A stretch of DNA of 64,000 nt. Origin: Agelas oroides. Its lineage: Eukaryota; Porifera; Demospongiae; Agelasida; Agelasidae. Below the pieces are notes generated by a model, which saw only the letters and a list, made by a program, of their open reading frames with translations, was not told the origin of the DNA and did not search any database. Positions within the stretch are counted from its first letter, which is position 1. Each line of letters begins with the position of its first letter. Shown piece by piece: positions 1-64,000 of the stretch. The stretch lies in assembly GCA_949130485.1 (NCBI GenBank), contig OX422184.1:24980917-25044916 (forward strand), in the 5' to 3' direction. A program made the translations under genes and the position numbers.

Positions 1-115
1 TATGCAAATCAGTCTTCCATACCAAAGTAAACCTCTCGTAACCACTGTCTGTCCAGTTTGTCTGCAACCAGGGTAACCACTCTGTGGTTAAAACAACCAA
101 CTTGTTTTTGCAGTG
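1..115 (+). mobile_element. Right end of a MITE related to the one at 6001-6408
   Basis: The text around 30-115 (taaccactctgtggttaaa, then acaaccaacttg, ending tttttgcagtg) matches the right end of the complete element at 6001-6408. The left part lies outside the window. No coding capacity is visible. It is called by homology to the complete copy, whose two ends are inverted repeats. Confidence 0.55.
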
Positions 116-164
116 TACTAGCCTCGTTCCCCGGCTCCGCGCCGGGTACCAGGCTAGGTATATA

Positions 165-1340
165 CGTAATCATCGAGAATGAAAACGATGTTGTATAGAC
201 TCAGCGTTTTCACAAAGCACCATGCATGGCAACTTACAGTGATGAATTTTATCAAACATACAGTGCTGCATCATTGAAGGTTTTCATTTGCCTCTGCTTT
301 CTGAAAGCTATATACGTCAAGTAGCTGTTATGTAGCTTTGTCATATGTAAGGTAGGCTACTCCGTGACAGTCAGTGTGCGGAAAGGGGCAGAGAGGTTGG
401 CATCAAGTAAGGCCTATCTATAGCATGTATGAAAGACATGCTAGACTGCTCATAAGATAAATTTATAGTTTGTTAGATGTGATTTTGATGTATGAGAAGT
501 TAATACAACAAAAAGGTTGCTTTCCCAGACAGGACTGTAAACATTGTACAAACATTTAGATAAGTACAGAATGCATGTTATCTCAGTCGCATGTTCATGA
601 CAAATCATGCATTTCAAGGGATGCTTGAAATAACACTTTGAAAGTACTCTGCAGCCGGGGGTAGTGTCACTCTACTATCTATATGGTCAAACCATCAATC
701 TATTGCAGTGTGCATGCACTGACAGTCTACCAAACATCTGTGTGTGAGCCACTGGATTTAAAGGTTGTAGTGAAACCTTGACAGGTGACTTCACTGTTCA
801 GTGGTTGAACATCTGTTGTTCAGTGATCATCGAATTATGATCTTGGCAGCTTCCTCAATTAAGGTTTATCACATTTACTGAAACTTTGAAGTGTAGTTGT
901 AATCGCTCCCTGACAGATGCTTTGCAGACTGTCATTGTCAAGAGTGGCTTCCTTTCTGGTATAATTATTACTAATTGCATAAGGCAGCCAGATGGGCAGC
1001 TGTAACTATCAAACCATCTTTACAACCTGGAATCTGCTGATAGTATAACCACTGAATTGTGTGATCATGCAGAGCAGTCGTATCTAACCACTGGACTGGA
1101 TTCTGGACTGGATTACTGGACTGGACTGATGGAGTGGATTATTGGATCAGTATATTTTATGCAAAGCGATCAAAAACTGGAGGCGGGAATGGCCTGGGAA
1201 CGAGGCTATATATATGCATGCAGTACAGAATGTCACTGTCTAGTGTGGCTTCTCTGGTTGCATAATGCAGTATCAAGCTTGTTTGCAATTATAACCACTT
1301 TGTGTATCTGTTTTTAGTGCATGGTTGTAGAAAAACAACA
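165..1340. repeat. Local duplicated non-coding block, copy 1
   Basis: From the segment with gaaaacgatgttgta and the following caaagcaccatg, this block matches about 2085-2960 with many small indels. Shared landmarks are ttgaaataacactttgaaa, a catcaatctattgcagtg segment and a ccttgacaggtgact segment. Related sequence recurs at about 29.06-29.56 kb. No open frame with family similarity is seen; the short open frames inside are not conserved between copies. Confidence 0.6.
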
Positions 1341-1619
1341 CAAAGCAAATATATTTAATAGTCTTTAGAGAGTGTTCAAGTTAAAGAGATGGTCTGCTCA
1401 CAGATTCATGGGAAAGGAGTGTTGGAGCTGGGAAGTTTTAGAAAAGATAGGTTTGAGAAGCTGCATAGTACCTAAGTTGTCAGAAGTAGCGCTAGTACAG
1501 TAAATACGACTCTCCTCGACTGAGTAGATGCTCCAGAGAAGCCGCTTCCAAAGCATGTTTGGGTGCCTGAGAGGGCATAATTAACTTATAGCCGAGGGCG
1601 TTATTGATAGCCGAAACGT

Positions 1620-2050
1620 CACTCCACTACAGCCCGTGTCAGTACTGCTCTATAGATATGGAGTTTGTACGATCCAGATTGCTGCAGCTGGTGATAAAAC
1701 CTCGATTGCGCAGCTTCGCCGGAATTAGATGGTTTCTTCCGCGAATCGGAAGGTTTCTCGCGTGTAGCAAATGGCACTTTCTGAAGAAGCGGAAAGCTTC
1801 TTCCGAAGACAAGAAGTCTTTGCACATGGGACTACTTTCTCGTGAATCAAGTACCTGGAACTAGTTCGCTTCAGTCTTCCGGACAGTGGCGTACCCAGAC
1901 CCGGCCCAGCACACTCAGCGCAGTGCAGTTCAACCCACAACGATGAGCACATCACTACTCAGCTAGCATAGGGTAGCCATGTGCAAGGTTGTAACGGCAA
2001 CATCGAACAGTAAGGCGCTCCCGCGTACACTTTCGTCAAATAAACTTACA
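1620..2050. repeat. Dispersed repeat of about 400 bp
   Basis: A block running from cactccactacag, through a run of gaagcggaaagcttcttccg-like words, to the segment caacccacaa/gatgagcacatcact. It recurs in full at about 30195-30600 and in part at about 29905-30170. Several copies in one window with diverged flanks point to a mobile or satellite-like origin. No terminal repeats or coding region could be defined. Open frames on both strands here are by-products of the repeat. Confidence 0.55.
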
Positions 2051-2084
2051 ATATTACCGCGCCCCTGAGACGGTATGTGATCAT

Positions 2085-2960
2085 CGAGAGTGAAAACGAT
2101 TTTGTAGACTCAGCGTTTTCACAAAGCACCATGAATGGCAACTTACTTGATGAATTCTATGAAACAGAAAGTGCTGCATCTTCGAAGGGTTTCATTTGCC
2201 TCTGCTTTTTTGGAAGCCATACCTCAAGTAGCTGTTATGTACTATAGCTATGTCATATGTATAAGGTAGGCTACTCACAGTCAGTGTGCAGAGAGGGGCA
2301 GAGGTTGGCATCGAGTAAGGCCTATAGCATGTATGCAAGACATGCATGCTAGTCCAAGACTGCTCACAAGATAAAGTTTTAGTTTGTTTATGTATGAGAA
2401 GTTAATGGTATAATACTTGGTTTGCTCACAACGAAAATGTTGCTTTCCCAGACAGAAGGCATTGTACATTTAGCATATTTTGCAATGATCCCTGTTGCAT
2501 GTTCATGAGAAATCGTTACGTTCAAGGGATGCTTTGAAATAACACTTTGAAATTATTCTGCATGTAGTGAAACCATCAATCTATTGCAGTGTGCATGCAC
2601 TGACAGTCTACAGAACATCTGTGTGTAAGCCACTGGTCTTTAAAGTCAGTAGTAAATAAGATGAAACCTTGACAGGTGACTTTAGTCATCAGTGATCATC
2701 GAATTATGATCTTGGCAGCTTCCTCAATTAAGGTTTATCACATTTATTGAACCTTTGAAGTGTAGTTGTGATCGCTCCCTGACAGATGTTGTCATTGTAA
2801 GATATGATCTGTGTGGCTTCCTCTCTGGTTGTATAATGAACTTAGTCACAAATATCAAACAGGTAAATCTCCCATAACTGTTGTTTCTTCAGCTTGTCTG
2901 TAACTATAGGATAACTTCTCTGTGGATCTGTTTATGTAGTGCAATGCAACAGAACAGTAA
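2085..2960. repeat. Local duplicated non-coding block, copy 2
   Basis: Diverged second copy of the block at 165-1340 with the same order of landmarks. It merges into the larger segmental duplication shared with about 29.1-40.6 kb. No gene is recognisable. Confidence 0.55.
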
Positions 2961-3614
2961 AACACAGAGCAAATACATTACTCTTTAGACAGTATAGACA
3001 AAGCAAACTGTATGGTACAAAGGTGTGAGGTTTTGGTGTTAAATTGACAGTGTAGAGTTTCAGTAGATGTCTCTGCATACATACATACATATCCAGTGAG
3101 TAGGCTGAGGGAAAGTCACGAGATCAACTCCCACCAGATCAACTTCCCATGAGGCAAAACTCAATGTAACATACAGACTCATTAAATTCACATATCAGAA
3201 CAAATACACTGGAATGCAGATTTCAATATTTTACTACTTTACCTCTTTAAGCATACCTCCTTTTATCAAGGAGGACTCATGGATTCAAACTGACCCCCTT
3301 ATTTTCTTCATCTGTGAATGCCAATCCTTCAGATGGTTGTTAGTTTTACTGACTATAAAATTTTGTTTTGGCCATTCATCAAATGCAATCAAAATAGCCG
3401 TTGATTCGGTCAACTTCTAGAGCTTCATGTTGATGTCCTTGCCACACTACATGAAGTTAACTTAGGCTCTGTCCCTGTCATATCACAATAACAGCTTTTA
3501 TTGAAATTGATCCTCTGGGAAGTTGATTTCATGGGAGTTGATTTCATGGGAGGTGATCTCATTACACTTTGAAATTACTTTGTAGATAAGCCATCATCAA
3601 TCAGTTCATAATGT

Positions 3615-3637
3615 GGGGGGGGGGGGGGGGGGGGGGG
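3615..3637. repeat. Poly-G tract (23 G)
   Basis: An uninterrupted run of 23 G directly precedes a copy of the dispersed GCCTGGGAAC word. Similar homopolymers occur at 42496-42526 (31 G) and 52696-52715 (20 C). Such tracts are error-prone in assembly, so the lengths may not be exact. Confidence 0.9.
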
Positions 3638-3674
3638 CCTGGGAACAAGGCTGCAAACATTTAGATTACTGGCT

Positions 3675-3815
3675 ACATGTGAAAAAATTTGGAGCTTAAC
3701 ATAGCATGAAAAAAATTAATTTCGGTCATGAAGACCATTGTCGGCTGAAAGGTGCTCGTGGCCAAAACGTCCCGATTCATTAAACATTGTTTTATGCTAT
3801 TCTAAGCACAAAAAT
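3675..3815. mobile_element. Hairpin MITE, family H, copy 1 (decayed)
   Basis: The inverted arms read approximately gagcttaacatagcatg on the left and catgctattctaagc-like text on the right, around an inner ggtcatgaagacc hairpin. It is the most diverged of three copies (others at 28070-28215 and 30878-31040). It is non-coding and too short to be autonomous. Confidence 0.5.
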
Positions 3816-3954
3816 TGTTTTCTCCATAGCAATTAGTCTCTACAGTTACCTTAGTTGCATGTGCATGCTAACATGTGAACGTGAATGCTTCCAAATATGG
3901 CTTCTGAACACCTTGAAATCAAAGCCTATTTGAGAAATTTCTCAATCAGTACTT

Positions 3955-5460
3955 TTGAAGAACTTTGGTGATGCAGCCAAAGAAAACATTCTTGGATGAA
4001 ATTTCAGAGAATCTAGCATTCCTTGGAGTTCTGTGACAATGTATCACAGGAAGTTTCCCAAAATGTCAGAAAAACAACACCTAAGCACAATATAATTATT
4101 TAAGACAGATGTCAGGTATTATAGGACTACAGGAAGTGAGGTACAATACTTGTATTCCTGGAACATATAAATTTTATTTAGTGGCTCAACCTGCAAATAT
4201 TTTAATGGCTTCAAATGTCATAATGCTTATTAAAGTGGGTGTGTCTGTGCTGCAGAATAAGAGTGATTTGTACCCATGGCTCCCACGGATATTTCAGAGA
4301 ATCTAGCATTTCTGGACTTCTGTGACAATGTGTCACAGGACACTTCCCAAAATGTGAGTTATATAACACTTAAGCACAATATTATAATTATACAAGACAG
4401 ATGTCAGGTATTATATAACTACAGGAAGTGAGGTACAATACTTGTATTCCTAGAACACAAAGTAACATTTTAAAAGGATTCAAATGTCATGATGCTTATT
4501 GAAGTGGGTGTGTCTGTGAATTGATTAGTTAATACGGTTAGGAAAACAAATAGCTTACGATTTCTTTTTCTTAGTGGCTACATAACCAGGGTTGCATCTA
4601 CGGGGGGTGGACATTCCCCCTAAACAGTCGAGCTTCCCCCTCAAAGAGATTGAATATATTATTACATCATAGATAGGATAGTGCATATGTAATTTCAAAA
4701 CTCAAGGGAAAAAATACCAAAAGTAGCACAAAATGTTACACAAGCATGGCGCGAGAGTTCACTAATTAGAATTGTGCAGAATGCCACACACCCCAAAATT
4801 TTGTGCACCGCTCTGCACTGCACAATTTTTTAAATACTTCCCTCCCTCCCCCTAATTATAAATTTTTTTTATGGATGAAATCCTGATGGCATTATTGTGA
4901 TGCATGTCACAGAAAAAATGTCTTGGCCAGCTGATAAACTCTTATAGCCATGGCCTGCCTCATGAGGGAGTCATAACCACCACCTCTTTGCAACTTATAC
5001 TCTCAAGCATTACAGATAAAACAGTCTGCTCACAGGCAGAGGACAAGATTTCTGATATAGCTTCAACCCACCCACACTTGTGAAGAAGTGTGGGTAGGTT
5101 GTGGTGCAGCCAAGTAGGTCTTCTAATTTAACCGAAGAAGGCACTTCACAATGTGTCACACGAAAATTTCACAGAATCTAGCATTCCTTGGACTTCTGTG
5201 ACAATTTGTCACAGGACATTTCCCAAAATGTGAGTTATACAACACTTCAACACAATTATATAAGACAGATGTCAGGTACTATATGACTACAGGAAGTGAG
5301 GTACAATACACTTGTATTCCTAGAATACATAACGTTTAGTGGCTCACATAATGTCATAATGCTTATTAAAGTGGGTGTGTCTGTGTATTGATTAGTTAAT
5401 GTATTCATAGGTTATGGAAACAACTTTAATAGCTTGTGATTTCTTTTCTTTACCCACATA
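3955..5460. repeat. Repeated units with a TGTGACAATGTGTCACA core
   Basis: At least three copies (about 3990-4130, 4285-4540 and 5155-5400) share a segment running from gaatctagcattcc through cttctgtgacaat and gtgtcacaggacattt to gacagatgtcaggta and aggaagtgaggtacaa. Further copies lie at 28.40-28.86 kb and 31.25-31.57 kb. The nearly palindromic tgtgacaatgtgtcaca is the best-conserved part. No gene is seen in 3.0-6.0 kb apart from these repeats. Confidence 0.6.
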
Positions 5461-6000
5461 GTATACATGGCATTATTATGATACATATGTAAAATGTGCA
5501 TGGCTTACAGTACACTTAGTATATTGGTTGTTCCCGTATAAATGTAACTCAAAGTCTTTTACCTCAGCTGAAAATAATCTACTGGTAAGAAGCAAATAAG
5601 AAGAAGGTGAAAATGCATGGTAGTAATTGAACCCAGGGACTGATCTGCATGCCTGTTGACCACTGAGCTATGTTGCAGTAGCTGTAACCACAACGATGTT
5701 CTAGCTCTTGTGTCCTACAGAAGATTGTGATTGAGGGATTCACCATGCAACTGCACAGAATGAGCTGCTCAGGTGATTGCATTATTATGGTTGCAGGATG
5801 ATTTGGTGCCATGCAATGGTTATTTCAGTCCCTTTATTGAAGGTGGGGGGGAGTCCCAAAGATTTCTTACCCAAACAGTTTTCTGTCAAGGCGGTGCACT
5901 GACTAGTGCATCATCTATGGTTGCATTGGGCCCAGTTTCAGAAGTCACAAAAAGATGTCTTGCCCAGCTGATAAATTCTTATAGCCATGCACATATATAT

Positions 6001-6408
6001 CACTGCAAAAAAAAAAGTTGGTTGTTTTAACCACAGAGTGGCTACCTTGGTTGCAGACAAACTGGAGAGACATGCAGTGGTCATGAGACTAATTGCATAA
6101 GGCAGCTGCCCAGTTCATCTTGCAACTACAATACACTGAAAACCCTCAAACATCTGTGATTCCCTCACTGGTTAGAGTAACAGCATGAAAGTTCCTTACT
6201 GCAACTTTGAAGTGCATTTGTAATGACTCATTCACAGATGTTCCGATGGTTGTCAGTGTATTTTGGTTGTAAGGTGAACTGTGAAGCTGCCCCTTGGGTT
6301 GCCTTATGCAGTTTGTCTCTAATACCAAAGCATACCCACTGTCTCTGCAGGTTGTCTGCAGCCATGGTAACCACTCTGTGGTTAAGACAACCAACTTGTT
6401 TTGCAGTG
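6001..6408. mobile_element. MITE with long terminal inverted repeats (CACTGCAAAA)
   Basis: The left end begins cactgcaaaa, followed by gttggttgttttaaccac; the right end reads gtggttaagacaaccaac and finishes ttttgcagtg. The arms are therefore inverted repeats extending roughly 100 bp. The corresponding place in the second segmental copy (about 32003-32010) lacks the element, so this copy moved or was lost after the duplication. A catgcac word lies near both ends and may be the target duplication. It is non-coding. Confidence 0.65.
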
Positions 6409-6985
6409 CATGCACGGCCTCATGAGAGAACCATAACTACCACCTTTTTGCAGCTTTCTCTCGAGCACCACAGATAAAACAGTCCGCTCACAGGCAGCAG
6501 AAAAACTTCTGCTATAGCTTTATGCCTGTGCATATTCTCGGTACTGACCCCCCTTCAACAATTTCTAAGACACTGCATGCATGCCTTACACAGTTCTGGC
6601 TTTACAAATATATAGCTATGGCGAGGAGCATTTTTGTTCTGACTCTTTCGATTACGTCTGTCAGTTGACACCAGTGCCGCTGTGAGCTACCTATATAATA
6701 TTCGGAATCTGATCAGCTAGCTCACTGCTGCATGCTCTGTAAATATTTCCAAAGTTTCAAAAAAGTCCCAACTTGCTAAAATAGCCCCACATTACCTAGT
6801 TACTATGTGTGTATTTATACAGCGGATTTCTTTCACCAGAAAAAATTGTTCGGACAAATTTGCGTCTTTTTCCGCGAAAGAGACTCGCGGTACGGTACGG
6901 CGATGTTCCGCATGTGACGGCATACGCGCGCCGCATAAGGAGCGGCTTCAGGTACGGCGCGCGATTCTCAGCGCAAGGTGCACGC

Positions 6986-6993
6986 TATAAAAG
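6986..6993 (+). promoter_or_regulatory. Candidate TATA box for MCO gene 1
   Basis: gctataaaagc lies just downstream of a CpG-rich stretch (about 6840-6980) and is conserved in the paralogous block at 32603-32610. The next coding exon begins at 9801, behind a good acceptor at 9780/9781, so a non-coding first exon with an intron of about 2.7 kb is plausible. This is inferred from conservation and composition only; no transcription start is visible. Confidence 0.4.
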
Positions 6994-8277
6994 CACCTCC
7001 GGTTGTTCCACACTCCACTGCTAGTTGTTTTCTAAAGTTTGCAGTTACTCCTTCTGCATTGGAGATCCAGGCAGTGCCATTCCTTTGCCGTTGCTCACTT
7101 TCCACTAGTGACCGTACGCGGAGATTTGCAGGGAAACGTGATTGGTTAGTTGTCTGCAAACTAAGGGTGTATTTTGACGCATGCTGTGTATGTATGTGTA
7201 TATGCTGCATGGCATGGACTGCTGCATTTGTAGGTTGCTATTATTGTTGTACCACATATCCTATATCACCTGTATTACTTAATAGCTTTAACGGATTCAA
7301 TTAGTGATGCCGAAAATGAAATTATTAATGTTTCTTTTATCTGAAGCGGTTGTGCAAAGTTATTGTTAAGGTCGTGTGCAAGTTGCGCTTGCGTACGTAA
7401 GTGCACTGCACTGGCGCGCGCATCCCTGCTTACGGTATTGCCAGGCACCGCATCCTCCGGCAAGTTGTTACACGGCCTCATTAGCTACTACTTTTTAACT
7501 CTGTTTTGTTTGGGCGTTCAATCTATAGACTGGCACGTATGCGTCGGCAGACAACAAAAAGTTGACTAAGCCGGGTTCACGACGGACACGGTTATGGCAA
7601 GGTTCTCTTGAGCTTGCAGTTATAATTACTAAATAATTAAACTTTAAAAAATACTAGTATAGAATAGTAGTAAATATAGTATTCACCGGAGGATGTGAGA
7701 AGAAGGTACCAAACTTATGTAGGCTCATTCCAAAATTAAAGTGAAACTGTAAACAATTCGCAACAGTGAATAGAGCACAGGAGGGAATGATAACAATACC
7801 AGAGAGTTGCATGCATGCAGGTAAAATGAAAAAACCTCAAGCAAAAAAAATTAACATTACGCTACCATTAAACAAGCGATCGATGGGGACCGCGTTCTCT
7901 AGTGTCTCAACGCAGACGCTTAAAACAGCGCGCACGCGCGCAAACTTGTTCATCGCAACCTGTCACTCATCCACGTAATTTTGTTCTAATTTGGATATGC
8001 CATGAACTCGATTTCATGGTTGACAGAAGCATAATCGCTGGTGTCCGTTCCTAGCCTCGCACAAGCCAGCCCACTTCCGCCTGCGAAACTATAGTCCATT
8101 CCGCCAACGAGCGAGGTCAATAACTACACCGCACAACCGGTAGAAAATATAGCTGTCTTTGTTTGCGCTTGCATGGTGGATGTAAATTTTGCAAACTTGC
8201 TTCCCACGAAAATGTAATTCGCGAAATATTTTTGTGGGATGCCGGTTCTGCGAAAAGTTCGTCCCACGAAAAATACC

Positions 8278-8604
8278 GGGATAGACTAAGTTCACCCGGT
8301 TTGAAACCGTTTACGTCATCTTATTAATATTCATAAGAGGCTACCGAAGCAAAGACGTTCATCACATTTTGTAAGACCAGAGAAAAAAAAAAGGAAGTAC
8401 TATATACATTCCCCTACCCCAACCCTAACCCTAACCCTAGCCGTAACTCCAACCCTTAACCATTTAGCCAACGAGCCGCTTCAGACGGCCGCCATGCAGT
8501 ATGGTCTAATGTATTTAACCTACGGCAGCACGACTGATTATAAATAGTTATTAAGGTGACGTAACAGGAAACGGTTTCAAACCGGGTGAACTTAAGTCTA
8601 TCCC
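8278..8604. mobile_element. MITE with GGGATAGACT inverted termini and a telomere-like core
   Basis: The left arm gggatagactaagttcaccc is mirrored on the right by gggtgaacttaagtctatccc, and the inner ggtttgaaaccg and cggtttcaaacc segments also pair. Inside lies a short (CCCTAA)3-like run at about 8423-8439. The paralogous site near 33929 lacks the whole 327 bp. A related decayed sequence is seen near 26.74-26.86 kb. It has no open frame. Confidence 0.7.
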
Positions 8605-9104
8605 AAAACCCGCTGTGCGCTAGATACATGTACTATATAGTGTTGTTCTGTCAGTTATTAGTATCTTAGATATTCCGCAGTTTTCAACTGCACGGCCTGG
8701 CAGACCTAGGTACTTCTGCTACAACACTTTTGTCATTCTTTTGCTAAGCTTTAGCGAAAGGGCAGCTGCCCATCAATGTAGCTAAGGCCCAAATTTGTTG
8801 GTTTTTATATTCTCACCCTGCACACAATGCTGGCGGGCGGGTATTATCAGTATGTATTCATCCATAGCCAGCAGATATTTATCATGCATGAAAGACCTCG
8901 ACAAGCACGATGCTAGGAGGATCAGTGCTTGTTATACGTCACTGTAGAAGAGTTCATTTGGATGCTGTGCAGTAGACAAACACATTTGTTAGCGTTACGT
9001 TCATCGGTAGGCTTCGTTCGTACGCTGTTGGTAAGCAAAATCAAAATTTTACCGCATGCCGGCGGGCGATAAAAAACTAATAATCAACGAACATGGGACC
9101 TAAG

Positions 9105-9296
9105 TAGCATTACTCTACAAAGACACTAAAAATAGTAGCAAGTTTGCCATTACACCAAAATTATATATCGTCAACCGCAAGTTAAGTTATGCCACCTATG
9201 TAGCATTACTCTACAAAGACACTAAAAATAGTAGCAAGTTTGCCATTACACCAAAACTATATATCGTCAACCGCAAGTTAAGTTATGCCACCTATG
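9105..9296 (+). repeat. Near-perfect 96-bp tandem duplication
   Basis: A 96-bp unit starting tagcattactctacaaag occurs twice head to tail (9105-9200 and 9201-9296) with almost no differences. Single diverged relatives occur at about 34048 and 34688 in the second segmental copy. The near identity argues for a recent duplication. Confidence 0.8.
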
Positions 9297-9800
9297 TAGA
9301 TATACACTCACACAGTGGCCCCTCTAACTATGACAAAGAGAAACCACAGTCACTGCTACCATCTCATCTTCTATTTCTGGGTAGTTGTTTTCTCAGTGGG
9401 AGGACACACTGTCATACAGCCTCACTTTTAACCAACAGTAGTAAATAGCTAACTACCCAATGATTTCATTCAACCACAAGAATGATCTGCACAGATGGTT
9501 CAACAGATGGTTCAACTAGCTTCATATCCAGGCCTTTTTAACCCAACATTAGACTAGTTACTGCAGCCAATAGTACAAAATTCTGATGACAGGCAGAGAT
9601 TGTAGGTCACTGATAATTTGTGCAGCAAGACAAACGTGTAGAGAAAATTGGAACCTGCCTGGTAACAATATCCCCATTTTAAGGCTTCCAGGTTGCATGT
9701 ACATGTATTAACTTCCATCATTCATTCAGTTTGAACCGGCCAACACTAAGTAACTATCTTATGTGTTTTGTCTACCCACAGGAGTGTAGCAGCAAGCAGC

Positions 9801-12800
9801 ATGCCTCCTGTCATCTTGCTCCTCACCCTCCTCCTCCCAATCACATGTGTCTCTGCTGCAGTTGATGTATCCAAGTTGGATGTGCACACTGTCCCATGCA
9901 ATGAAACAACAACGTCTTGTGAATGTCGCCAAAATGCTGATGTGTGCATCTTCAATTTTAAGATAGAACGACGCCAGAGTTTCACTCGATACCACATTGA
10001 TCCACAGAGTACAAAGCAGGCAACAGCTACAGTAGCACGTGTCTACAACTTTGGTGATGATGGAGAACTTTATCCTAACCCAGGGCCCGGTAATCCATTT
10101 TGTAAAAATCTCACAGAGAATGATTGTACCCCAACATACACACTGGATGGATCAACCTACAGAGCTTTTATCGCTGTGAACGGACAGGTTCCAGGTCCTA
10201 CTCTAATTGTGTCAGAGAATCAGACTCTTGTTGTAAACGTTAGCAATCAACTCCAAATGGAGACTGTCTCCATCCACTGGCATGGCATGTATCAACGAAA
10301 TACTTACTTTATGGATGGAGTCCAACACATCACACAGTTTGGAATCGATCCACTGAAGTCCTTCCGCTACATGTTTAAAGCAATCCCATCTGGTACCTTC
10401 TGGTATCATTCCCACACTGGAACCCAACTATCAGATGGTTTGGTTGGTGGACTGATTATCAGAGAGAGTCAAGGTAAGGAGGAACAAATCCGGCAAGCAT
10501 TAGATGTTCATTTGCAGAACTACCAAGATAAACCAGCTGAACATACAGTGGTCATTTCTGACTGGTATCGTGAAGAAGGAATAACTGATTACTCTTTGCT
10601 TTCAAGTGACTGCTGGTTCTATAATTATTCAGGAGGAACCCCCCCAAGCACTAATGATAAACCAAAAGGATTTAGCCATGGACCAGATGGAGAGGAAGCT
10701 GGGAATTATCCATTCTGGTCTGCACTGATCAATGGAAAAGGCAAACATCCTGACAATCGATATCCCTATTTGAAATCACGTCTTCATGTATTCAGTGTCA
10801 ACCCTGGCAAAGTGTATCGTTTTCGCCTGATTGGAGCAATCAATAACTATTTGTTTAGGTTCTCAATAGATGAGCATCAACTGTGGGTTGTAGGCACAGA
10901 TGGACACTGGGTGAAGCCTGTGCCAGTGAACTATATTGCCCTACAGTCAGGAGAAAGGTATGACTTTCTACTGATTACCAAGCCCTCCTCTAAAGCTAAG
11001 TATAACTACTGGATCCGAGCTGAAACACAAGAGATAGATGAGAAGGATGCTAAAAATCCTACTGGCCCACCACCCTACCGCATGTTGTTAGATCATGCAG
11101 CTGAGGCTATTCTCCACTATAATATGCCTGGGGCTTTACAACCAACTTCAAAAGACTATGTGAGCATCAAGGAAAACTCTAAGCCTGTCAATTCAACCTG
11201 CACCTCATCCAAACGCTGTGTAATGATGAACTGTCCATGGAAAATACACTCTGCCTACAATCTAGCATGTAGGTATGTGGACTCTCTTCGACATCTCCTT
11301 CCTTCCCCAGAAAATATACTTCCAAAGGCCAATCCAGATGAGGTAATTTTCTTCCAGTTTGGGACAGAAGGTGTGGCAGGTTTGAGTTCTGTAAATGGAC
11401 GCCGTTTACAATTTCCATCAGTCCCTCCTAGATTGACTGTTAATAATCAAGAGTTCCAAGAGATATATGACCGTGAATATTGCAAAAACTTTGATAAGCC
11501 TAACCTGTGCTACGATGTGAATGGGAAGGTATCAGATCCAGAATGTTGGTGTGTCCACATGAGGAATCTCGAGTACCGAAAATCTTATCGGTTTGTGTAT
11601 ACCATAGCTGGGCCAAATGGTGCATTTAGCCATCCAATACATATGCATGGTCACAGTTTCTTTGTAGTCAAGATTGGTCTTCCACCTATTAACTCACGTA
11701 CTGGCTTTGTTGATTGCTTTTCTGATGACATTGACTGCAGTAAGTATCCACCAGGGTTCGGAAAATGTGACTATGTTACAAATCCAAAAGCAACTTATAC
11801 TTGTCCTGCACCAAAGTGGGCCCCTGGGCGAAACTACACATATCCCTCACCTACAACTGATGGCAAAACTCCAATACCCACAGCATCTGGCAAGATTGAC
11901 CCACATACGCCACGTAAAGATACAATTTTGGTTCCAGAAGGTGGCTATGCAGTAGTCGATGTCGTAGCAGACAATCCTGGCATATGGTTCATGCACTGTC
12001 ATGTTGAGAACCACCAAGCTGAAGGCATGGAAGTGATTATTAATGAGGCACATCCAAACCAGAACCCATCACCACTGAAAATGCGTCAATTCGGCAACTA
12101 TGGACTGACCCTCCAAGAGTTCTATGACTTGTTGGAGTTTAACCCGAACAACCCACCAACCAGTTCCCCACCAACAACTGCACCACCACCGACCACATGT
12201 GCTGCTGCTGGCTTCACCAGTGGATGCTGCAGTGAGTCGGGCAGCAAATGCTACATCCCGGCTGGTGGCTGTTGGTGTGACGAAATGTGCTACCAGTATG
12301 GTAACTGCTGCCCGGATGTTGGGTGTGCAATACGTAAGTCAGTGTGGCAGTAGTTACTCAGTAGAAATTGAACAGTAGTTTGTTGTAAAAAATGCAAATG
12401 GATAATATTCAATACCTACCACAAACATGCTACTTTTTCTATCGCTTTCCAAAAAGTTAAGTGAAAACCTTGAAACACAGCACATGTGGTTTTGTGACCT
12501 CTCCTACTTTGTTTGTGCTTAAACCAATGTGTGGTAAAGTAGAGTAGCTAGTTGCTTAATTCTCTCCATTGCAGACTTCAGTAGTAATGCTGTCAGTAGT
12601 GACAGTATAGGGTGCCACTAAATCTACGAAATAATTAACTACCAGTGAACTAATAGGGTTTTGTTTTATTGGCAATTGATGTGCAAACTTGCAGAATGTT
12701 AGGTATAATTACCTTTTGAGTAGCTATTAAAACCGACTGTCTGCCTTCCCACCCACATTCCCTCTTCTCCTATTGGTAAATGTTGGGCGGGCATATAATC

Positions 12801-14007
12801 TAATGATATTAGTACCATCTATGTTTGTTACATGCTCAAGCATTTAACACATCTGTAACCCTGCATAACTAGACAGATATGGCATTAATTGACTTTCCAT
12901 GAAAGCATTCTCTATTACCAAATCACTGGGCCAAAGGATATCTCATCTGAATATTGAATTTCCTAATTTTGCTAAACCAAGCCCTTGCAATTAAATCCTT
13001 ATTACTTCTTACAAAGTTTACATATACCTTCCCCTTCCACCCCCCTGTATAGCTACACCAACAATATGTAAAGCTGCTGGTTTCAAATCCTGCTGTGTTT
13101 CACGCTCACTGTGGGATACCAGATGCAAAGTGCCTGCCCACAACTGTTGGTGTGATAGTCATTGTCATGTGGCTAGGAACTGCTGCCCTGATATTAACAA
13201 AACCTGCCAGGGTAAGTCACATCCTCAAGTATCAACATAGCCTGCAGTAGCCCTGCATATTTAGATAGACAACTGATATATATTGCATTAACTGTCTTCC
13301 ATGAGAACATTTCTATAATTTTATTATCAAACCGCTGCAAAAAGAAGCAATGGACATTTTATTTGAGTGCTTCTTGTATTTCCTGATTTGGAATACACCA
13401 CTAAACCAAGCTGTAGCAATACATTGCTCGTTTCTCTTGTCAATCTTTTTATAGTTATTTGTTTTATGGAATCCTGCAGTTTCTAGAGCCCAGAGTGATG
13501 AAGATGAAGTGGCCAAAGAGGTGCAAAACCTGCTTGACCAAGCCAACCATGGCCCAGCATCAACACAGGCAGCCACAACCCAGGCCAACAATCATCTGGC
13601 ACCAACGCAGGCTGCCAGACTCCAGGTCACGGGGTGTGCAGCAGCCGGCTACACTGGATGCTGTACTGGAGACAACTGCAAAGTTGAGTCAGGCTGCTAC
13701 TGTGATGTGAAGTGCTACTACTTCCACAACTGCTGTGATGATATCACAGCCATTGGCTGCTACCGTAAGTGTCCTATACATTTTGTGTGTTTCTTAAGCT
13801 ACTTGATTCTGACAGTTGAGAATATTTTCAGATGCTATTTGACAACATATTTATAAGAGAAATATGGCTATGAAACTGACTCTTAATCATTCTTTTATGG
13901 AGAAAGTCATGAGATTTTTGTGTTCTCCTTTCTGAACTATGTGTTTACATCTCTGTCTATGCTTCCCCACAGCACCACAGCGGCGTGAACTCTACTTCAC
14001 ACAGTGA
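9801..14007 (+). CDS. Secreted laccase-like multicopper oxidase with three somatomedin-B-like modules (MCO gene 1)
   Basis: Predicted coding exons are 9801-12333, 13053-13211, 13480-13764 and 13973-14007, giving 1003 residues. All introns are phase 1 with gtaag donors. The ATG lies 19 bases after a cccacag acceptor, so the 5' UTR is probably spliced. Residues 1-19 form a signal peptide (MPPVILLLTLLLPITCVSA). The oxidase keeps all four copper motifs: HWHG at 159-162, WYHSH ending at 205, HPIHMHGH at 611-618, and HCHVENHQAEGM at 732-743, which includes the Cys, both His and an axial Met of the type 1 site. By family knowledge it should oxidise phenols, similar reductants or metals and reduce O2 to water outside the cell; the true substrate is unknown. 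A Pro/Thr linker leads to Cys-rich modules (about 800-842, 850-897 and 947-992) carrying the CxCDxxCxxxxxCC core of somatomedin B. The gene is intact and paralogous to the one at 36074. Confidence 0.9.
12770..13010 (+). pseudogene. Vestigial SMB-like exon in intron 1 of MCO gene 1
   Basis: The intron between coding exons 1 and 2 contains tattggtaaatgttgggc, then sequence resembling the downstream flank of exon 2 (ctcaagcattt, tgtaaccctgcat, ttccatgaaagcattctct, and caaatcactgggcc in turn). The same order follows the real exon 2 and is clearer in the paralog at about 38950-39230. The Cys-module reading frame itself is destroyed here. I read it as a dead copy of a tandemly duplicated exon-plus-intron unit. 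Confidence 0.5.
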
Positions 14008-14515
14008 AACACAACAGCACAATGAACTTTGTGTGAACCTTAGAATTTTAGTACATTGAAATTTGCATGGTTTAGAATAAGAGCTTCAATAACAGTAGAG
14101 TGTATGACTTTCCCAGTTCCTTTAGTATAGGCATGCATTGCTGATTGCTGCACTTGAATTCACATGAACTTGATTTGTTGGTATTGAAGTAACATTGCAA
14201 CCCTCACGGTACCACTCTCACTGGTTTGGCTAGTGTTTGGCCATGCAAACCACCTTTGCTGGTAACTATTGGGGTGCCTGAGCGACACAAGCAGGCATGG
14301 GAAGGGAAGAGCAATCGTCCTTGCCAACGTTGGACCACTATAATGTGTGTAGCCATGACTATAAATCTTGATATTTGTTACTCTTTCACTTTCACTGACA
14401 ATTCCCATCAAAACATTTGCAGGAAATTTACTGATTTCAAGTTGGTAGCTAACAGAACACTTTCCATTCTGCCAATTAGGCCATATGTCTGCAAGTCTGT
14501 CTTCAAGTTTGTCTG

Positions 14516-14935
14516 GTGATTGGGCGACTTTTCATAACCAACTCCAGTGCGCTCAAGGCATTCCCATCCTTTTACCAGTTTGTAACCCAGCATATTTTCA
14601 AGGAGCTAATGAAAGAGGCACTTTCAGTAGTGGAAATCTCTGGACATGATTGTGAGTCACCTGTATGTCCTTTCACTTATGAAGAACAAAATGCATTGCG
14701 GTACGTAGCTGGATACATCATTTGCCAGGTACAATAGCAACTGGAGACAAGTACGCACCCCCGAAAGGATGAAATTGTTTTGCCGTTGATGGAGTGTGCA
14801 AGTGATGAATTGAGTGAGAATGTCGGAACGGAGACATGGACAAACATGATTGGTAGAGGAGGATTGTGGCATGTAAATGATCAAAATTGTGGAGTTATAT
14901 GTCACAGTTCGAGGTACTGCATTTGCCAAGTCTTG
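14516..14935 (+). pseudogene. Transposase-derived fragment (unclassified)
   Basis: An open stretch encodes KAFPSFYQFVTQHIFKELM and later YEEQNALRYVAGYIICQV, is stopped by TAG at 14736-14738, and continues in the same frame with a WTNMIGRGGLWHVND stretch. The motifs 'ALRYVAGY' and 'WTN.I.RGGLWHVN' are familiar from transposon-derived proteins common in sponge and cnidarian genomes; this assignment is from memory of such families. No start, terminal repeats or full domain are present. It lies head-on to the minus-strand P-like relic and may belong to another element. Confidence 0.45.
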
Positions 14936-15159
14936 CATGGAGATGTACAAACAGGCTATATATATAAAGAAGACAGTTCAGAAAAGTAGAGCTCTGCATA
15001 GCAAACTTGCTTGTAGGCAGTGATTTCATTGATGTTTATTTTTTCAGTATACATGTATCATAATATATATTCAACAAACCACCTGCAACACACATTAACA
15101 CAACAAATGAATACCATAACAAGATAGTGTGTCACACATTTGTCTTTTTACTCTTCCTA

Positions 15160-17660
15160 GGTTACTTAGGAAGTGGACCAGCATCTGATAATTCTTCAGT
15201 AATCTTAACACCTCCACAGCAATTTCCTCGAATGTTGCTTCAAGTGTTGCCAATCACTCTTAGGGGTTGTTTATTGCGCAGAAATTCCGAGGTGGAAGGG
15301 TTTTCATTCACCCTTCCTCTTTGTCTCTGTTGACCAAAAAAGCTTTCAGTGGGGTCTTGACATATTCGGTTACTTAGAAGGAGAGACACCCCTGGTATCG
15401 TGAAGACATACTTGACCAGTTCCACAAAGGAGACCACTGCAAGGGAAATGATGATATTAGCATAACCTTTGAAACAACTACAAATCACTTTTTGCTAATT
15501 AAATACAACTTACTGCATATGCAGTTACTTCAAACAAATAAAACAATACAAAAGCAGTACTTTCAATTACAATTTTGAGAACAATTTTGTGGTGATTAGT
15601 AACAAACCTGTAATTCTCAAACCCATTCTTGTCTCATGACTGAGTAGCATCATGCCCTTCTCAGTTTTTGTGAAACCTGATCTTTCACTGATGCTGTCCT
15701 CCCACTCATCCAGGTATATATGGTAGAAAAACCTCAGTTAGCCACTGCACATGTAATGTTGATAATTGCAAATGTGCACATTGTTCACATTGTCACATGA
15801 AAGTTGCATTGGTGCAATACACACAAAATCTCAAACAAAAAAGAAACAAAACAAAAAAAAACATGTAGCTACCTTGAGCTTCCAGTCAGTGCCAGATCTG
15901 TATGGGGACTTGAAAGAGTTTCGGGATCGCTTTCCAGCTGACAAACTTGAGCAGTTCAGTCAATCGAAAAACTTGTCAAACATCTCTGCAAAGCGAGCAG
16001 TTTCTTTTGCTTTAGGGCCAACTGACATCACCAGAGCCTTAGCAACAGAATTACTGAGAACCTGTGTAATTTCAAATTAAATCCTTCAAAAACTAAAAAC
16101 CAAAATGAACATTATGTGCAACTTGTACCTTGTGCTGCTAGATCAACCCTCATCTTGGAATAGTTGGTGAGATGGACATGCTCATACTTCAGTCTGGGTA
16201 CCAGTGCTACTCCCGTATCTTCCCCCTGTGCCCTGTTGTTTGTGTACAGTTCCATCAGATGCCCCCATGAAATGTCCATCCCATTGATCTATGGAATTAG
16301 TAAAGTACTATCAGTGCCACATAAATCCAGAACATATTACATAGGCATAGTTACCCACAGCTTTCGTTTATAGTTTGTGAACAGTTTCTCATGGTCTTTA
16401 TGAGATGGGGTGGGTCAGATAGAATGAAGATGTAACGCTTCTCACCATCGTGGGTATGTATGTTGATGACTTTGTAGCTACACAGGTGTTGACCCTGGCT
16501 GATGAAGTAAGAACAATCTACGATTCGCTGCACGACCATCACAACACACAGCCAAAACTTTGAAGCCCATATTCTCAAGGCAAAACACGGCCTCCCACAA
16601 AGGATCAAACAGTTGGTCTCCTAAGAATGTTAGAGAGTGAAGTGTTATTTCAAAACTGTGACTATTACTAAACCTATACCTGCCAAATCCGTGCAAAGGA
16701 ACTGGGCATATGGAAACTTGAGGTGAGTGAATAGACCATCAAAAGCAACATGGAAGTTGCGAGAGGTGCCCTCAGTTCTTTGTTGGCTATTTGGTTCTCG
16801 TATTTATCAAGATGAGAATTGATATATAGTGAAGCCAATTAGGGCACCTATATACATGTGAATGTGCATCAATACATGAAATGGTATATGTGCAAGTTGA
16901 CTTTACCTGTATATGCTTGTCATAAGCAAGGTCTTCACGCAATTGCATCTCATCCATTATTATGATGACACACTTTTCTCTCTCAGGGCATGATTACATC
17001 TTTGCGGCAACTTGTAGTTGCTTGTCCACCTCCTTCGAAAACCCATGCAACTGTAGCCTTGGTGTGAGAGTATAACTGCTAAATGTTCTCTGTGATGGTA
17101 CCCTGATGGTACCAGTATCATGCAGGGTCTGATATGCACTGCTTGTAAGATGATGGAGGTAAAGACATTACCAAACCATGATGGAGTCCCACCTCATCTG
17201 CCGTGCATCCTTCAGAGTGACTGCCTTCTTTTGGCTGTCCCAAAATATACATGCAAATGGGCCAGAGGGAGACTATCAGCCATTACGAGTGAATTTTAAG
17301 CCACAGTCTGGAAGAGAACATCATGGAGAGCCAACAAACCCTCTCTGTTAATTGAGTGGATACCTCAAGCTTGTCACTGAGACGAGTGATTTGGTGCTGG
17401 CAGGATCTTCTCAGAGCATGCTCACATTGATAACGAGTGGCCTTTTCAGGACTGTATAGATGTCAAAATGGTGTGTGGCTGCTTGGATCTGTGCTGTCAC
17501 TCTCCCTTTCCGGTTGCTTCTCAGATCGGCTGACAAGGGCTCTCAAATTGTCGACACCCGTTACAGCATGGCATGTCATAGGTTGCATGAGAATCAATGT
17601 GAAGCAGAAGTTCACAGTCACTGCAGCGGATTGTGGAGTGTTTCTCATCAAGAAAAGCCA
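15160..17660 (-). pseudogene. Decayed P-element/THAP9-like transposase
   Basis: Read on the minus strand, fragments appear in the family's order. A Cys-rich stretch lies near 17640-17540. WDSQKKAVTLKDARQMRWDS is near 17240-17170 and MDEMQLREDLAYDKH near 16960-16915. FTHLKFPYAQF is near 16730. LWEAVFCLENMGFKVLAVCC, then DGRAANRRLF, lie near 16600-16520, and a SDPPHLIKTMRNC stretch near 16410. AKETARFAEMFDKFFD, then a stop, then LN lie near 15990-15945. LLSNRICQDPTESFFGQQRQ is near 15390-15330. These match P-element-type transposases: the RNase H-like core, the NRRLF segment, SDPPHLIK and the QDP.E.FF C-terminal region. Frames change repeatedly and there is at least one internal stop, so the gene is dead. 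Introns could explain some frame changes. No terminal repeats were identified. Confidence 0.7.
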
Positions 17661-17699
17661 CACACTTGGTTCCTGGTAAATGAGGATGTTACATGTGTA

Positions 17700-18240
17700 A
17701 ACATATCATATGTAGAGCTACTTATAGCTCAGTACCTGTATGGTCCATAATCTTCCCCTTCTTGGACATTATGTAAGAGACATTTATTATAACAGTGTAT
17801 ACATACATAAATTTAGTTCAGTTACAACAATTTGTATACCTTGTGGGAGGTTGGAACTGACCACCCTTAGCCTCTGACTCAAATTATCCAAGGACAACAT
17901 ATATGACCCTATCCAAATGGATGTGTCAATTGGCACACTCATTACAGCATTGACTGGCGAGGGTGGCTGCTCTTTTCCTTGCCTCATTTTTCCTTCTCAT
18001 GGACAATCATCCATGGCAGTACATGATGAGGTCTAATTTTGAAGCACATTATTTATGTGAATAAAGCAATCGAAATACGCAACTGCCACATATATATATT
18101 GTTACTGACAATAAGTTTAAAACATAATTCCTGCAATAATTCAACCTTACAATATTGCTATAAAACAACATTGTTGGAATAAAACTCAAACGTAACTTAA
18201 GATGCTGCACATAACCCAATCCAGTGCTACCACAAAACAA
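17700..18240. other. Gene-free stretch before PMP-like copy A
   Basis: I see no coding similarity, repeat or splice pattern here. It does not resemble the 5' blocks in front of copies B, C and D, so copy A has probably lost its original promoter and first exon. Confidence 0.5.
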
Positions 18241-18242
18241 AC

Positions 18243-21200
18243 ATGACACCACTAGTCATCTTCTTATCCCGCTGCTCTGCTGAGAATGTGTACTGTGTCA
18301 CACCCACTGCCACCTGCTCATCCTGCCCAGACAATTCAATCCACTGTGCCGCACTCTCTGAGTATACACGAGAAGCTGAAGTGTATTTTACCTCCAACAG
18401 TGCTATGGTGTTCTTGCCAGGTGACCATGTTCTTGATATAAATATCACAGTTGCCAATGTAGCAAGGCTCACCATGCGTGGAGAGGTTTTCTCAGGGAAA
18501 AGAGTGACACTTGTTTGCAGTGGGTCAGTTGGCCTCCTCTTTACAAGTTTGATGGAATTAAGGATAGATTCATTGGCTTTTACATCTTGTAGCAGAAAAT
18601 ATGCTATCATTCCAAATAATCATCTAGCTATTATCCAAGTGCCCCTGTACTTGCAATATACACAAGATGCTGAACTAGTTAACTGTTCTTTCCACGACAA
18701 CCTTGGCACTGCACTTCTAGTGGAGAACACCGACGTCATTTTGGCAGGGAATACTGAGTTTATATGTAACTACATGCTCTGTGGAGGTAACCTTGTTGGA
18801 GGAGGAGGTATCATTGCTCTCAGCAGCTACCTAGCATTCACTGGGAACACAACCTTCCTTAATAATAATGCATCTTGCTCGGGAGAAGGTGGTGCAATCT
18901 ACACATTAGAAAGTAGTGTTAGCTTCAAAGGAATCAACAACTTCATCAACAACTCAGCAAGTGGTAATGGTGGTGCAATCTCAACATACGATACTATACT
19001 TCACTTTAGTGGAACCAACAACTTCATCAAAAATTCAGCTCGACATGGTGGTGGTGCAATTGTCACACTAGACAGTACTGAATTTAGCTTCATTGGAACC
19101 AACAACTTTATAAATAACTCAGCACACTGGAAAGGTGGTGCAGTTGTCACTTTAGGCAATACGTTACTTACTTTCAAAGGAATCAACAACTTCACCAACA
19201 ACTCAGCAGGCCGAAGTGGTGGTGCAATCTTAGCTTCAGTGGAACCAGCAACTTCATCATCAATTCAGCACAGTGGAACGGTGGTGCAATCAGTGCAGAC
19301 AATAATACTGCACTTAGCTTCAGTGGAAGCAACAGCTTCATCAAAAATTCAGCACACCAGGTTGGTGGTGCAATCTTCACACATGACAATACTGTACTTA
19401 CCTTTGAGGGAACAAATGACTTCATCAACAACTCAGCAGGCCAATGTGGTGGTGCAGTCTTTGCAGACAATAATGTCATTAACTTCAGTGGAACCAGCAA
19501 CTTCATCAACAGCTCAGCAAACTGGAATGGTGGTGCAATCTTCACATATGATAATAATGTCTTTAACTTCAGTGGAAGCAGCAACTTCAACAACTCAGCA
19601 AGTGGTGGTGGAGCTGTTAGTACAAATGCTAACAGTTTACTAACATTCAATGGAACCGTTCGCTTTACTAACAATGGACACTATTGGGGAGGAGGTACTT
19701 CTGGTGGAGGAGTGTACATGGGAGTAAATTGCACTATTTCCATTTTACCTAACACAACTGTGTATTGGGAGAACAATGGTGCACAAGTAGGTGGAGCTAT
19801 CTTTGTTATGGATACTAGTCCTTTAAGTTACTGCACACCATTTTCCTCATATGTATCAAAAGAAAAGTGCTTCTTTCAACTCCCTGGTCAAAATGTGTCC
19901 AGTGGTATTGACGTCAAACTTGTTTTCAATAACAACTTTGCTGATGATGCAGGAAGTGTGTTATATGGTGGTGCAATAGATAACTGCAAACTCACTCATG
20001 GATTGGACTCATACAGCTCTGGTGAAGTGTTTGACATGATAGTCCACAACAATGGCTCTGATTACAACACAAATTCAAACATTTCCACTGACCCACTTCA
20101 AATATGCTCATGCGAAAACAATCTTCCAGACTGTATTAAGCATCATGTTTCACGCACAGTGTATCCTGGTGAAACATTTCAAGTTTCTGTGGTTGCAGTT
20201 GGACAAAGAAATGGAACAGTTACCAGCACAGTGATAAGTAATATAGAGGAAGGTATAAACCCAGGTCACCTCTCAGATTCTCAATACCTTCAGAAAACAA
20301 AAAACACCTGCACCAAACTGAACTACACAATGTTTTTACTGTCTGAATTTGTGCGCATGGGGTTGTATACAGCACACAGCCCATGTTCAAGTTATAATGG
20401 CTATACACTACATATATTGGTGAAGTTAAAACAGACCTGTCCACCTGGATTTAATATCTCTAAGTCCAAACAATTGTGTGTCTGTGAGCCGAAACTTCAA
20501 AGATATACAAGCAGTTGCACAATAACAAATGGATTAGGACAAATGTCACGTGATTCAAGCCAGCAGTTTTGGGTGGGGTATGATAATGAGTCTGATGAAC
20601 TGATTCTCCACCCACACTGCCCCTTTGACTACTGTGTTAATGATACTGTAGTCTTTCTTCTCAACAATACAGACAAACAGTGTGCATACAACAGGTCAGG
20701 CCTCTTGTGTGGAAAGTGTAAGAAGAATTATAGTTTAGTACATCTCACTGCAAACAGTGTACTAACAGCCATCTTGTCTTGCTCATTCCTTTTGCAGTGA
20801 TGGGAGTAGCACTGGTCCTCTTGCTCCTTGTTTGCAAACTGACAGTGGCAACAGGAATGCTCAGTGGACTAGTGTTCTATGCCAATATTGTTGGAGTTAA
20901 TTGTACCATCTTTCTACCAGTGGAATCTACTGATGCTTTCTCAATCTTCATTGCATGGCTAAACCTTGACTTTGGAATTGAGACATGTTTCTACAATGGA
21001 ATGGATGCCTACAGTAAAACATGGTTGCAGTTTGTGTTTCCAGTATGCATTTGGGTGCTAGTAGGACTGATGACTTTTGTTAGCCATTACTCACACAGAT
21101 TTGCAAGGTTGCTTGGCAACAACCCAGTTTCCGTGTTGGCAACACTCATCCTCCTCTCATATATGAAGATACTCCGTACATTGATCGCTGTGCTTTATGT

Positions 21201-21476
21201 TACCTTCCTGGAATATCCAACATGTAACAGAATGGTGTGGCTATACGATGCAAACATTGACTATCTCAGTGGCAAACACATTCCACTCTTCATAGTGGCA
21301 GTTCTTGCTTTCCTCTTCCTCTTTCTTCCTTACACTCTCTTGCTTCTCTTCAGTCAATGGCTGCAGGCCATATCACACCTCAGGCTCTTCTTGTGGTTCA
21401 ACAGTGCCAGGCTGAAAGCTTTCATTGATTCATACCATGCTCCCTACAAAGCAAAACATCGCTACTTGCCTGGACG
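18243..21476 (+). pseudogene. PMP-like beta-helix/multi-pass membrane protein, copy A (broken)
   Basis: Same family as the intact gene at 47082. The first frame runs from 18243 with CSAENVYCVTPTATCSSCP, the N-terminal domain and four beta-helix coils of the form F.GTNNFINNSA..GGAI. A loss of about 19 bases near 19230 shifts the frame. The remaining coils, Cys-rich domain and NRSGLLCGKCK motif continue in frame 2 to about 20740. There 7 bases present in the other copies are missing. The membrane part then continues in frame 1 to 21476 (KAKHRYLPGR, stop). About 180 C-terminal residues are replaced by unrelated palindromic sequence. The 5' end also lacks the usual signal-peptide exon start (MAQST...) and has only a short hydrophobic leader. 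Two frameshifts plus loss of the 3' end make it a clear pseudogene. Exonised fragments cannot be excluded. Confidence 0.85.
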
Positions 21477-21483
21477 TTAAAGG

Positions 21484-21561
21484 AAAACCTCCGAGAAGAG
21501 GACAACCTCTCTACAAGGGACAACTGGTCTGTCCCCAATGTGTCCTTTGTTCGGAGGTTTT
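21484..21561. mobile_element. Short inverted-repeat element at the 3' break of copy A
   Basis: aaaacctccga (21484-21494) is mirrored by tcggaggtttt (21551-21561), an 11-bp perfect inverted repeat 78 bp end to end, with further internal pairing (gacaacctct, ggacaactggtc). It starts within 10 bp of the point where copy A loses homology, which suggests an insertion or rearrangement there. Confidence 0.5.
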
Positions 21562-21683
21562 ACTGCATTAGCATGCGATCTCAAGTTGCAGCACCACAAT
21601 TACAACTCCTCATCATTACAACTCTCGCCATCAAACTCTTTTTGCTAAGTTATGCTCTTCCAGAATGATATATAATCACGTGA

Positions 21684-21729
21684 CACCATAGATAATAGAG
21701 CGGGAACCCCCGCTCTGTTATCTATGGTG
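21684..21729. repeat. 46-bp near-perfect hairpin
   Basis: caccatagataatagagcgg and its partner ccgctctgttatctatggtg form a stem with about three unpaired central bases and one bulge. It lies between copy A and the GCGGAAA repeat. No function is assigned; it may be the remnant of a folded MITE. Confidence 0.6.
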
Positions 21730-21769
21730 ACACTGGCAAGCACTTGCAGAAATTCGAAAAGATCCTAGA

Positions 21770-21970
21770 ACTGCGGAAACAATGCGGAAAGGCTGCGGGA
21801 ACGGTGCGGAAAGACTGCGGAAAGACCGCGGGAACAGTGCGGGGACTAAGCTTCAAGGCGGTAACATTGCGGAGATGCTGCGGAAATAGTGCGGAAAGAC
21901 TGCGGAAAGCCAGGACTGCGGAAACATTGCGGACACAATGCGGAACACGGGTGGTCCCGCTGCGGACGCT
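21770..21970 (+). repeat. Degenerate TGCGGAAA tandem repeat
   Basis: The word tgcggaaa and close variants (tgcgggaa, cgcgggaac, tgcggaga) recur about every 10-20 bases, roughly a dozen times. Related words occur in the arms of the fold-back element at 34914-35559 (gtgcggaaac, gtacggaaac), which may be its source. The open frame here (RKDCGK..., TAGTVR...) is repeat translation, not a gene. Confidence 0.55.
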
Positions 21971-22153
21971 ACGTCGGAGTGCACTCCTGGGCCACCATAG
22001 AAAAACGGGCTATTCCGCCTCCGTGTATTATACTGAACGCAAACCGAAGAATAAAACAGGGGAGGCCTGGGAACGAGGCTACTGTTTGCGCATGCTCAGT
22101 TTTCCCAGGATTTCTGGGAATTTGGAAATTTCGTAAAATATGCTCCGTTACAA

Positions 22154-22898
22154 TAATAATAATAATTTTAATGACAAGAGAAGCCGGGGTGGCTTATAAG
22201 TCAATAAAGTATGAACTGTGTAATTTAAAGGCTAAATGTACAAACTTGGCTAAGGAGTTTACAACGGCTGTGTTTTTGGATGTTAACAGACGGATAAATT
22301 TGTCTCTAGTGGAGAGATACATGAAACTTGGGTGGAATTTAACAATGATAGTGTACAGTTCATCCCTCAGGTCATTATATACAGGACAGACACATACGAA
22401 ATGGACTTCATCCTCGATACAGTTGAATAATTTGCAAAGTCTCTGTACAATAACCTCCGCGAGGCACGCCGACTTCTCCCGTACAAAAGATTCCTGCCAC
22501 TGACCACGCTCTGTGTAGACGGTGATGAGGGAGCGACGAAGGTACTCAGCTCTTCGCTTGCAGGAATTGTCCACGCGTTCGTCCATTCCAGCTAAACGCT
22601 GCGGCACGTGAATGACGCAATCTGTGCCTTTGAAGTTTACCGATCGCCTCGAACGAAGCAATGCAGACCGTTTCTGGCAAAGCGATATTGTTTGTGATTT
22701 CAAAACCGCCCGTATGTGTCCCACAGGGAGTATAACTGTGCAGTGCGGCCTTTCAGCAGGTAAACAGAAATTGACCGTAATTTTAGCGTAGCGGAGTAGT
22801 ATGCAGGTTACCAAGGGAACTTGGCGCATGCGCAAACAGTGTGTACCAGGCTCTCTTTCCTCCTCCCCCGCACAAGAGCCTGGGAACGAGGCTACCAC
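22154..22898 (-). mobile_element. 5'-truncated LINE: C-terminal end of a non-LTR retrotransposon polyprotein
   Basis: A 234-residue minus-strand frame (22898-22194) ends with EDEVHFVCVCPVYNDLRDEL, then KFIRLLTSKN and LAKFVHLAFKLH. This is the layout of the C-terminal zinc-binding tail that follows reverse transcriptase in several LINE clades (C...ED..HFL..CP.Y..LR...). The stop is followed on the minus strand by an ATT-type microsatellite tail (22154-22172), typical of LINE 3' ends. No reverse transcriptase motifs are present, so it is a 5'-truncated insertion. Both flanks carry the dispersed GCCTGGGAACGAGGC word and a tgtttgcgcatgc segment in opposite orientation. Confidence 0.6.
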
Positions 22899-23400
22899 AG
22901 TCGTTGTCGATCGCCTCGATTGTTAAAAACGACTTATTGCGGACGTTTCCACGCCGATAAACAGAATCACAACATAACTACGGAGGTACAGTGGTATTTG
23001 GGCTTCCTAAACATCGGAGTTGCGCCTTGCTACCAACGAAAGACGGCACACACGATACGCAGCAGGTAAGCGTTCTCTGTAAACGGATGACAAACTTGTC
23101 ATCTCAGAAAAACATACCGTTTGTTGAATGAAATAACCTCGTGAGCCTCTCTCCCCTGTTTTACTCTGTAGAGCTTCGTTTGACTAGCCAACTCTCCGAC
23201 AAACGATTACAACTTGAAGGGAGGGCAGGAATTTCATTTCTGGCTTGTTTAGAAAGAGTGTGGGTCACGGTACACTTATTTATCACCAACAAGGCAACTA
23301 TATATCATGGTTCTCAGTGATCATAATGTGTACACTTTTGAAATAAAACACTGAAAAAAAAACATCACAATTGCAACGTGCTTCACACCCACATAACAAG
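22899..23400. other. Gene-free stretch
   Basis: No conserved coding segment or recognisable repeat was found here apart from a short A-rich run near 23350. Short open frames lack family motifs. Confidence 0.4.
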
Positions 23401-23559
23401 CACCACAAGGCATGGTTGGGAAATGGCACAAAGTATAGGATAGTACTGTGGTGTCATTTTTAACTTGTTTGGTTGTTTTGGGAGATTCCGTACATCCCTA
23501 CATGCACTTGTTTTCATTTGAAAATGTTTTACCACTGTATATTTACATTGCCATCTTAC

Positions 23560-24290
23560 AAGTTTACTGGAACTTAGTCATAAAGTCAGGCAAAAGATTT
23601 GAGCATGAATAAGACCCACACTCATAGGGTTGGTGCATGTGATGCATATATCTATGGACACTATGCCATGCAGTATCTTACTGTAGCTGGAAGTCAAATA
23701 TTGTTGCTTGCTTGATTTGCAACAAAGAAGACTGAGTCACATCACTCTACTCCTGTAAAGGTCAGTACAATCTGTGCTAGTAATCATTGTTCAGTAGAGC
23801 CTTGTACGTATGTGAGCATGATCTGTTCTTCTTACATAGCTACAACAAAAGATTAACAACTAAGCAAGTAGCATAATCCATGTAGTGATTTGATGGTATG
23901 ACTGCATAATCCATGTTCGTGGTATGCATGGCTCTGTTTGATTATGTAATATGTCATTTTCAAGCAGAGAACAAACCAGTCAGTGGCTGAAATGCTATTA
24001 TATAATGCTATTGTAGGAAGTGTATTTGAGCCCTTGCCATGTTAAGCAAACTAATGGAGCCTTAAATGATATTTACTGCAGCAGGCGTGAATCTGCATCC
24101 TGAGGTGGACTGCATGTATACATATTTACTGCCAACTTAGTCATAAGTCACGTGCATATAACAGTATAAATCTGACACTTTTACAGTGTTTGTGCATGTG
24201 ATATAGCTAGTGATGGACACCATATGTGTCTGATTGTAGCTAGAAGTCAAGTATTATTTGCTTGGTTACTCTTCTTAGAGTTCCAACAAC
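23560..24290 (+). promoter_or_regulatory. Conserved 5' block of the PMP-like family, in front of copy B (duplicated)
   Basis: This stretch matches the regions before genes C (about 45.84-46.37 kb) and D (about 54.19-54.90 kb). Shared parts are ggtatgcatgg, a ctgattatgta-type segment, tttgagcccttgccatgtta, a TATA-like agtataaatctgacac at 24164-24179, tgtgcatgtgatatag, and a putative first-exon end ctcctgtaaag|gtcagtac with donor at 23761. Two partly overlapping copies of the block are present (about 23.56-23.96 and 24.03-24.29 kb). Since copy B is broken, the block may be inactive here. Confidence 0.45.
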
Positions 24291-24299
24291 AACAACAGA

Positions 24300-25825
24300 A
24301 AAAAAAAACTGTGCTCATCCTGCACGATGCTAAGTCATATTTCACCTCTGACACCACTATGGTGTTCTTGCCAGGTCACCATGTTCTTGACACAAATATC
24401 ACAGTTGCCAATGACCATGTATGGAGAGTTTTCCTCAGGCAACAAGGCAACAGTCATTTGCAGTGGGTCAGTTGGCCTCAGCTTCAAAAGTATGGTGGAC
24501 TTCAAAATAGATTCCTTAGCTTTTACCTCTTGCAGCATGAAATCACAAGGAACCTACCATGTTAGTAACTATGCTCTGCTTTTGCACTCTGTACATGCTG
24601 AACTAGTGAACTGTTCCTTCTACGACAACCCTGGCACCACACTTGCAATATGTAACACCTACATGATTTTGGAAGGGAGCACAACCAATAGGGCATCTTG
24701 CTCAGTAGAAGGCGGTGCAATTTACACAGTAGACAGTACTGTTATCTTCAAAGGAATCAACAACATCATCAACAACTCAACAGGTGGTAATGGTGGTGCG
24801 ATCTTCACATACAATACTGTAGTTAATCATACGATACTATACTTAACTTCAGTGGAACCAACAACTTTAAGAAAAACTCAGCAAAACATGGTGGTGCAAT
24901 TTACACACACAATACTGTATTTCACTTTTCTGGAACCAACAGCTTCATTAAAAATTCTACATGTCATAGTGGTGGTGCATTAGACAATAATCTTACCTTC
25001 AATGGACCCAACAACCGCATCAACAACTCAGCACACTGGAAGGGTGGTACAACTTCAGTGCTTACTTTCAACAATTTCATCAGCAACTCAGCAGGCTGGA
25101 ATGGTGGTGCAATCTTTGCAGAGAATACTGCACTTAGCTTCAGTGGAACCAACAACTTCATCATCAACTCAGCACAGTGGAACGGTGGCACAATCTACAC
25201 ATATGACTATAGTGTACTTACCTTCAAAGGAACAAATGACTTCATCAGCAACTCAGCAAGTGGAAATAATGGTGGTGCAATCTTCACATATGATGCTATA
25301 CTAAACTTTGGTGGAACCAACAGCTTCATCAAAAACTCATCACGTCATGGTGGTGCAATTGTCACTTTAGGCAATACTGTACTTACTTTGAATGGAACCA
25401 ACAACTTCATCAGCAACTCAGCAGGCCACAGTGGTGGTGCAATCCTTGCACACCATACTGTACTTAGCGTCAGTGGAACCAACAACTTCATCCACAATTC
25501 AGCAAACTGGAATGGTGGTGCAATCTCCGATGGTGGTGCTGGTATCGGTGATGCAATTTCCATACAATTCAATTCTGTACTTAGTTTCAATGGAACCAAC
25601 AACTTTATCAGCAACTCAGCACACCAGGTTGGTGGTCTAATCTTCACATATGACGATAATGTTCTTACCTTAAGTGGAACCAGCAACTTCATCAACAACT
25701 CAGCAAATGATGGAGGAGCTATTGGTACAAATGCTAACAGTTCACTAACATTCAATGGGACCATTCACTTTACTAACAATGGATACTGGAGGTGCTTATG
25801 GTGGAGGAGTGTATATCAAAAGAGG
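24300..25825 (+). pseudogene. PMP-like beta-helix protein, copy B (5'-deleted, frameshifted, 3'-truncated)
   Basis: Homology begins abruptly after a CAA/A-rich tract at 24283-24310, with SDTTMVFLPGHHVLDTNITV. The signal peptide and the SCPHNNHCATL segment are missing. The first frame runs to about 24830, then shifts. Frame 2 carries about ten coils (F.GTNNFI.NSA..GGAI) to about 25785. There the sequence equivalent to YWGGGTSGGGVYMG is out of frame and homology ends near 25825. The Cys-rich domain and all membrane segments are absent. It is a pseudogene. Confidence 0.85.
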
Positions 25826-25859
25826 TATCAAATGTGCATGGGTTTTCTAGGATGCTAAG

Positions 25860-28060
25860 TTGAGTCACAATTTGTGTGTTAAATTTGTGTACCATGCAGT
25901 TTCTCAGCTAAGCATATTGAAAGCTTAATTTTTCTGCCTATTATAACTTGATAACTTCTAGGGAAGTATGAGGTCAGTGGTAAGATAGGAATATTTGTGA
26001 GTGGTTCAACTATTATTAATGATATTCATAGCATACAGCCAATTAATGTCGGTGTGGCTGAAACCTTCTGGGTTAATATATATATTAGTAATATACCTGT
26101 GTATATTATAACCTGCAAGTTTTTCCATTACTATAAACCTCAAGTTTAATAGAACTTAAATCATGTGACATAAGGACCATGTGCAGTTCAATACTGATCT
26201 GATGCTGTTAGATTGATTTACCATACTAATTTTGTCACTGTGCTCGAATACTCTGTAATCAGGATCCAGAGACTGAGAGCTAGTGAATTAGTAGCAATGC
26301 ACACCGGCACTAATGTTCACAAGGTGAAACTAAAAGAATATACAGAACTATACATTGTAGCTACTATAGCACATAGTTCTCCTCTCATGGGGTCTAGCAA
26401 GTGCATGCAGACACCTCCTCAGTCACCTGGTTGTGGTGATGCAAATGTTCTCAATGTCTTCAACCAAACATTTATAATATACATGCCACTCCAACACAGG
26501 CCTGTTGCCCCAGGATTGAGTCTCAAGAACATCAGTAGTTATGTGTGTACATGTACCAGAGTAGGCCATAGTTTTTGCAACTCACATGGACTCCTGCTGA
26601 TTTTTATGTCAGCTTATGCATTGTAAACTTGTAAATCTCTACTGATTACCTTAGGAAGAGCTGTAGAACAGTTGGCTGGATGCCTTGCCAAGCAAACATA
26701 AAAGAGGTCAAAGTACAACAGTCATGCGATGCCAGCGCGAGGGGTTAAAATGTCTTATGAATATCTAATTATTAAGATGACGTAACCGTTTCGAACCAAT
26801 CTCGTTACGTACAGACTTACTCATGAGGTAAAAATTACGGGTTTACCCCAAATTTAGATTTTAACCCTCTCTTTATGAGATTTAACTGAATTTCTGCATA
26901 CAAGCATGCATTCAGAGAGAATACAGCACGTCAAGGGAAAAGAGAACAAGTAAGCATGGTATCAGTATATTGAATATCAGAGAAGGGATGCATTTCTGGC
27001 AGCTGTGTGTGGGAAAACTGACTAATATCCCAGCAGCCTCACAGCCTATTAATCAGTATGGAGGCCTAAGTTTTGTGTACTCTGTGCAGCAAAAAATTTT
27101 GAATTGTATTTTCTATTTCTATGTATGACTGATCAACGCTCTTGTGTTTGGTGCATAATTAGCAAACCTGCTGTGCACTCCTGCAGTGTGCATTTGTGCA
27201 CTACATTGCTGTACACTGCAATCTAACTATGCACCAAAGGTCAAACATTGCATGGCTAGTGATGCGATATAATACATGATTTTATCAGACTTGTCCACTA
27301 TAGTATAATCTTTATTCCGAGGACAGGTGCTTGAAAAGATGTATTTCTTTTGCTAAATCCTGGGTAGAAGACTGTTTGGAGTTGAATTTCAAGAATGTTG
27401 ATTATCAAACATTAGCCCACCTATCCTACAGTTCTTATGTCTGGTGGACCTCTGCCCGCGCAACAAGAGCGCAACGTTTCTTAAGTGTCCAAGCATCAAT
27501 TAGTTCCTCTATCTGTAAATTTAACAAAGTCCTATATATTAATTTGTGTAATCCATGCATGTGACAAATTTCTAGCAGCAGCATGCTTTAGAGCTTCAAA
27601 CTGAACCCTCACTATGCATGCACATATTCAAATTAAGCATTCCTTCTGCAATGTCTTAATATACTTAAAATCCTTACCTAGTTTGATTGCACTGTTAATG
27701 CTGTGTTCTTATTTTACATATCAAGCAAAATTCTCATTTCTATACTGTCACACTTGCATACAAAACCAGTCTCATACTGCAAGCTCAGGGTATGAGGAGC
27801 CTGGGTAGGAGACTATGATACACTTCCCCAATTTATTTCCAGTGTAAAGACTACATGTACAAATGTACTGGTATTTGCTTTGACCTTGCAACATATAAAC
27901 AAGCTGTGCATATGAATATAACTAGACGAATGCAGGGCATTGTGGGGCGAGCCTGAGCAAGCAGTATATGCCAAGTCAAGTCTGGCCTCCTGCTGACCTC
28001 TATTGACTCTGAACACACTGTCAGGCTTGTCATGTGTACTGGTTCATACACAATCACATT
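25860..28060. other. Gene-free stretch
   Basis: Only short unconserved open frames are present. A decayed relative of the 8278-8604 MITE (tgaatatctaattattaagatgacgtaacc-type text) lies near 26750-26860. Nothing else was recognised. Confidence 0.45.
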
Positions 28061-28069
28061 TAGATTATT

Positions 28070-28215
28070 ATATGCGAAAACGATTTTGAGCTTAGCAAAA
28101 TCTTCGATGAAACAGGATGTTTCGGTCATGAAGACCTTCATCAGCTGAAAGGAGTGAAACATCCCGATTCAGATTGTTTCATGCTATGCTAAGCTCAAAA
28201 ATTGTTTTAGCCATA
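28070..28215. mobile_element. Hairpin MITE, family H, copy 2
   Basis: The outer arms aaaacgattttgagcttagc and gctaagctcaaaaattgttt pair, with an inner pairing of ggatgtttc and gaaacatcc. A central ggtcatgaagacc hairpin sits asymmetrically. It matches 30878-31040 and, less well, 3675-3815. It is non-coding. Confidence 0.65.
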
Positions 28216-28379
28216 ACAATGAGTCTCTACATTATCTTGGTTGCATATGCATGCTAACACATGAATGCTTCCAAAAATAACACATTGAAATCAAATCCTA
28301 TGAGTGCTGAAATGTCTGTTTTGTCTCTAATTTAATCAGCAACCTTTGAAGGAAGTTAGGTTTTGGTGTAGCCACATAG

Positions 28380-28860
28380 ATCTTCTAATTTAAGACAATC
28401 TTGGATGAGAATCTAGCATTCCTTGGACTTCTGTGACAATGTGTCACAGGAAATTTCTCAAAATGTTCACTTCTGTTTTATCTCAAATTTTAATCAGCAC
28501 CTTTGAAGGAAGTTTGGATAGGTTGTGGTGTAGCCAAATAATTTAACCAAAGTAGACACTCTTGGATGAGAATCTAGCATTCCTTGGACTTCTGTGACAA
28601 TGTGTCACAGGACATTTCTCTAAATGTAAGCTACATAACACCTAAGAACAATATATACCAGACAGGTGTCAGGTAGCTATCATGTAACTATAGGAAGTGA
28701 GGTATACAAAATTTGTATTCCTGGAACACATAAAGTTTAGTGGCTCACATATTCAAGCATGCAAACATTACAAGGCTTCAAATGTCATGATGCTTGATTT
28801 GTTAATGTATTCATAGGTGAGGAAAACACCTTTAATAGCTTGCAAGTTCTTTTTTTTAAG
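28380..28860. repeat. Repeat with the TGTGACAATGTGTCACA core (two more units)
   Basis: Two units (about 28400-28460 and 28570-28760) of the repeat described at 3955-5460, with the same trailing gtcaggta and aggaagtgaggta words. Confidence 0.6.
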
Positions 28861-29904
28861 GTTTGACCACTCACCTATTATAATGATGCATGCATAAAAC
28901 GTGGCTTACAGTAGTATTGGTTGTTCCACTTGTAACTTAAAATCTTTACCTCAGCTGGAAGTAGCTAAACTGATTGTAAGAAGCAAATAAGAAGCAAGTG
29001 AAAATGTTTTGTAGTAAGGGACTGAGCTGCCTGTTGACAGCTGAGCTATGTTGTTGTAGCTCTAACCACTGCTACCACAACATAATTATGTGTGAGCCAA
29101 TGCATTTAAAAGTTGTAGTAAATGTCATGAAACCTTGACAGGTGACTTTAATGCTCAGTGGTGGAACATCCACTGGACTGTGGTTGTAGATCTGGGCAGC
29201 TTCCTCTGTCAACAATAGGTTTATCACATTTGCTGAAACTTTGAAATGTACTTGTAGGGACTCCCTGACAGATGTTTGACACACAACCTGAAAACCTCTG
29301 TACCTACCATCTGTGCAACTTCCTATGTGGTTGTATAATGCACTTAGTCACAAATATCAAACTGGTAAACTTCCCGAATTTGCCGTCTCTTCAGCTTGTC
29401 TACAATTGTATGGTAACCGCTTTGTGGATCTGTTTTTGTAGTGCACGGTTATAGAACGGTAAAACAAACAAATTTCGCACAAAGCAAATGCATTACTCTA
29501 GTCTTTTAGACGATAAAGACAAAGCAAATTGTATTGTACAATGGTGCGAGATTTTGGTGTCAAGTTGACAGATGGCAGAGGTGTAGTTTCACTGTGAAAT
29601 TGATGACTCTGCACTGCATACCCAGTGGGTATACTGAGGGAAAGTGTTTGAGGTCCTGTTGGGAGGGGAAGAGTTTTTTTTGCCTCATGTACTGTGAAAA
29701 AGAATTAACAGTCAGAAGGCCAGGAGATCCAGGCTTCTTCCACTTTGGTAGCATTAGAGGTTTTCAAGATGGTCTGCCCAACAAGATTGCTGTGGAGACC
29801 TGTGTAATTCTTGTGCCTTAGTATCTTTAAATGGCTGCAAGTAAAGTGTGACTTAGGGGATGTTGTGTTAAAGCCTAGCTGTTTGGGGGAGGGGCATTCA
29901 AATA

Positions 29905-30600
29905 TCCACTACAGCCGCATGCAGTTACTCCCTATAGAGATGGAGTTCATGCTGGTGATGAAACAAGGGTTGTGCAGCTTTGCCGACAATCGGAAGGTTT
30001 CTTCGGCGAATCGGAAAGCTTCTGGCGCTTAGCAGATGGCGTTTTCCGAAACTGAAGCGGAAGGATTTGCACGTATGCGCACTTTTCCGTGAATCGAGTG
30101 CTTCGCTTCGGTCTTCCGGAGATTCGATTCAGATGGCGGGTCAACCTTGCAAAGCGCGCGCTAGCGGTGATAGCAATGATAGCCTAAAGTCACTCCACTA
30201 CAGTCACAGTTACTGATTTAGAGATGGAGTTTGTAGGATCCAGATTGCTGGTGATAAAACAAGGGTTGGGCAGCTTCCCGTGAGGTTTTTTCCGCGAGTC
30301 GGGAAGCTTCTTGCGCGTAGCAGATGGCACTTTTCGAAGAAGCGGAGGGCTTCTTCCGAAGACACGAAGTCTTTGCACGCGTACGCGTACTTTTCGCGAA
30401 TCAAGTTTCTGGAGCTTCGTTTCTGTCTTCGGACAGTGGCGTAGCCAGACCCGGGTCTATACTCGGGTACAGTTCAGTGCAGTACAATTCAACCCACAAT
30501 AATGAGCACATCACTGCTCAGCTAGCATCGTGTAGCCACTGTGCAAGGTTGTAACGACAGCATCGAACTGTAAAGTGCTCCCGCGTACACCAAAGTCAAT
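29905..30600. repeat. Two copies of the 400-bp dispersed repeat
   Basis: A partial copy (about 29905-30170) and a fuller one (about 30195-30600) of the repeat at 1620-2050, head to tail. Shared words are cactccactacag, a gagatggagttt segment and cagtggcgta.ccagaccc. Open frames inside are not conserved in frame between the copies. Confidence 0.55.
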
Positions 30601-30877
30601 AAACTGACAAACTTGCTGCACTCCTGGGACGGTACGTAATCAAATTTGTTACCACGCCCCCATGTCGACAGGCACGCCCCTTGCCCAGGAAACTTGCTCT
30701 CCTGGTTACGCCACTGCTTCCGGAGCTTCGATTAGGAGGACATCAGATCATGTGCAATTGGTTCAAGTAATGAGACTCTCACCAAAAATCATTTCACAAT
30801 CTTCAATGGTTTCATTGCAGTGCAATAATACGGGGAAGGCCTGGGAACAAGGGTACAACCATTTAGATTATTATATG

Positions 30878-31040
30878 TGAGAACGATTTTTGAGCTTAGC
30901 ATAGCAAGAAAAAATCTTCAATGAATCAGGATGTTTTGGTCATGAAGACGTTTATCAGCTGAAAGATCTTTGTGAGCAAAACATCCTGATTCATTAGAGA
31001 TTGTTTCATGATATGCTAAGCTCAAAAATTGTTTTAGCCA
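30878..31040. mobile_element. Hairpin MITE, family H, copy 3 (best preserved)
   Basis: The outer arms (gattttttgagcttagcatag-type text and ctatgctaagctcaaaaat-type text) and the inner arms gaatcaggatgttttg and caaaacatcctgattc pair almost perfectly. It directly follows a GCCTGGGAACAAGG word at 30838, as copy 1 follows one at 3637. Confidence 0.65.
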
Positions 31041-32602
31041 TACCAATGAGTCTCTACATTATCTTGGTTGCATGTGCATGCTAACACATGAATGCTTCCA
31101 AAAATAACAACTTGAAATCAAATCCTACTTGAGCTGAGGGCTGAAACTTCTGGTTTGTCTCTAATTTAATACACAACCTTTGAAGGAAGTTAGTTTGTGA
31201 TGCATACAAATATATCTTCTAATTTAACCAAAGAAGACACTCTTAAATGAAATTTCAGAGAATATAGCATTCCTTGGACTTCTGTGACAATGTGTCACAG
31301 GAAATTTCTCTAAATGTAAGCTACATAACACCTAAGAACAATACATACCAGACAGATGTCAGGTATCATATAACTATAGGAAGTGAGGTATACAAGATTT
31401 GTATTCCTGGAACACATAAAGTTTAGTGGCTCACATATTCAAGCATGCAAACATTACAAGGCTTCAAATGTCATGATGTGGGTGTGGCTGTGAATGGATT
31501 TGTTAATGTATTCATAGGTGAGGAAAGCAACTTTAATAGCTTGCAAGTTCTTTTTTGAAGGTTTGAATCATTCACATATTATATATGATGCATACATGGT
31601 TGACACTACACTTAGTATTGGTTGCTCCACATGTAACTTAAAATCTTTACCTCAGCTGGAAGTGAACTGATTGTAAGAAGCAAATAAGAAGAAAGTGAAA
31701 ATGCATAATTGAACGCAGGGACAGAGCTGCCTGTTGACTATTGAGCCATGTTGCAGTAGCTGTAACTACAACTGCTGCAAGGATGTTCTGGCTCTTGTAT
31801 CCTATAGAAGATCGTGATTGAAGGATTCACTATACAACTGCACGGAATGAGGTGTTCTGGTGAGTGCATTATTATGCTTGCAGGATGATTTGGGTTCCAA
31901 TGTTTATTTCAGGTCCTTTTTGGAGTCTCCCCCCCCCAAAAAATGTCAATTTTTTCCCCCCGAAGATTTCTTACCCAAAGAGTTTTCTGTTATGGCAACT
32001 CTTATAGCCACGGCCTCATGAGAGAATCATAACCACTGCACCGCTTTGCAGCTTTCTCTCAAGCAATACAGATAAACAGTCTGCTCATGCACAGACAGCA
32101 AAAAGATTTCTGCTATAGCTTCATGCCTGTGCACATTCTTGTATACGCTGTTTCCCCCTCAACAATTCTGAGACACTGCATGCATGTCATATACATGTTC
32201 TGGCTTTACAGATATAGCTATGGCGAGGAGCATCTCTCTTCTGACTCTTTGAACACGTCTGTCAGTTAGCACCAATGCTGCTGGGAGCTACGTATATAAT
32301 ATTCAGAGTCTGATCAGCTAGCTCAATGCTGCTCCGTAAATATTTCCAAATCTTCAGATGTCCCAACTACTCTTGCTCAAGATCGCCCCACATGCAATAC
32401 CTGCATTTACTTACCTACTGCTGTATATATATAGTGGATTCTTTCGCTGAAGAAAGCTTGTTCGGTCGAATTCGCAAAAGTCTTCTTCCGCGAAAGAAAC
32501 CCGCGATACGGTACGTGTGCCTCGTTCCGCATATGACAGCATCCGCGCGCCGCATAAGAAGCGGCTTCAGGTACGGCGCGGTTCTCAGCGCAAGGTGCAA
32601 GC

Positions 32603-32610
32603 TATAAAAG
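32603..32610 (+). promoter_or_regulatory. Candidate TATA box for MCO gene 2
   Basis: gctataaaagcacctcc matches the segment at 6984-7000 of the other block, again just after a CpG-rich stretch. The first coding exon follows at 36074 behind an acceptor at 36053/36054. Inferred from conservation between paralogs. Confidence 0.4.
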
Positions 32611-34913
32611 CACCTCCACTTGCACCACACTCCACTGCTACCTGTTTTCTAAAGTTCGCAGTTGCTCCTTCTGCAAACTCATTAGAGATCCACGCAGTGC
32701 CGTTCCTTTGCCGTTGCTCACTTTCCGCTAGTGACCGTACGCGGAGATTTACAGTGAGACGTTATTGGTTAGTTGTCTGCAGACTGAGTGTGTACTTTCA
32801 CGCATGCTGTGTATGTTTGTGTATATGCTGCATAACATGGACTGCTGCATTTGTAGGTTGCTAAAATATCTGTTATTGTTGCAGCACATATCTTATACCT
32901 CCTGCGTTATTCGGTACCTAATAGCCTTAACAGGCTCATGCAGTGATGCATTCTTTTTTGCTTTTCTGAGCAGTTGTGCAAACGTGGCGACTGTTTAAGG
33001 TCGCGGGCAAGTCGCGCTTGCGTACGTTGGTGCACTCCACCGGCGCGCGCATCCCTGCTTAGTGTTGTCAAGCACCGCATCCTCCGGCAAGTTAGTTGAA
33101 CGTATGCGTCGGCACAACAACAAAAGTAAGCCGGTTCACGAACGTTCGCACGGATATGGCAACATTCTTATGACCTTGCAGTTATAACTTGAACCAGTTA
33201 AACTTTTGTTCACCAAAGGATATGAGAAGCAGATAGCTACTAAATTTATGTAGGCTCATCCTAAAATAAAAATAAAACTGCAAACAATACGCAACAGTGA
33301 GTAGAGCACAGGACAAAATGATAACAAAATCAGAGTTCCATGCATGCAGGCAAAATGAAAAAAAAAATTAAAGAGCAAAACAAGAAGAAAAAAAATGTTG
33401 CTACATAAATAAGCGATCGATATTACCGCGTTCTCAAACCTTTAACTAGTGTCTCAGCGCAGATGCTTAGGTTGGTTGATGCCAAATTTTCAGTACCGTT
33501 TAAAACAGCGCGCGCGCAAACTTGTTCATCGCAACCTGTCACGTATCCGCGTGAATTTGAGTATGCCATGAACCGGCTCGCTATGACTTCATGGTTGACG
33601 GAAGCATAATCAGATGTAAGAGTGTAATAAATAGACAAACTGTAATATTCTCAGGTCTATTTAGTCTGCTGATGTCCATGCCTAGTCTCGCACCAGCCAG
33701 TCTACTTCCGCTTGCGAAACTAGTCCATGCCGCCAACGAGTAGGTCTATAACTACACTGTACAACTTAGAAAAAGGTCTCGGTTGCGGAAATCTGCGGTA
33801 GAACTATATTTATCTTACTTTGTTTGCGCTTGGTGGATGTAAATTTTGCAGACTTGCTTGCTGCGGAAATGTAATCCGCGAAATTTTTTTGTAGGATGCT
33901 GGTTCCGCTAAAATTTGGCCCCGCGAAAAATACACGCTGTGCGCTAGATACATGTACTAGAGTTGTTCTGTCAGTTTGTGTACATATTCCGCAGTTTTCC
34001 ACTGTATGGCAGGCCTAGGTACTTCTGCTACAACACCTTTGTTAAGTAGCGTTACTCTACAACTAAAGACACTAAAAATAGTAACAAGTTTGCAAGTTGC
34101 CATTAGCTACAGCAAAATTGTAAATCGTCAACTGCAAGTAAAGTTATACATATTACCGCTGGTGTAGACATACACTGATCACAGACTGGCCCCTCTATAA
34201 TTATGCCAAACAAATACCACAGTCACTGCTACCATCTGACTACTGTCATGTATCTAAGTCACTCTTGAGATATGGTAAGTAGACAAAAAATGTCCACTTT
34301 CAGTCCTATTATAACACTGTTTTCCACTTTGCTTTTGCTAAGGCCCCAATTTGTTGATTTTTAGTTTCTCATCGGATGCTTCACCTGCACACAATGCGGG
34401 CATGTAGGTATTACCATTATATATTTATCCATAGCCGGCAGGCATTTCTCACCAAATAACTCGACAAACACGATGCCAGGAGGATCAGCGCTCGTTATAC
34501 GCCATTCAAGAAGGGCTCTTTTGGATGCTGTGCAGTACACAGACACGTTTGTTATCGTTACCTTCATCGCTACCCTTATCCTGTTCGTTAGTACGTCGTT
34601 AGTATGCCAAAATCAAAATAATGGTGATAAATTCTATCGTATGCGGGCGACCGATTAGAAACTAGTAATCAATGAATTGGGGCCTAAGCAACATTACCTT
34701 ACAAAGACACTAAAAAATAGTAGCAACTTTGCCATTACAGCAAAATTATAAATCGTCAACTGGAAGTAAAGTTATTGCCACTATTAAATGTAGATATACA
34801 CTCCCACAGTGGCCCCTCTAATACATAAACCACTGTCACTGCTACCATCTCATCCTTGACTACTGGGTAACTATTTTCTCCAGGTTCAGTGGCAGGACAC
34901 GCTGTCATACAGC

Positions 34914-35559
34914 GGGCAAGTGGAAAACGGTGAAGTGCGGAAACCGAAGTACGGAAACGGAAGTACGGAAGTGAGAAGAAAACCCGCCTAGCAGTGTCTA
35001 GTGCCTTACTGACTCACGACTGTGCCTTGTAGCCAAAGGGTGACCGTCTCCAAGCGATGTGAGAGCCGGGTACTGGAACCTCGGACTCCAGCGAGCACTA
35101 ACACAGTTGTTTTGCAGACTCGCTGAGTGAATAGTCTTGACTTGGTCTCGTTCGGAGACTACGGTGATTATTTGCTAGTAAGGAGTAGTTCTGTAACTGG
35201 TTGAGCCACTGGCGAAGATTCTCAGCGAGGAACTTTGACAACACCCGCATCTGTCACGAGAACATCGGGAGCATACAGTTCGCATGGTTGACCCACTCAC
35301 CGTTAGTCTTGGTTGGGTATGGCTTGATTCCCATGCAGACCCGCGCACTAGGAGTGTCTGGAAACTAAACTAACACTAGCTGCAGTTCGAGAGCCCAGGA
35401 TCCGGCTTTCACATCGCTGGGAGACAGTCATCCCTTGGCTAAAAGGCCTCAACACACACAGTCGAGAGTCAATAAGGCACACTAGACACCGATAGGCGGC
35501 TTTTCCGCACTTCCGTTTCCGTACTTCGGTTTCCGCACTTCAGCGTTTTCCACTTGCCC
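34914..35559. mobile_element. Fold-back, Mutator-like non-autonomous element with 9-bp target duplication
   Basis: The 646-bp element begins gggcaagtggaaaacg and ends cgttttccacttgccc. The arms pair for 200 bp or more (for example gtgtctagtgccttactgac with a diverged partner near 35460-35490, and gcgatgtgagagccgg with ccggctttcacatcgc). It is flanked by the identical words tcatacagc at 34905-34913 and 35560-35568. The other segmental copy has a single tcatacagc at 9412-9420 and no insertion, which proves the boundaries. Long arms plus a 9-bp duplication are the hallmark of Mutator-like elements; this is an inference because no transposase is present. Confidence 0.8.
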
Positions 35560-36073
35560 TCATACAGCCTCACTTTTCCGCCAATAGTAGTAATTAGCTA
35601 ACAACCCAATGGTCTTGTTCTACAAGAAAGATCTGTAAAGCTGCTTCAACTAGCTCCTATCAAGGGCTTTCTAACCCCACATTAGAAGGCTACTGCATGC
35701 ATACTGCAAGGAATCAGAAGGCCAGGATATGAAGCTACCTTCCAGAAACAGTGGCACATTTTGTATTTATGGCTGCAGGCAATAGTATTTTTGAAGACAG
35801 GCAGAGATGTTAGTTCACTGTATGAGACACTGATGGGAGAATTTGTGCAGTAGAGTGACTAGGGTGGCCTGGGGTCCCCATTTTAAGGGGTTCCTTAAGT
35901 TTATGACAATAGTTTTATCACCTGGTCAACCTTAAATGAGTACAATTTCCAGGTTGCTTCCACATGTATTAACTTCCATCATTCATTCAGCTTGAGCCAG
36001 CCAACACTGTGTAAAACCAAGTAGCTATATCTTATTTGTTTTGCCCACCCACAGGAGTGTAGCAGCAAGCAGC

Positions 36074-39000
36074 ATGGCTCCTGTCATCTTGCTCCTCACC
36101 CTTCTCCTCCCAATCACATGTGTCTCTGCTGTTGATGTATCCAAGTTGAATGTGCACACTGTCCCATGTAACCAAACAACAACATCTTGTGAATGTCGCC
36201 AAAATGCTGATGTGTGCATCTTCACTTTTCAGATAGAACGACGTCAGAGTTTCACTCGATACTACATTGATCCACAGAGTACAAAGCAACCAACAGATGT
36301 AGTAGCACGTGTCTATTACTTTGATGATAACAATGGAAAACTTTATGGTCACACAGGGCCCCCTAATCCATTTTGCCATAACGCCTCAGAATATGATGTC
36401 AGTAAGTGTACCCCAACATACACACTGGATGGATCAACTTACAGATCTTTTATCGCAGTGAATGGACAGATTCCAGGTCCTAAGCTAATCGTGTGGGAGA
36501 ACCAGACTGTCATTGTAAATGTTAGCAATCAACTTCCAATGGAGACTGTCTCCATCCACTGGCATGGCATGTATCAACGAAATACATACTTTATGGATGG
36601 AGTCCAACACATCACACAGTTTGGAATCGATCCACTGAAGTCCTTCTGCTACATGTTTAAAGCAATCCCATCTGGTACCTACTGGTATCACTCCCACACT
36701 GGAACCCAACTATCAGATGGTTTGTATGGTGGACTGATTATCAAAGAGAGTCCAGGTAAGGTGACACAAATCCAGAATGCACTGTCTCAACATCAAGCAC
36801 TATGGAATTACCGAGACATACCAGCTGAACATACGCTTGTCATTGCTGACTGGTATCGTGCAGATGCAATAACTGATTACTCTTTGCTTTTAAGTGACTG
36901 CTGGTTCTATAATTATACAGAAGGAAAACCCCCAGGCCCCAATGATAAACCACAAGGATTTAGCTTTGGACCAGATGGACAGGAAGCCAGGAATTATCCA
37001 TTCTGGTCTGCATTGATCAATGGAAAGGGCAAACATCCTGACATACCCTATTTGACATCACGTCTATCTGTATTCAATGTCGACCCTGGCCAAGTGTATC
37101 GTTTTCGCCTGATTGGAGCAATCAATAACTATTTGTTTCGGTTCTCAATAGATGAGCATCAACTCTGGGTTGTAGGGACAGATGGACACTGGGTGAAGCC
37201 TGTGCCAGTGGACTACATTGCCCTACAATCAGGAGAGAGGTATGATTTTCTACTCATTACCAAGAGCACCTCCAATGCTAAGCGCAACTACTGGATACGA
37301 GCTGAAACACAAGAGATTAGTGAGAAGGATGCTACAAATCCTACAGGTCCAGCACCCTACCGCATGTTGTTAGATCATGCAGCTGAGGCAATTCTCCACT
37401 ATAATATGCCTGGAGCTTCACAGCCAACTTCAGCAGACTATGTGAACATCAAGAACAATTCTATCCCTGTCAATTCAACCTGCACCTCAGACCATCACTG
37501 CGTAATGATGAACTGTCCGTGGAATATACACCCTGCCTACAATCTAACATGTAGGCATGTGGACTCTCTTCAACTTCTCCTTCCTTCCCCAGAAAATATA
37601 CTTCCAAAGGCCACTCCAGATGAGGAAATTTTCTTCCAATTTGGTACAGAAGGTTTGAATGGTGTGAGTTCTGTAAATGGACGCCGTTTACGGTTTCCAT
37701 CAGTCCCTCCTAGATTGACTGTTAATAATCAAGAATTCCAAGAGATATATGACCGTGAATACTGCAAAAATTTGAATGACCCTAACCTCTGCTACGATGT
37801 GAACAATGAGTTGTCAAATCCAGATTGCTGGTGTGTCCACATGAGGAATCTCAAGCATGGAAAAACCTATCGGTTTGTGTATACTGTAGCTGGGCCACAT
37901 GGTGCATTTAGCCATCCAATACATATGCATGGCCACAGCTTCTTTGTAGCCAAGATTGGTCTACCACATATTTACAACAGAACTGGCTTTGCTGATTGCT
38001 TTTCTGATGACATTGAATGTAGTACATATCCACCAGGGTTCGGAAAATGTGACTATGATAAAATGACCAATAGTAAAGCAGACTATACCTGTCCTGCACC
38101 AAAGTGGGCTCCTGGGCAACAGTACACATATCCTTTGCCCACACCATCAGGTAAGATTGACCCACACACACCTCGGAAAGATACAATTTTGGTTCCAGAA
38201 GGCGGCTATGCAGTAATCTATGTAGTTGCAGACAACCCTGGCATCTGGTTCATGCACTGTCATATTGAGAACCACCAAGCTGAAGGCATGGAAGTGATTC
38301 TTAATGAGGCACAACCAAACCAGAACCCGTCACCACAAGCGATGCGTCAATTTGGCAACTTTCAACCGACCCTCCAAGAGTTCTATGACTGGCTGGAGTT
38401 TAACCCAGACAACCTGCCAACAACTCCACCACCACCGGCCACATGTGCTGCTGCTGGCTTCACCAGTGGATGCTGCAGTGAGCCGGGCAACAAATGCTAC
38501 GTCCCCACTGGTAACTGTAGGTGTGACGCCCAGTGCTACCAGTTAGGTAACTGCTGCCCAGATGTTCAGTGTGCCAGACGTAAGTCAGTAATAAATGTGG
38601 CAGTACTGACTAATAATTCAACAGTATTTTATTGTAAAGAATGCGACTCAATATCTGCCCCAAATATTGCAATTTGCCATTTACTGTAGCCTCAACTTTT
38701 TTTGAAAGACATTAAGTGTACTGTATAGCTAGCTACTTTAAAAAGTTGAGTGAAAACCTTGAAACACAATGCATGTGATTTGTGACTTTGTTTGTGCTTA
38801 AACTAATGCATGGTAGAGTAGATTAGTTGCTTAATTCTCTCCATTGCAGGCTTCAGTAGCAATGCTGTATGTAGTGACAGTACGGTACCACTTAATCTAT
38901 GAAATAGTTATTTTACCCATGCACTAATTCTTTTCAGGGATTTTTTTTACTTATATATTGGTAACTGTTGTGCAAACCTATAATCACCTGTCCCTTTATC

Positions 39001-40161
39001 CTATTGGTAAATGTTGGGCAAGCCTCATATCTAATGATGTTACTACAACCGGCAAGGGTAAGTTTGTCACACGCTCAAGTATTGAACAGATTTGTAACCC
39101 TGCAAAACTGGACAGACAACAGATATGGCTTTCCATGAGAGCATTCTCTATTATCAAACCACTGGGCCAAATGATATCTCATCTGAATACTGATTTTGTA
39201 TAAACAACTAAGCTAAGCTTTGGCAATACAATACTCATTTCATCTTGCAGAAGTTTATATATCCCATCTTTAATTAACCCCTTCCTCCCTAGCAACAGTA
39301 TGTGAAGCTGCTGGTCACAGGTCCTGCTGTGCTTCAACCCGTCCATTTGACCCTAAATGCAAAGTCAGTGCCCGCAACTGTTGGTGTGACAAGCGTTGTT
39401 ATGTGTCTGGGAACTGCTGCCCTGATATTAGCAAAACCTGCAAGGGTAAGTCACATCCTCAACTATTCAACAGATTGTGCAGTAACCCTGTAACTCTAAT
39501 ATCAAACTACTGAGCCAAAGGAAGCAATTGATATTCCATCTGAGTGCATCTTGGATTTCCTGATTTGGAATTTATGACATAAGCTGTGGCAATACAATAC
39601 TCATTTCACTTATCATAGTTCTTTGTTTTATTGAATCCTGCAGCCTGGGGAGGCCAGATTAATGAATATGAGATGGCCAATGAGGTGCAAGACCTGCTTG
39701 ACCAAGCAAACCATGGCCCAGCACCAACAGAGGTAGCCACAACCCAGGCCAACAATCGTCTAGCACCAACACAGGCTGCCAGACACCAGGCTACAGGCTG
39801 TGCAGCAGCCGGCTATACTGGATGCTGTACTGGAGACAACTGCAAGACTGAGTCAGGCTGCTACTGTGATGTGAAGTGCTACTACTTCCACAACTGCTGT
39901 GACGATATCACGTCCATTGGCTGCTACCGTAAGTGTGCTGTACCTTTTTGTGTTCATTAAGTTGCTTAATTCTGACAGTTGAGAGTATTTTCAGATGCTA
40001 TTTGACAAAGAATTTATAAGAGAAAAATGGCTGTGAATCTGACTCCTAATCATTCTTATGGAGAAAGTCGTGAGATTTTCGTGTTCACCTTTTCTGAACT
40101 ATGTGTTTGTTTATGCTTCTCCACAGCACCACAGCGGCGTGAACTCTACTTCACACAGTGA
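36074..40161 (+). CDS. Secreted laccase-like multicopper oxidase with three somatomedin-B-like modules (MCO gene 2)
   Basis: Predicted coding exons are 36074-38579, 39293-39445, 39644-39928 and 40127-40161, giving 992 residues. Intron positions and phases (all phase 1) are identical to MCO gene 1. A signal peptide (MAPVILLLTLLLPITCVSA) precedes a Cys-rich N-terminal segment (CNQTTTSCECRQNADVC). Copper motifs are intact: HWHG at 162-165, WYHSH ending at 208, HPIHMHGH at 614-621, HCHIENHQAEGM at 728-739. The third domain is followed by a Pro-rich linker (TTPPPPATC) and three Cys-rich modules with the CxCDxxC...CC core, the last reading CYCDVKCYYFHNCC. Exon 4 encodes only APQRRELYFTQ-type residues. 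It should be an extracellular oxidase; no membrane anchor is seen. Differences from gene 1 are mostly substitutions and in-frame indels, as expected if both remain functional. Confidence 0.9.
38950..39230 (+). pseudogene. Vestigial SMB-like exon in intron 1 of MCO gene 2
   Basis: ggtaaatgttgggcaagcctcatatctaatgatg-type text, followed by acaaccggcaag|ggtaagt, resembles the 3' half of the real exon 2 (aactgctgccctgatatt...aaaacctgcaag|ggtaagt). After it comes the same intron flank (cacacgctcaagtattgaacag; tgtaaccctgcaa; caaaccactgggcc; ggcaatacaatactcattt). The donor survives near 39057, but conserved cysteines are lost, so it is probably not used. Confidence 0.55.
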
Positions 40162-40169
40162 AACACAAC

Positions 40170-41180
40170 AGCACAATGAACTTTGTGTGAACCTTAGAAT
40201 TTAGTACATTGTGATTTGCATGGTTTAGAATAAGAGCTTCAATCACAGTATAGTGATTGACTTTCCTAGTCCTTTAGTAGGCATGTATGTATTGCTGATT
40301 GCTGCACTTGAATTTATAAACTTGTAAGTTCACATGAACTTAATTTGTTGGTAATTGAAGCAACATTGCAACCCTCACAATACTACTCTCAATGGATTGG
40401 CTAGTGTTTGGACATGCAAACCACCTTTGCTGGTAACCTGTTGGGATACCTGAACGGCAGGCAGCAATGAGAAGGGAACAGCAATTCTTGCCAACATTTG
40501 ACCTCCAATGATTTGATAAATCTTGGTAATTGTCACTCTTCCACTTGTGACCAGTTGACCAGAAACAGGAAAATAACTTTGCATGGCCTGAATATAGGTC
40601 TAGAAACATAATATGCAACTCCTGTTTCTTCAGCTGTACCATACACCTTTCTCAGTACGTTGTGATGTGGCTACACTGAATCTTGTACTATAGTGCCTGT
40701 GATGCTGTCTAGATAACTATAGTAGCACTGTTGACGGCGCTTTGTCAAGTCCTGGGCTGTATATAGTGCACTGCAAAACCACTTGGGTTTAGGGTGGGGG
40801 GAATGTTACCAAATAGGTTTTCTTGAAAGTCCATTGAGGAGTTTCTTCTCTAATTTCAGAAGACCTACTTGGCATTTCTACCACAACCATAAACAAAAAA
40901 CTCCTCCATGCAGGGGCAGATGTTCAAAGCAAACAACAAGTCTCACCAGAAATGCTGATCTATTGGTTTCGACAGATGGCATTCAACAAAAAGGGGAAGC
41001 TTCTCAACTACACTCTGATTCACATTGTAAGCTCTCCTTGAACTTTACATGTCATGTACACAAAAGGAATGCAACCAATAAGGTGACCAAAATATGGTTG
41101 AACTTGTAATCTAAACCTTTTTACAGTTCATGTCATGAGCATATGCAGTGAAGGAGTTGCTGTAAGTGTCCAAAAGTATA
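40170..41180. other. MCO gene 2 3' flank and gene-free stretch
   Basis: The first 400 bases match the 3' flank of MCO gene 1; beyond about 40560 the similarity stops. An open frame at 40783-41109 has no recognisable motif and is not called. Confidence 0.45.
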
Positions 41181-41184
41181 TGCT

Positions 41185-42219
41185 GCCATGAATACTGCAA
41201 GCATAACCTGCTAGCAATTCTCATAGGAGTTGGGAATCTTTTCTTGTGGCTGTGGATCAGTGGTGGAGTTTACACAAACAAGTATATAAATGTTCTGGAA
41301 GGTTCATTTGCACTTAACCTGATCATTCTAACTGCTATCACCTACTGTGTCAATCTCTTTAAAGGAAATCAGCTCATAGTTGGGTACACCTGGACCATCT
41401 CTATCTCAATAGCATTTGCTACATTCATTGGAATCTTTGTCTTTCGGCTGGCAAATGTGACTGGCACAACTCAATACCTTAAAAGGAAGTTTGCAGCGTT
41501 GAAAGTAGCAATGAACCAAAATGAAGCTAAAGCTGAACCAAGGTCCCCTTTAGGCTATGGACTCCCTGCCAGACCAGCTGTTAACCCTTTAAACACTGAA
41601 TTTTTTTCACCGGAGATTAGTTTTAGCCTAAACATGCCTTTAACGCACCGTATCTCCATTTCTGTCAAAGCTCTGACTTCAAAACTGAGCCCAACTCCAC
41701 TTCCAGCCTTAGCAAGCAGACACGTGACCTTAACCACGCCCCCTCATTAACGAGCATGCAATGGTCGGCACTCTCGATTGGCAAACACCCGCTTAGGGCC
41801 CAAGAGGCCTTCCCTGCCAGAAATGAACCCCCTGAAGGGTGAGAGTAGCATTTTCTAAGCCTGCTCATGCAGCCAGGCCAAGAGTTGGCCCACCCGGTGC
41901 CAACCACGGTCCTTTTGCAGCCAAGCCTAGCAGCTGCCATGTGCACAGCACCCTGCAGGTGACCCCACCCACCTCCCCCTGTCCCACCGTTTCTGCTGAC
42001 GCAGAACCTGCGCGCCAGCGCGCAGAGACTATCTTTTCTGCGAAGTGCGCAGTATGACGTTATCAAAAGTGTACTATAGGGTTTAAAGGGTTAAACCCAG
42101 ATGATTATGAGCCATCACTCTACATTCCACAAAGACTCGCCACTGCTGAGCCAACAGAAGGAACTGATGAAGCACAAAGAAGACTAACTCCTTTGTATAC
42201 TTACGGCTTCATTAAGTAG
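41185..42219 (+). pseudogene. PMP-like family, copy F: C-terminal membrane part only, split by a transposon
   Basis: The frame from about 41185 encodes NLLAILIGVGNLFLWLWISG, then GVYTNKYINVLEGSFALNLI and later FRLANVTGTTQYLKRK. It matches the last three membrane segments and tail of gene C (its residues about 1149-1310). Seven extra bases near 41554-41560 shift the tail frame. A 506-bp TTAA-flanked element (41585-42090) then interrupts the sequence. The tail resumes at 42095 (PDDYEPS..., AEPTEGTDEAQRRLTPLYTY) and ends at a TAG at 42217-42219. Everything upstream (ectodomain and first membrane segments) is missing. It is a dead 3' relic lying downstream of MCO gene 2. Confidence 0.85.
41585..42090. 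mobile_element. TTAA-flanked MITE, copy 1 (piggyBac-like signature)
   Basis: ccctttaaac at the left and gtttaaaggg at the right are perfect inverted termini, bounded by ttaa at 41581-41584 and 42091-42094. A TTAA duplication and CCCTT-type ends are the signature of piggyBac-type elements; no transposase is present. Homology of the flanks to the uninterrupted tails of genes C and D confirms the insertion. A second, shorter copy lies at 53287-53711. Confidence 0.75.
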
Positions 42220-42493
42220 TTCTCAACAGTAATCATTTCATCTCTTGAACTTGATTTACTATGTGTAATATTTTCACCTGTGTAAGCTTTCCAGTAACTT
42301 TATACCAAATTAATTAGTGTAAGTGGGTGTACTGCATTCTTGAGATATCGAATTTTTTAGAGGCCAAATTCCGGTTGACAACAACGACAACGACGAAAAA
42401 TCTCAATTGAATGTGGGTATACCCTCACTTCGCTCGAAATTAATGAAATTTTGTATCATCCAAGAACATACCAAGGGGTGGGGCAGAGAAAGT

Positions 42494-42528
<35 letters not shown>

Positions 42529-45110
42529 CAGCCCCTCCCAGACCCCCCATAAAACCGCCACTGCAAAGGTCACCACGCCTAACAGCTTCAAAGGGGGGGG
42601 GGCACTGTGGCAAAATCTCTTCAAGTGGCATGTGCCCTGGGTGCCCCCCCACCCCATGTTCCGCCGCCTATGCCATTTGATGTCATCGATCAGAGGACAA
42701 TGCGACTGGGTGTACATAGTGCAGACTGGAACTGTTGTGTTTTGATTAGAAGAGGCACCTTGTTCCAAAGTAGAGATCAGCTGTCAGATATTTTTGCTTC
42801 ATGGAGATAGTCAGACAGCTGGTAGCTATTCAAGGTAGGCTAGGAGAGAGAGTGGGGGAGAGATTGATTACTTTTATGATAGCAAGATATCTTTCTCAAC
42901 ACATTGCAAAGCAGAGCAAGCTCGCAGAGTGGTTACCTGCTTGCAGACAAGCTGTCCCGTGTGCCCCCCCCCCCCCCCTCCACCGCCTATGCCATTTGAT
43001 GTCATCGATCACAGGACATTGTGACTGGGTGTTTATAGTGCTGACTGGTACTGTTGTAAAAATGTTGTGTTTTGATTTAGAAGAGGCAGCTTCATGTCTG
43101 CGTGTGAGTGAGTCAGTACAGCTGTATTTAAAAATTATTCATGCTCGCCTATATTTATTTTGAAAAATTTCTCAACGTGATATAGCTGCTTGTAACTGTA
43201 CTCAAAATGCACGTACCAATCTCTATCGTGCCCTACGGCAATAGTTAGAGCTGGCCCAAACCTCTGGGGTATGTCCCGGTAGTTATTTGTAATGATTGTC
43301 ATCCTAGGCAGGAAGAGGTGGGGTGTAAGAGGTGGGGCGATCATCGAGATAGCTACGCGGTAAGCGTGCAAGTCATGGCTCGATAGAACGATCTGTTTTC
43401 TTGTTCACCGCTACTGTTAGCCTTGCTGCTGAAGAGAATGGGGTTACAGCAACTCACATCAGGAGCGTTACTCCAGGTAAGCGTACTGAAAACGAAGGCA
43501 AGATAAGTACCGTTCGAGCGATATTCTTGTTGGACACTCATCTCTGTCGAAACAGCTGCTTGCTCTGATGCTCAGTACCTTAGCCCGCCCTATTACTACA
43601 GTTTCAGAGAGTGGAAGCACTAACAAATTACCAGCAATAATGTCAGTTCATTCGCACATGGCTGCCGAGTAAGAAGCCACAAAACGGTACTACGTTAGTT
43701 GCGCGGATATCGGCCCTAAAGGGTGGCAGCAAGGGCGAAGCTAGGAAAGAAAAGGGGAGTCGGAAGGAAGGGAATGAAATAGATATATGATAACAAGATC
43801 ATTCTAGTTTGTTTCTGGGTAATAGACTTGGTACTAGTAGACATGATCAAAAATGCACTCAGATTGGATGTCCATAGCTTCTTTAGCAGCTGTGGGCACA
43901 TAATGAGTAATTTGTTTCTGACTCTGGAGTGGGCACTTCCTACATCTCCTCATTGGTCTTTACCTGCTTTTGTTCACAATTGTGTAAGAAGATGGTGAGT
44001 ATAATTACCTGTAGTCAGGCCCAGATGTTCTACACTGGCCATTTCACTGATGCCATTGCAGAACAAAGCATTGTACACAACCTATTACCAAGGTATCATG
44101 CACTACTGTATGAATGACATGAATTAACATGTGTTGCCTAGGTAATGAATTGGTATGTACAGCTTAAATGAAAATCACAGCTTGTTGAAAATTCCACAAT
44201 TCCTCAATTTTCTGTGAACCAGTTTGTTGTCATATATTGATCAGAGTATACAGTCCTGAAAGGCATGTTCCCACATATTACTGTCAGCACCAGCAGATGA
44301 CTGATATCATACTAACATGGTGCTCATATGCTCCAAGGGCTGCATTGGATGTCCTGAGGGGCATTTCCCCAGCACTACAGTTATCATGTGTTGTTTACAT
44401 AAGTATAGTCAATTTGAGAACGTCTGCTGATTGCTAGAATAAGATTAAAAATGCCTGGTGTAAACTTGCCATTCTTACACTGTGTTACGTACTGTGCCTG
44501 ATTTAGAAAGTCAGTTGGTTCCTTGCTCTACTTTGAGCTCTAAAAGGCTTTAACTAGCTGTATTCTCCTATCTTCAAAAGTTTGACACTTCTCTAAATCA
44601 GCAAATAGCAAAGCCCAATGACATCCATCTCTATTACCATCATAATATCTACTCTCACTTGAACAACCAAGATTGATTGCAACATACTCAAGTTTATGGC
44701 ACTTTCCTTTACTAAGTGTACCTTCCCTTTAAGCAGTGGTGTAGGAACCGTAGCAGCCATAGCGGCTTTGGCCGTGGTCCATGCATGACCAGGCAGTAGT
44801 TGCCATTCTATCACCAATCTATTTACTCAATCTAATCAAATGGTAAAGTGATGCTAGTAACACTATTACCAGGTAAAGCAGAGAGACAGTCACATGTCTG
44901 ATTTCAATAAGGCAAGCATCACTACCCATGTAAGCAAACACACAGTCACACACACAGGCATTCAGTCATGTTGGAGAATATATAATGCGTACTACATGTA
45001 GCTACAGGATATTAAAAACAACCACTCTCCACCCTTAGAGCGAGGTGATTTTTGCCCATCATCTATTGCATTATCTGTTAAATAATCCACAAGTACTCAG
45101 AGCATCTTGC
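42220..45110. other. Gene-free stretch with homopolymers
   Basis: It contains a 31-G tract (42496-42526), a shorter C run (about 42966-42979) and a duplicated segment (tatgccatttgatgtcatcg at about 42669 and 42989). A stretch at 42840-42960 resembles 60590-60720. Open frames around the G/C tracts (proline or glycine runs) are artefacts. No family similarity was recognised. Confidence 0.5.
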
Positions 45111-45116
45111 CTGGAA

Positions 45117-45500
45117 ATAAAGATTTAGATGTTATGAAGTGAAAAAGGCCGGCAGCCACCAGGAGTCGAACCCAGGACACCTGGCTTGAGCCGCCAGTGC
45201 TCTGCCACTGAGCTATGGCAACCGGACAACCACCAGCCCTCACAATCCTCTAATATGTACTGAGCATTTAGAGTGAGAAAACCACTCAGCATGTGTTCTT
45301 TCATGATGGAGAGAATTTTCCGGTCGACCCCTAATGGAGTTCTGACAGCACATACTGAGTGGCTGCCGGGTGTGCGACTGAGGCATTCAGTACCACCTCA
45401 AGCCAGGTGTCCTGGGTTCGACTCCCGGTGGCTGCCGGCCTTTTTCACTTTCCTCTATTTTCGCCTCATAACATCTAAATTCCTTTATTTAAATCCACAA
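45117..45500. repeat. Inverted repeat with tRNA-like arms
   Basis: The left arm (about 45117-45196: aataaagatttagatgttat, then gaagtgaaaaaggccggcag) is mirrored by the right arm (about 45398-45494: ctgccggcctttttcacttt, then cataacatctaaatt). Both arms include a tRNA-like 3' half with the B-box word gggttcgactcc. The pair forms a roughly 380-bp fold-back unit, either two SINEs in opposite orientation or one palindromic element. Confidence 0.6.
45152..45222 (-). tRNA. tRNA-like sequence, probably a tRNA-derived repeat (SINE head), not a proven gene
   Basis: On the minus strand it starts gttgccatagctcagtgg (A box) and carries ggttcgactcc (B box). It folds with a GCTC/GAGC D-stem, a perfect CTGGC/GCCAG anticodon stem and a 5-bp T-stem with two G-U pairs. 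The acceptor stem has a mismatch. The anticodon loop GGCTCAA would give anticodon CTC, but position 33 is G instead of the near-universal T. It lies in one arm of a longer inverted repeat, which favours a mobile element over a working tRNA. Confidence 0.45.
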
Positions 45501-45839
45501 GTAGTTTTGTGCTGAGATTCATGTGCTGAGATATATTTTGGTATTTGCAACTTTGCTAGAATCAATGTCATGGGACTCTATGTTGCCATGACAACACAAA
45601 TGCAAACAACATCACTGTTCTTTCCCCTTCCTGTTGATATCTCATTTGTGTGTTGAAGCATGAGAAATTACACTCATGATTTACAGTTGGATACTATGGT
45701 CCTTAACTTATAACAAACTGGTTTGTTCAACATACCTATCAATTGTCACAGCAAGCCTAGGGAGAGTTGATGCAGCACTGTTACGTGATGTAGTTCAACT
45801 TTACTAATAGAGGCAGAAAGACAGGATTAGAGATACAAA

Positions 45840-46370
45840 GATTATTGTGGTTTGTCTGCATGCATGGTTGCAGACAAGCTGCCTCTTTGGTTGCATAATC
45901 CTTGTGTGGCAGCATAATCTGCATTTGTGGTATGCATGGAATTGTACCTCTAGTTGATTATGTAGCATTTTACTTCTGAGCAGAAAACAAAACAGTCAAC
46001 AGCTGAAAATGCTATTGTAGGAAGTTTATTTGAGCCCTTGCCATGTTAAACACACTACTGGAGCAATATTTACTGCAGCTGGCGTGAATCTGCATCTAGA
46101 CGTGGAAGATAATTATGTTTTGTTTGTGTTCACATATTTACTGGGAACTTTGTAAGGAAGTCAAGCACAAGATTGGAGTATATAAGAGCATCAATTGGAT
46201 ACACTCTCACAGTGTTTGTGCATGTGATATAGTTTGTGATGGACACAATGCATGTCTGATTGTATCTGGAAGTCAAATACTGATACTTAATCAGAGTTCC
46301 AACAAAGTAAAAGTGAGTCACATTCTACTCTACTCCTGTAAAGGTCAGTACAATCTGCACTAGTGGCCAT
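45840..46370 (+). promoter_or_regulatory. Conserved 5' block, TATA box and putative first exon of gene C
   Basis: Matches the stretches in front of copies B and D (shared ctgcctctttggttgca, tttgagcccttgccatgtta, actctcacagtgtttgtgc). A TATA box, tatataag, lies at 46179-46186. About 160 bases later the conserved ctcctgtaaag|gtcagtac provides a donor at 46344. An acceptor, ttttctgcag, ends at 47066, 15 bases before the ATG. This implies a non-coding first exon and a 5' UTR intron of about 0.7 kb. Inferred from conservation among three family members. Confidence 0.5.
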
Positions 46371-46669
46371 TGTTTAGTAAAGACTTGTATGACAGCATGA
46401 TCTGTTCTTCTCATAGTTAAAAGTAGTAATATTACTGTATGTCCACCTTTCAGGAATTGCAGGCCCGCTTACCAACATGCTGAATAATAGCCCAAGTTTT
46501 CTGTTACAAAGTGTCACATGTGATATGAAATGAATCACAAGACATTAGACAATTAGCTTGGCATACAAAAGTTGTAGCCTTGTTCCTTGTGACTTACTGC
46601 ATACTAAGTATACAGTACCTGCATTGTGCTAAAACCATAACTCAGAATGGTATGCTTGTGGTATCAAAC

Positions 46670-46780
46670 ACAAAACTCTGCTCTTCTGCAGTTGTTACAA
46701 CATTACAACACATGATGTCTCAGTCCACAACGTTCGTTGTTCTTGTGGCAGCGCTGCTCATCTTTGCCTTAGACAGCTAG
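46670..46780 (+). pseudogene. Duplicate of the signal-peptide exon start, inside the 5' UTR intron of gene C
   Basis: ctcttctgcag|ttgttacaac, followed by an ATG at 46713, repeats the start region of gene C (47050-47130). It encodes SQSTTFVVLVAALLIFAL-type residues and then stops (TAG at 46778-46780). The acceptor site is preserved, so it could be spliced as an alternative second exon giving only about 20 residues. It is most simply a truncated 5'-end duplicate. Confidence 0.65.
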
Positions 46781-47081
46781 GGTGCTGGCTGCTGTGTAGC
46801 TAGGCTATTATCATACTTCAGGTGTAATATACAATTCTTCATATAGCATAAACTGGTGGTGGAGATTCCCTATCTTCTTATGCGCTCATGGTAGAGCATA
46901 ATTAGCTAGCTGTGAAATGCTTACATGGTGTTCTTGGATCTTTCTCTGGGTCCATAGCAACTTGCACAGCAGTAGCAAACTTAATGGCTAAATTTTGATG
47001 AAATGGATGATTTGCAGATAATAACTTTACAAAATTGTGGTAATACAAACTTCTGCTTTTCTGCAGTTGTTACAACACGAG

Positions 47082-50000
47082 ATGGCTCAGTCCACACCAT
47101 TCATTGTTCTTGTGGCAGCACTGCTCATTAACACCCTCTCCTACTGCTCTGCTGAGAATATGTACTGTGTCACACCCACTGCCACCTCATGCTCATCCTG
47201 CCCTCACAATAACCACTGTGCCACACTCTCTGAGTATGCACAGGAAGCTGAACTTTATTTTACTTCCAACACTACTATGGTGTTCTTGCCAGGTGACCAT
47301 GTTCTTGATAAAAATATCACAGTTGCCAATGTAGCCAGGCTGACCGTGCGTGGAGAGTCTTCCTCAGGCAACAGAGCAACAGTTGTTCGCAGTGAGTCCG
47401 TCGGTCTCCGCTTTACAAATATGATGGAGTTCAAAATAGATTCTTTAGTATTTACATCTTGCAGCAGAAATTATGCTATCATTCCAAATAATCATCTAAC
47501 TTTTACCCAAGTGGCCCTGTATTTGCAATCAACACAAGATGCTGAACTAGTTAACTGTTCCTTCCAGGACAACCTTGGCACTGCACTTCGAGTGGATAAC
47601 ACAAACATCAGTCTGGCAGGGAACAGTGAGTTTACACGTAACTATATGCTTTGTGGTGCTAACCTTGCTGGAGGAGGAGGTATCATTGCTTACAGCAGCA
47701 CCCTAACATTCACTGGGAACACAACCTTCCTTAATAATACTGCATCTTGCTCAGTAGGTAGTGGTGCAATCTACACATTAGAAAGCAGTATTAGCTTCAA
47801 AGGAACCAACAACTTCATCAACAACTCAGCAAGTGGCGATGGTGGTGCGATCTACACATACGATACTATACTTAACTTTAGTGGAACCAACAACTTCATC
47901 AACAACTCAGCAAAATATGGTGGGGCAATCGTCACAAGCAGTACTGTACTTAACCTTAGTGGAACCAACAGCTTCATCATAAATTCAGCTCATCTTAGTG
48001 GTGGTGCAATTGCCATAGACAATACTGTACTTACCCTCATTAGAAACAACACCTTTGAAGGAACAAACGACTTCATTAGCAACTCAGCAGGTGGTAATGG
48101 TGGTGCGATCGTCCTATACAATAGTATAATTAATTTTAATGGAACCAACAACTTTAGCAAAAACTCAGCAAAAAATGGTGGTGCAATCTTCACAAACAAT
48201 ACTGTACTTTACCTGAGTGGAGACAACAGCTTCATCAAAAATTCAGCACATGATGGTAGTGGTGCAATTGTTAAGTTAAACACAGTACTTACTTTCAATG
48301 GAACCAACAGCTTCATCAACAACTCAGCAAGTACTGTTGGTGGTGCAATCTTTGCAAACCATGCTACACCTAGCTTCATTGGAACCAACAACTTCATCAA
48401 TAATTCAGCAGGCAGTAATGGTGGTGCAATCATCACAGAAAATACTGTACTTACCTTCAATGGAACCAACAGCTTCATCAGCAACTCAGCAGGCCAAATG
48501 GGTGGTGCAATCATTGCAAACACTACTGCACTTAGCTTCAGTGGAACCAGCAACTTCATCAACAACTCAGCAGGTGGTGGTGGAGCTATTTGTGCAACTC
48601 AAAACAGTTCACTGACATTCAATGGAACCCTTCACTTTACTAACAATGGATACTATTGGGAAGGAAATACTAATGCTGGTGGAGGAGTGTACATGGGAGT
48701 AAATTCCACTGTCTCAATTTTGCCGAACACAACTGTGTATTGGGAGAAAAATCATGCGCAGACAGGAGGAGCTATCTATGTTATGGATGCTAGCCCTTTA
48801 AGTTATTGTACTCCACTTGTCCCATATGTACCAAAACAACAGTGCTTCTTTCAACTCCCTGACCAGAATCTGTCCAATGGTATTGACGTCAAACTTGTTT
48901 TCAAGAACAACTCTGCTGATGTTGCAGGAAGTGTGTTATATGGTGGTGCAATAGATCACTGCAAATTCACTCATGGCCTGGACTCACACAGCTCTGGTGA
49001 AGTGTTTGACATGATAGTCCACAACAATGACACTTACTACAACACAACTTCAAATATTTCCACTGACCCAATTCAAGTATGCCCATGTGAAAACAATCTT
49101 CCAAACTGTAGCAAGCATCATGTTTCACACACAGCGTATCCTGGTGAAACGTTTCAAGTTTCTGTGATTGCAGTTGGACAAAGAAATGGAACTGTTTCCA
49201 GCGAAGTGATATGTAGTATAGATCAAAGTATGAATCCAGGCCATTTCGCAGATTCTCAACATCTCCAGAAAACAAAGAACACCTGCACCAAACTGAAATA
49301 CACCATTTTTTCATTGTCTCAGTTTGTCAGCATGGGGCTGTATGCAGAAAACAGCCCATGTTCAAGCTATAGTGGCTATACACTACATATATTGGTGAAG
49401 TTAAATCAGACCTGCCCACCTGGATTTAATATCTCTAGGTGTAAACAATCATGTGTCTGTGATCCCAAACTTCAAAGATATACCAACAGCTGTACAATAA
49501 CAAATGGACTAGGACAAATAACACGTGATTCAACCCAGCATTTTTGGGTTGGCTATGATCATCAATCTCATGAACTGATTCTTCACCCACACTGCCCCTT
49601 TGACTACTGTGTTAATCATACTGTAGTCTTTCTTCTCAACAATACAGACAAACAGTGTGCTTACAACAGATCAGGTCTCTTGTGTGGAACGTGTAAGAAG
49701 ATTTATAGTTTAGTACTAGGCACATCTCACTGCAAAAGGTGTACCAACAGCCATCTTGTCTTGCTCATTCCTTTTGCAGTGATGGGAGTAGCACTGGTCT
49801 TCTTGCTCCTTGTTTGCAAACTGACAGTGGCAACAGGAATGCTCAGTGGCCTGGTGTTCTATGCCAATATTGTTGGAGTTAATCGTACCGTCTTTCTACC
49901 AGTGGAATCTACTTATGCTTTCTCAATCTTCATCGCATGGCTAAACCTTGACTTTGGAATTGAGACATGTTTCTACAATGGAATAGATGCCTACAGCAAA

Positions 50001-51014
50001 GCATGGCTGCAGTTTGTGTTTCCAGTATATATTTGGGTGTTAGTAGGACTGATGATTCTCTTTAGTCATTTTTCACACAGGATTGCAAGGCTGCTTGGTA
50101 ACAACCCAGTTTCTGTATTGGCAACACTCATCCTCTTCTCATACACAAAAATCCTCCGCACATTGATCACTGCTCTTTACATTACCTATCTTGAATACCC
50201 AACATATAACAAAATGGTGTGGCTATGCAATGCAAACGTTGACTATCTTAGTGGCAAACACATTCCACTGTTTGTAGTGGCAGTTCTTGTCTTCCTTTTC
50301 CTCTTTCTTCCTTATACTCTCTTGCTTCTCTTTGGTCAGTGGCTGCCGGTCATATCACAACTGAGGCTCTTCTCTTGGATCAACAGTGCCAAGCTGAAAC
50401 CTTTTGTAGATTCATACCATGCTCCCTACAAAGCAAAACATCGCTACTGGCCTGGACTGCTGCTCATGCTTCGCTTTGTTCTTCTTCTAGTGTTTAACTT
50501 CAATTTAGATGAAGACCACAGTGTTAACATGCTAGCAATACTAGTGGGAACTGGATTTCTTGTAGCATGGGCCTGGCTCAGTGGTGGAGTTTACAGAAAC
50601 TGGTGTCTAGATGCCCTGGAATGTTCATTTGCTCTGAACCTGATCACCCTGGTTGGGGCTACCTTCTATGTCAATCACTCAGGAGGAAATCAGCTTGCAG
50701 TTGGGTATACCTCTGTCTCCATAGTATTTGCAACATTTTTTTGTATCTTTGCTTTTCAGCTGGCGAATGTGACTGGCATCACTCAATATCTAAATAGAAA
50801 GTGCCAAGCTTTGAAAATAACAATCAGAAATCTACACTCTGAAGCTGAAGTGAGGTCTCCTACTGACTCCCTGCCAGACCGGTTAATAAACCCAGAGGAG
50901 TATGAGCAACAATTGCACACTCCACAAAGAGATGCCACTGCTGTACCAACAGAAGGAGCTAATGAAGGACAGAGAAGACTAACTCCTCTGTATACGTACG
51001 GTTCCATTAACTAA
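47082..51014 (+). CDS. PMP-like beta-helix receptor-like multi-pass membrane protein (gene C, intact)
   Basis: A single open frame of 1310 residues. The ATG at 47082 is chosen because it follows a ttctgcag acceptor and starts a clear signal peptide (MAQSTPFIVLVAALLI, cleavage near CSA24). Residues 25-200 form an N-terminal domain with paired cysteines (CVTPT, CSSCPHNNHCATL). Residues about 215-540 hold ten coils of 23-30 residues with the two Chlamydia PMP signatures, FxGTNxF..NSA (FxxN) and GGAI, each coil carrying an NNS or similar glycosylation sequon. A Cys-rich region follows (CPPGFNIS, CVCDPKLQRY, NRSGLLCGTCK). From residue about 890, nine or ten hydrophobic segments reach about 1230. 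The cytoplasmic or lumenal tail ends TPLYTYGSIN. The role is unknown. A PMP-like beta-helix suggests adhesion or recognition, and the membrane part could be a transporter, channel or receptor; neither is shown. It is the only intact member in this window. Confidence 0.9.
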   Translation: MAQSTPFIVLVAALLINTLSYCSAENMYCVTPTATSCSSCPHNNHCATLSEYAQEAELYFTSNTTMVFLPGDHVLDKNITVANVARLTVRGESSSGNRATVVRSESVGLRFTNMMEFKIDSLVFTSCSRNYAIIPNNHLTFTQVALYLQSTQDAELVNCSFQDNLGTALRVDNTNISLAGNSEFTRNYMLCGANLAGGGGIIAYSSTLTFTGNTTFLNNTASCSVGSGAIYTLESSISFKGTNNFINNSASGDGGAIYTYDTILNFSGTNNFINNSAKYGGAIVTSSTVLNLSGTNSFIINSAHLSGGAIAIDNTVLTLIRNNTFEGTNDFISNSAGGNGGAIVLYNSIINFNGTNNFSKNSAKNGGAIFTNNTVLYLSGDNSFIKNSAHDGSGAIVKLNTVLTFNGTNSFINNSASTVGGAIFANHATPSFIGTNNFINNSAGSNGGAIITENTVLTFNGTNSFISNSAGQMGGAIIANTTALSFSGTSNFINNSAGGGGAICATQNSSLTFNGTLHFTNNGYYWEGNTNAGGGVYMGVNSTVSILPNTTVYWEKNHAQTGGAIYVMDASPLSYCTPLVPYVPKQQCFFQLPDQNLSNGIDVKLVFKNNSADVAGSVLYGGAIDHCKFTHGLDSHSSGEVFDMIVHNNDTYYNTTSNISTDPIQVCPCENNLPNCSKHHVSHTAYPGETFQVSVIAVGQRNGTVSSEVICSIDQSMNPGHFADSQHLQKTKNTCTKLKYTIFSLSQFVSMGLYAENSPCSSYSGYTLHILVKLNQTCPPGFNISRCKQSCVCDPKLQRYTNSCTITNGLGQITRDSTQHFWVGYDHQSHELILHPHCPFDYCVNHTVVFLLNNTDKQCAYNRSGLLCGTCKKIYSLVLGTSHCKRCTNSHLVLLIPFAVMGVALVFLLLVCKLTVATGMLSGLVFYANIVGVNRTVFLPVESTYAFSIFIAWLNLDFGIETCFYNGIDAYSKAWLQFVFPVYIWVLVGLMILFSHFSHRIARLLGNNPVSVLATLILFSYTKILRTLITALYITYLEYPTYNKMVWLCNANVDYLSGKHIPLFVVAVLVFLFLFLPYTLLLLFGQWLPVISQLRLFSWINSAKLKPFVDSYHAPYKAKHRYWPGLLLMLRFVLLLVFNFNLDEDHSVNMLAILVGTGFLVAWAWLSGGVYRNWCLDALECSFALNLITLVGATFYVNHSGGNQLAVGYTSVSIVFATFFCIFAFQLANVTGITQYLNRKCQALKITIRNLHSEAEVRSPTDSLPDRLINPEEYEQQLHTPQRDATAVPTEGANEGQRRLTPLYTYGSIN

Positions 51015-51368
51015 TCCATTAGCTAGTTTTATAACTATTTCACCTCAAACTTGTCATGCAGTGTCTATATAATAGTTTTGATTAGGGATACCATTTTCCT
51101 GAATTATGTGGTATACTAGGTTCATATTACTTTTGTAGCTAGCTAAAAAGCATTTTCGTAAATTTACTAATACCTGAGCATTTGTATTTGCATGGCTGCT
51201 TGCAGTTTACAGTCGATCATTACATTTGCCTTCCAAAAATCTGTTCTTGCAATGTTGCTTACTGAGTATGGGTGCAAGCTAGCTGTTGTGAAATGACGTC
51301 AGTAATAACTTCATCACCAGGCCTTGTGTACAGGGCTTTCAATAAGGTGGAACCCTTGAGTCAGCTGT

Positions 51369-51510
51369 ATGCTGAGTATACTGGGGTAAGTATGCTGAGT
51401 ACACTGAGTTAAGTATGATGAGTATACTGAGGTAAGTATGCTGAGTATACTGAGGTAAGTATGATGAGTATACTGAGGTAAGTATGATGAGTATACTGAG
51501 GTAAGTATGC
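51369..51510 (+). repeat. 23-bp minisatellite (about six units)
   Basis: The unit taagtatgatgagtatactg plus agg repeats about six times, with gctgag/gatgag alternation and a few substitutions. It lies 350 bases downstream of gene C. No coding role is seen. Confidence 0.85.
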
Positions 51511-52143
51511 TTAATAATTATTGTGGGGCAGGGAGAAGATTAGTCTTCTGTCATATAGTCATTCAGGTAGGAAAACTTTGAATCAGCAATCAGGTCGATT
51601 CTAATCATGAATAATTAATGATTGGGTGACCATGATAGCACTATTAAAATTCATTGGCTTGTTTGCATTTTCCAACCGTATCAGCGAGGAGGGTGTGTCC
51701 CTTTGATGTGGCATGTGGCCCTTTGTAGAGGTCTGGTGGCACTTTCATGTGGCTGGGTCAAACTTTGAAGAAATCCTCCAACACTTATTACACCACAAGT
51801 GGAAGAAATATTGTATAGCATAATAATTAATGTTGAGAAAACTACAAAACTGCACGTGTATGTCCAGTGTTTTAGCCTTTCTTCCCAAGCCTGAGAGGAC
51901 TTACTGATGTATGACATCAAAGTATCATTGAAGCACCTTCAGTTAAAGCACTAAGCCTGAGAGGTAATCCACGGAGACTATAACAGGGCCAAACATTTGC
52001 CATCAAAAAATAGAACCTACAGTGTCACAGGATTTTACAGTGGCCAAACTAGCTATCTTAACATGAAGGTACTTACATTTGATAAAGATGAGAATATGCA
52101 ATTTTTCTAAAACCACTGCTAACCTCAATTATGATTAAAAAAA
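51511..52143. other. Gene-free stretch downstream of gene C
   Basis: No conserved open frame, repeat or RNA was recognised. Confidence 0.4.
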
Positions 52144-52730
52144 TCAGGTCCATGGCCAGGATTTTTGCAAGGGGGGTTACATGGGTGTTACATGGTTATA
52201 CATGCATACACATCAGACATGTCTGATGTGTATGCATGTATAACCATGTAAGGCTAGGGGCTCCCCCAGGAAATTTTTTGAACTGAGATTGCTTCTGAGG
52301 CCATTTTGGGACAGAAGCAAAGCCGTAGTAGCAGTATACACTACATGGCTCGCGAAGTATTTCATCCAATTTTTGGCTGTCCATGTATGCATTTGATAAG
52401 CCAGCTGACATCAAATTTCCACGAGAGAAGGTACTACGGTTGACAGAACAGGAGGTGGGGTGACAGATGTAGAAATAGTATGTAGAGAATACTGAAAATA
52501 TGTCAGAAAAGCATCAAGCTTATACGACAGCAAAATGTCTATAGACTACCATCATATACCGTACGTTTCCATGCGTTTTTCAGAAAGTTGGTATGACTCA
52601 AGGCTGTCCAGTTGCCGCTTGATTGAATGCACAGTTAAGCGGTGTTTCAAATCTTTTTGGAGGCCAAGAGGGGGGTTCGAGCGAACCCCCTCGAACCCCC
52701 CCCCCCCCCCCCCCCTGCGTACGGGCCTGA
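52144..52730. mobile_element. MITE with TCAGGYCCRTRSSCAGG-type ends, carrying a 64-bp palindrome
   Basis: The left end tcaggtccatggccagg and the reverse complement of the right end, tcaggcccgtacgcagg, are clearly related inverted termini. Just inside lie a G-rich stretch on the left and a 20-C tract on the right (52696-52715). Flanking A runs prevent a clear target duplication. No transposase is present. The ends resemble widespread DNA-transposon-derived repeats; superfamily unassigned. Confidence 0.55.
52188..52251. repeat. 64-bp perfect palindrome
   Basis: The left half begins ttacatggttatacatgcat and the centre is cagacatgtctg; the right half is its exact reverse complement through 52251. 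It has no spacer. It lies inside the MITE at 52144-52730. Confidence 0.9.
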
Positions 52731-53286
52731 AAATGTTGACACTTCAGTGACCACACAAACTTCATCACAACTTGCAGCTCTGGAGCCTTGTATATAAGGC
52801 TAACATTGTTATCAAGATAAATCTATTAGCTACAACTTTCTCACAGCTAGTAGACTACTGATACAGCATAGTCACACTGAGCTACCAGTCACTTTGACAC
52901 TTCAGTGAAGTGCACCTTCTCCACCGTTTTGTTTGCAAGGGTGATCACTTGAGTTGGCAGACAGTGATACTTCAGTAAATTTACAGTTTTGATGTAGTTT
53001 AGTGTGTGGACACCATTCTAAAATAGATCCTATAATGGTGGATGTTTAGATGGTTTCTGTACATAATTATGAATGGATAAATGTTCTGCAGTCTAGATAT
53101 AGTCACATATCAGCATAAGGTCACACAAAGTTAATTTCCTGTTTCTGGTTTGTGTGTGGGTCAATTTTCTCTGAGTTACCTCACTTACATAATCAGTATT
53201 CAGCATGCAACCACAGTGTTTACACAATCTGCACTCATGTATTGCTGTTTGTTTTCTTTCCACTTTGGTTTTGGCCTGGCCATTAA

Positions 53287-53711
53287 AACTCTTTAAACCC
53301 TGAATGTTTTTCACTGGAGACTATAGTTTTAGCTTATACATGCCTTTAACGCACCGTATCTCCATTTCTGTCCAAGCTTAAACTGAACCCAAGTCCACTG
53401 CCAGCCTTAACAAGCAGACCGTGACTGTAACCATGCCCACTCATTAATGAGCATGCAACAGTCAGCACTCTCGGTTATCAAACACCTGTTCAGAGCACCA
53501 AGCAGCCTTCCCTGTCCATGCAGCCAGAGCAAGAATTGGCCCACCCAGTCCCAACCATGCCGCTTTTACAGCCAAGCCTAGCAGCCACCATGTGCATGTC
53601 ACCCTGCAGGTGACCGCACCTACCTCCCCCTGTCCCACCCTTTCTGCAGATCTTTTCTGCGCAGTGCGCAGTATGATGTAACCAAAAGTGCACTATAGGG
53701 TTTAAAGGGTT
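53287..53711. mobile_element. TTAA-flanked MITE, copy 2
   Basis: The ends aactctttaaacc and ggtttaaagggtt are inverted, flanked by ttaa at 53283-53286 and 53712-53715. The interior matches the 41585-42090 copy (gcctttaacgcaccgtatct, the tgcgcagtgcgcagtatgat-type segment) but is about 80 bases shorter. It is non-coding. Confidence 0.7.
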
Positions 53712-53715
53712 TTAA

Positions 53716-54190
53716 GTGACTTGTAAGACAGCTTTTTTTTTTTCCACTTACAGTGTAATTTGTTTCTTTGGGGGGTGAACGTTGTACATCAGTGGAGCTG
53801 GATGCTGGGCTCATTCCAATTAAGGCATTCCCATTGTCCAGTATTTTGATCACTTACAGTAAGGCTTGGATACTGTAAGTGTTCAATAATTGGGTGGTTA
53901 TGTGCCTGGGGACTGTGATGGTTCCAGACCTGGGCAAGCCCGGGCATTGCCTGGGTAAAATTCTGGTCAATTGTGGTTATTGCTTATACGGAAACTCGGC
54001 TGTGACATAGTGGCTCCGCCACTTTGTGTGTCACCTGCCCGGGTAACCTGGCAGCTCTGAAACCACCAATGCCTGAGGATGAGGGTAGCTGGGTGTATAT
54101 AGTTCTGATTGCTGTTGTATGCCATACAAGTGATGTAGTCTGAGTTACTTACTTCAAACTAGAAGACACAATCAGCTAAATGGCCAGAGC
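53716..54190. other. Gene-free stretch
   Basis: It contains a cctgggcaagcccgggcattgcctggg-type GC-rich segment near 53930 and nothing recognisable as a gene. Confidence 0.4.
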
Positions 54191-54194
54191 TATA

Positions 54195-54870
54195 CGATCC
54201 TCAGGCATGGTTGCAGACATGCTGCCTCTTTGGTTGCACAATCCATGTATGGCAGCATAATCTATATTTGAGGTATGCATGGAATTGTACATCTGGTTGA
54301 TTATGTACCATTTCAGTTCTGAGCAGAAAACAAACAGTCAACAGCTGAAAATGATATTATAGGAAGTTTATTTGAGCCCTTGTCATGTTAACCAAACTAA
54401 TGGAGGATTAAGGTAAACAATATTTCCTCCACCTGGCATGACTCTGCATCTTGAGGTGGAATATAATTATGATTTGCTTGTGCTTACATGCTTACTGGAA
54501 CCTAGTTAGGAAGTCATGCACTTATTGCAGATTATAAAAGTGTAAATCTGACACACTTTCACAGCGTGCAAGGGATGTGAATGAAAGTCAGGCACAATCT
54601 GATTGGAGTATAAATCTGACACACTCTCACAATGTTAGCGCCTGTGATCTATATAGCCATGGACACTATGTGTGTTCGATTGTATAGCTGTAGGTCAATT
54701 ATTGATTGTTTGATTGTTCTCCTTAGAGTTCCAACAGCAACAACAACAGCAACAACAACAACAACAACAACAACAACAGCAACAACAACAACAACAACAA
54801 CAACACCAGCAACAACAAAAAAACGGAGTCAGATACTACTCTGCTGTGTTTCTGGAGGAAAGGTCAGTAG
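54195..54870 (+). promoter_or_regulatory. Conserved 5' block, TATA-like boxes and putative first exon of gene D
   Basis: Homologous to the 5' blocks of B and C. Two TATA-like words are present (tataaaag at 54533-54540 and tataaat at 54609-54615), each followed by the repeated ctgacacact-tcaca segment, suggesting a duplicated core promoter. A CAA/CAG microsatellite (54732-54818) interrupts the block. The putative first exon ends gaggaaag|gtcagtag with donor at 54863; the acceptor ttcttctgcag ends at 55263, giving a 5' UTR intron of about 400 bases. Confidence 0.45.
54732..54818 (+). repeat. CAA/CAG trinucleotide microsatellite
   Basis: About 29 units, mostly caa with a few cag. Copy B has a much shorter caacaacaacaacag at the same relative place (24283), and gene C only ccaacaaag (46289), so the tract expanded at a conserved site. 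Translations in polyglutamine or polythreonine are not genes. Confidence 0.9.
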
Positions 54871-55278
54871 ATTCTACACTAGTAGCCATTGTTTAGTAGA
54901 GACTTGTATGACAGCATGATTTGTTCTTGTAGCTAAAAGCAGAATTATTAGAATGTAAACAACATGCATGCATGCATTCGGGAATCAAACAAGATTTTTA
55001 GAACTCCTCAGTGGATGGTTCTATGTGACCAGGTGAGGCTTAATGCTAGCAAACTGTGTTAATGCAGAAGTCCTCTCATCTCAAAAATGTCGCTTTATTC
55101 AGACAAATCAGGCTAGGCTGATTTTGGTGGCCCTAGACTTAAATAACCATTATTTCTGATGGTTGACAGTGACTGTATAGTCACTCAAGTTGGCCAATGT
55201 AACACAGTTTGCTAGCATATAACTATTAGAATGGTATAAATACATACCTCTGTTCTTCTGCAGTCATTTCAACACCTG

Positions 55279-58200
55279 ATGGCTCAGTCCACACCATTCA
55301 TTGTTCTTGTGGCAGCACTGCTCATAATTACCCTCTCTTGCTGCTCTGCTGAGAATGTGTACTGTGTCACACCCACTGTCTCTTCATGCTCATCCTGCCC
55401 TCACAATAACCACTGTGCCACACTCCCTGAGTACGCACGAAAAGCTGAACTGTATTTTACCTCAAACACCACTATGGTGTTTTTGCCAGGTGACCATGTT
55501 CTTGATACTAACATCACAGTTGCCAATGTAAGCAGACTGACCATGCGTGGAGAGTCTTACTCAAACAACAGAGCCACAGTTGTTTGCAGTGGGTCAGTTG
55601 GCCTCAGCTTCACAGGTATGGTGGACCTCAAACTAGATTCTTTGGCCTTTACATCTTGCAGCAGAAAATATGCTATCATTCCAAATAATCATACAGCTAT
55701 TATCCAAGTGGCTCTATATTTGCACTCTACACGAGATGCTGAACTAGTTAACTGTTCCTTCCATGACAACCCTGCCACTGCACTTCGAGTAGATAACACC
55801 AACATCATTTTGGCAGGGAGTACTGAGTTTACACGTAACTACATGCTCTGTGGTGCTAACGCTGCTGGAGGAGGAGGTATTGTTGCTCTCAGCAGCAACC
55901 CAACATTCACTGGAAACACAACCTTCAATAGTGCATTTTGCTCAGTAGGTGGTGCAATCTACACATTAGACAGCAGTGTTAGCTTCAAAGGAATCAACAA
56001 CTTCATCAACAACTCAGCAAGTGGTGATGGTGGTGTGATCTCCACATACAGTACTACACTTTACTTTAGTGGAACCAACAACTTTATCCAAAACTCGGCA
56101 GAAAATGGTGGTGCACTCTTCATGAACAATACTGTACTTTCCCTTAGGGGAACCAACAGCTTCATCATAAATTCAGCTCGTCATGGTGGTGGTGCAATTT
56201 TCACATTAGGAAATACTGTACTTACCTTCAAAGGAACCAACAGCTTCATCAACAACTCAGCAGGCCAAAGTGGTGGTGCAATCATTGCAAACCATACTGC
56301 ACTTAGCTTCAGTGGAACCAGCAACTTCATCAACAATTCAGCAAACTGGAGAGGTGGTGCAATCTTCACATATGATAATAATGTCTTTAACTTCAGTGGA
56401 ACCAGCAACTTCATCAACAACTCAGCAAGTGGTGGTGGAGCTGTTAGTACAAATGCTAACAGTTCAATGACATTCAATGGAACCGTTCACTTTACTAACA
56501 ATGGACCGTATTGGGGAGGAGGTACTTCTGGTGGAGGAGTGTACATGGGAATACTTTGCACTGTTTCCATTTTGCCTAACACAACTGTGTATTGGGAGGA
56601 CAATTGTGCACAGGTAGGAGGAGCAATCTATGTTATGGATGCTAGTCCTACAAGTTACTGTACTCCACTTGTCCCATATGTACCAAAACAACAGTGCTTC
56701 TTTCAGCTCCCTGGTCAAAATCTGTCCAGTGGTATTGATGTCAAACTTGTTTTCAAGAACAACTCTGCTGATGTTGCAGGAAGTGTGTTATATGGTGGTG
56801 CAATAGATAATTGCAAACTCACTCATGGCCTGGACTCACACAGCTCTGGTGAAGTGTTTGACATGATAGTCCACAACAATGACACTTGCTACAACACAAC
56901 TTCAAACATTTCCACTGACCCAATTCAAATATGCCCATGTGAAAACAATCTCCCAGACTTTATTAAGCATCAAGTTTCACACACAGCGTATCCTGGTGAA
57001 ACATTTCAAGTTTCTGTGGTTGCAGTCGGACAAAGAAATGGAACAGTTCCTAGTGAAGTGATAAATGATATAGACAATAGGGTGAATTTAGGTCATCTTC
57101 CAGATTCTCAATACCTCCAGAAAACAAAAATCACCTGCACCAAACTGAATTACACCGTGTTTTCACTGTCTCAGTTTGTGAGCATGAGGCTGTATGCTGC
57201 ACATAGCCCATGTTCAAGTATAATTGACTATAGACTAATTATATCAGTGAAGTTAAATCAGACTTGCCCACCTGGATTTAACATCTCAAAGTCAAAACAA
57301 TCGTGTGTCTGTGATGCCAAACTTCAAAGATATTGAAACAGCTGCACAATAACAAATGGATTAGGACAAATAGCACATGATTCAAGCCAGCAGTTTTGGG
57401 TGGGGTATGATAGTCAATCTGATGAACTGATTCTTCACCCACAGTGCCCCTTTGACTACTGTGTTAGTGATACTGTAGTCTTTCCTCTCAACAATACAGA
57501 CACTCAGTGTGCTAACAACAGATCAGGCCTTTTGTGTGGAAAGTGTAAGAAGAGTTATAGTTTGGTACTAGGCACATCTCATTGCAAAAAGTGTACCAAA
57601 AACCATCTTATCTTGCTCATCCCTTTCGCAGTGATGGGAGTAGCACTGGTCTTCTTGCTTTTTGTTTGCAAACTGACAGTGGCAACAGGAATGCTCAGTG
57701 GACTAGTGTTCTATGCCAACATTGTCGGAGTTAATCGTACTATCTTTCTACCTGTGGAATCTACTGATGCTTTCTCAATCTTCATTGCATGGCTAACCTT
57801 TGACTTTGGTATTGAGACATGTTTCTATGATGGAATGGATGCCTATAGCAAAACATGGCTGCAGTTCGTGTTCCCAGTATATATCTGGGTGTTAGTAGGA
57901 CTGATGATTGTTGTTAGCCATTTCTCACAGAGATTTGCAAAGCTGCTTGGCAATAACCCGGTTTCCGTGTTGGCAACACTCATCCTACTCTCATACACAA
58001 AGATTCTTCGCACTTTGATTGCTGTATTTTATATCACCTACCTTGAGTATCCAACAAATAATAGAATGGTGTGGCTATATGATGCAAATGTTGACTATCT
58101 CAGTGAAAAACACACTCCACTTTTTGTAGTGGCAGTTCTCATTTTCGTCTTCCTCTTTCTTCCTTACACTCTGTTGCTTCTGTTTGGTCAGTGGCTGCAG

Positions 58201-58851
58201 GCCATATCACACTTGAGGCTCTTCTCATGGGTCAACAGTGCCAGGCTGAAAGCTTTCATGGACTCATACCATGCTCCCTACAAAGCAAAACATCGTTACT
58301 GGCCTGGACTGCTGCTCATGCTTCGCTTTGTTCTTCTTCTAGTGTTTGCCTTCAATTTAGAGGAAGACCACAGTATTAACATGCTAGCAATTTTAGTGGG
58401 AACTGGATTTCTTGTAGCATGTGCCTGGCTCAGTGGTGGGGTTTACAGAAACTGGTGTCTAGATGCCCTGGAATGTTCATTTGCTCTGAACATGATCATT
58501 CTGGTTGGGGCTACCTTCTATGTCAATCACTCACACAGAAATCAGCTTGTAGTTGGGTATACCTCAGCCTCTATAGCATTTGCAACATTTACTTGTATCC
58601 TTGCTTTTCAGCTAGCAAATTTGACTGGTATCACTCGATACCTAAATAGAAAGTGCCCAGTTTTGAAAAAAGCAATCCAAAATCCACAAGAAGCTGAATC
58701 TGAACTGAGATCTCCTACAGGCTCCCTGCCAGACCGGTTGATAAACCCAGAAGAGTATGAACCACCATTCCACACTGAGCCAACAGAAGGAGCTAATGAA
58801 GCACAGAGAAGTCTCATAACTCCTGTGTACACTTACGGCTCCATTAACTAA
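55279..58851 (+). pseudogene. PMP-like beta-helix multi-pass membrane protein (gene D) with one in-frame TGA
   Basis: The same architecture as gene C: ATG 15 bases after a ttctgcag acceptor, signal peptide MAQSTPFIVLVAALLI, Cys-containing N-terminal domain, PMP-like coils (six NSA coils instead of ten), a Cys-rich region, nine or ten membrane segments from residue about 775, and the tail TPVYTYGSIN. The frame is open across 1190 codons except for TGA at codon 686 (57334-57336), where gene C has ACC and copies A and E have ACA. Flanking codons align without gaps. Possible explanations are a recent nonsense mutation, readthrough, or a base-calling error; ACA to TGA needs two changes, which makes a single sequencing error less likely. 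If the stop is real, the product is a secreted 685-residue ectodomain lacking the membrane part. Recently inactivated gene is the cautious call. Confidence 0.75.
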
Positions 58852-61234
58852 TTTTGTAAGCATTGTTGCCTCAAAAGTGACTTACTGTATGCCACTAGTG
58901 AGTTTGTACTTTATACCTGAACATGTGCATGGTTTAATGTAGCTACTTGTATGTAGCATACTGGTTCACCTGTGTAAATAATTGTATCTAAACATGTAGC
59001 AAGTATTTGCTTCTCTTAATGCACTTTACAATGCATACACGGAATTTTGTCTTGCAAATACATGTAGTGTTTCTTAAATTGCAGTTCATTAAACTGTTTC
59101 TCAAATTGAAGCTTATGAAAATGATACATTTTGTCGTGATATGATTTGGTAAGAACATAATGGTTACAATCTGGGTACACCATTTAACTGATGACCTTGG
59201 GGAGCAGAGTAAAATACACACAAGGCAGCACCTCAGTAACACATCATAGTAGGTAATGGTTAGTATATAGTATATTAACACAAAATCTAGATGCTTTCAG
59301 GAGAAGCAGGCTGTACTGAGCCTGGTGTATAAACTGTACGTGAAGGCAAAAAATGAAGAAAAAAAAATTTAAAAACACCAAGTGAAAATAAATTAGAGTT
59401 AACAATTATAGACAACTCAACCTGCGTGCACATACAGGACAATTAGCGACATGTATGGCCCACAATATTGTCTCACTGGTCATTGCTAAAACCACCTTAC
59501 TCCTCCCCTTCCTGACAGCTACATGGACAATGACATCAACTATAAGTCCATACTTCAAATAGCAACAAGGCAAATAGCAACAAGGCAACTATTGACCCAT
59601 CAGTGTACTATGGTTCTCAGTGTAGAAGGTTGCACCCAAAAGTACTTTTGGGTGTAGTAAGAAAATGACATGAAGAAAGTGTTAGATTAGTCTGTCAGGT
59701 CCATGCAGTAGGGTGTCCTCCTTTTACTGCATGGCCACATTTAGATGACAAGCCAGTCAGAGAACAGATCAAACCTTGTAGCTGACGTGATTTCTAGTAC
59801 TGGATTGTTGCACCCATAGTTGAAGGTACCAGGATAGCTATACTAGGAGAGCTGCACAAGATCATTACTGTGTATGAAACTTGCTTCCACAGTATATCCA
59901 GGCTTGGATCGGAGTATGTGGTGTCGGTAGTAGGACCCCCACTTGAGACAGTTTGTGTCACAGTATACACAGTATTACTGTGTATACTGTGACAGTAACG
60001 GATACTACTGCAGTGCTGACATGCAGGATTTCATCAACTTGGATGGATATATTCCACATTCCACAGCTGTGGTGTGGCACTTTTCTGATATAATTTATGT
60101 GTCACACTCTGTTAACTACTTGTGCTATCTACTGTATAGGTGGTGTGGCTAAAGACTCTCACACTATATATTATTATACAATTATTTGTATGTATATAAA
60201 CGTCTAGTTAGTGTGTTGCTATATGCCGTGAATTTACTAGATATGGAGCTATTGGCAAAACATTCCACAAAAAAAAATATGAAGAAATGTCAAATGTGGT
60301 GTTGTTGATTTGAATAACAGATTTGGTTGAAAGGAACTTTAGAAACCCAAGACCCCTGGGTTGTAGTGTCTACAATCCTATTGTATATAGTGCCTAAATG
60401 CTGTGTAGCTAGATCGTTTCCATGTATGTGAATAAATGGTAGTTGCTGTCTTGTTATGCATATAATAAAGTAAGCAACTGGCAAATAAATGTTATTGCAG
60501 TCTTTGTTGTAATGTTGTTGTACATGTATCATGGGCAGAGCCTTGACATTCCATGGAAGATATTCAAACAGAAATTTGAGGGTAGCTTGTAGATGGAGAG
60601 AATGGGAAAGGGTAGAGAAGAGAGGGAATGACGTACAATGATAGCAAGATATTTCTCACACGTGAAGCAGGTTTATACTGCTGGGTACCATGGTTACAGA
60701 CAAGTTTCTGAGACAGTGGTTATGAGAAGTTTGTAAAACAATATTAATTGCACAAGACAGCCTGGCAGAGAGGAAGCTAACCCAACCAGAATCCTGCAGA
60801 TCTTAACCACCGAACACCTATGTGGGAGTCACAAGGGCATGAAGACTTACCATGATCCTAGTAACAGCTTTGAAGTGCAGTTTTAGTGCAGTTGGGTACG
60901 TTGCCTCACAGATGTGTCTGATCATTGCGGTTACTTTATTACCAAAATGTACTTCTCATAACCAAGGTCACTTTAGCATGTTTGTATCTATGGTAACCAC
61001 TATGATGTTTGCAGTGTATAGCTCAGAAGAGTTAGCTTAGAGCAGGTGCATGCCAGGGGTGTGAGGGGGAGGCTGGATGGGTGGGTGTACACGAGACACT
61101 TTTTCAATCTTAAAATTTTGTGTAGAGATATAGCTACCAAAGACAGCACCCGTTGGCTGCTTTTAACTACACACAGAAGCAGGTCTAGCTACACTGCAGA
61201 AACATGCAAGCTCACAGAGTGGCTACTATGGTTT
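58852..61234. other. Gene-free stretch between D and E
   Basis: It contains the 37-bp palindrome at 59957-59993 and, at 60590-60720, a repeat related to 42840-42960. No open frame shows family motifs on either strand. Confidence 0.5.
59957..59993. repeat. 37-bp hairpin with 18-bp perfect stem
   Basis: gtcacagtatacacagta, a single t, then tactgtgtatactgtgac. No homologous flank was found elsewhere in the window. Confidence 0.9.
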
Positions 61235-62395
61235 AGAGAAGAAAGCTCCAGAGGAGTTGTGGTGGATAGGACGCTACCTAGAGTGAGTGTGTAGATGCGT
61301 CCATCGAGTGGCAATTTTGGGTTCATGAATATATTAACGAGCCACTTAAACCCTTTTTTAAAATTAGGCAGAGCAAGATTGCCCTAAAGCAAACCCTAAC
61401 CCTGAAACTAGGAGTAACCCTGGTCCTGACTGTAACCCAGGTTTATGTTTTCGTTAACCTCCGCCGAAAGACTTCCCCACCACCTTAAGTTAGTTAAGAT
61501 GTGACCTGGTGGAACCCCTCATGTGGTGGTCGGAACTTTGAAGATAAGCTTAGATCGACTTAAAAAAAAAGCAGAGGAGTTTTAGTAGAGTGCTGTAGTG
61601 TCAGTAGCTGTGAGTAGTGCGTAATGCCTGCTTGTGAAAGCTAGCTTGTGTCTAGAAGCAGCAGAAAGGCTACAGTGGCCAAGACTGAACTCACTGGGTA
61701 GGCCCAGGTCCTGCGATCGTATGCCAAGCCTAGTAGGTGACCGTGACTGGTGCTCCGAGTGCTGGGCTGGGCTTTAACTAGAATGCACAATATATCGTTG
61801 GTATCATGCTGCCGTAGAGAAGAAAGCTCCAGAGGAGTTGTGGTGGATAGGACGCTACCTAGAGTGAGTGTGTAGATGCGTCCATCGAGTGGCAATTTTG
61901 GGTTCATGAATATATTAATGAGCCACTAAAACCCTTTTTAAAATTAGGCGAAGCAAGATTGCCCTAAAGCAAACCCTAACCCTGAAACTAGAAGTAACCC
62001 TGGCCCTGACTGTAACCAAAGTTTATGTTTTCGTTAACCTCCGCCGAAAGACTTCCCCGCCACCTTAAGTTAGTTAAGATGTGGCCTGGAGGAACCCCTC
62101 ATGTGGTGGTTGGAACTTTGAAGATAAGCTTAGATCGACTTAAAAAAGAAGAACTTTAGTAGAGTGCTGTAGTGTCAGTAGCTGTGAGTAGTGCGTAGTG
62201 CCTGCTTGTGAAAGCAAGCTTGTTTCTAGAAGCAGCAGAAAGGCTACAGTGGCCAAGACTGAGCCCAGGTCTTGCGATCGTATGCCAAGCCTAGTAGGTG
62301 ATCGTGGCCCGGTGCTTCGAGTGCTGGGCTGGGCTTTAACCTGAATGCGCAATATATCATTGGTACTAGGCTGTAGTAGACAAGAAAGCTGCAGA
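61235..62395 (+). repeat. Tandem duplication with 581-bp period
   Basis: Unit 1 (61235-61815) and unit 2 (61816 to about 62390) share gaggagttgtggtggatagg, aaaccctaaccctgaaacta, cctccgccgaaagacttccc and tcgtatgccaagcctagtag with few differences. A partial third start (gacaagaaagctgcag) lies at about 62379. Short telomere-like words occur in each unit. Minus-strand open frames in the two units are frame-inconsistent, so no gene is called. Confidence 0.8.
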
Positions 62396-62537
62396 AAAGA
62401 GTTGTGCGGGGAACAGAACCGTGAGTTGTTCAGTGACATAAGGGGGAGAGGTGGGGCTAGTAATGCTTGCTTGCACTCGTGAATGAGCCCCTCCCGTAGA
62501 CAAGCTGTAAATTTTTTGATGGGGCAATAGGTCACTG

Positions 62538-63708
62538 CAGACTTACTCATGGCCTGGACTCAAAACAATGACTGATTACAACATAACTTCAAATATTTCC
62601 TCTCACCCATTTTACATGTAAAAACAACCATCCAACAGACTGTCGTATATCTATGAGAAAATGGTATGGTATTATATACGCTATGTATTACTTTCCACAC
62701 ACAGTGCACCCTGGTGAAACAATTCAACAATCTGTGGTTGCAGTTGGACAAAGAAATGGAACACTTCCTAGCACAGTCAGAAGTACAATAAACAATCTAA
62801 ACTCCGGATTTGAAAATGCTAATGCAAAGCCTGTGGGTGCTAATCTTCGAGACTCTCAATACCTCCAACAAGCACGCAAGATCTGCACCAAACTGAACTA
62901 CACTGTGTTTTCATTGTATCAGAAAGTTTTCATAAAGTTGCAAGCAGGAGGGAGCCCATGTTCAAATTTTATTCATACAGTAATTGCAGTGAACCTAAGT
63001 CAGACCTGCCCACCAGGATTCAGCATCTCTAAGTCTAACAAATCATGTGTCTGTGAGCAAAGACTAGCAAAATATACAAACAGCTGCACAATATATCAAA
63101 AGGAGTAAGCCAAAAAAAACACGCAATTCAAAACAACATTTTTGGGTTGGATATGATCATCAATCTCATGGACTAATTCTCCACCCACACTGCCCATTGG
63201 ACTACTGTGTTAATGATACAGTGATATTTCCTCTCAACAATACAGACAAACAGTGTGCATACAACAGGTCAGGCCTCTTGTGTGGAGCTTGTAAGAAAGG
63301 TTACAGCATGGTACTGGGCACATCACAATGCTGGAAGTGTACTAACAACCATCTTCTTTTGCTCATATCTTTTGCAGTGATGGGGGTAGCACTGGTTTTC
63401 TTCCTCTTTGTCTCCAAACTGACAGTGGCAACAGGAACACTCAGTGGCCTACTGTTCTACGCCAACATTGTTGGAGTCAATCGCACCATCTTTCTACCAG
63501 CGGAATCTACTAATCTTTTTTCACTTATTGCGTGGCTAAACCTTGACTTTGGTATTGAGACATGTTTCTACAATGGAATGGATGCCTACAGCAAAACATG
63601 CCTGCAGTTCATATTTCCGGTATACATTTGGGTGCTAGCAGGACTGATGATTCTTGTTAGCCATTTTTCACAGAACTTTGCAAGGCTGCTTGGCAACAAT
63701 CCAGTGTA
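62538..63708 (+). pseudogene. PMP-like family, copy E (truncated at both ends, frameshifted)
   Basis: Homology starts at ttactcatggcctggactca, equivalent to the middle of the gene C ectodomain, so the signal peptide and all coils are missing. Frame 1 carries HPGETIQQSVVAVGQRNGT, CPPGFSISKSNKSCVCEQRL and KYTNSCTIYQKE, stopping at 63108. Frame 2 resumes with DYCVNDTVIFPLNNTDKQ, NRSGLLCGACKKGYSMVLG and the first membrane segments. It ends at ARLLGNNPV, stop (TAA at 63707-63709), where homology is lost. It is a pseudogene fragment. Confidence 0.85.
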
Positions 63709-63709
63709 A

Positions 63710-64000
63710 ACACACGGATACCCTCACTAACACATTTCTCAGCCTTGTAGCCAGCGAAGGTGGGAGGAGGCAGTGGGTGGAGCACTTCCCACCTATGCCA
63801 ACCAAACATGAACTCATGTACAGTGGAAAGATCCTTGTGGTTGTAGGTGGGAGGGATGACTGACACTCTGAAGTGGTCCACAGCCAGCAGCCTGCATGTA
63901 CTTCTTTGTCAAGCTTCAGCCACTGTCTGCAGGGACAAAGTCTACCTGGTGGGAGGGTTGTCCGATTGCTGTCCCACAAACCACATCTTGACCTGCTCTC
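63710..64000. other. Unassigned window end
   Basis: Sequence after the 3' break of copy E. A minus-strand open frame (63979-63668) contains LCPCRQWLKLDKEVHAGC but no family I can name, and it overlaps the copy E end, so it is not called as a gene. Confidence 0.35.

Follow-up and report, generated by a model that had tools for sequence, protein, structure and literature searches.

Architecture of P0001 and its neighbours

The window, meaning the whole 64-kb stretch of the Agelas oroides genome analysed here, carries one intact gene, P0001, and five further copies or fragments (Table 1). Judged from its sequence, P0001 probably encodes a large glycoprotein with an extracellular Chlamydia-type beta-helix and a membrane part of about nine passes, glycosylation being suggested by sequons. 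The signal peptide proposed in the initial annotation coincides with a hydrophobic, signal-peptide-like segment, and the five additional copies or fragments that it listed were recovered by tblastn; none is intact, the best preserved being the fourth. The putative 3' splice site TTTCTGCAG lies just 5' of the ATG, implying a 5'-UTR intron. An acceptor-like sequence precedes the ATG in 28 of 33 aligned copies, whereas windows taken from more distal upstream sequence as background contained one in 63 of 231 cases, and the sequence upstream of the site is unconserved among copies. In the main subfamily, the coding region consists of one exon, with the putative 3' splice site usually directly before the ATG. 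A motif related to the stalk signature YPGETFxxxxxAVGQRxGTV was read by eye in the divergent members L037, L040, L042, L043 and L046.

Table 1 Features of P0001 and related copies in the window (residues refer to P0001).
Feature	Position	Strand	Basis
P0001 coding region, intact, single-exon, 1310 aa	47082..51014	+	ATG 47082, TAA 51012-51014, no stop inside frame
Signal peptide, residues 1-24	47082..47153	+	Hydrophobic peak at residues 6-24, also in family alignment (hydropathy, no dedicated signal-peptide program)
Ectodomain N-terminal cap, residues 25-190	47154..47651	+	Few gaps except residues 121-150 and 181-210 (33-copy alignment); model confidence mostly low
Predicted beta-helix coils, residues 191-570, GGA[I] and FxxN motifs	47652..48791	+	PF02415, TIGR01376, motif positions, model pLDDT, beta-helix matches
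Helix end and Cys-rich stalk, residues 571-835, with YPGETFxxxxxAVGQRxGTV	48792..49586	+	Conserved alignment blocks; model confidence low
Cys-rich neck, residues 836-890, CPFDYC...QC..NRSG.LCG.C..GYS..LGTS.C..C	49587..49751	+	Resembles DUF7630 PF24633
Membrane module, probably nine spans, residues 891-1232	49752..50777	+	Hydropathy, loop charges, invariant positions
Type-A tail, residues 1233-1310, PDRLINPEEYE ... YTYGSIN	50778..51011	+	Tail types counted over 33 copies
Putative 3' splice site TTTCTGCAG, 15 nt before ATG	47058..47066	+	Exact in 17 of 33 copies
Degraded copy, split across frames	18246..21474	+	tblastn, best pieces 70-85% identity
Fragment, ectodomain only, split across frames	24323..25789	+	tblastn, reading frames
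Fragment, last membrane spans (41205-41600) and tail (42091-42216)	41205..42216	+	tblastn
Nearly intact copy, one in-frame TGA at 57334-57336	55279..58848	+	tblastn, reading frames
Fragment, stalk, neck and first membrane spans	62512..63706	+	tblastn, reading frames

The ectodomain is predicted to form a beta-helix

P0001 matched the Pfam family Chlam_PMP (PF02415) with an E-value of 9.7e-10, exceeding its cut-off, and the NCBIfam model POMP_repeat (TIGR01376) with an E-value of 5.5e-19, while Beta_helix (PF13229) was matched under its cut-off (E 9.2e-5). At the level of sequence, these three matches are not due to chance. Both repeat signatures reported initially, GGAI and FxxN, are present, but the count of ten coils was not borne out: 13 GG[AG][ILVMF] motifs, spaced by 26-33 residues and the last of them (residue 621) outside the main array, bring the number nearer to a dozen. 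Structure prediction, proposed as a check, modelled the coil region as a beta-helix, with 30 of 39 ten-residue blocks at a pLDDT of at least 60, and this predicted region has the right-handed beta-helix form that characterizes the passengers of chlamydial Pmps. Foldseek matches of the ectodomain were weak (best E 6.4e-3); among the 50 listed matches of the coil-region model no eukaryotic family was recognised, which rules nothing out.

Neck, membrane module and tail

With E-values up to 10 admitted, DUF7630 (PF24633) was listed in 31 of 32 copies, at best with an E-value of 8.2e-5. The neck of P0001 scored 13.9 bits, far under the curated 27-bit cut-off, which was exceeded at four places in the genome (28.5-29.2 bits); by hmmscan, L036-L038 scored 22.8-25.7 bits and seven other divergent members 11.9-18.5 bits. 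The likeness concerns the Cys-rich neck, and this 45-residue family is silent on coils and spans.

Downstream of the neck, hydropathy revealed ten strongly hydrophobic peaks, in line with the nine or ten segments counted initially, and loop charges favour a probable arrangement of nine spans with the tail inside. Two features fit this topology poorly: the neck, assigned outside, carries a net charge of +1.1, and 7 of 33 copies have a glycosylation sequon in the loop 995-1011, which is assigned inside. The AlphaFold2 model of the membrane module (one job, five window rows) reached a pLDDT of 36 and was left out of the fold search, so that the number of spans and the fold rest on hydropathy and charge; span number and orientation, like the beta-helix, are thus supported by prediction. 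Comparison of 12 members identified 38 invariant positions in neck and module. Invariant polar and charged residues accompany the roughly nine spans (N120, D275, R286, W288, R296 and N351, in a numbering other than that of P0001).

Profile searches of the membrane part agreed with the earlier view of a module without a defined family. In Pfam searches at E-values up to 10 (32 main-subfamily modules, L036, L037 and L038) and up to 1 (seven other divergent members), no family of channels or transporters came close to its cut-off. Searching PDB sequences with the module yielded nothing below E 1 (best E 1.1), and the best NCBIfam match over 12 members had an E-value of 0.13. No Pfam or PDB sequence match pointed to a 7TM family, and the span count is nine or ten versus seven. 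Several sub-cut-off Pfam matches to spans were taken as chance: DUF6542 (E 0.014, L038), DUF6220 (E 0.042, L036), PEN-2 (E 0.25, L045), MurT_C (E 0.038) and others in a few of the 32 copies, as was TMEM249, a sperm-channel auxiliary subunit, in one of 32 modules (E 0.23). As far as sequence comparison goes, the module matches no catalogued family and is covered by no Pfam model used.

The YTYGSIN tail, described as conserved, holds in part: the peptide is exact in 10 of 33 copies and type-A tails occur in 22, but 10 carry a different tail, type B (LRE[PS]xLED), and one copy is truncated. The tail type bearing LREPLLE is probably the older one. Profile searches of P0001 and divergent members found no signalling domain in the tails.

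A large superfamily with variable rods and a constrained membrane part

Two membrane-module searches, together with one DUF7630 match, located at least 190 loci, a lower bound, on 21 contigs of the 259-Mb assembly (largest contig 32.7 Mb), often in tandem; 153 loci have open frames of at least 1000 aa. Divergent members share about 31-52% identity in the module and have quite different ectodomains. The possibility that ectodomain and membrane part belong to separate genes was examined in genomic sequence: both lie in one unbroken frame in 32 of 33 aligned copies, the exception, L026, breaking off within the membrane part.

Between tandem copies that are almost identical, the differences amount to whole coils, and the older pair L017/L032 shows a two-residue gap in the membrane part as well. 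Constraint on the membrane part (omega 0.25) is roughly double that on the ectodomain. Pairwise omega exceeded 1 in none of 525 comparisons of the coils, in 1 of 524 of the neck and in 8 of 331 of the tail; the 129 of 468 obtained for the 24-residue signal peptide reflect a ratio made unstable by few sites. The description of the family as rapidly evolving therefore applies to coil number and copy number, but not to proven positive selection in the coils. This pattern, with entire turns of the helix gained and lost in the ectodomain and the membrane part conserved, is what a receptor repertoire would show.

When 84,980 prokaryote genomes and 2.9 million viral contigs were scanned with peptide patterns and phage records were searched by tblastn, no relative of the module came to light; these searches covered prokaryotes and viruses and say nothing of other sponges. 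Similar multipass proteins seem to be present, as uncharacterised entries, in the proteomes of sponges and other early animals. Keyword searches of a collection of open-access papers listed none that connects PMP repeats to sponges, to corals or to a membrane part of several passes.

A candidate recognition receptor family

We consider it an evenly balanced proposition that P0001 is one of a very large family of cell-surface receptors that expanded in the sponge lineage. What is observed is the architecture, the size of the family, a turnover of coils among near-identical copies, unequal constraint, and the conservation of module and tails; from these we infer a receptor role, with ligands, glycosylation and coupling as follows. 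The signal peptide would direct the protein into the ER. The N-terminal rod, sequon-rich and probably glycosylated, would be a right-handed beta-helix with about a dozen rungs of 27 residues each, set on a Cys-rich stalk. Its ligands would be particulate or surface-bound, with glycans or glycoproteins from microbes or other sponge cells as the likeliest candidates. The Cys-rich neck would couple the rod to the conserved module of about nine spans, and the tail peptides PDRLINPxEYE...YTYGSIN or LREPLLE may recruit signalling or trafficking adaptors. Diversity would arise as genes duplicate in tandem and as rungs are added or dropped whole, presumably when the DNA repeats recombine, with the membrane module held constant. 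Against a recognition receptor speak the coils, where a recognition surface might have shown omega above 1, the lack of a signalling domain in the tails, the gap in the membrane part of L017/L032, the two features that fit the topology poorly and the weakness of the ectodomain Foldseek matches.

Other explanations account for parts of these data. The rod could bind extracellular matrix or other sponge cells while the spans mainly anchor it without signalling; variable rod length suits spacing or homophilic contacts, and passages of PMC6701047 link PMP repeats to adhesion in Chlamydia and describe Pmp proteins that raised adhesion in trichomonads. However, about nine spans at an omega of 0.25, with 38 invariant positions among 12 members, exceed the needs of an anchor, and the trichomonad Pmps described there manage with one span; we regard pure adhesion as rather unlikely. 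No likelier, in our estimate, is a scavenger or phagocytic receptor whose rod captures bacteria or polysaccharide and whose tail drives endocytosis. Sponges filter-feed on bacteria, which counts for uptake, as do the conserved tail peptides, which are short and have paired leucines or tyrosines; yet by eye these peptides are off the spacing of the canonical motifs, [DE]xxxL[LI] or NPxY. Many trichomonad Pmp tails bear endocytic motifs, according to parts of PMC6701047.

If the beta-helix were the sensor of a channel or transporter gated by ligand or force, such a protein would make use of about nine spans and their invariant polar or charged residues, but the Pfam and PDB sequence results above lower this option to unlikely. 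Finally, contamination by bacterial or viral DNA, or else a selfish element, might be suspected from the high copy number, from PMP repeats being best known from bacteria, and from at least one contig of the assembly, C107, whose COX1 match lacks TGA codons and which may be of bacterial origin. The spread of loci over 21 contigs, the acceptor-like site conserved in the main subfamily, the prokaryote, viral and phage scans without a relative of the module, and the divergence of copies under purifying constraint make it highly improbable, and the initial assignment to a eukaryotic gene is upheld.

Returning to the receptor family, a bolder extension, which we put forward tentatively, is that this nine-span superfamily, new to description, serves sponges as a main repertoire for non-self or chemical recognition, with hundreds of genes. 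If so, each gene would carry its own beta-helix, diversified by adding or removing whole solenoid rungs, comparable to the use of leucine-rich repeats by the antigen receptors of lampreys and the immune receptors of plants. Classic examples of beta-helix solenoids are the adhesins of bacteria and the tailspikes of phages; in the present case an animal would have based a repertoire of at least 190 loci on that rung motif, joined to a module outside the Pfam models used. Few candidate receptor families are known for self/non-self and food/symbiont discrimination in sponges, and this large, modularly variable family would add one.

Comparison with known systems

Chlamydial Pmps form a multigene family whose GGA[ILV] and FxxN repeats are predicted to fold into a beta-helix, as set out in sections of PMC10715098, and P0001 shares both motifs and predicted fold. 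By contrast, chlamydial Pmps end in an autotransporter region (PF03797) that lies in the outer membrane of a bacterium, whereas P0001 has a stalk, a neck and about nine spans in a eukaryote; PF03797 was not matched in P0001, which has ten strongly hydrophobic segments instead, or in the modules of 32 copies. The Chlamydia-PMP likeness claimed at the outset is thus one of repeat motif and fold, not of whole-protein membership. Portions of PMC10715098 and PMC6701047 report PF02415 members in more than 100 non-chlamydial species including Trichomonas, 48 of them in T. vaginalis, and these trichomonad Pmps resemble P0001 as an expanded eukaryotic family with PMP repeats and conserved short-tail motifs. 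They differ in having one C-terminal span and an ATPITK motif (excerpts of PMC6701047), compared with the ten peaks and favoured nine spans of P0001, in whose translation ATPITK was not seen by eye near the C-terminus. The beta-helix passengers Vag8 and pertactin share 11-12% identity with P0001 and have no membrane part in common with it. Expanded single-exon chemoreceptors such as odorant receptors combine many copies, tandem clusters and one-exon coding after a 5'-UTR intron; they have seven spans and no large ectodomain, and their likeness to the present family is one of organisation.

The window gene and its neighbourhood

The window covers bases 24,980,917-25,044,916 of contig 2, in an assembly of 259.3 Mb and 141 contigs. 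The coils of P0001, the protein of the window gene, were matched by Pfam Chlam_PMP (E 9.7e-10) and NCBIfam POMP_repeat (E 5.5e-19) and, under its cut-off, by Pfam Beta_helix (E 9.2e-5). P0001 carries 13 GG[AG][ILVMF] motifs, or 14 at a spacing of 26-33 residues under a somewhat broader pattern, and 36 N-glycosylation sequons in residues 1-890. The initial annotation had counted five further copies or fragments in the window; tblastn bore this out, and none of the five is intact. The two multicopper oxidase genes are 86% identical across 2.7 kb, with alike and colinear flanks (about 5.1-14.3 kb and 31.2-40.5 kb), and sit in a segmental duplication that lies between PMP copies.

Features of the window
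Feature	Position	Strand	Remarks
Coding frame of P0001	47082-51014	+	1310 aa, stop-free
Multicopper oxidase gene 1	9768-12353	+	single frame, 861 aa; PF07732, PF00394, PF07731
Multicopper oxidase gene 2	36041-38689	+	single frame, 882 aa; PF07732, PF00394, PF07731
tRNA-Glu (CTC) gene	45150-45223	-	
Minisatellite	51367-51511		6.3 copies of 23-bp unit; begins 353 bp past the stop codon of the P0001 gene

A large, clustered family shares the membrane module

Because scoring was restricted to the best candidates, locus counts are lower bounds: queried across the genome, the complete protein gave 69 matches (35 of 1515 candidates scored), and the membrane part by itself (104 of 1098 scored) gave 105 rows representing 104 loci, all at least 72% identical and 83 with an open frame (stop to stop) of at least 1000 aa. 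A genome search with DUF7630, which resembles the Cys-rich neck, placed four sites over the cut-off, three of them new loci (L036, L037 and L038), divergent members that P0001 matches at 24-38% identity. Using the L036 module as query, 106 matches were found among 930 candidates, 33-40% identical with self excluded. Both module lists and the L037 place together comprise at least 190 loci on 21 contigs, 153 of them with frames of at least 1000 aa; 117 of the 190 lie in 33 clusters with neighbours no more than 50 kb apart, the biggest holding 11.

Ten divergent members were examined (L036-L038, L040-L046). Chlam_PMP scored over cut-off in L037 (4.2e-26), L044 (2e-22), L042, L043 and L045, and not in L036, L038, L040, L041 and L046, whose repeats were judged by eye to be other solenoids. 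Across 12 members, 38 positions of neck and module are invariant, and the module signatures centre on NLDxGIETCF and DAYxxPYKxxxRYWxG. No Pfam model matched the spans at cut-off, either in the modules of 32 main-subfamily copies and L036-L038 (E <=10) or in the other seven divergent members (E <=1), and a PDB sequence search with the module returned nothing below E 1. The best Pfam match on the spans, DUF6542 in L038 (E 0.014, below cut-off), was taken as chance.

Gene structure

We aligned 33 of the 35 main-subfamily loci, omitting L003 and L008, whose longest frame lacks one end; being among the best-scoring, these copies are biased toward intact, similar genes. The sequence TTTCTGCAG stands as an exact match a short way 5' of the start codon in 17 of the 33, and an acceptor-like site precedes the ATG in 28, versus 63 of 231 background windows, with conservation dropping off farther upstream. 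Two of the five remaining copies, L005 and L026, owe the missing call to automatic start choice, an AG site being visible there, while L020, L021 and L029 show no clear acceptor-like site. The site just before the ATG thus implies an intron in the 5' UTR, with the coding region in one exon. In L038 the first 80 residues lack a Met, so this locus probably has a further 5' exon.

Mitochondrial and C107 contigs

On the mitochondrial contig (C141), cox1 reads through TGA codons and is split close to profile position 212. The ORF between its two parts, within the 8-kb stretch C141:12001-20000, looks LAGLIDADG-like, an apparent endonuclease, but none of the intron models of Rfam scored up to cut-off. 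This stretch also holds ten tRNAs and frames read as nad6, nad3, nad4L and nad1. Cnidarian mitochondria are not known to encode more than two tRNAs, and the genomes of placozoans measure about 100 Mb; a sponge is therefore the very probable host. At C107:16176-16808 there is another COX1 match (E 1.1e-57), this one free of TGA codons. Contig C107 perhaps stems from contamination or from a bacterial symbiont, and the assembly is thus not necessarily pure.

The ectodomain varies by whole coils

Pairwise omega (NG86) was computed for 526 of 528 non-independent pairs, with n of 331-526 depending on region. Medians were 0.72 for the signal peptide, 0.48 for the N-cap, 0.49 for the coils, 0.47 for the stalk, 0.22 for the neck, 0.25 for the membrane part and 0.45 for the tail (1233-1270); coil omega exceeded 1 in none of 525 pairs. 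Median dS among the 33 copies was 0.39 in the N-cap, 0.47 in the membrane part, 0.67 in the coils and 0.77 in the neck, differences that may reflect gene conversion of gene parts.

Protein length in the 33 copies (1156-1401 aa) tracks mostly coil number, with 8 to 17 GGA-type motifs per copy. Young pairs provide the clearest evidence for coil-number change. L010 and L031 (contig C9) differ by 32 residues, one 1-residue gap and one 27-aa coil, while for L020 and L029 (contig C7) the count is 33 residues along with three complete coils (27, 29 and 28 aa). L005/L022 have 221 mismatches, and two of their gaps, at 27 and 26 aa, are the size of a coil amid small ones. L027/L030, with 24 mismatches, are free of gaps. 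L017/L032 show 346 mismatches, a gap of 44 residues and numerous small gaps, including a two-residue one in the membrane part.

From 29 copies we took 71 rungs that measure exactly 27 aa and start with GGA[ILVM], so that GGA is fixed by choice. Constancy in this set is 90-92% at F14, G16, F20, N23 and A25, and variability is highest at positions 27 (3.7 bits), 26 (3.6), 8 (3.2) and 7 (2.9). Similarity between rungs is only slightly higher within a gene (0.551 over 74 pairs) than across genes (0.508 over 2411). Stacking would line up the variable turns on one face of the rod.

Membrane topology and tails

Ten hydropathy peaks lie in P0001 residues 893-1230, and persist in the mean hydropathy of the main subfamily and three divergent members. 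On balance, loop charges and sequons favour nine spans over ten, with the neck outside and the tail inside; residues 915-954 would then form one span, perhaps with a re-entrant piece. Mean net charge over the 33 copies is positive at 995-1011 (+1.8), 1084-1123 (+5.1) and 1231-1262 (+2.2), negative at 955-975 (-2.4), 1031-1064 (-0.6) and 1143-1148 (-0.8), and near neutral at 1167-1179 (+0.3) and 1198-1212 (+0.4). There are sequons within residues 932-938 of 26 copies, 1031-1064 of 10 and 1198-1212 of 9. Against this nine-span topology stand sequons at 995-1011 in 7 of 33 copies and the neck's net charge of +1.1.

Tails are of type A (PDRL[IVM]N) in 22 copies, type B (LRE[PS]xLED) in 10 and cut short in one; exact YTYGSIN ends 10 of the 33. 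Type B looks like the ancestral form and type A like a derived one, since [LY]R[ED][PST]xL occurs within the final 40 residues of 8 of the 10 divergent members. A tree of the module with 42 rows, built from the ten divergent members and all of the 33 copies but L026, unites those 32 copies with support 100/99. Type A needs two tail changes on this tree and type B three; 10 of its 39 internal branches are open, and a long-branch flag falls on seven of the divergent rows. L025, with a type B tail, nests with weak support among type A copies, perhaps through tail exchange between paralogues.

A possible receptor repertoire

A conserved module, an ectodomain varying by whole repeats and a large clustered family together make a receptor-repertoire pattern. 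Recognition receptors are the likeliest reading, to which we give an even chance; an uptake receptor, an adhesion anchor and a channel are live rivals. A search of open-access literature by search words found no paper on such an architecture. Chlamydial Pmps end in an autotransporter barrel, which P0001 lacks, and trichomonad Pmps have a single span, whereas about nine are predicted for P0001, so that it belongs to neither group. What P0001 shares with both is the rung motif and the fold.
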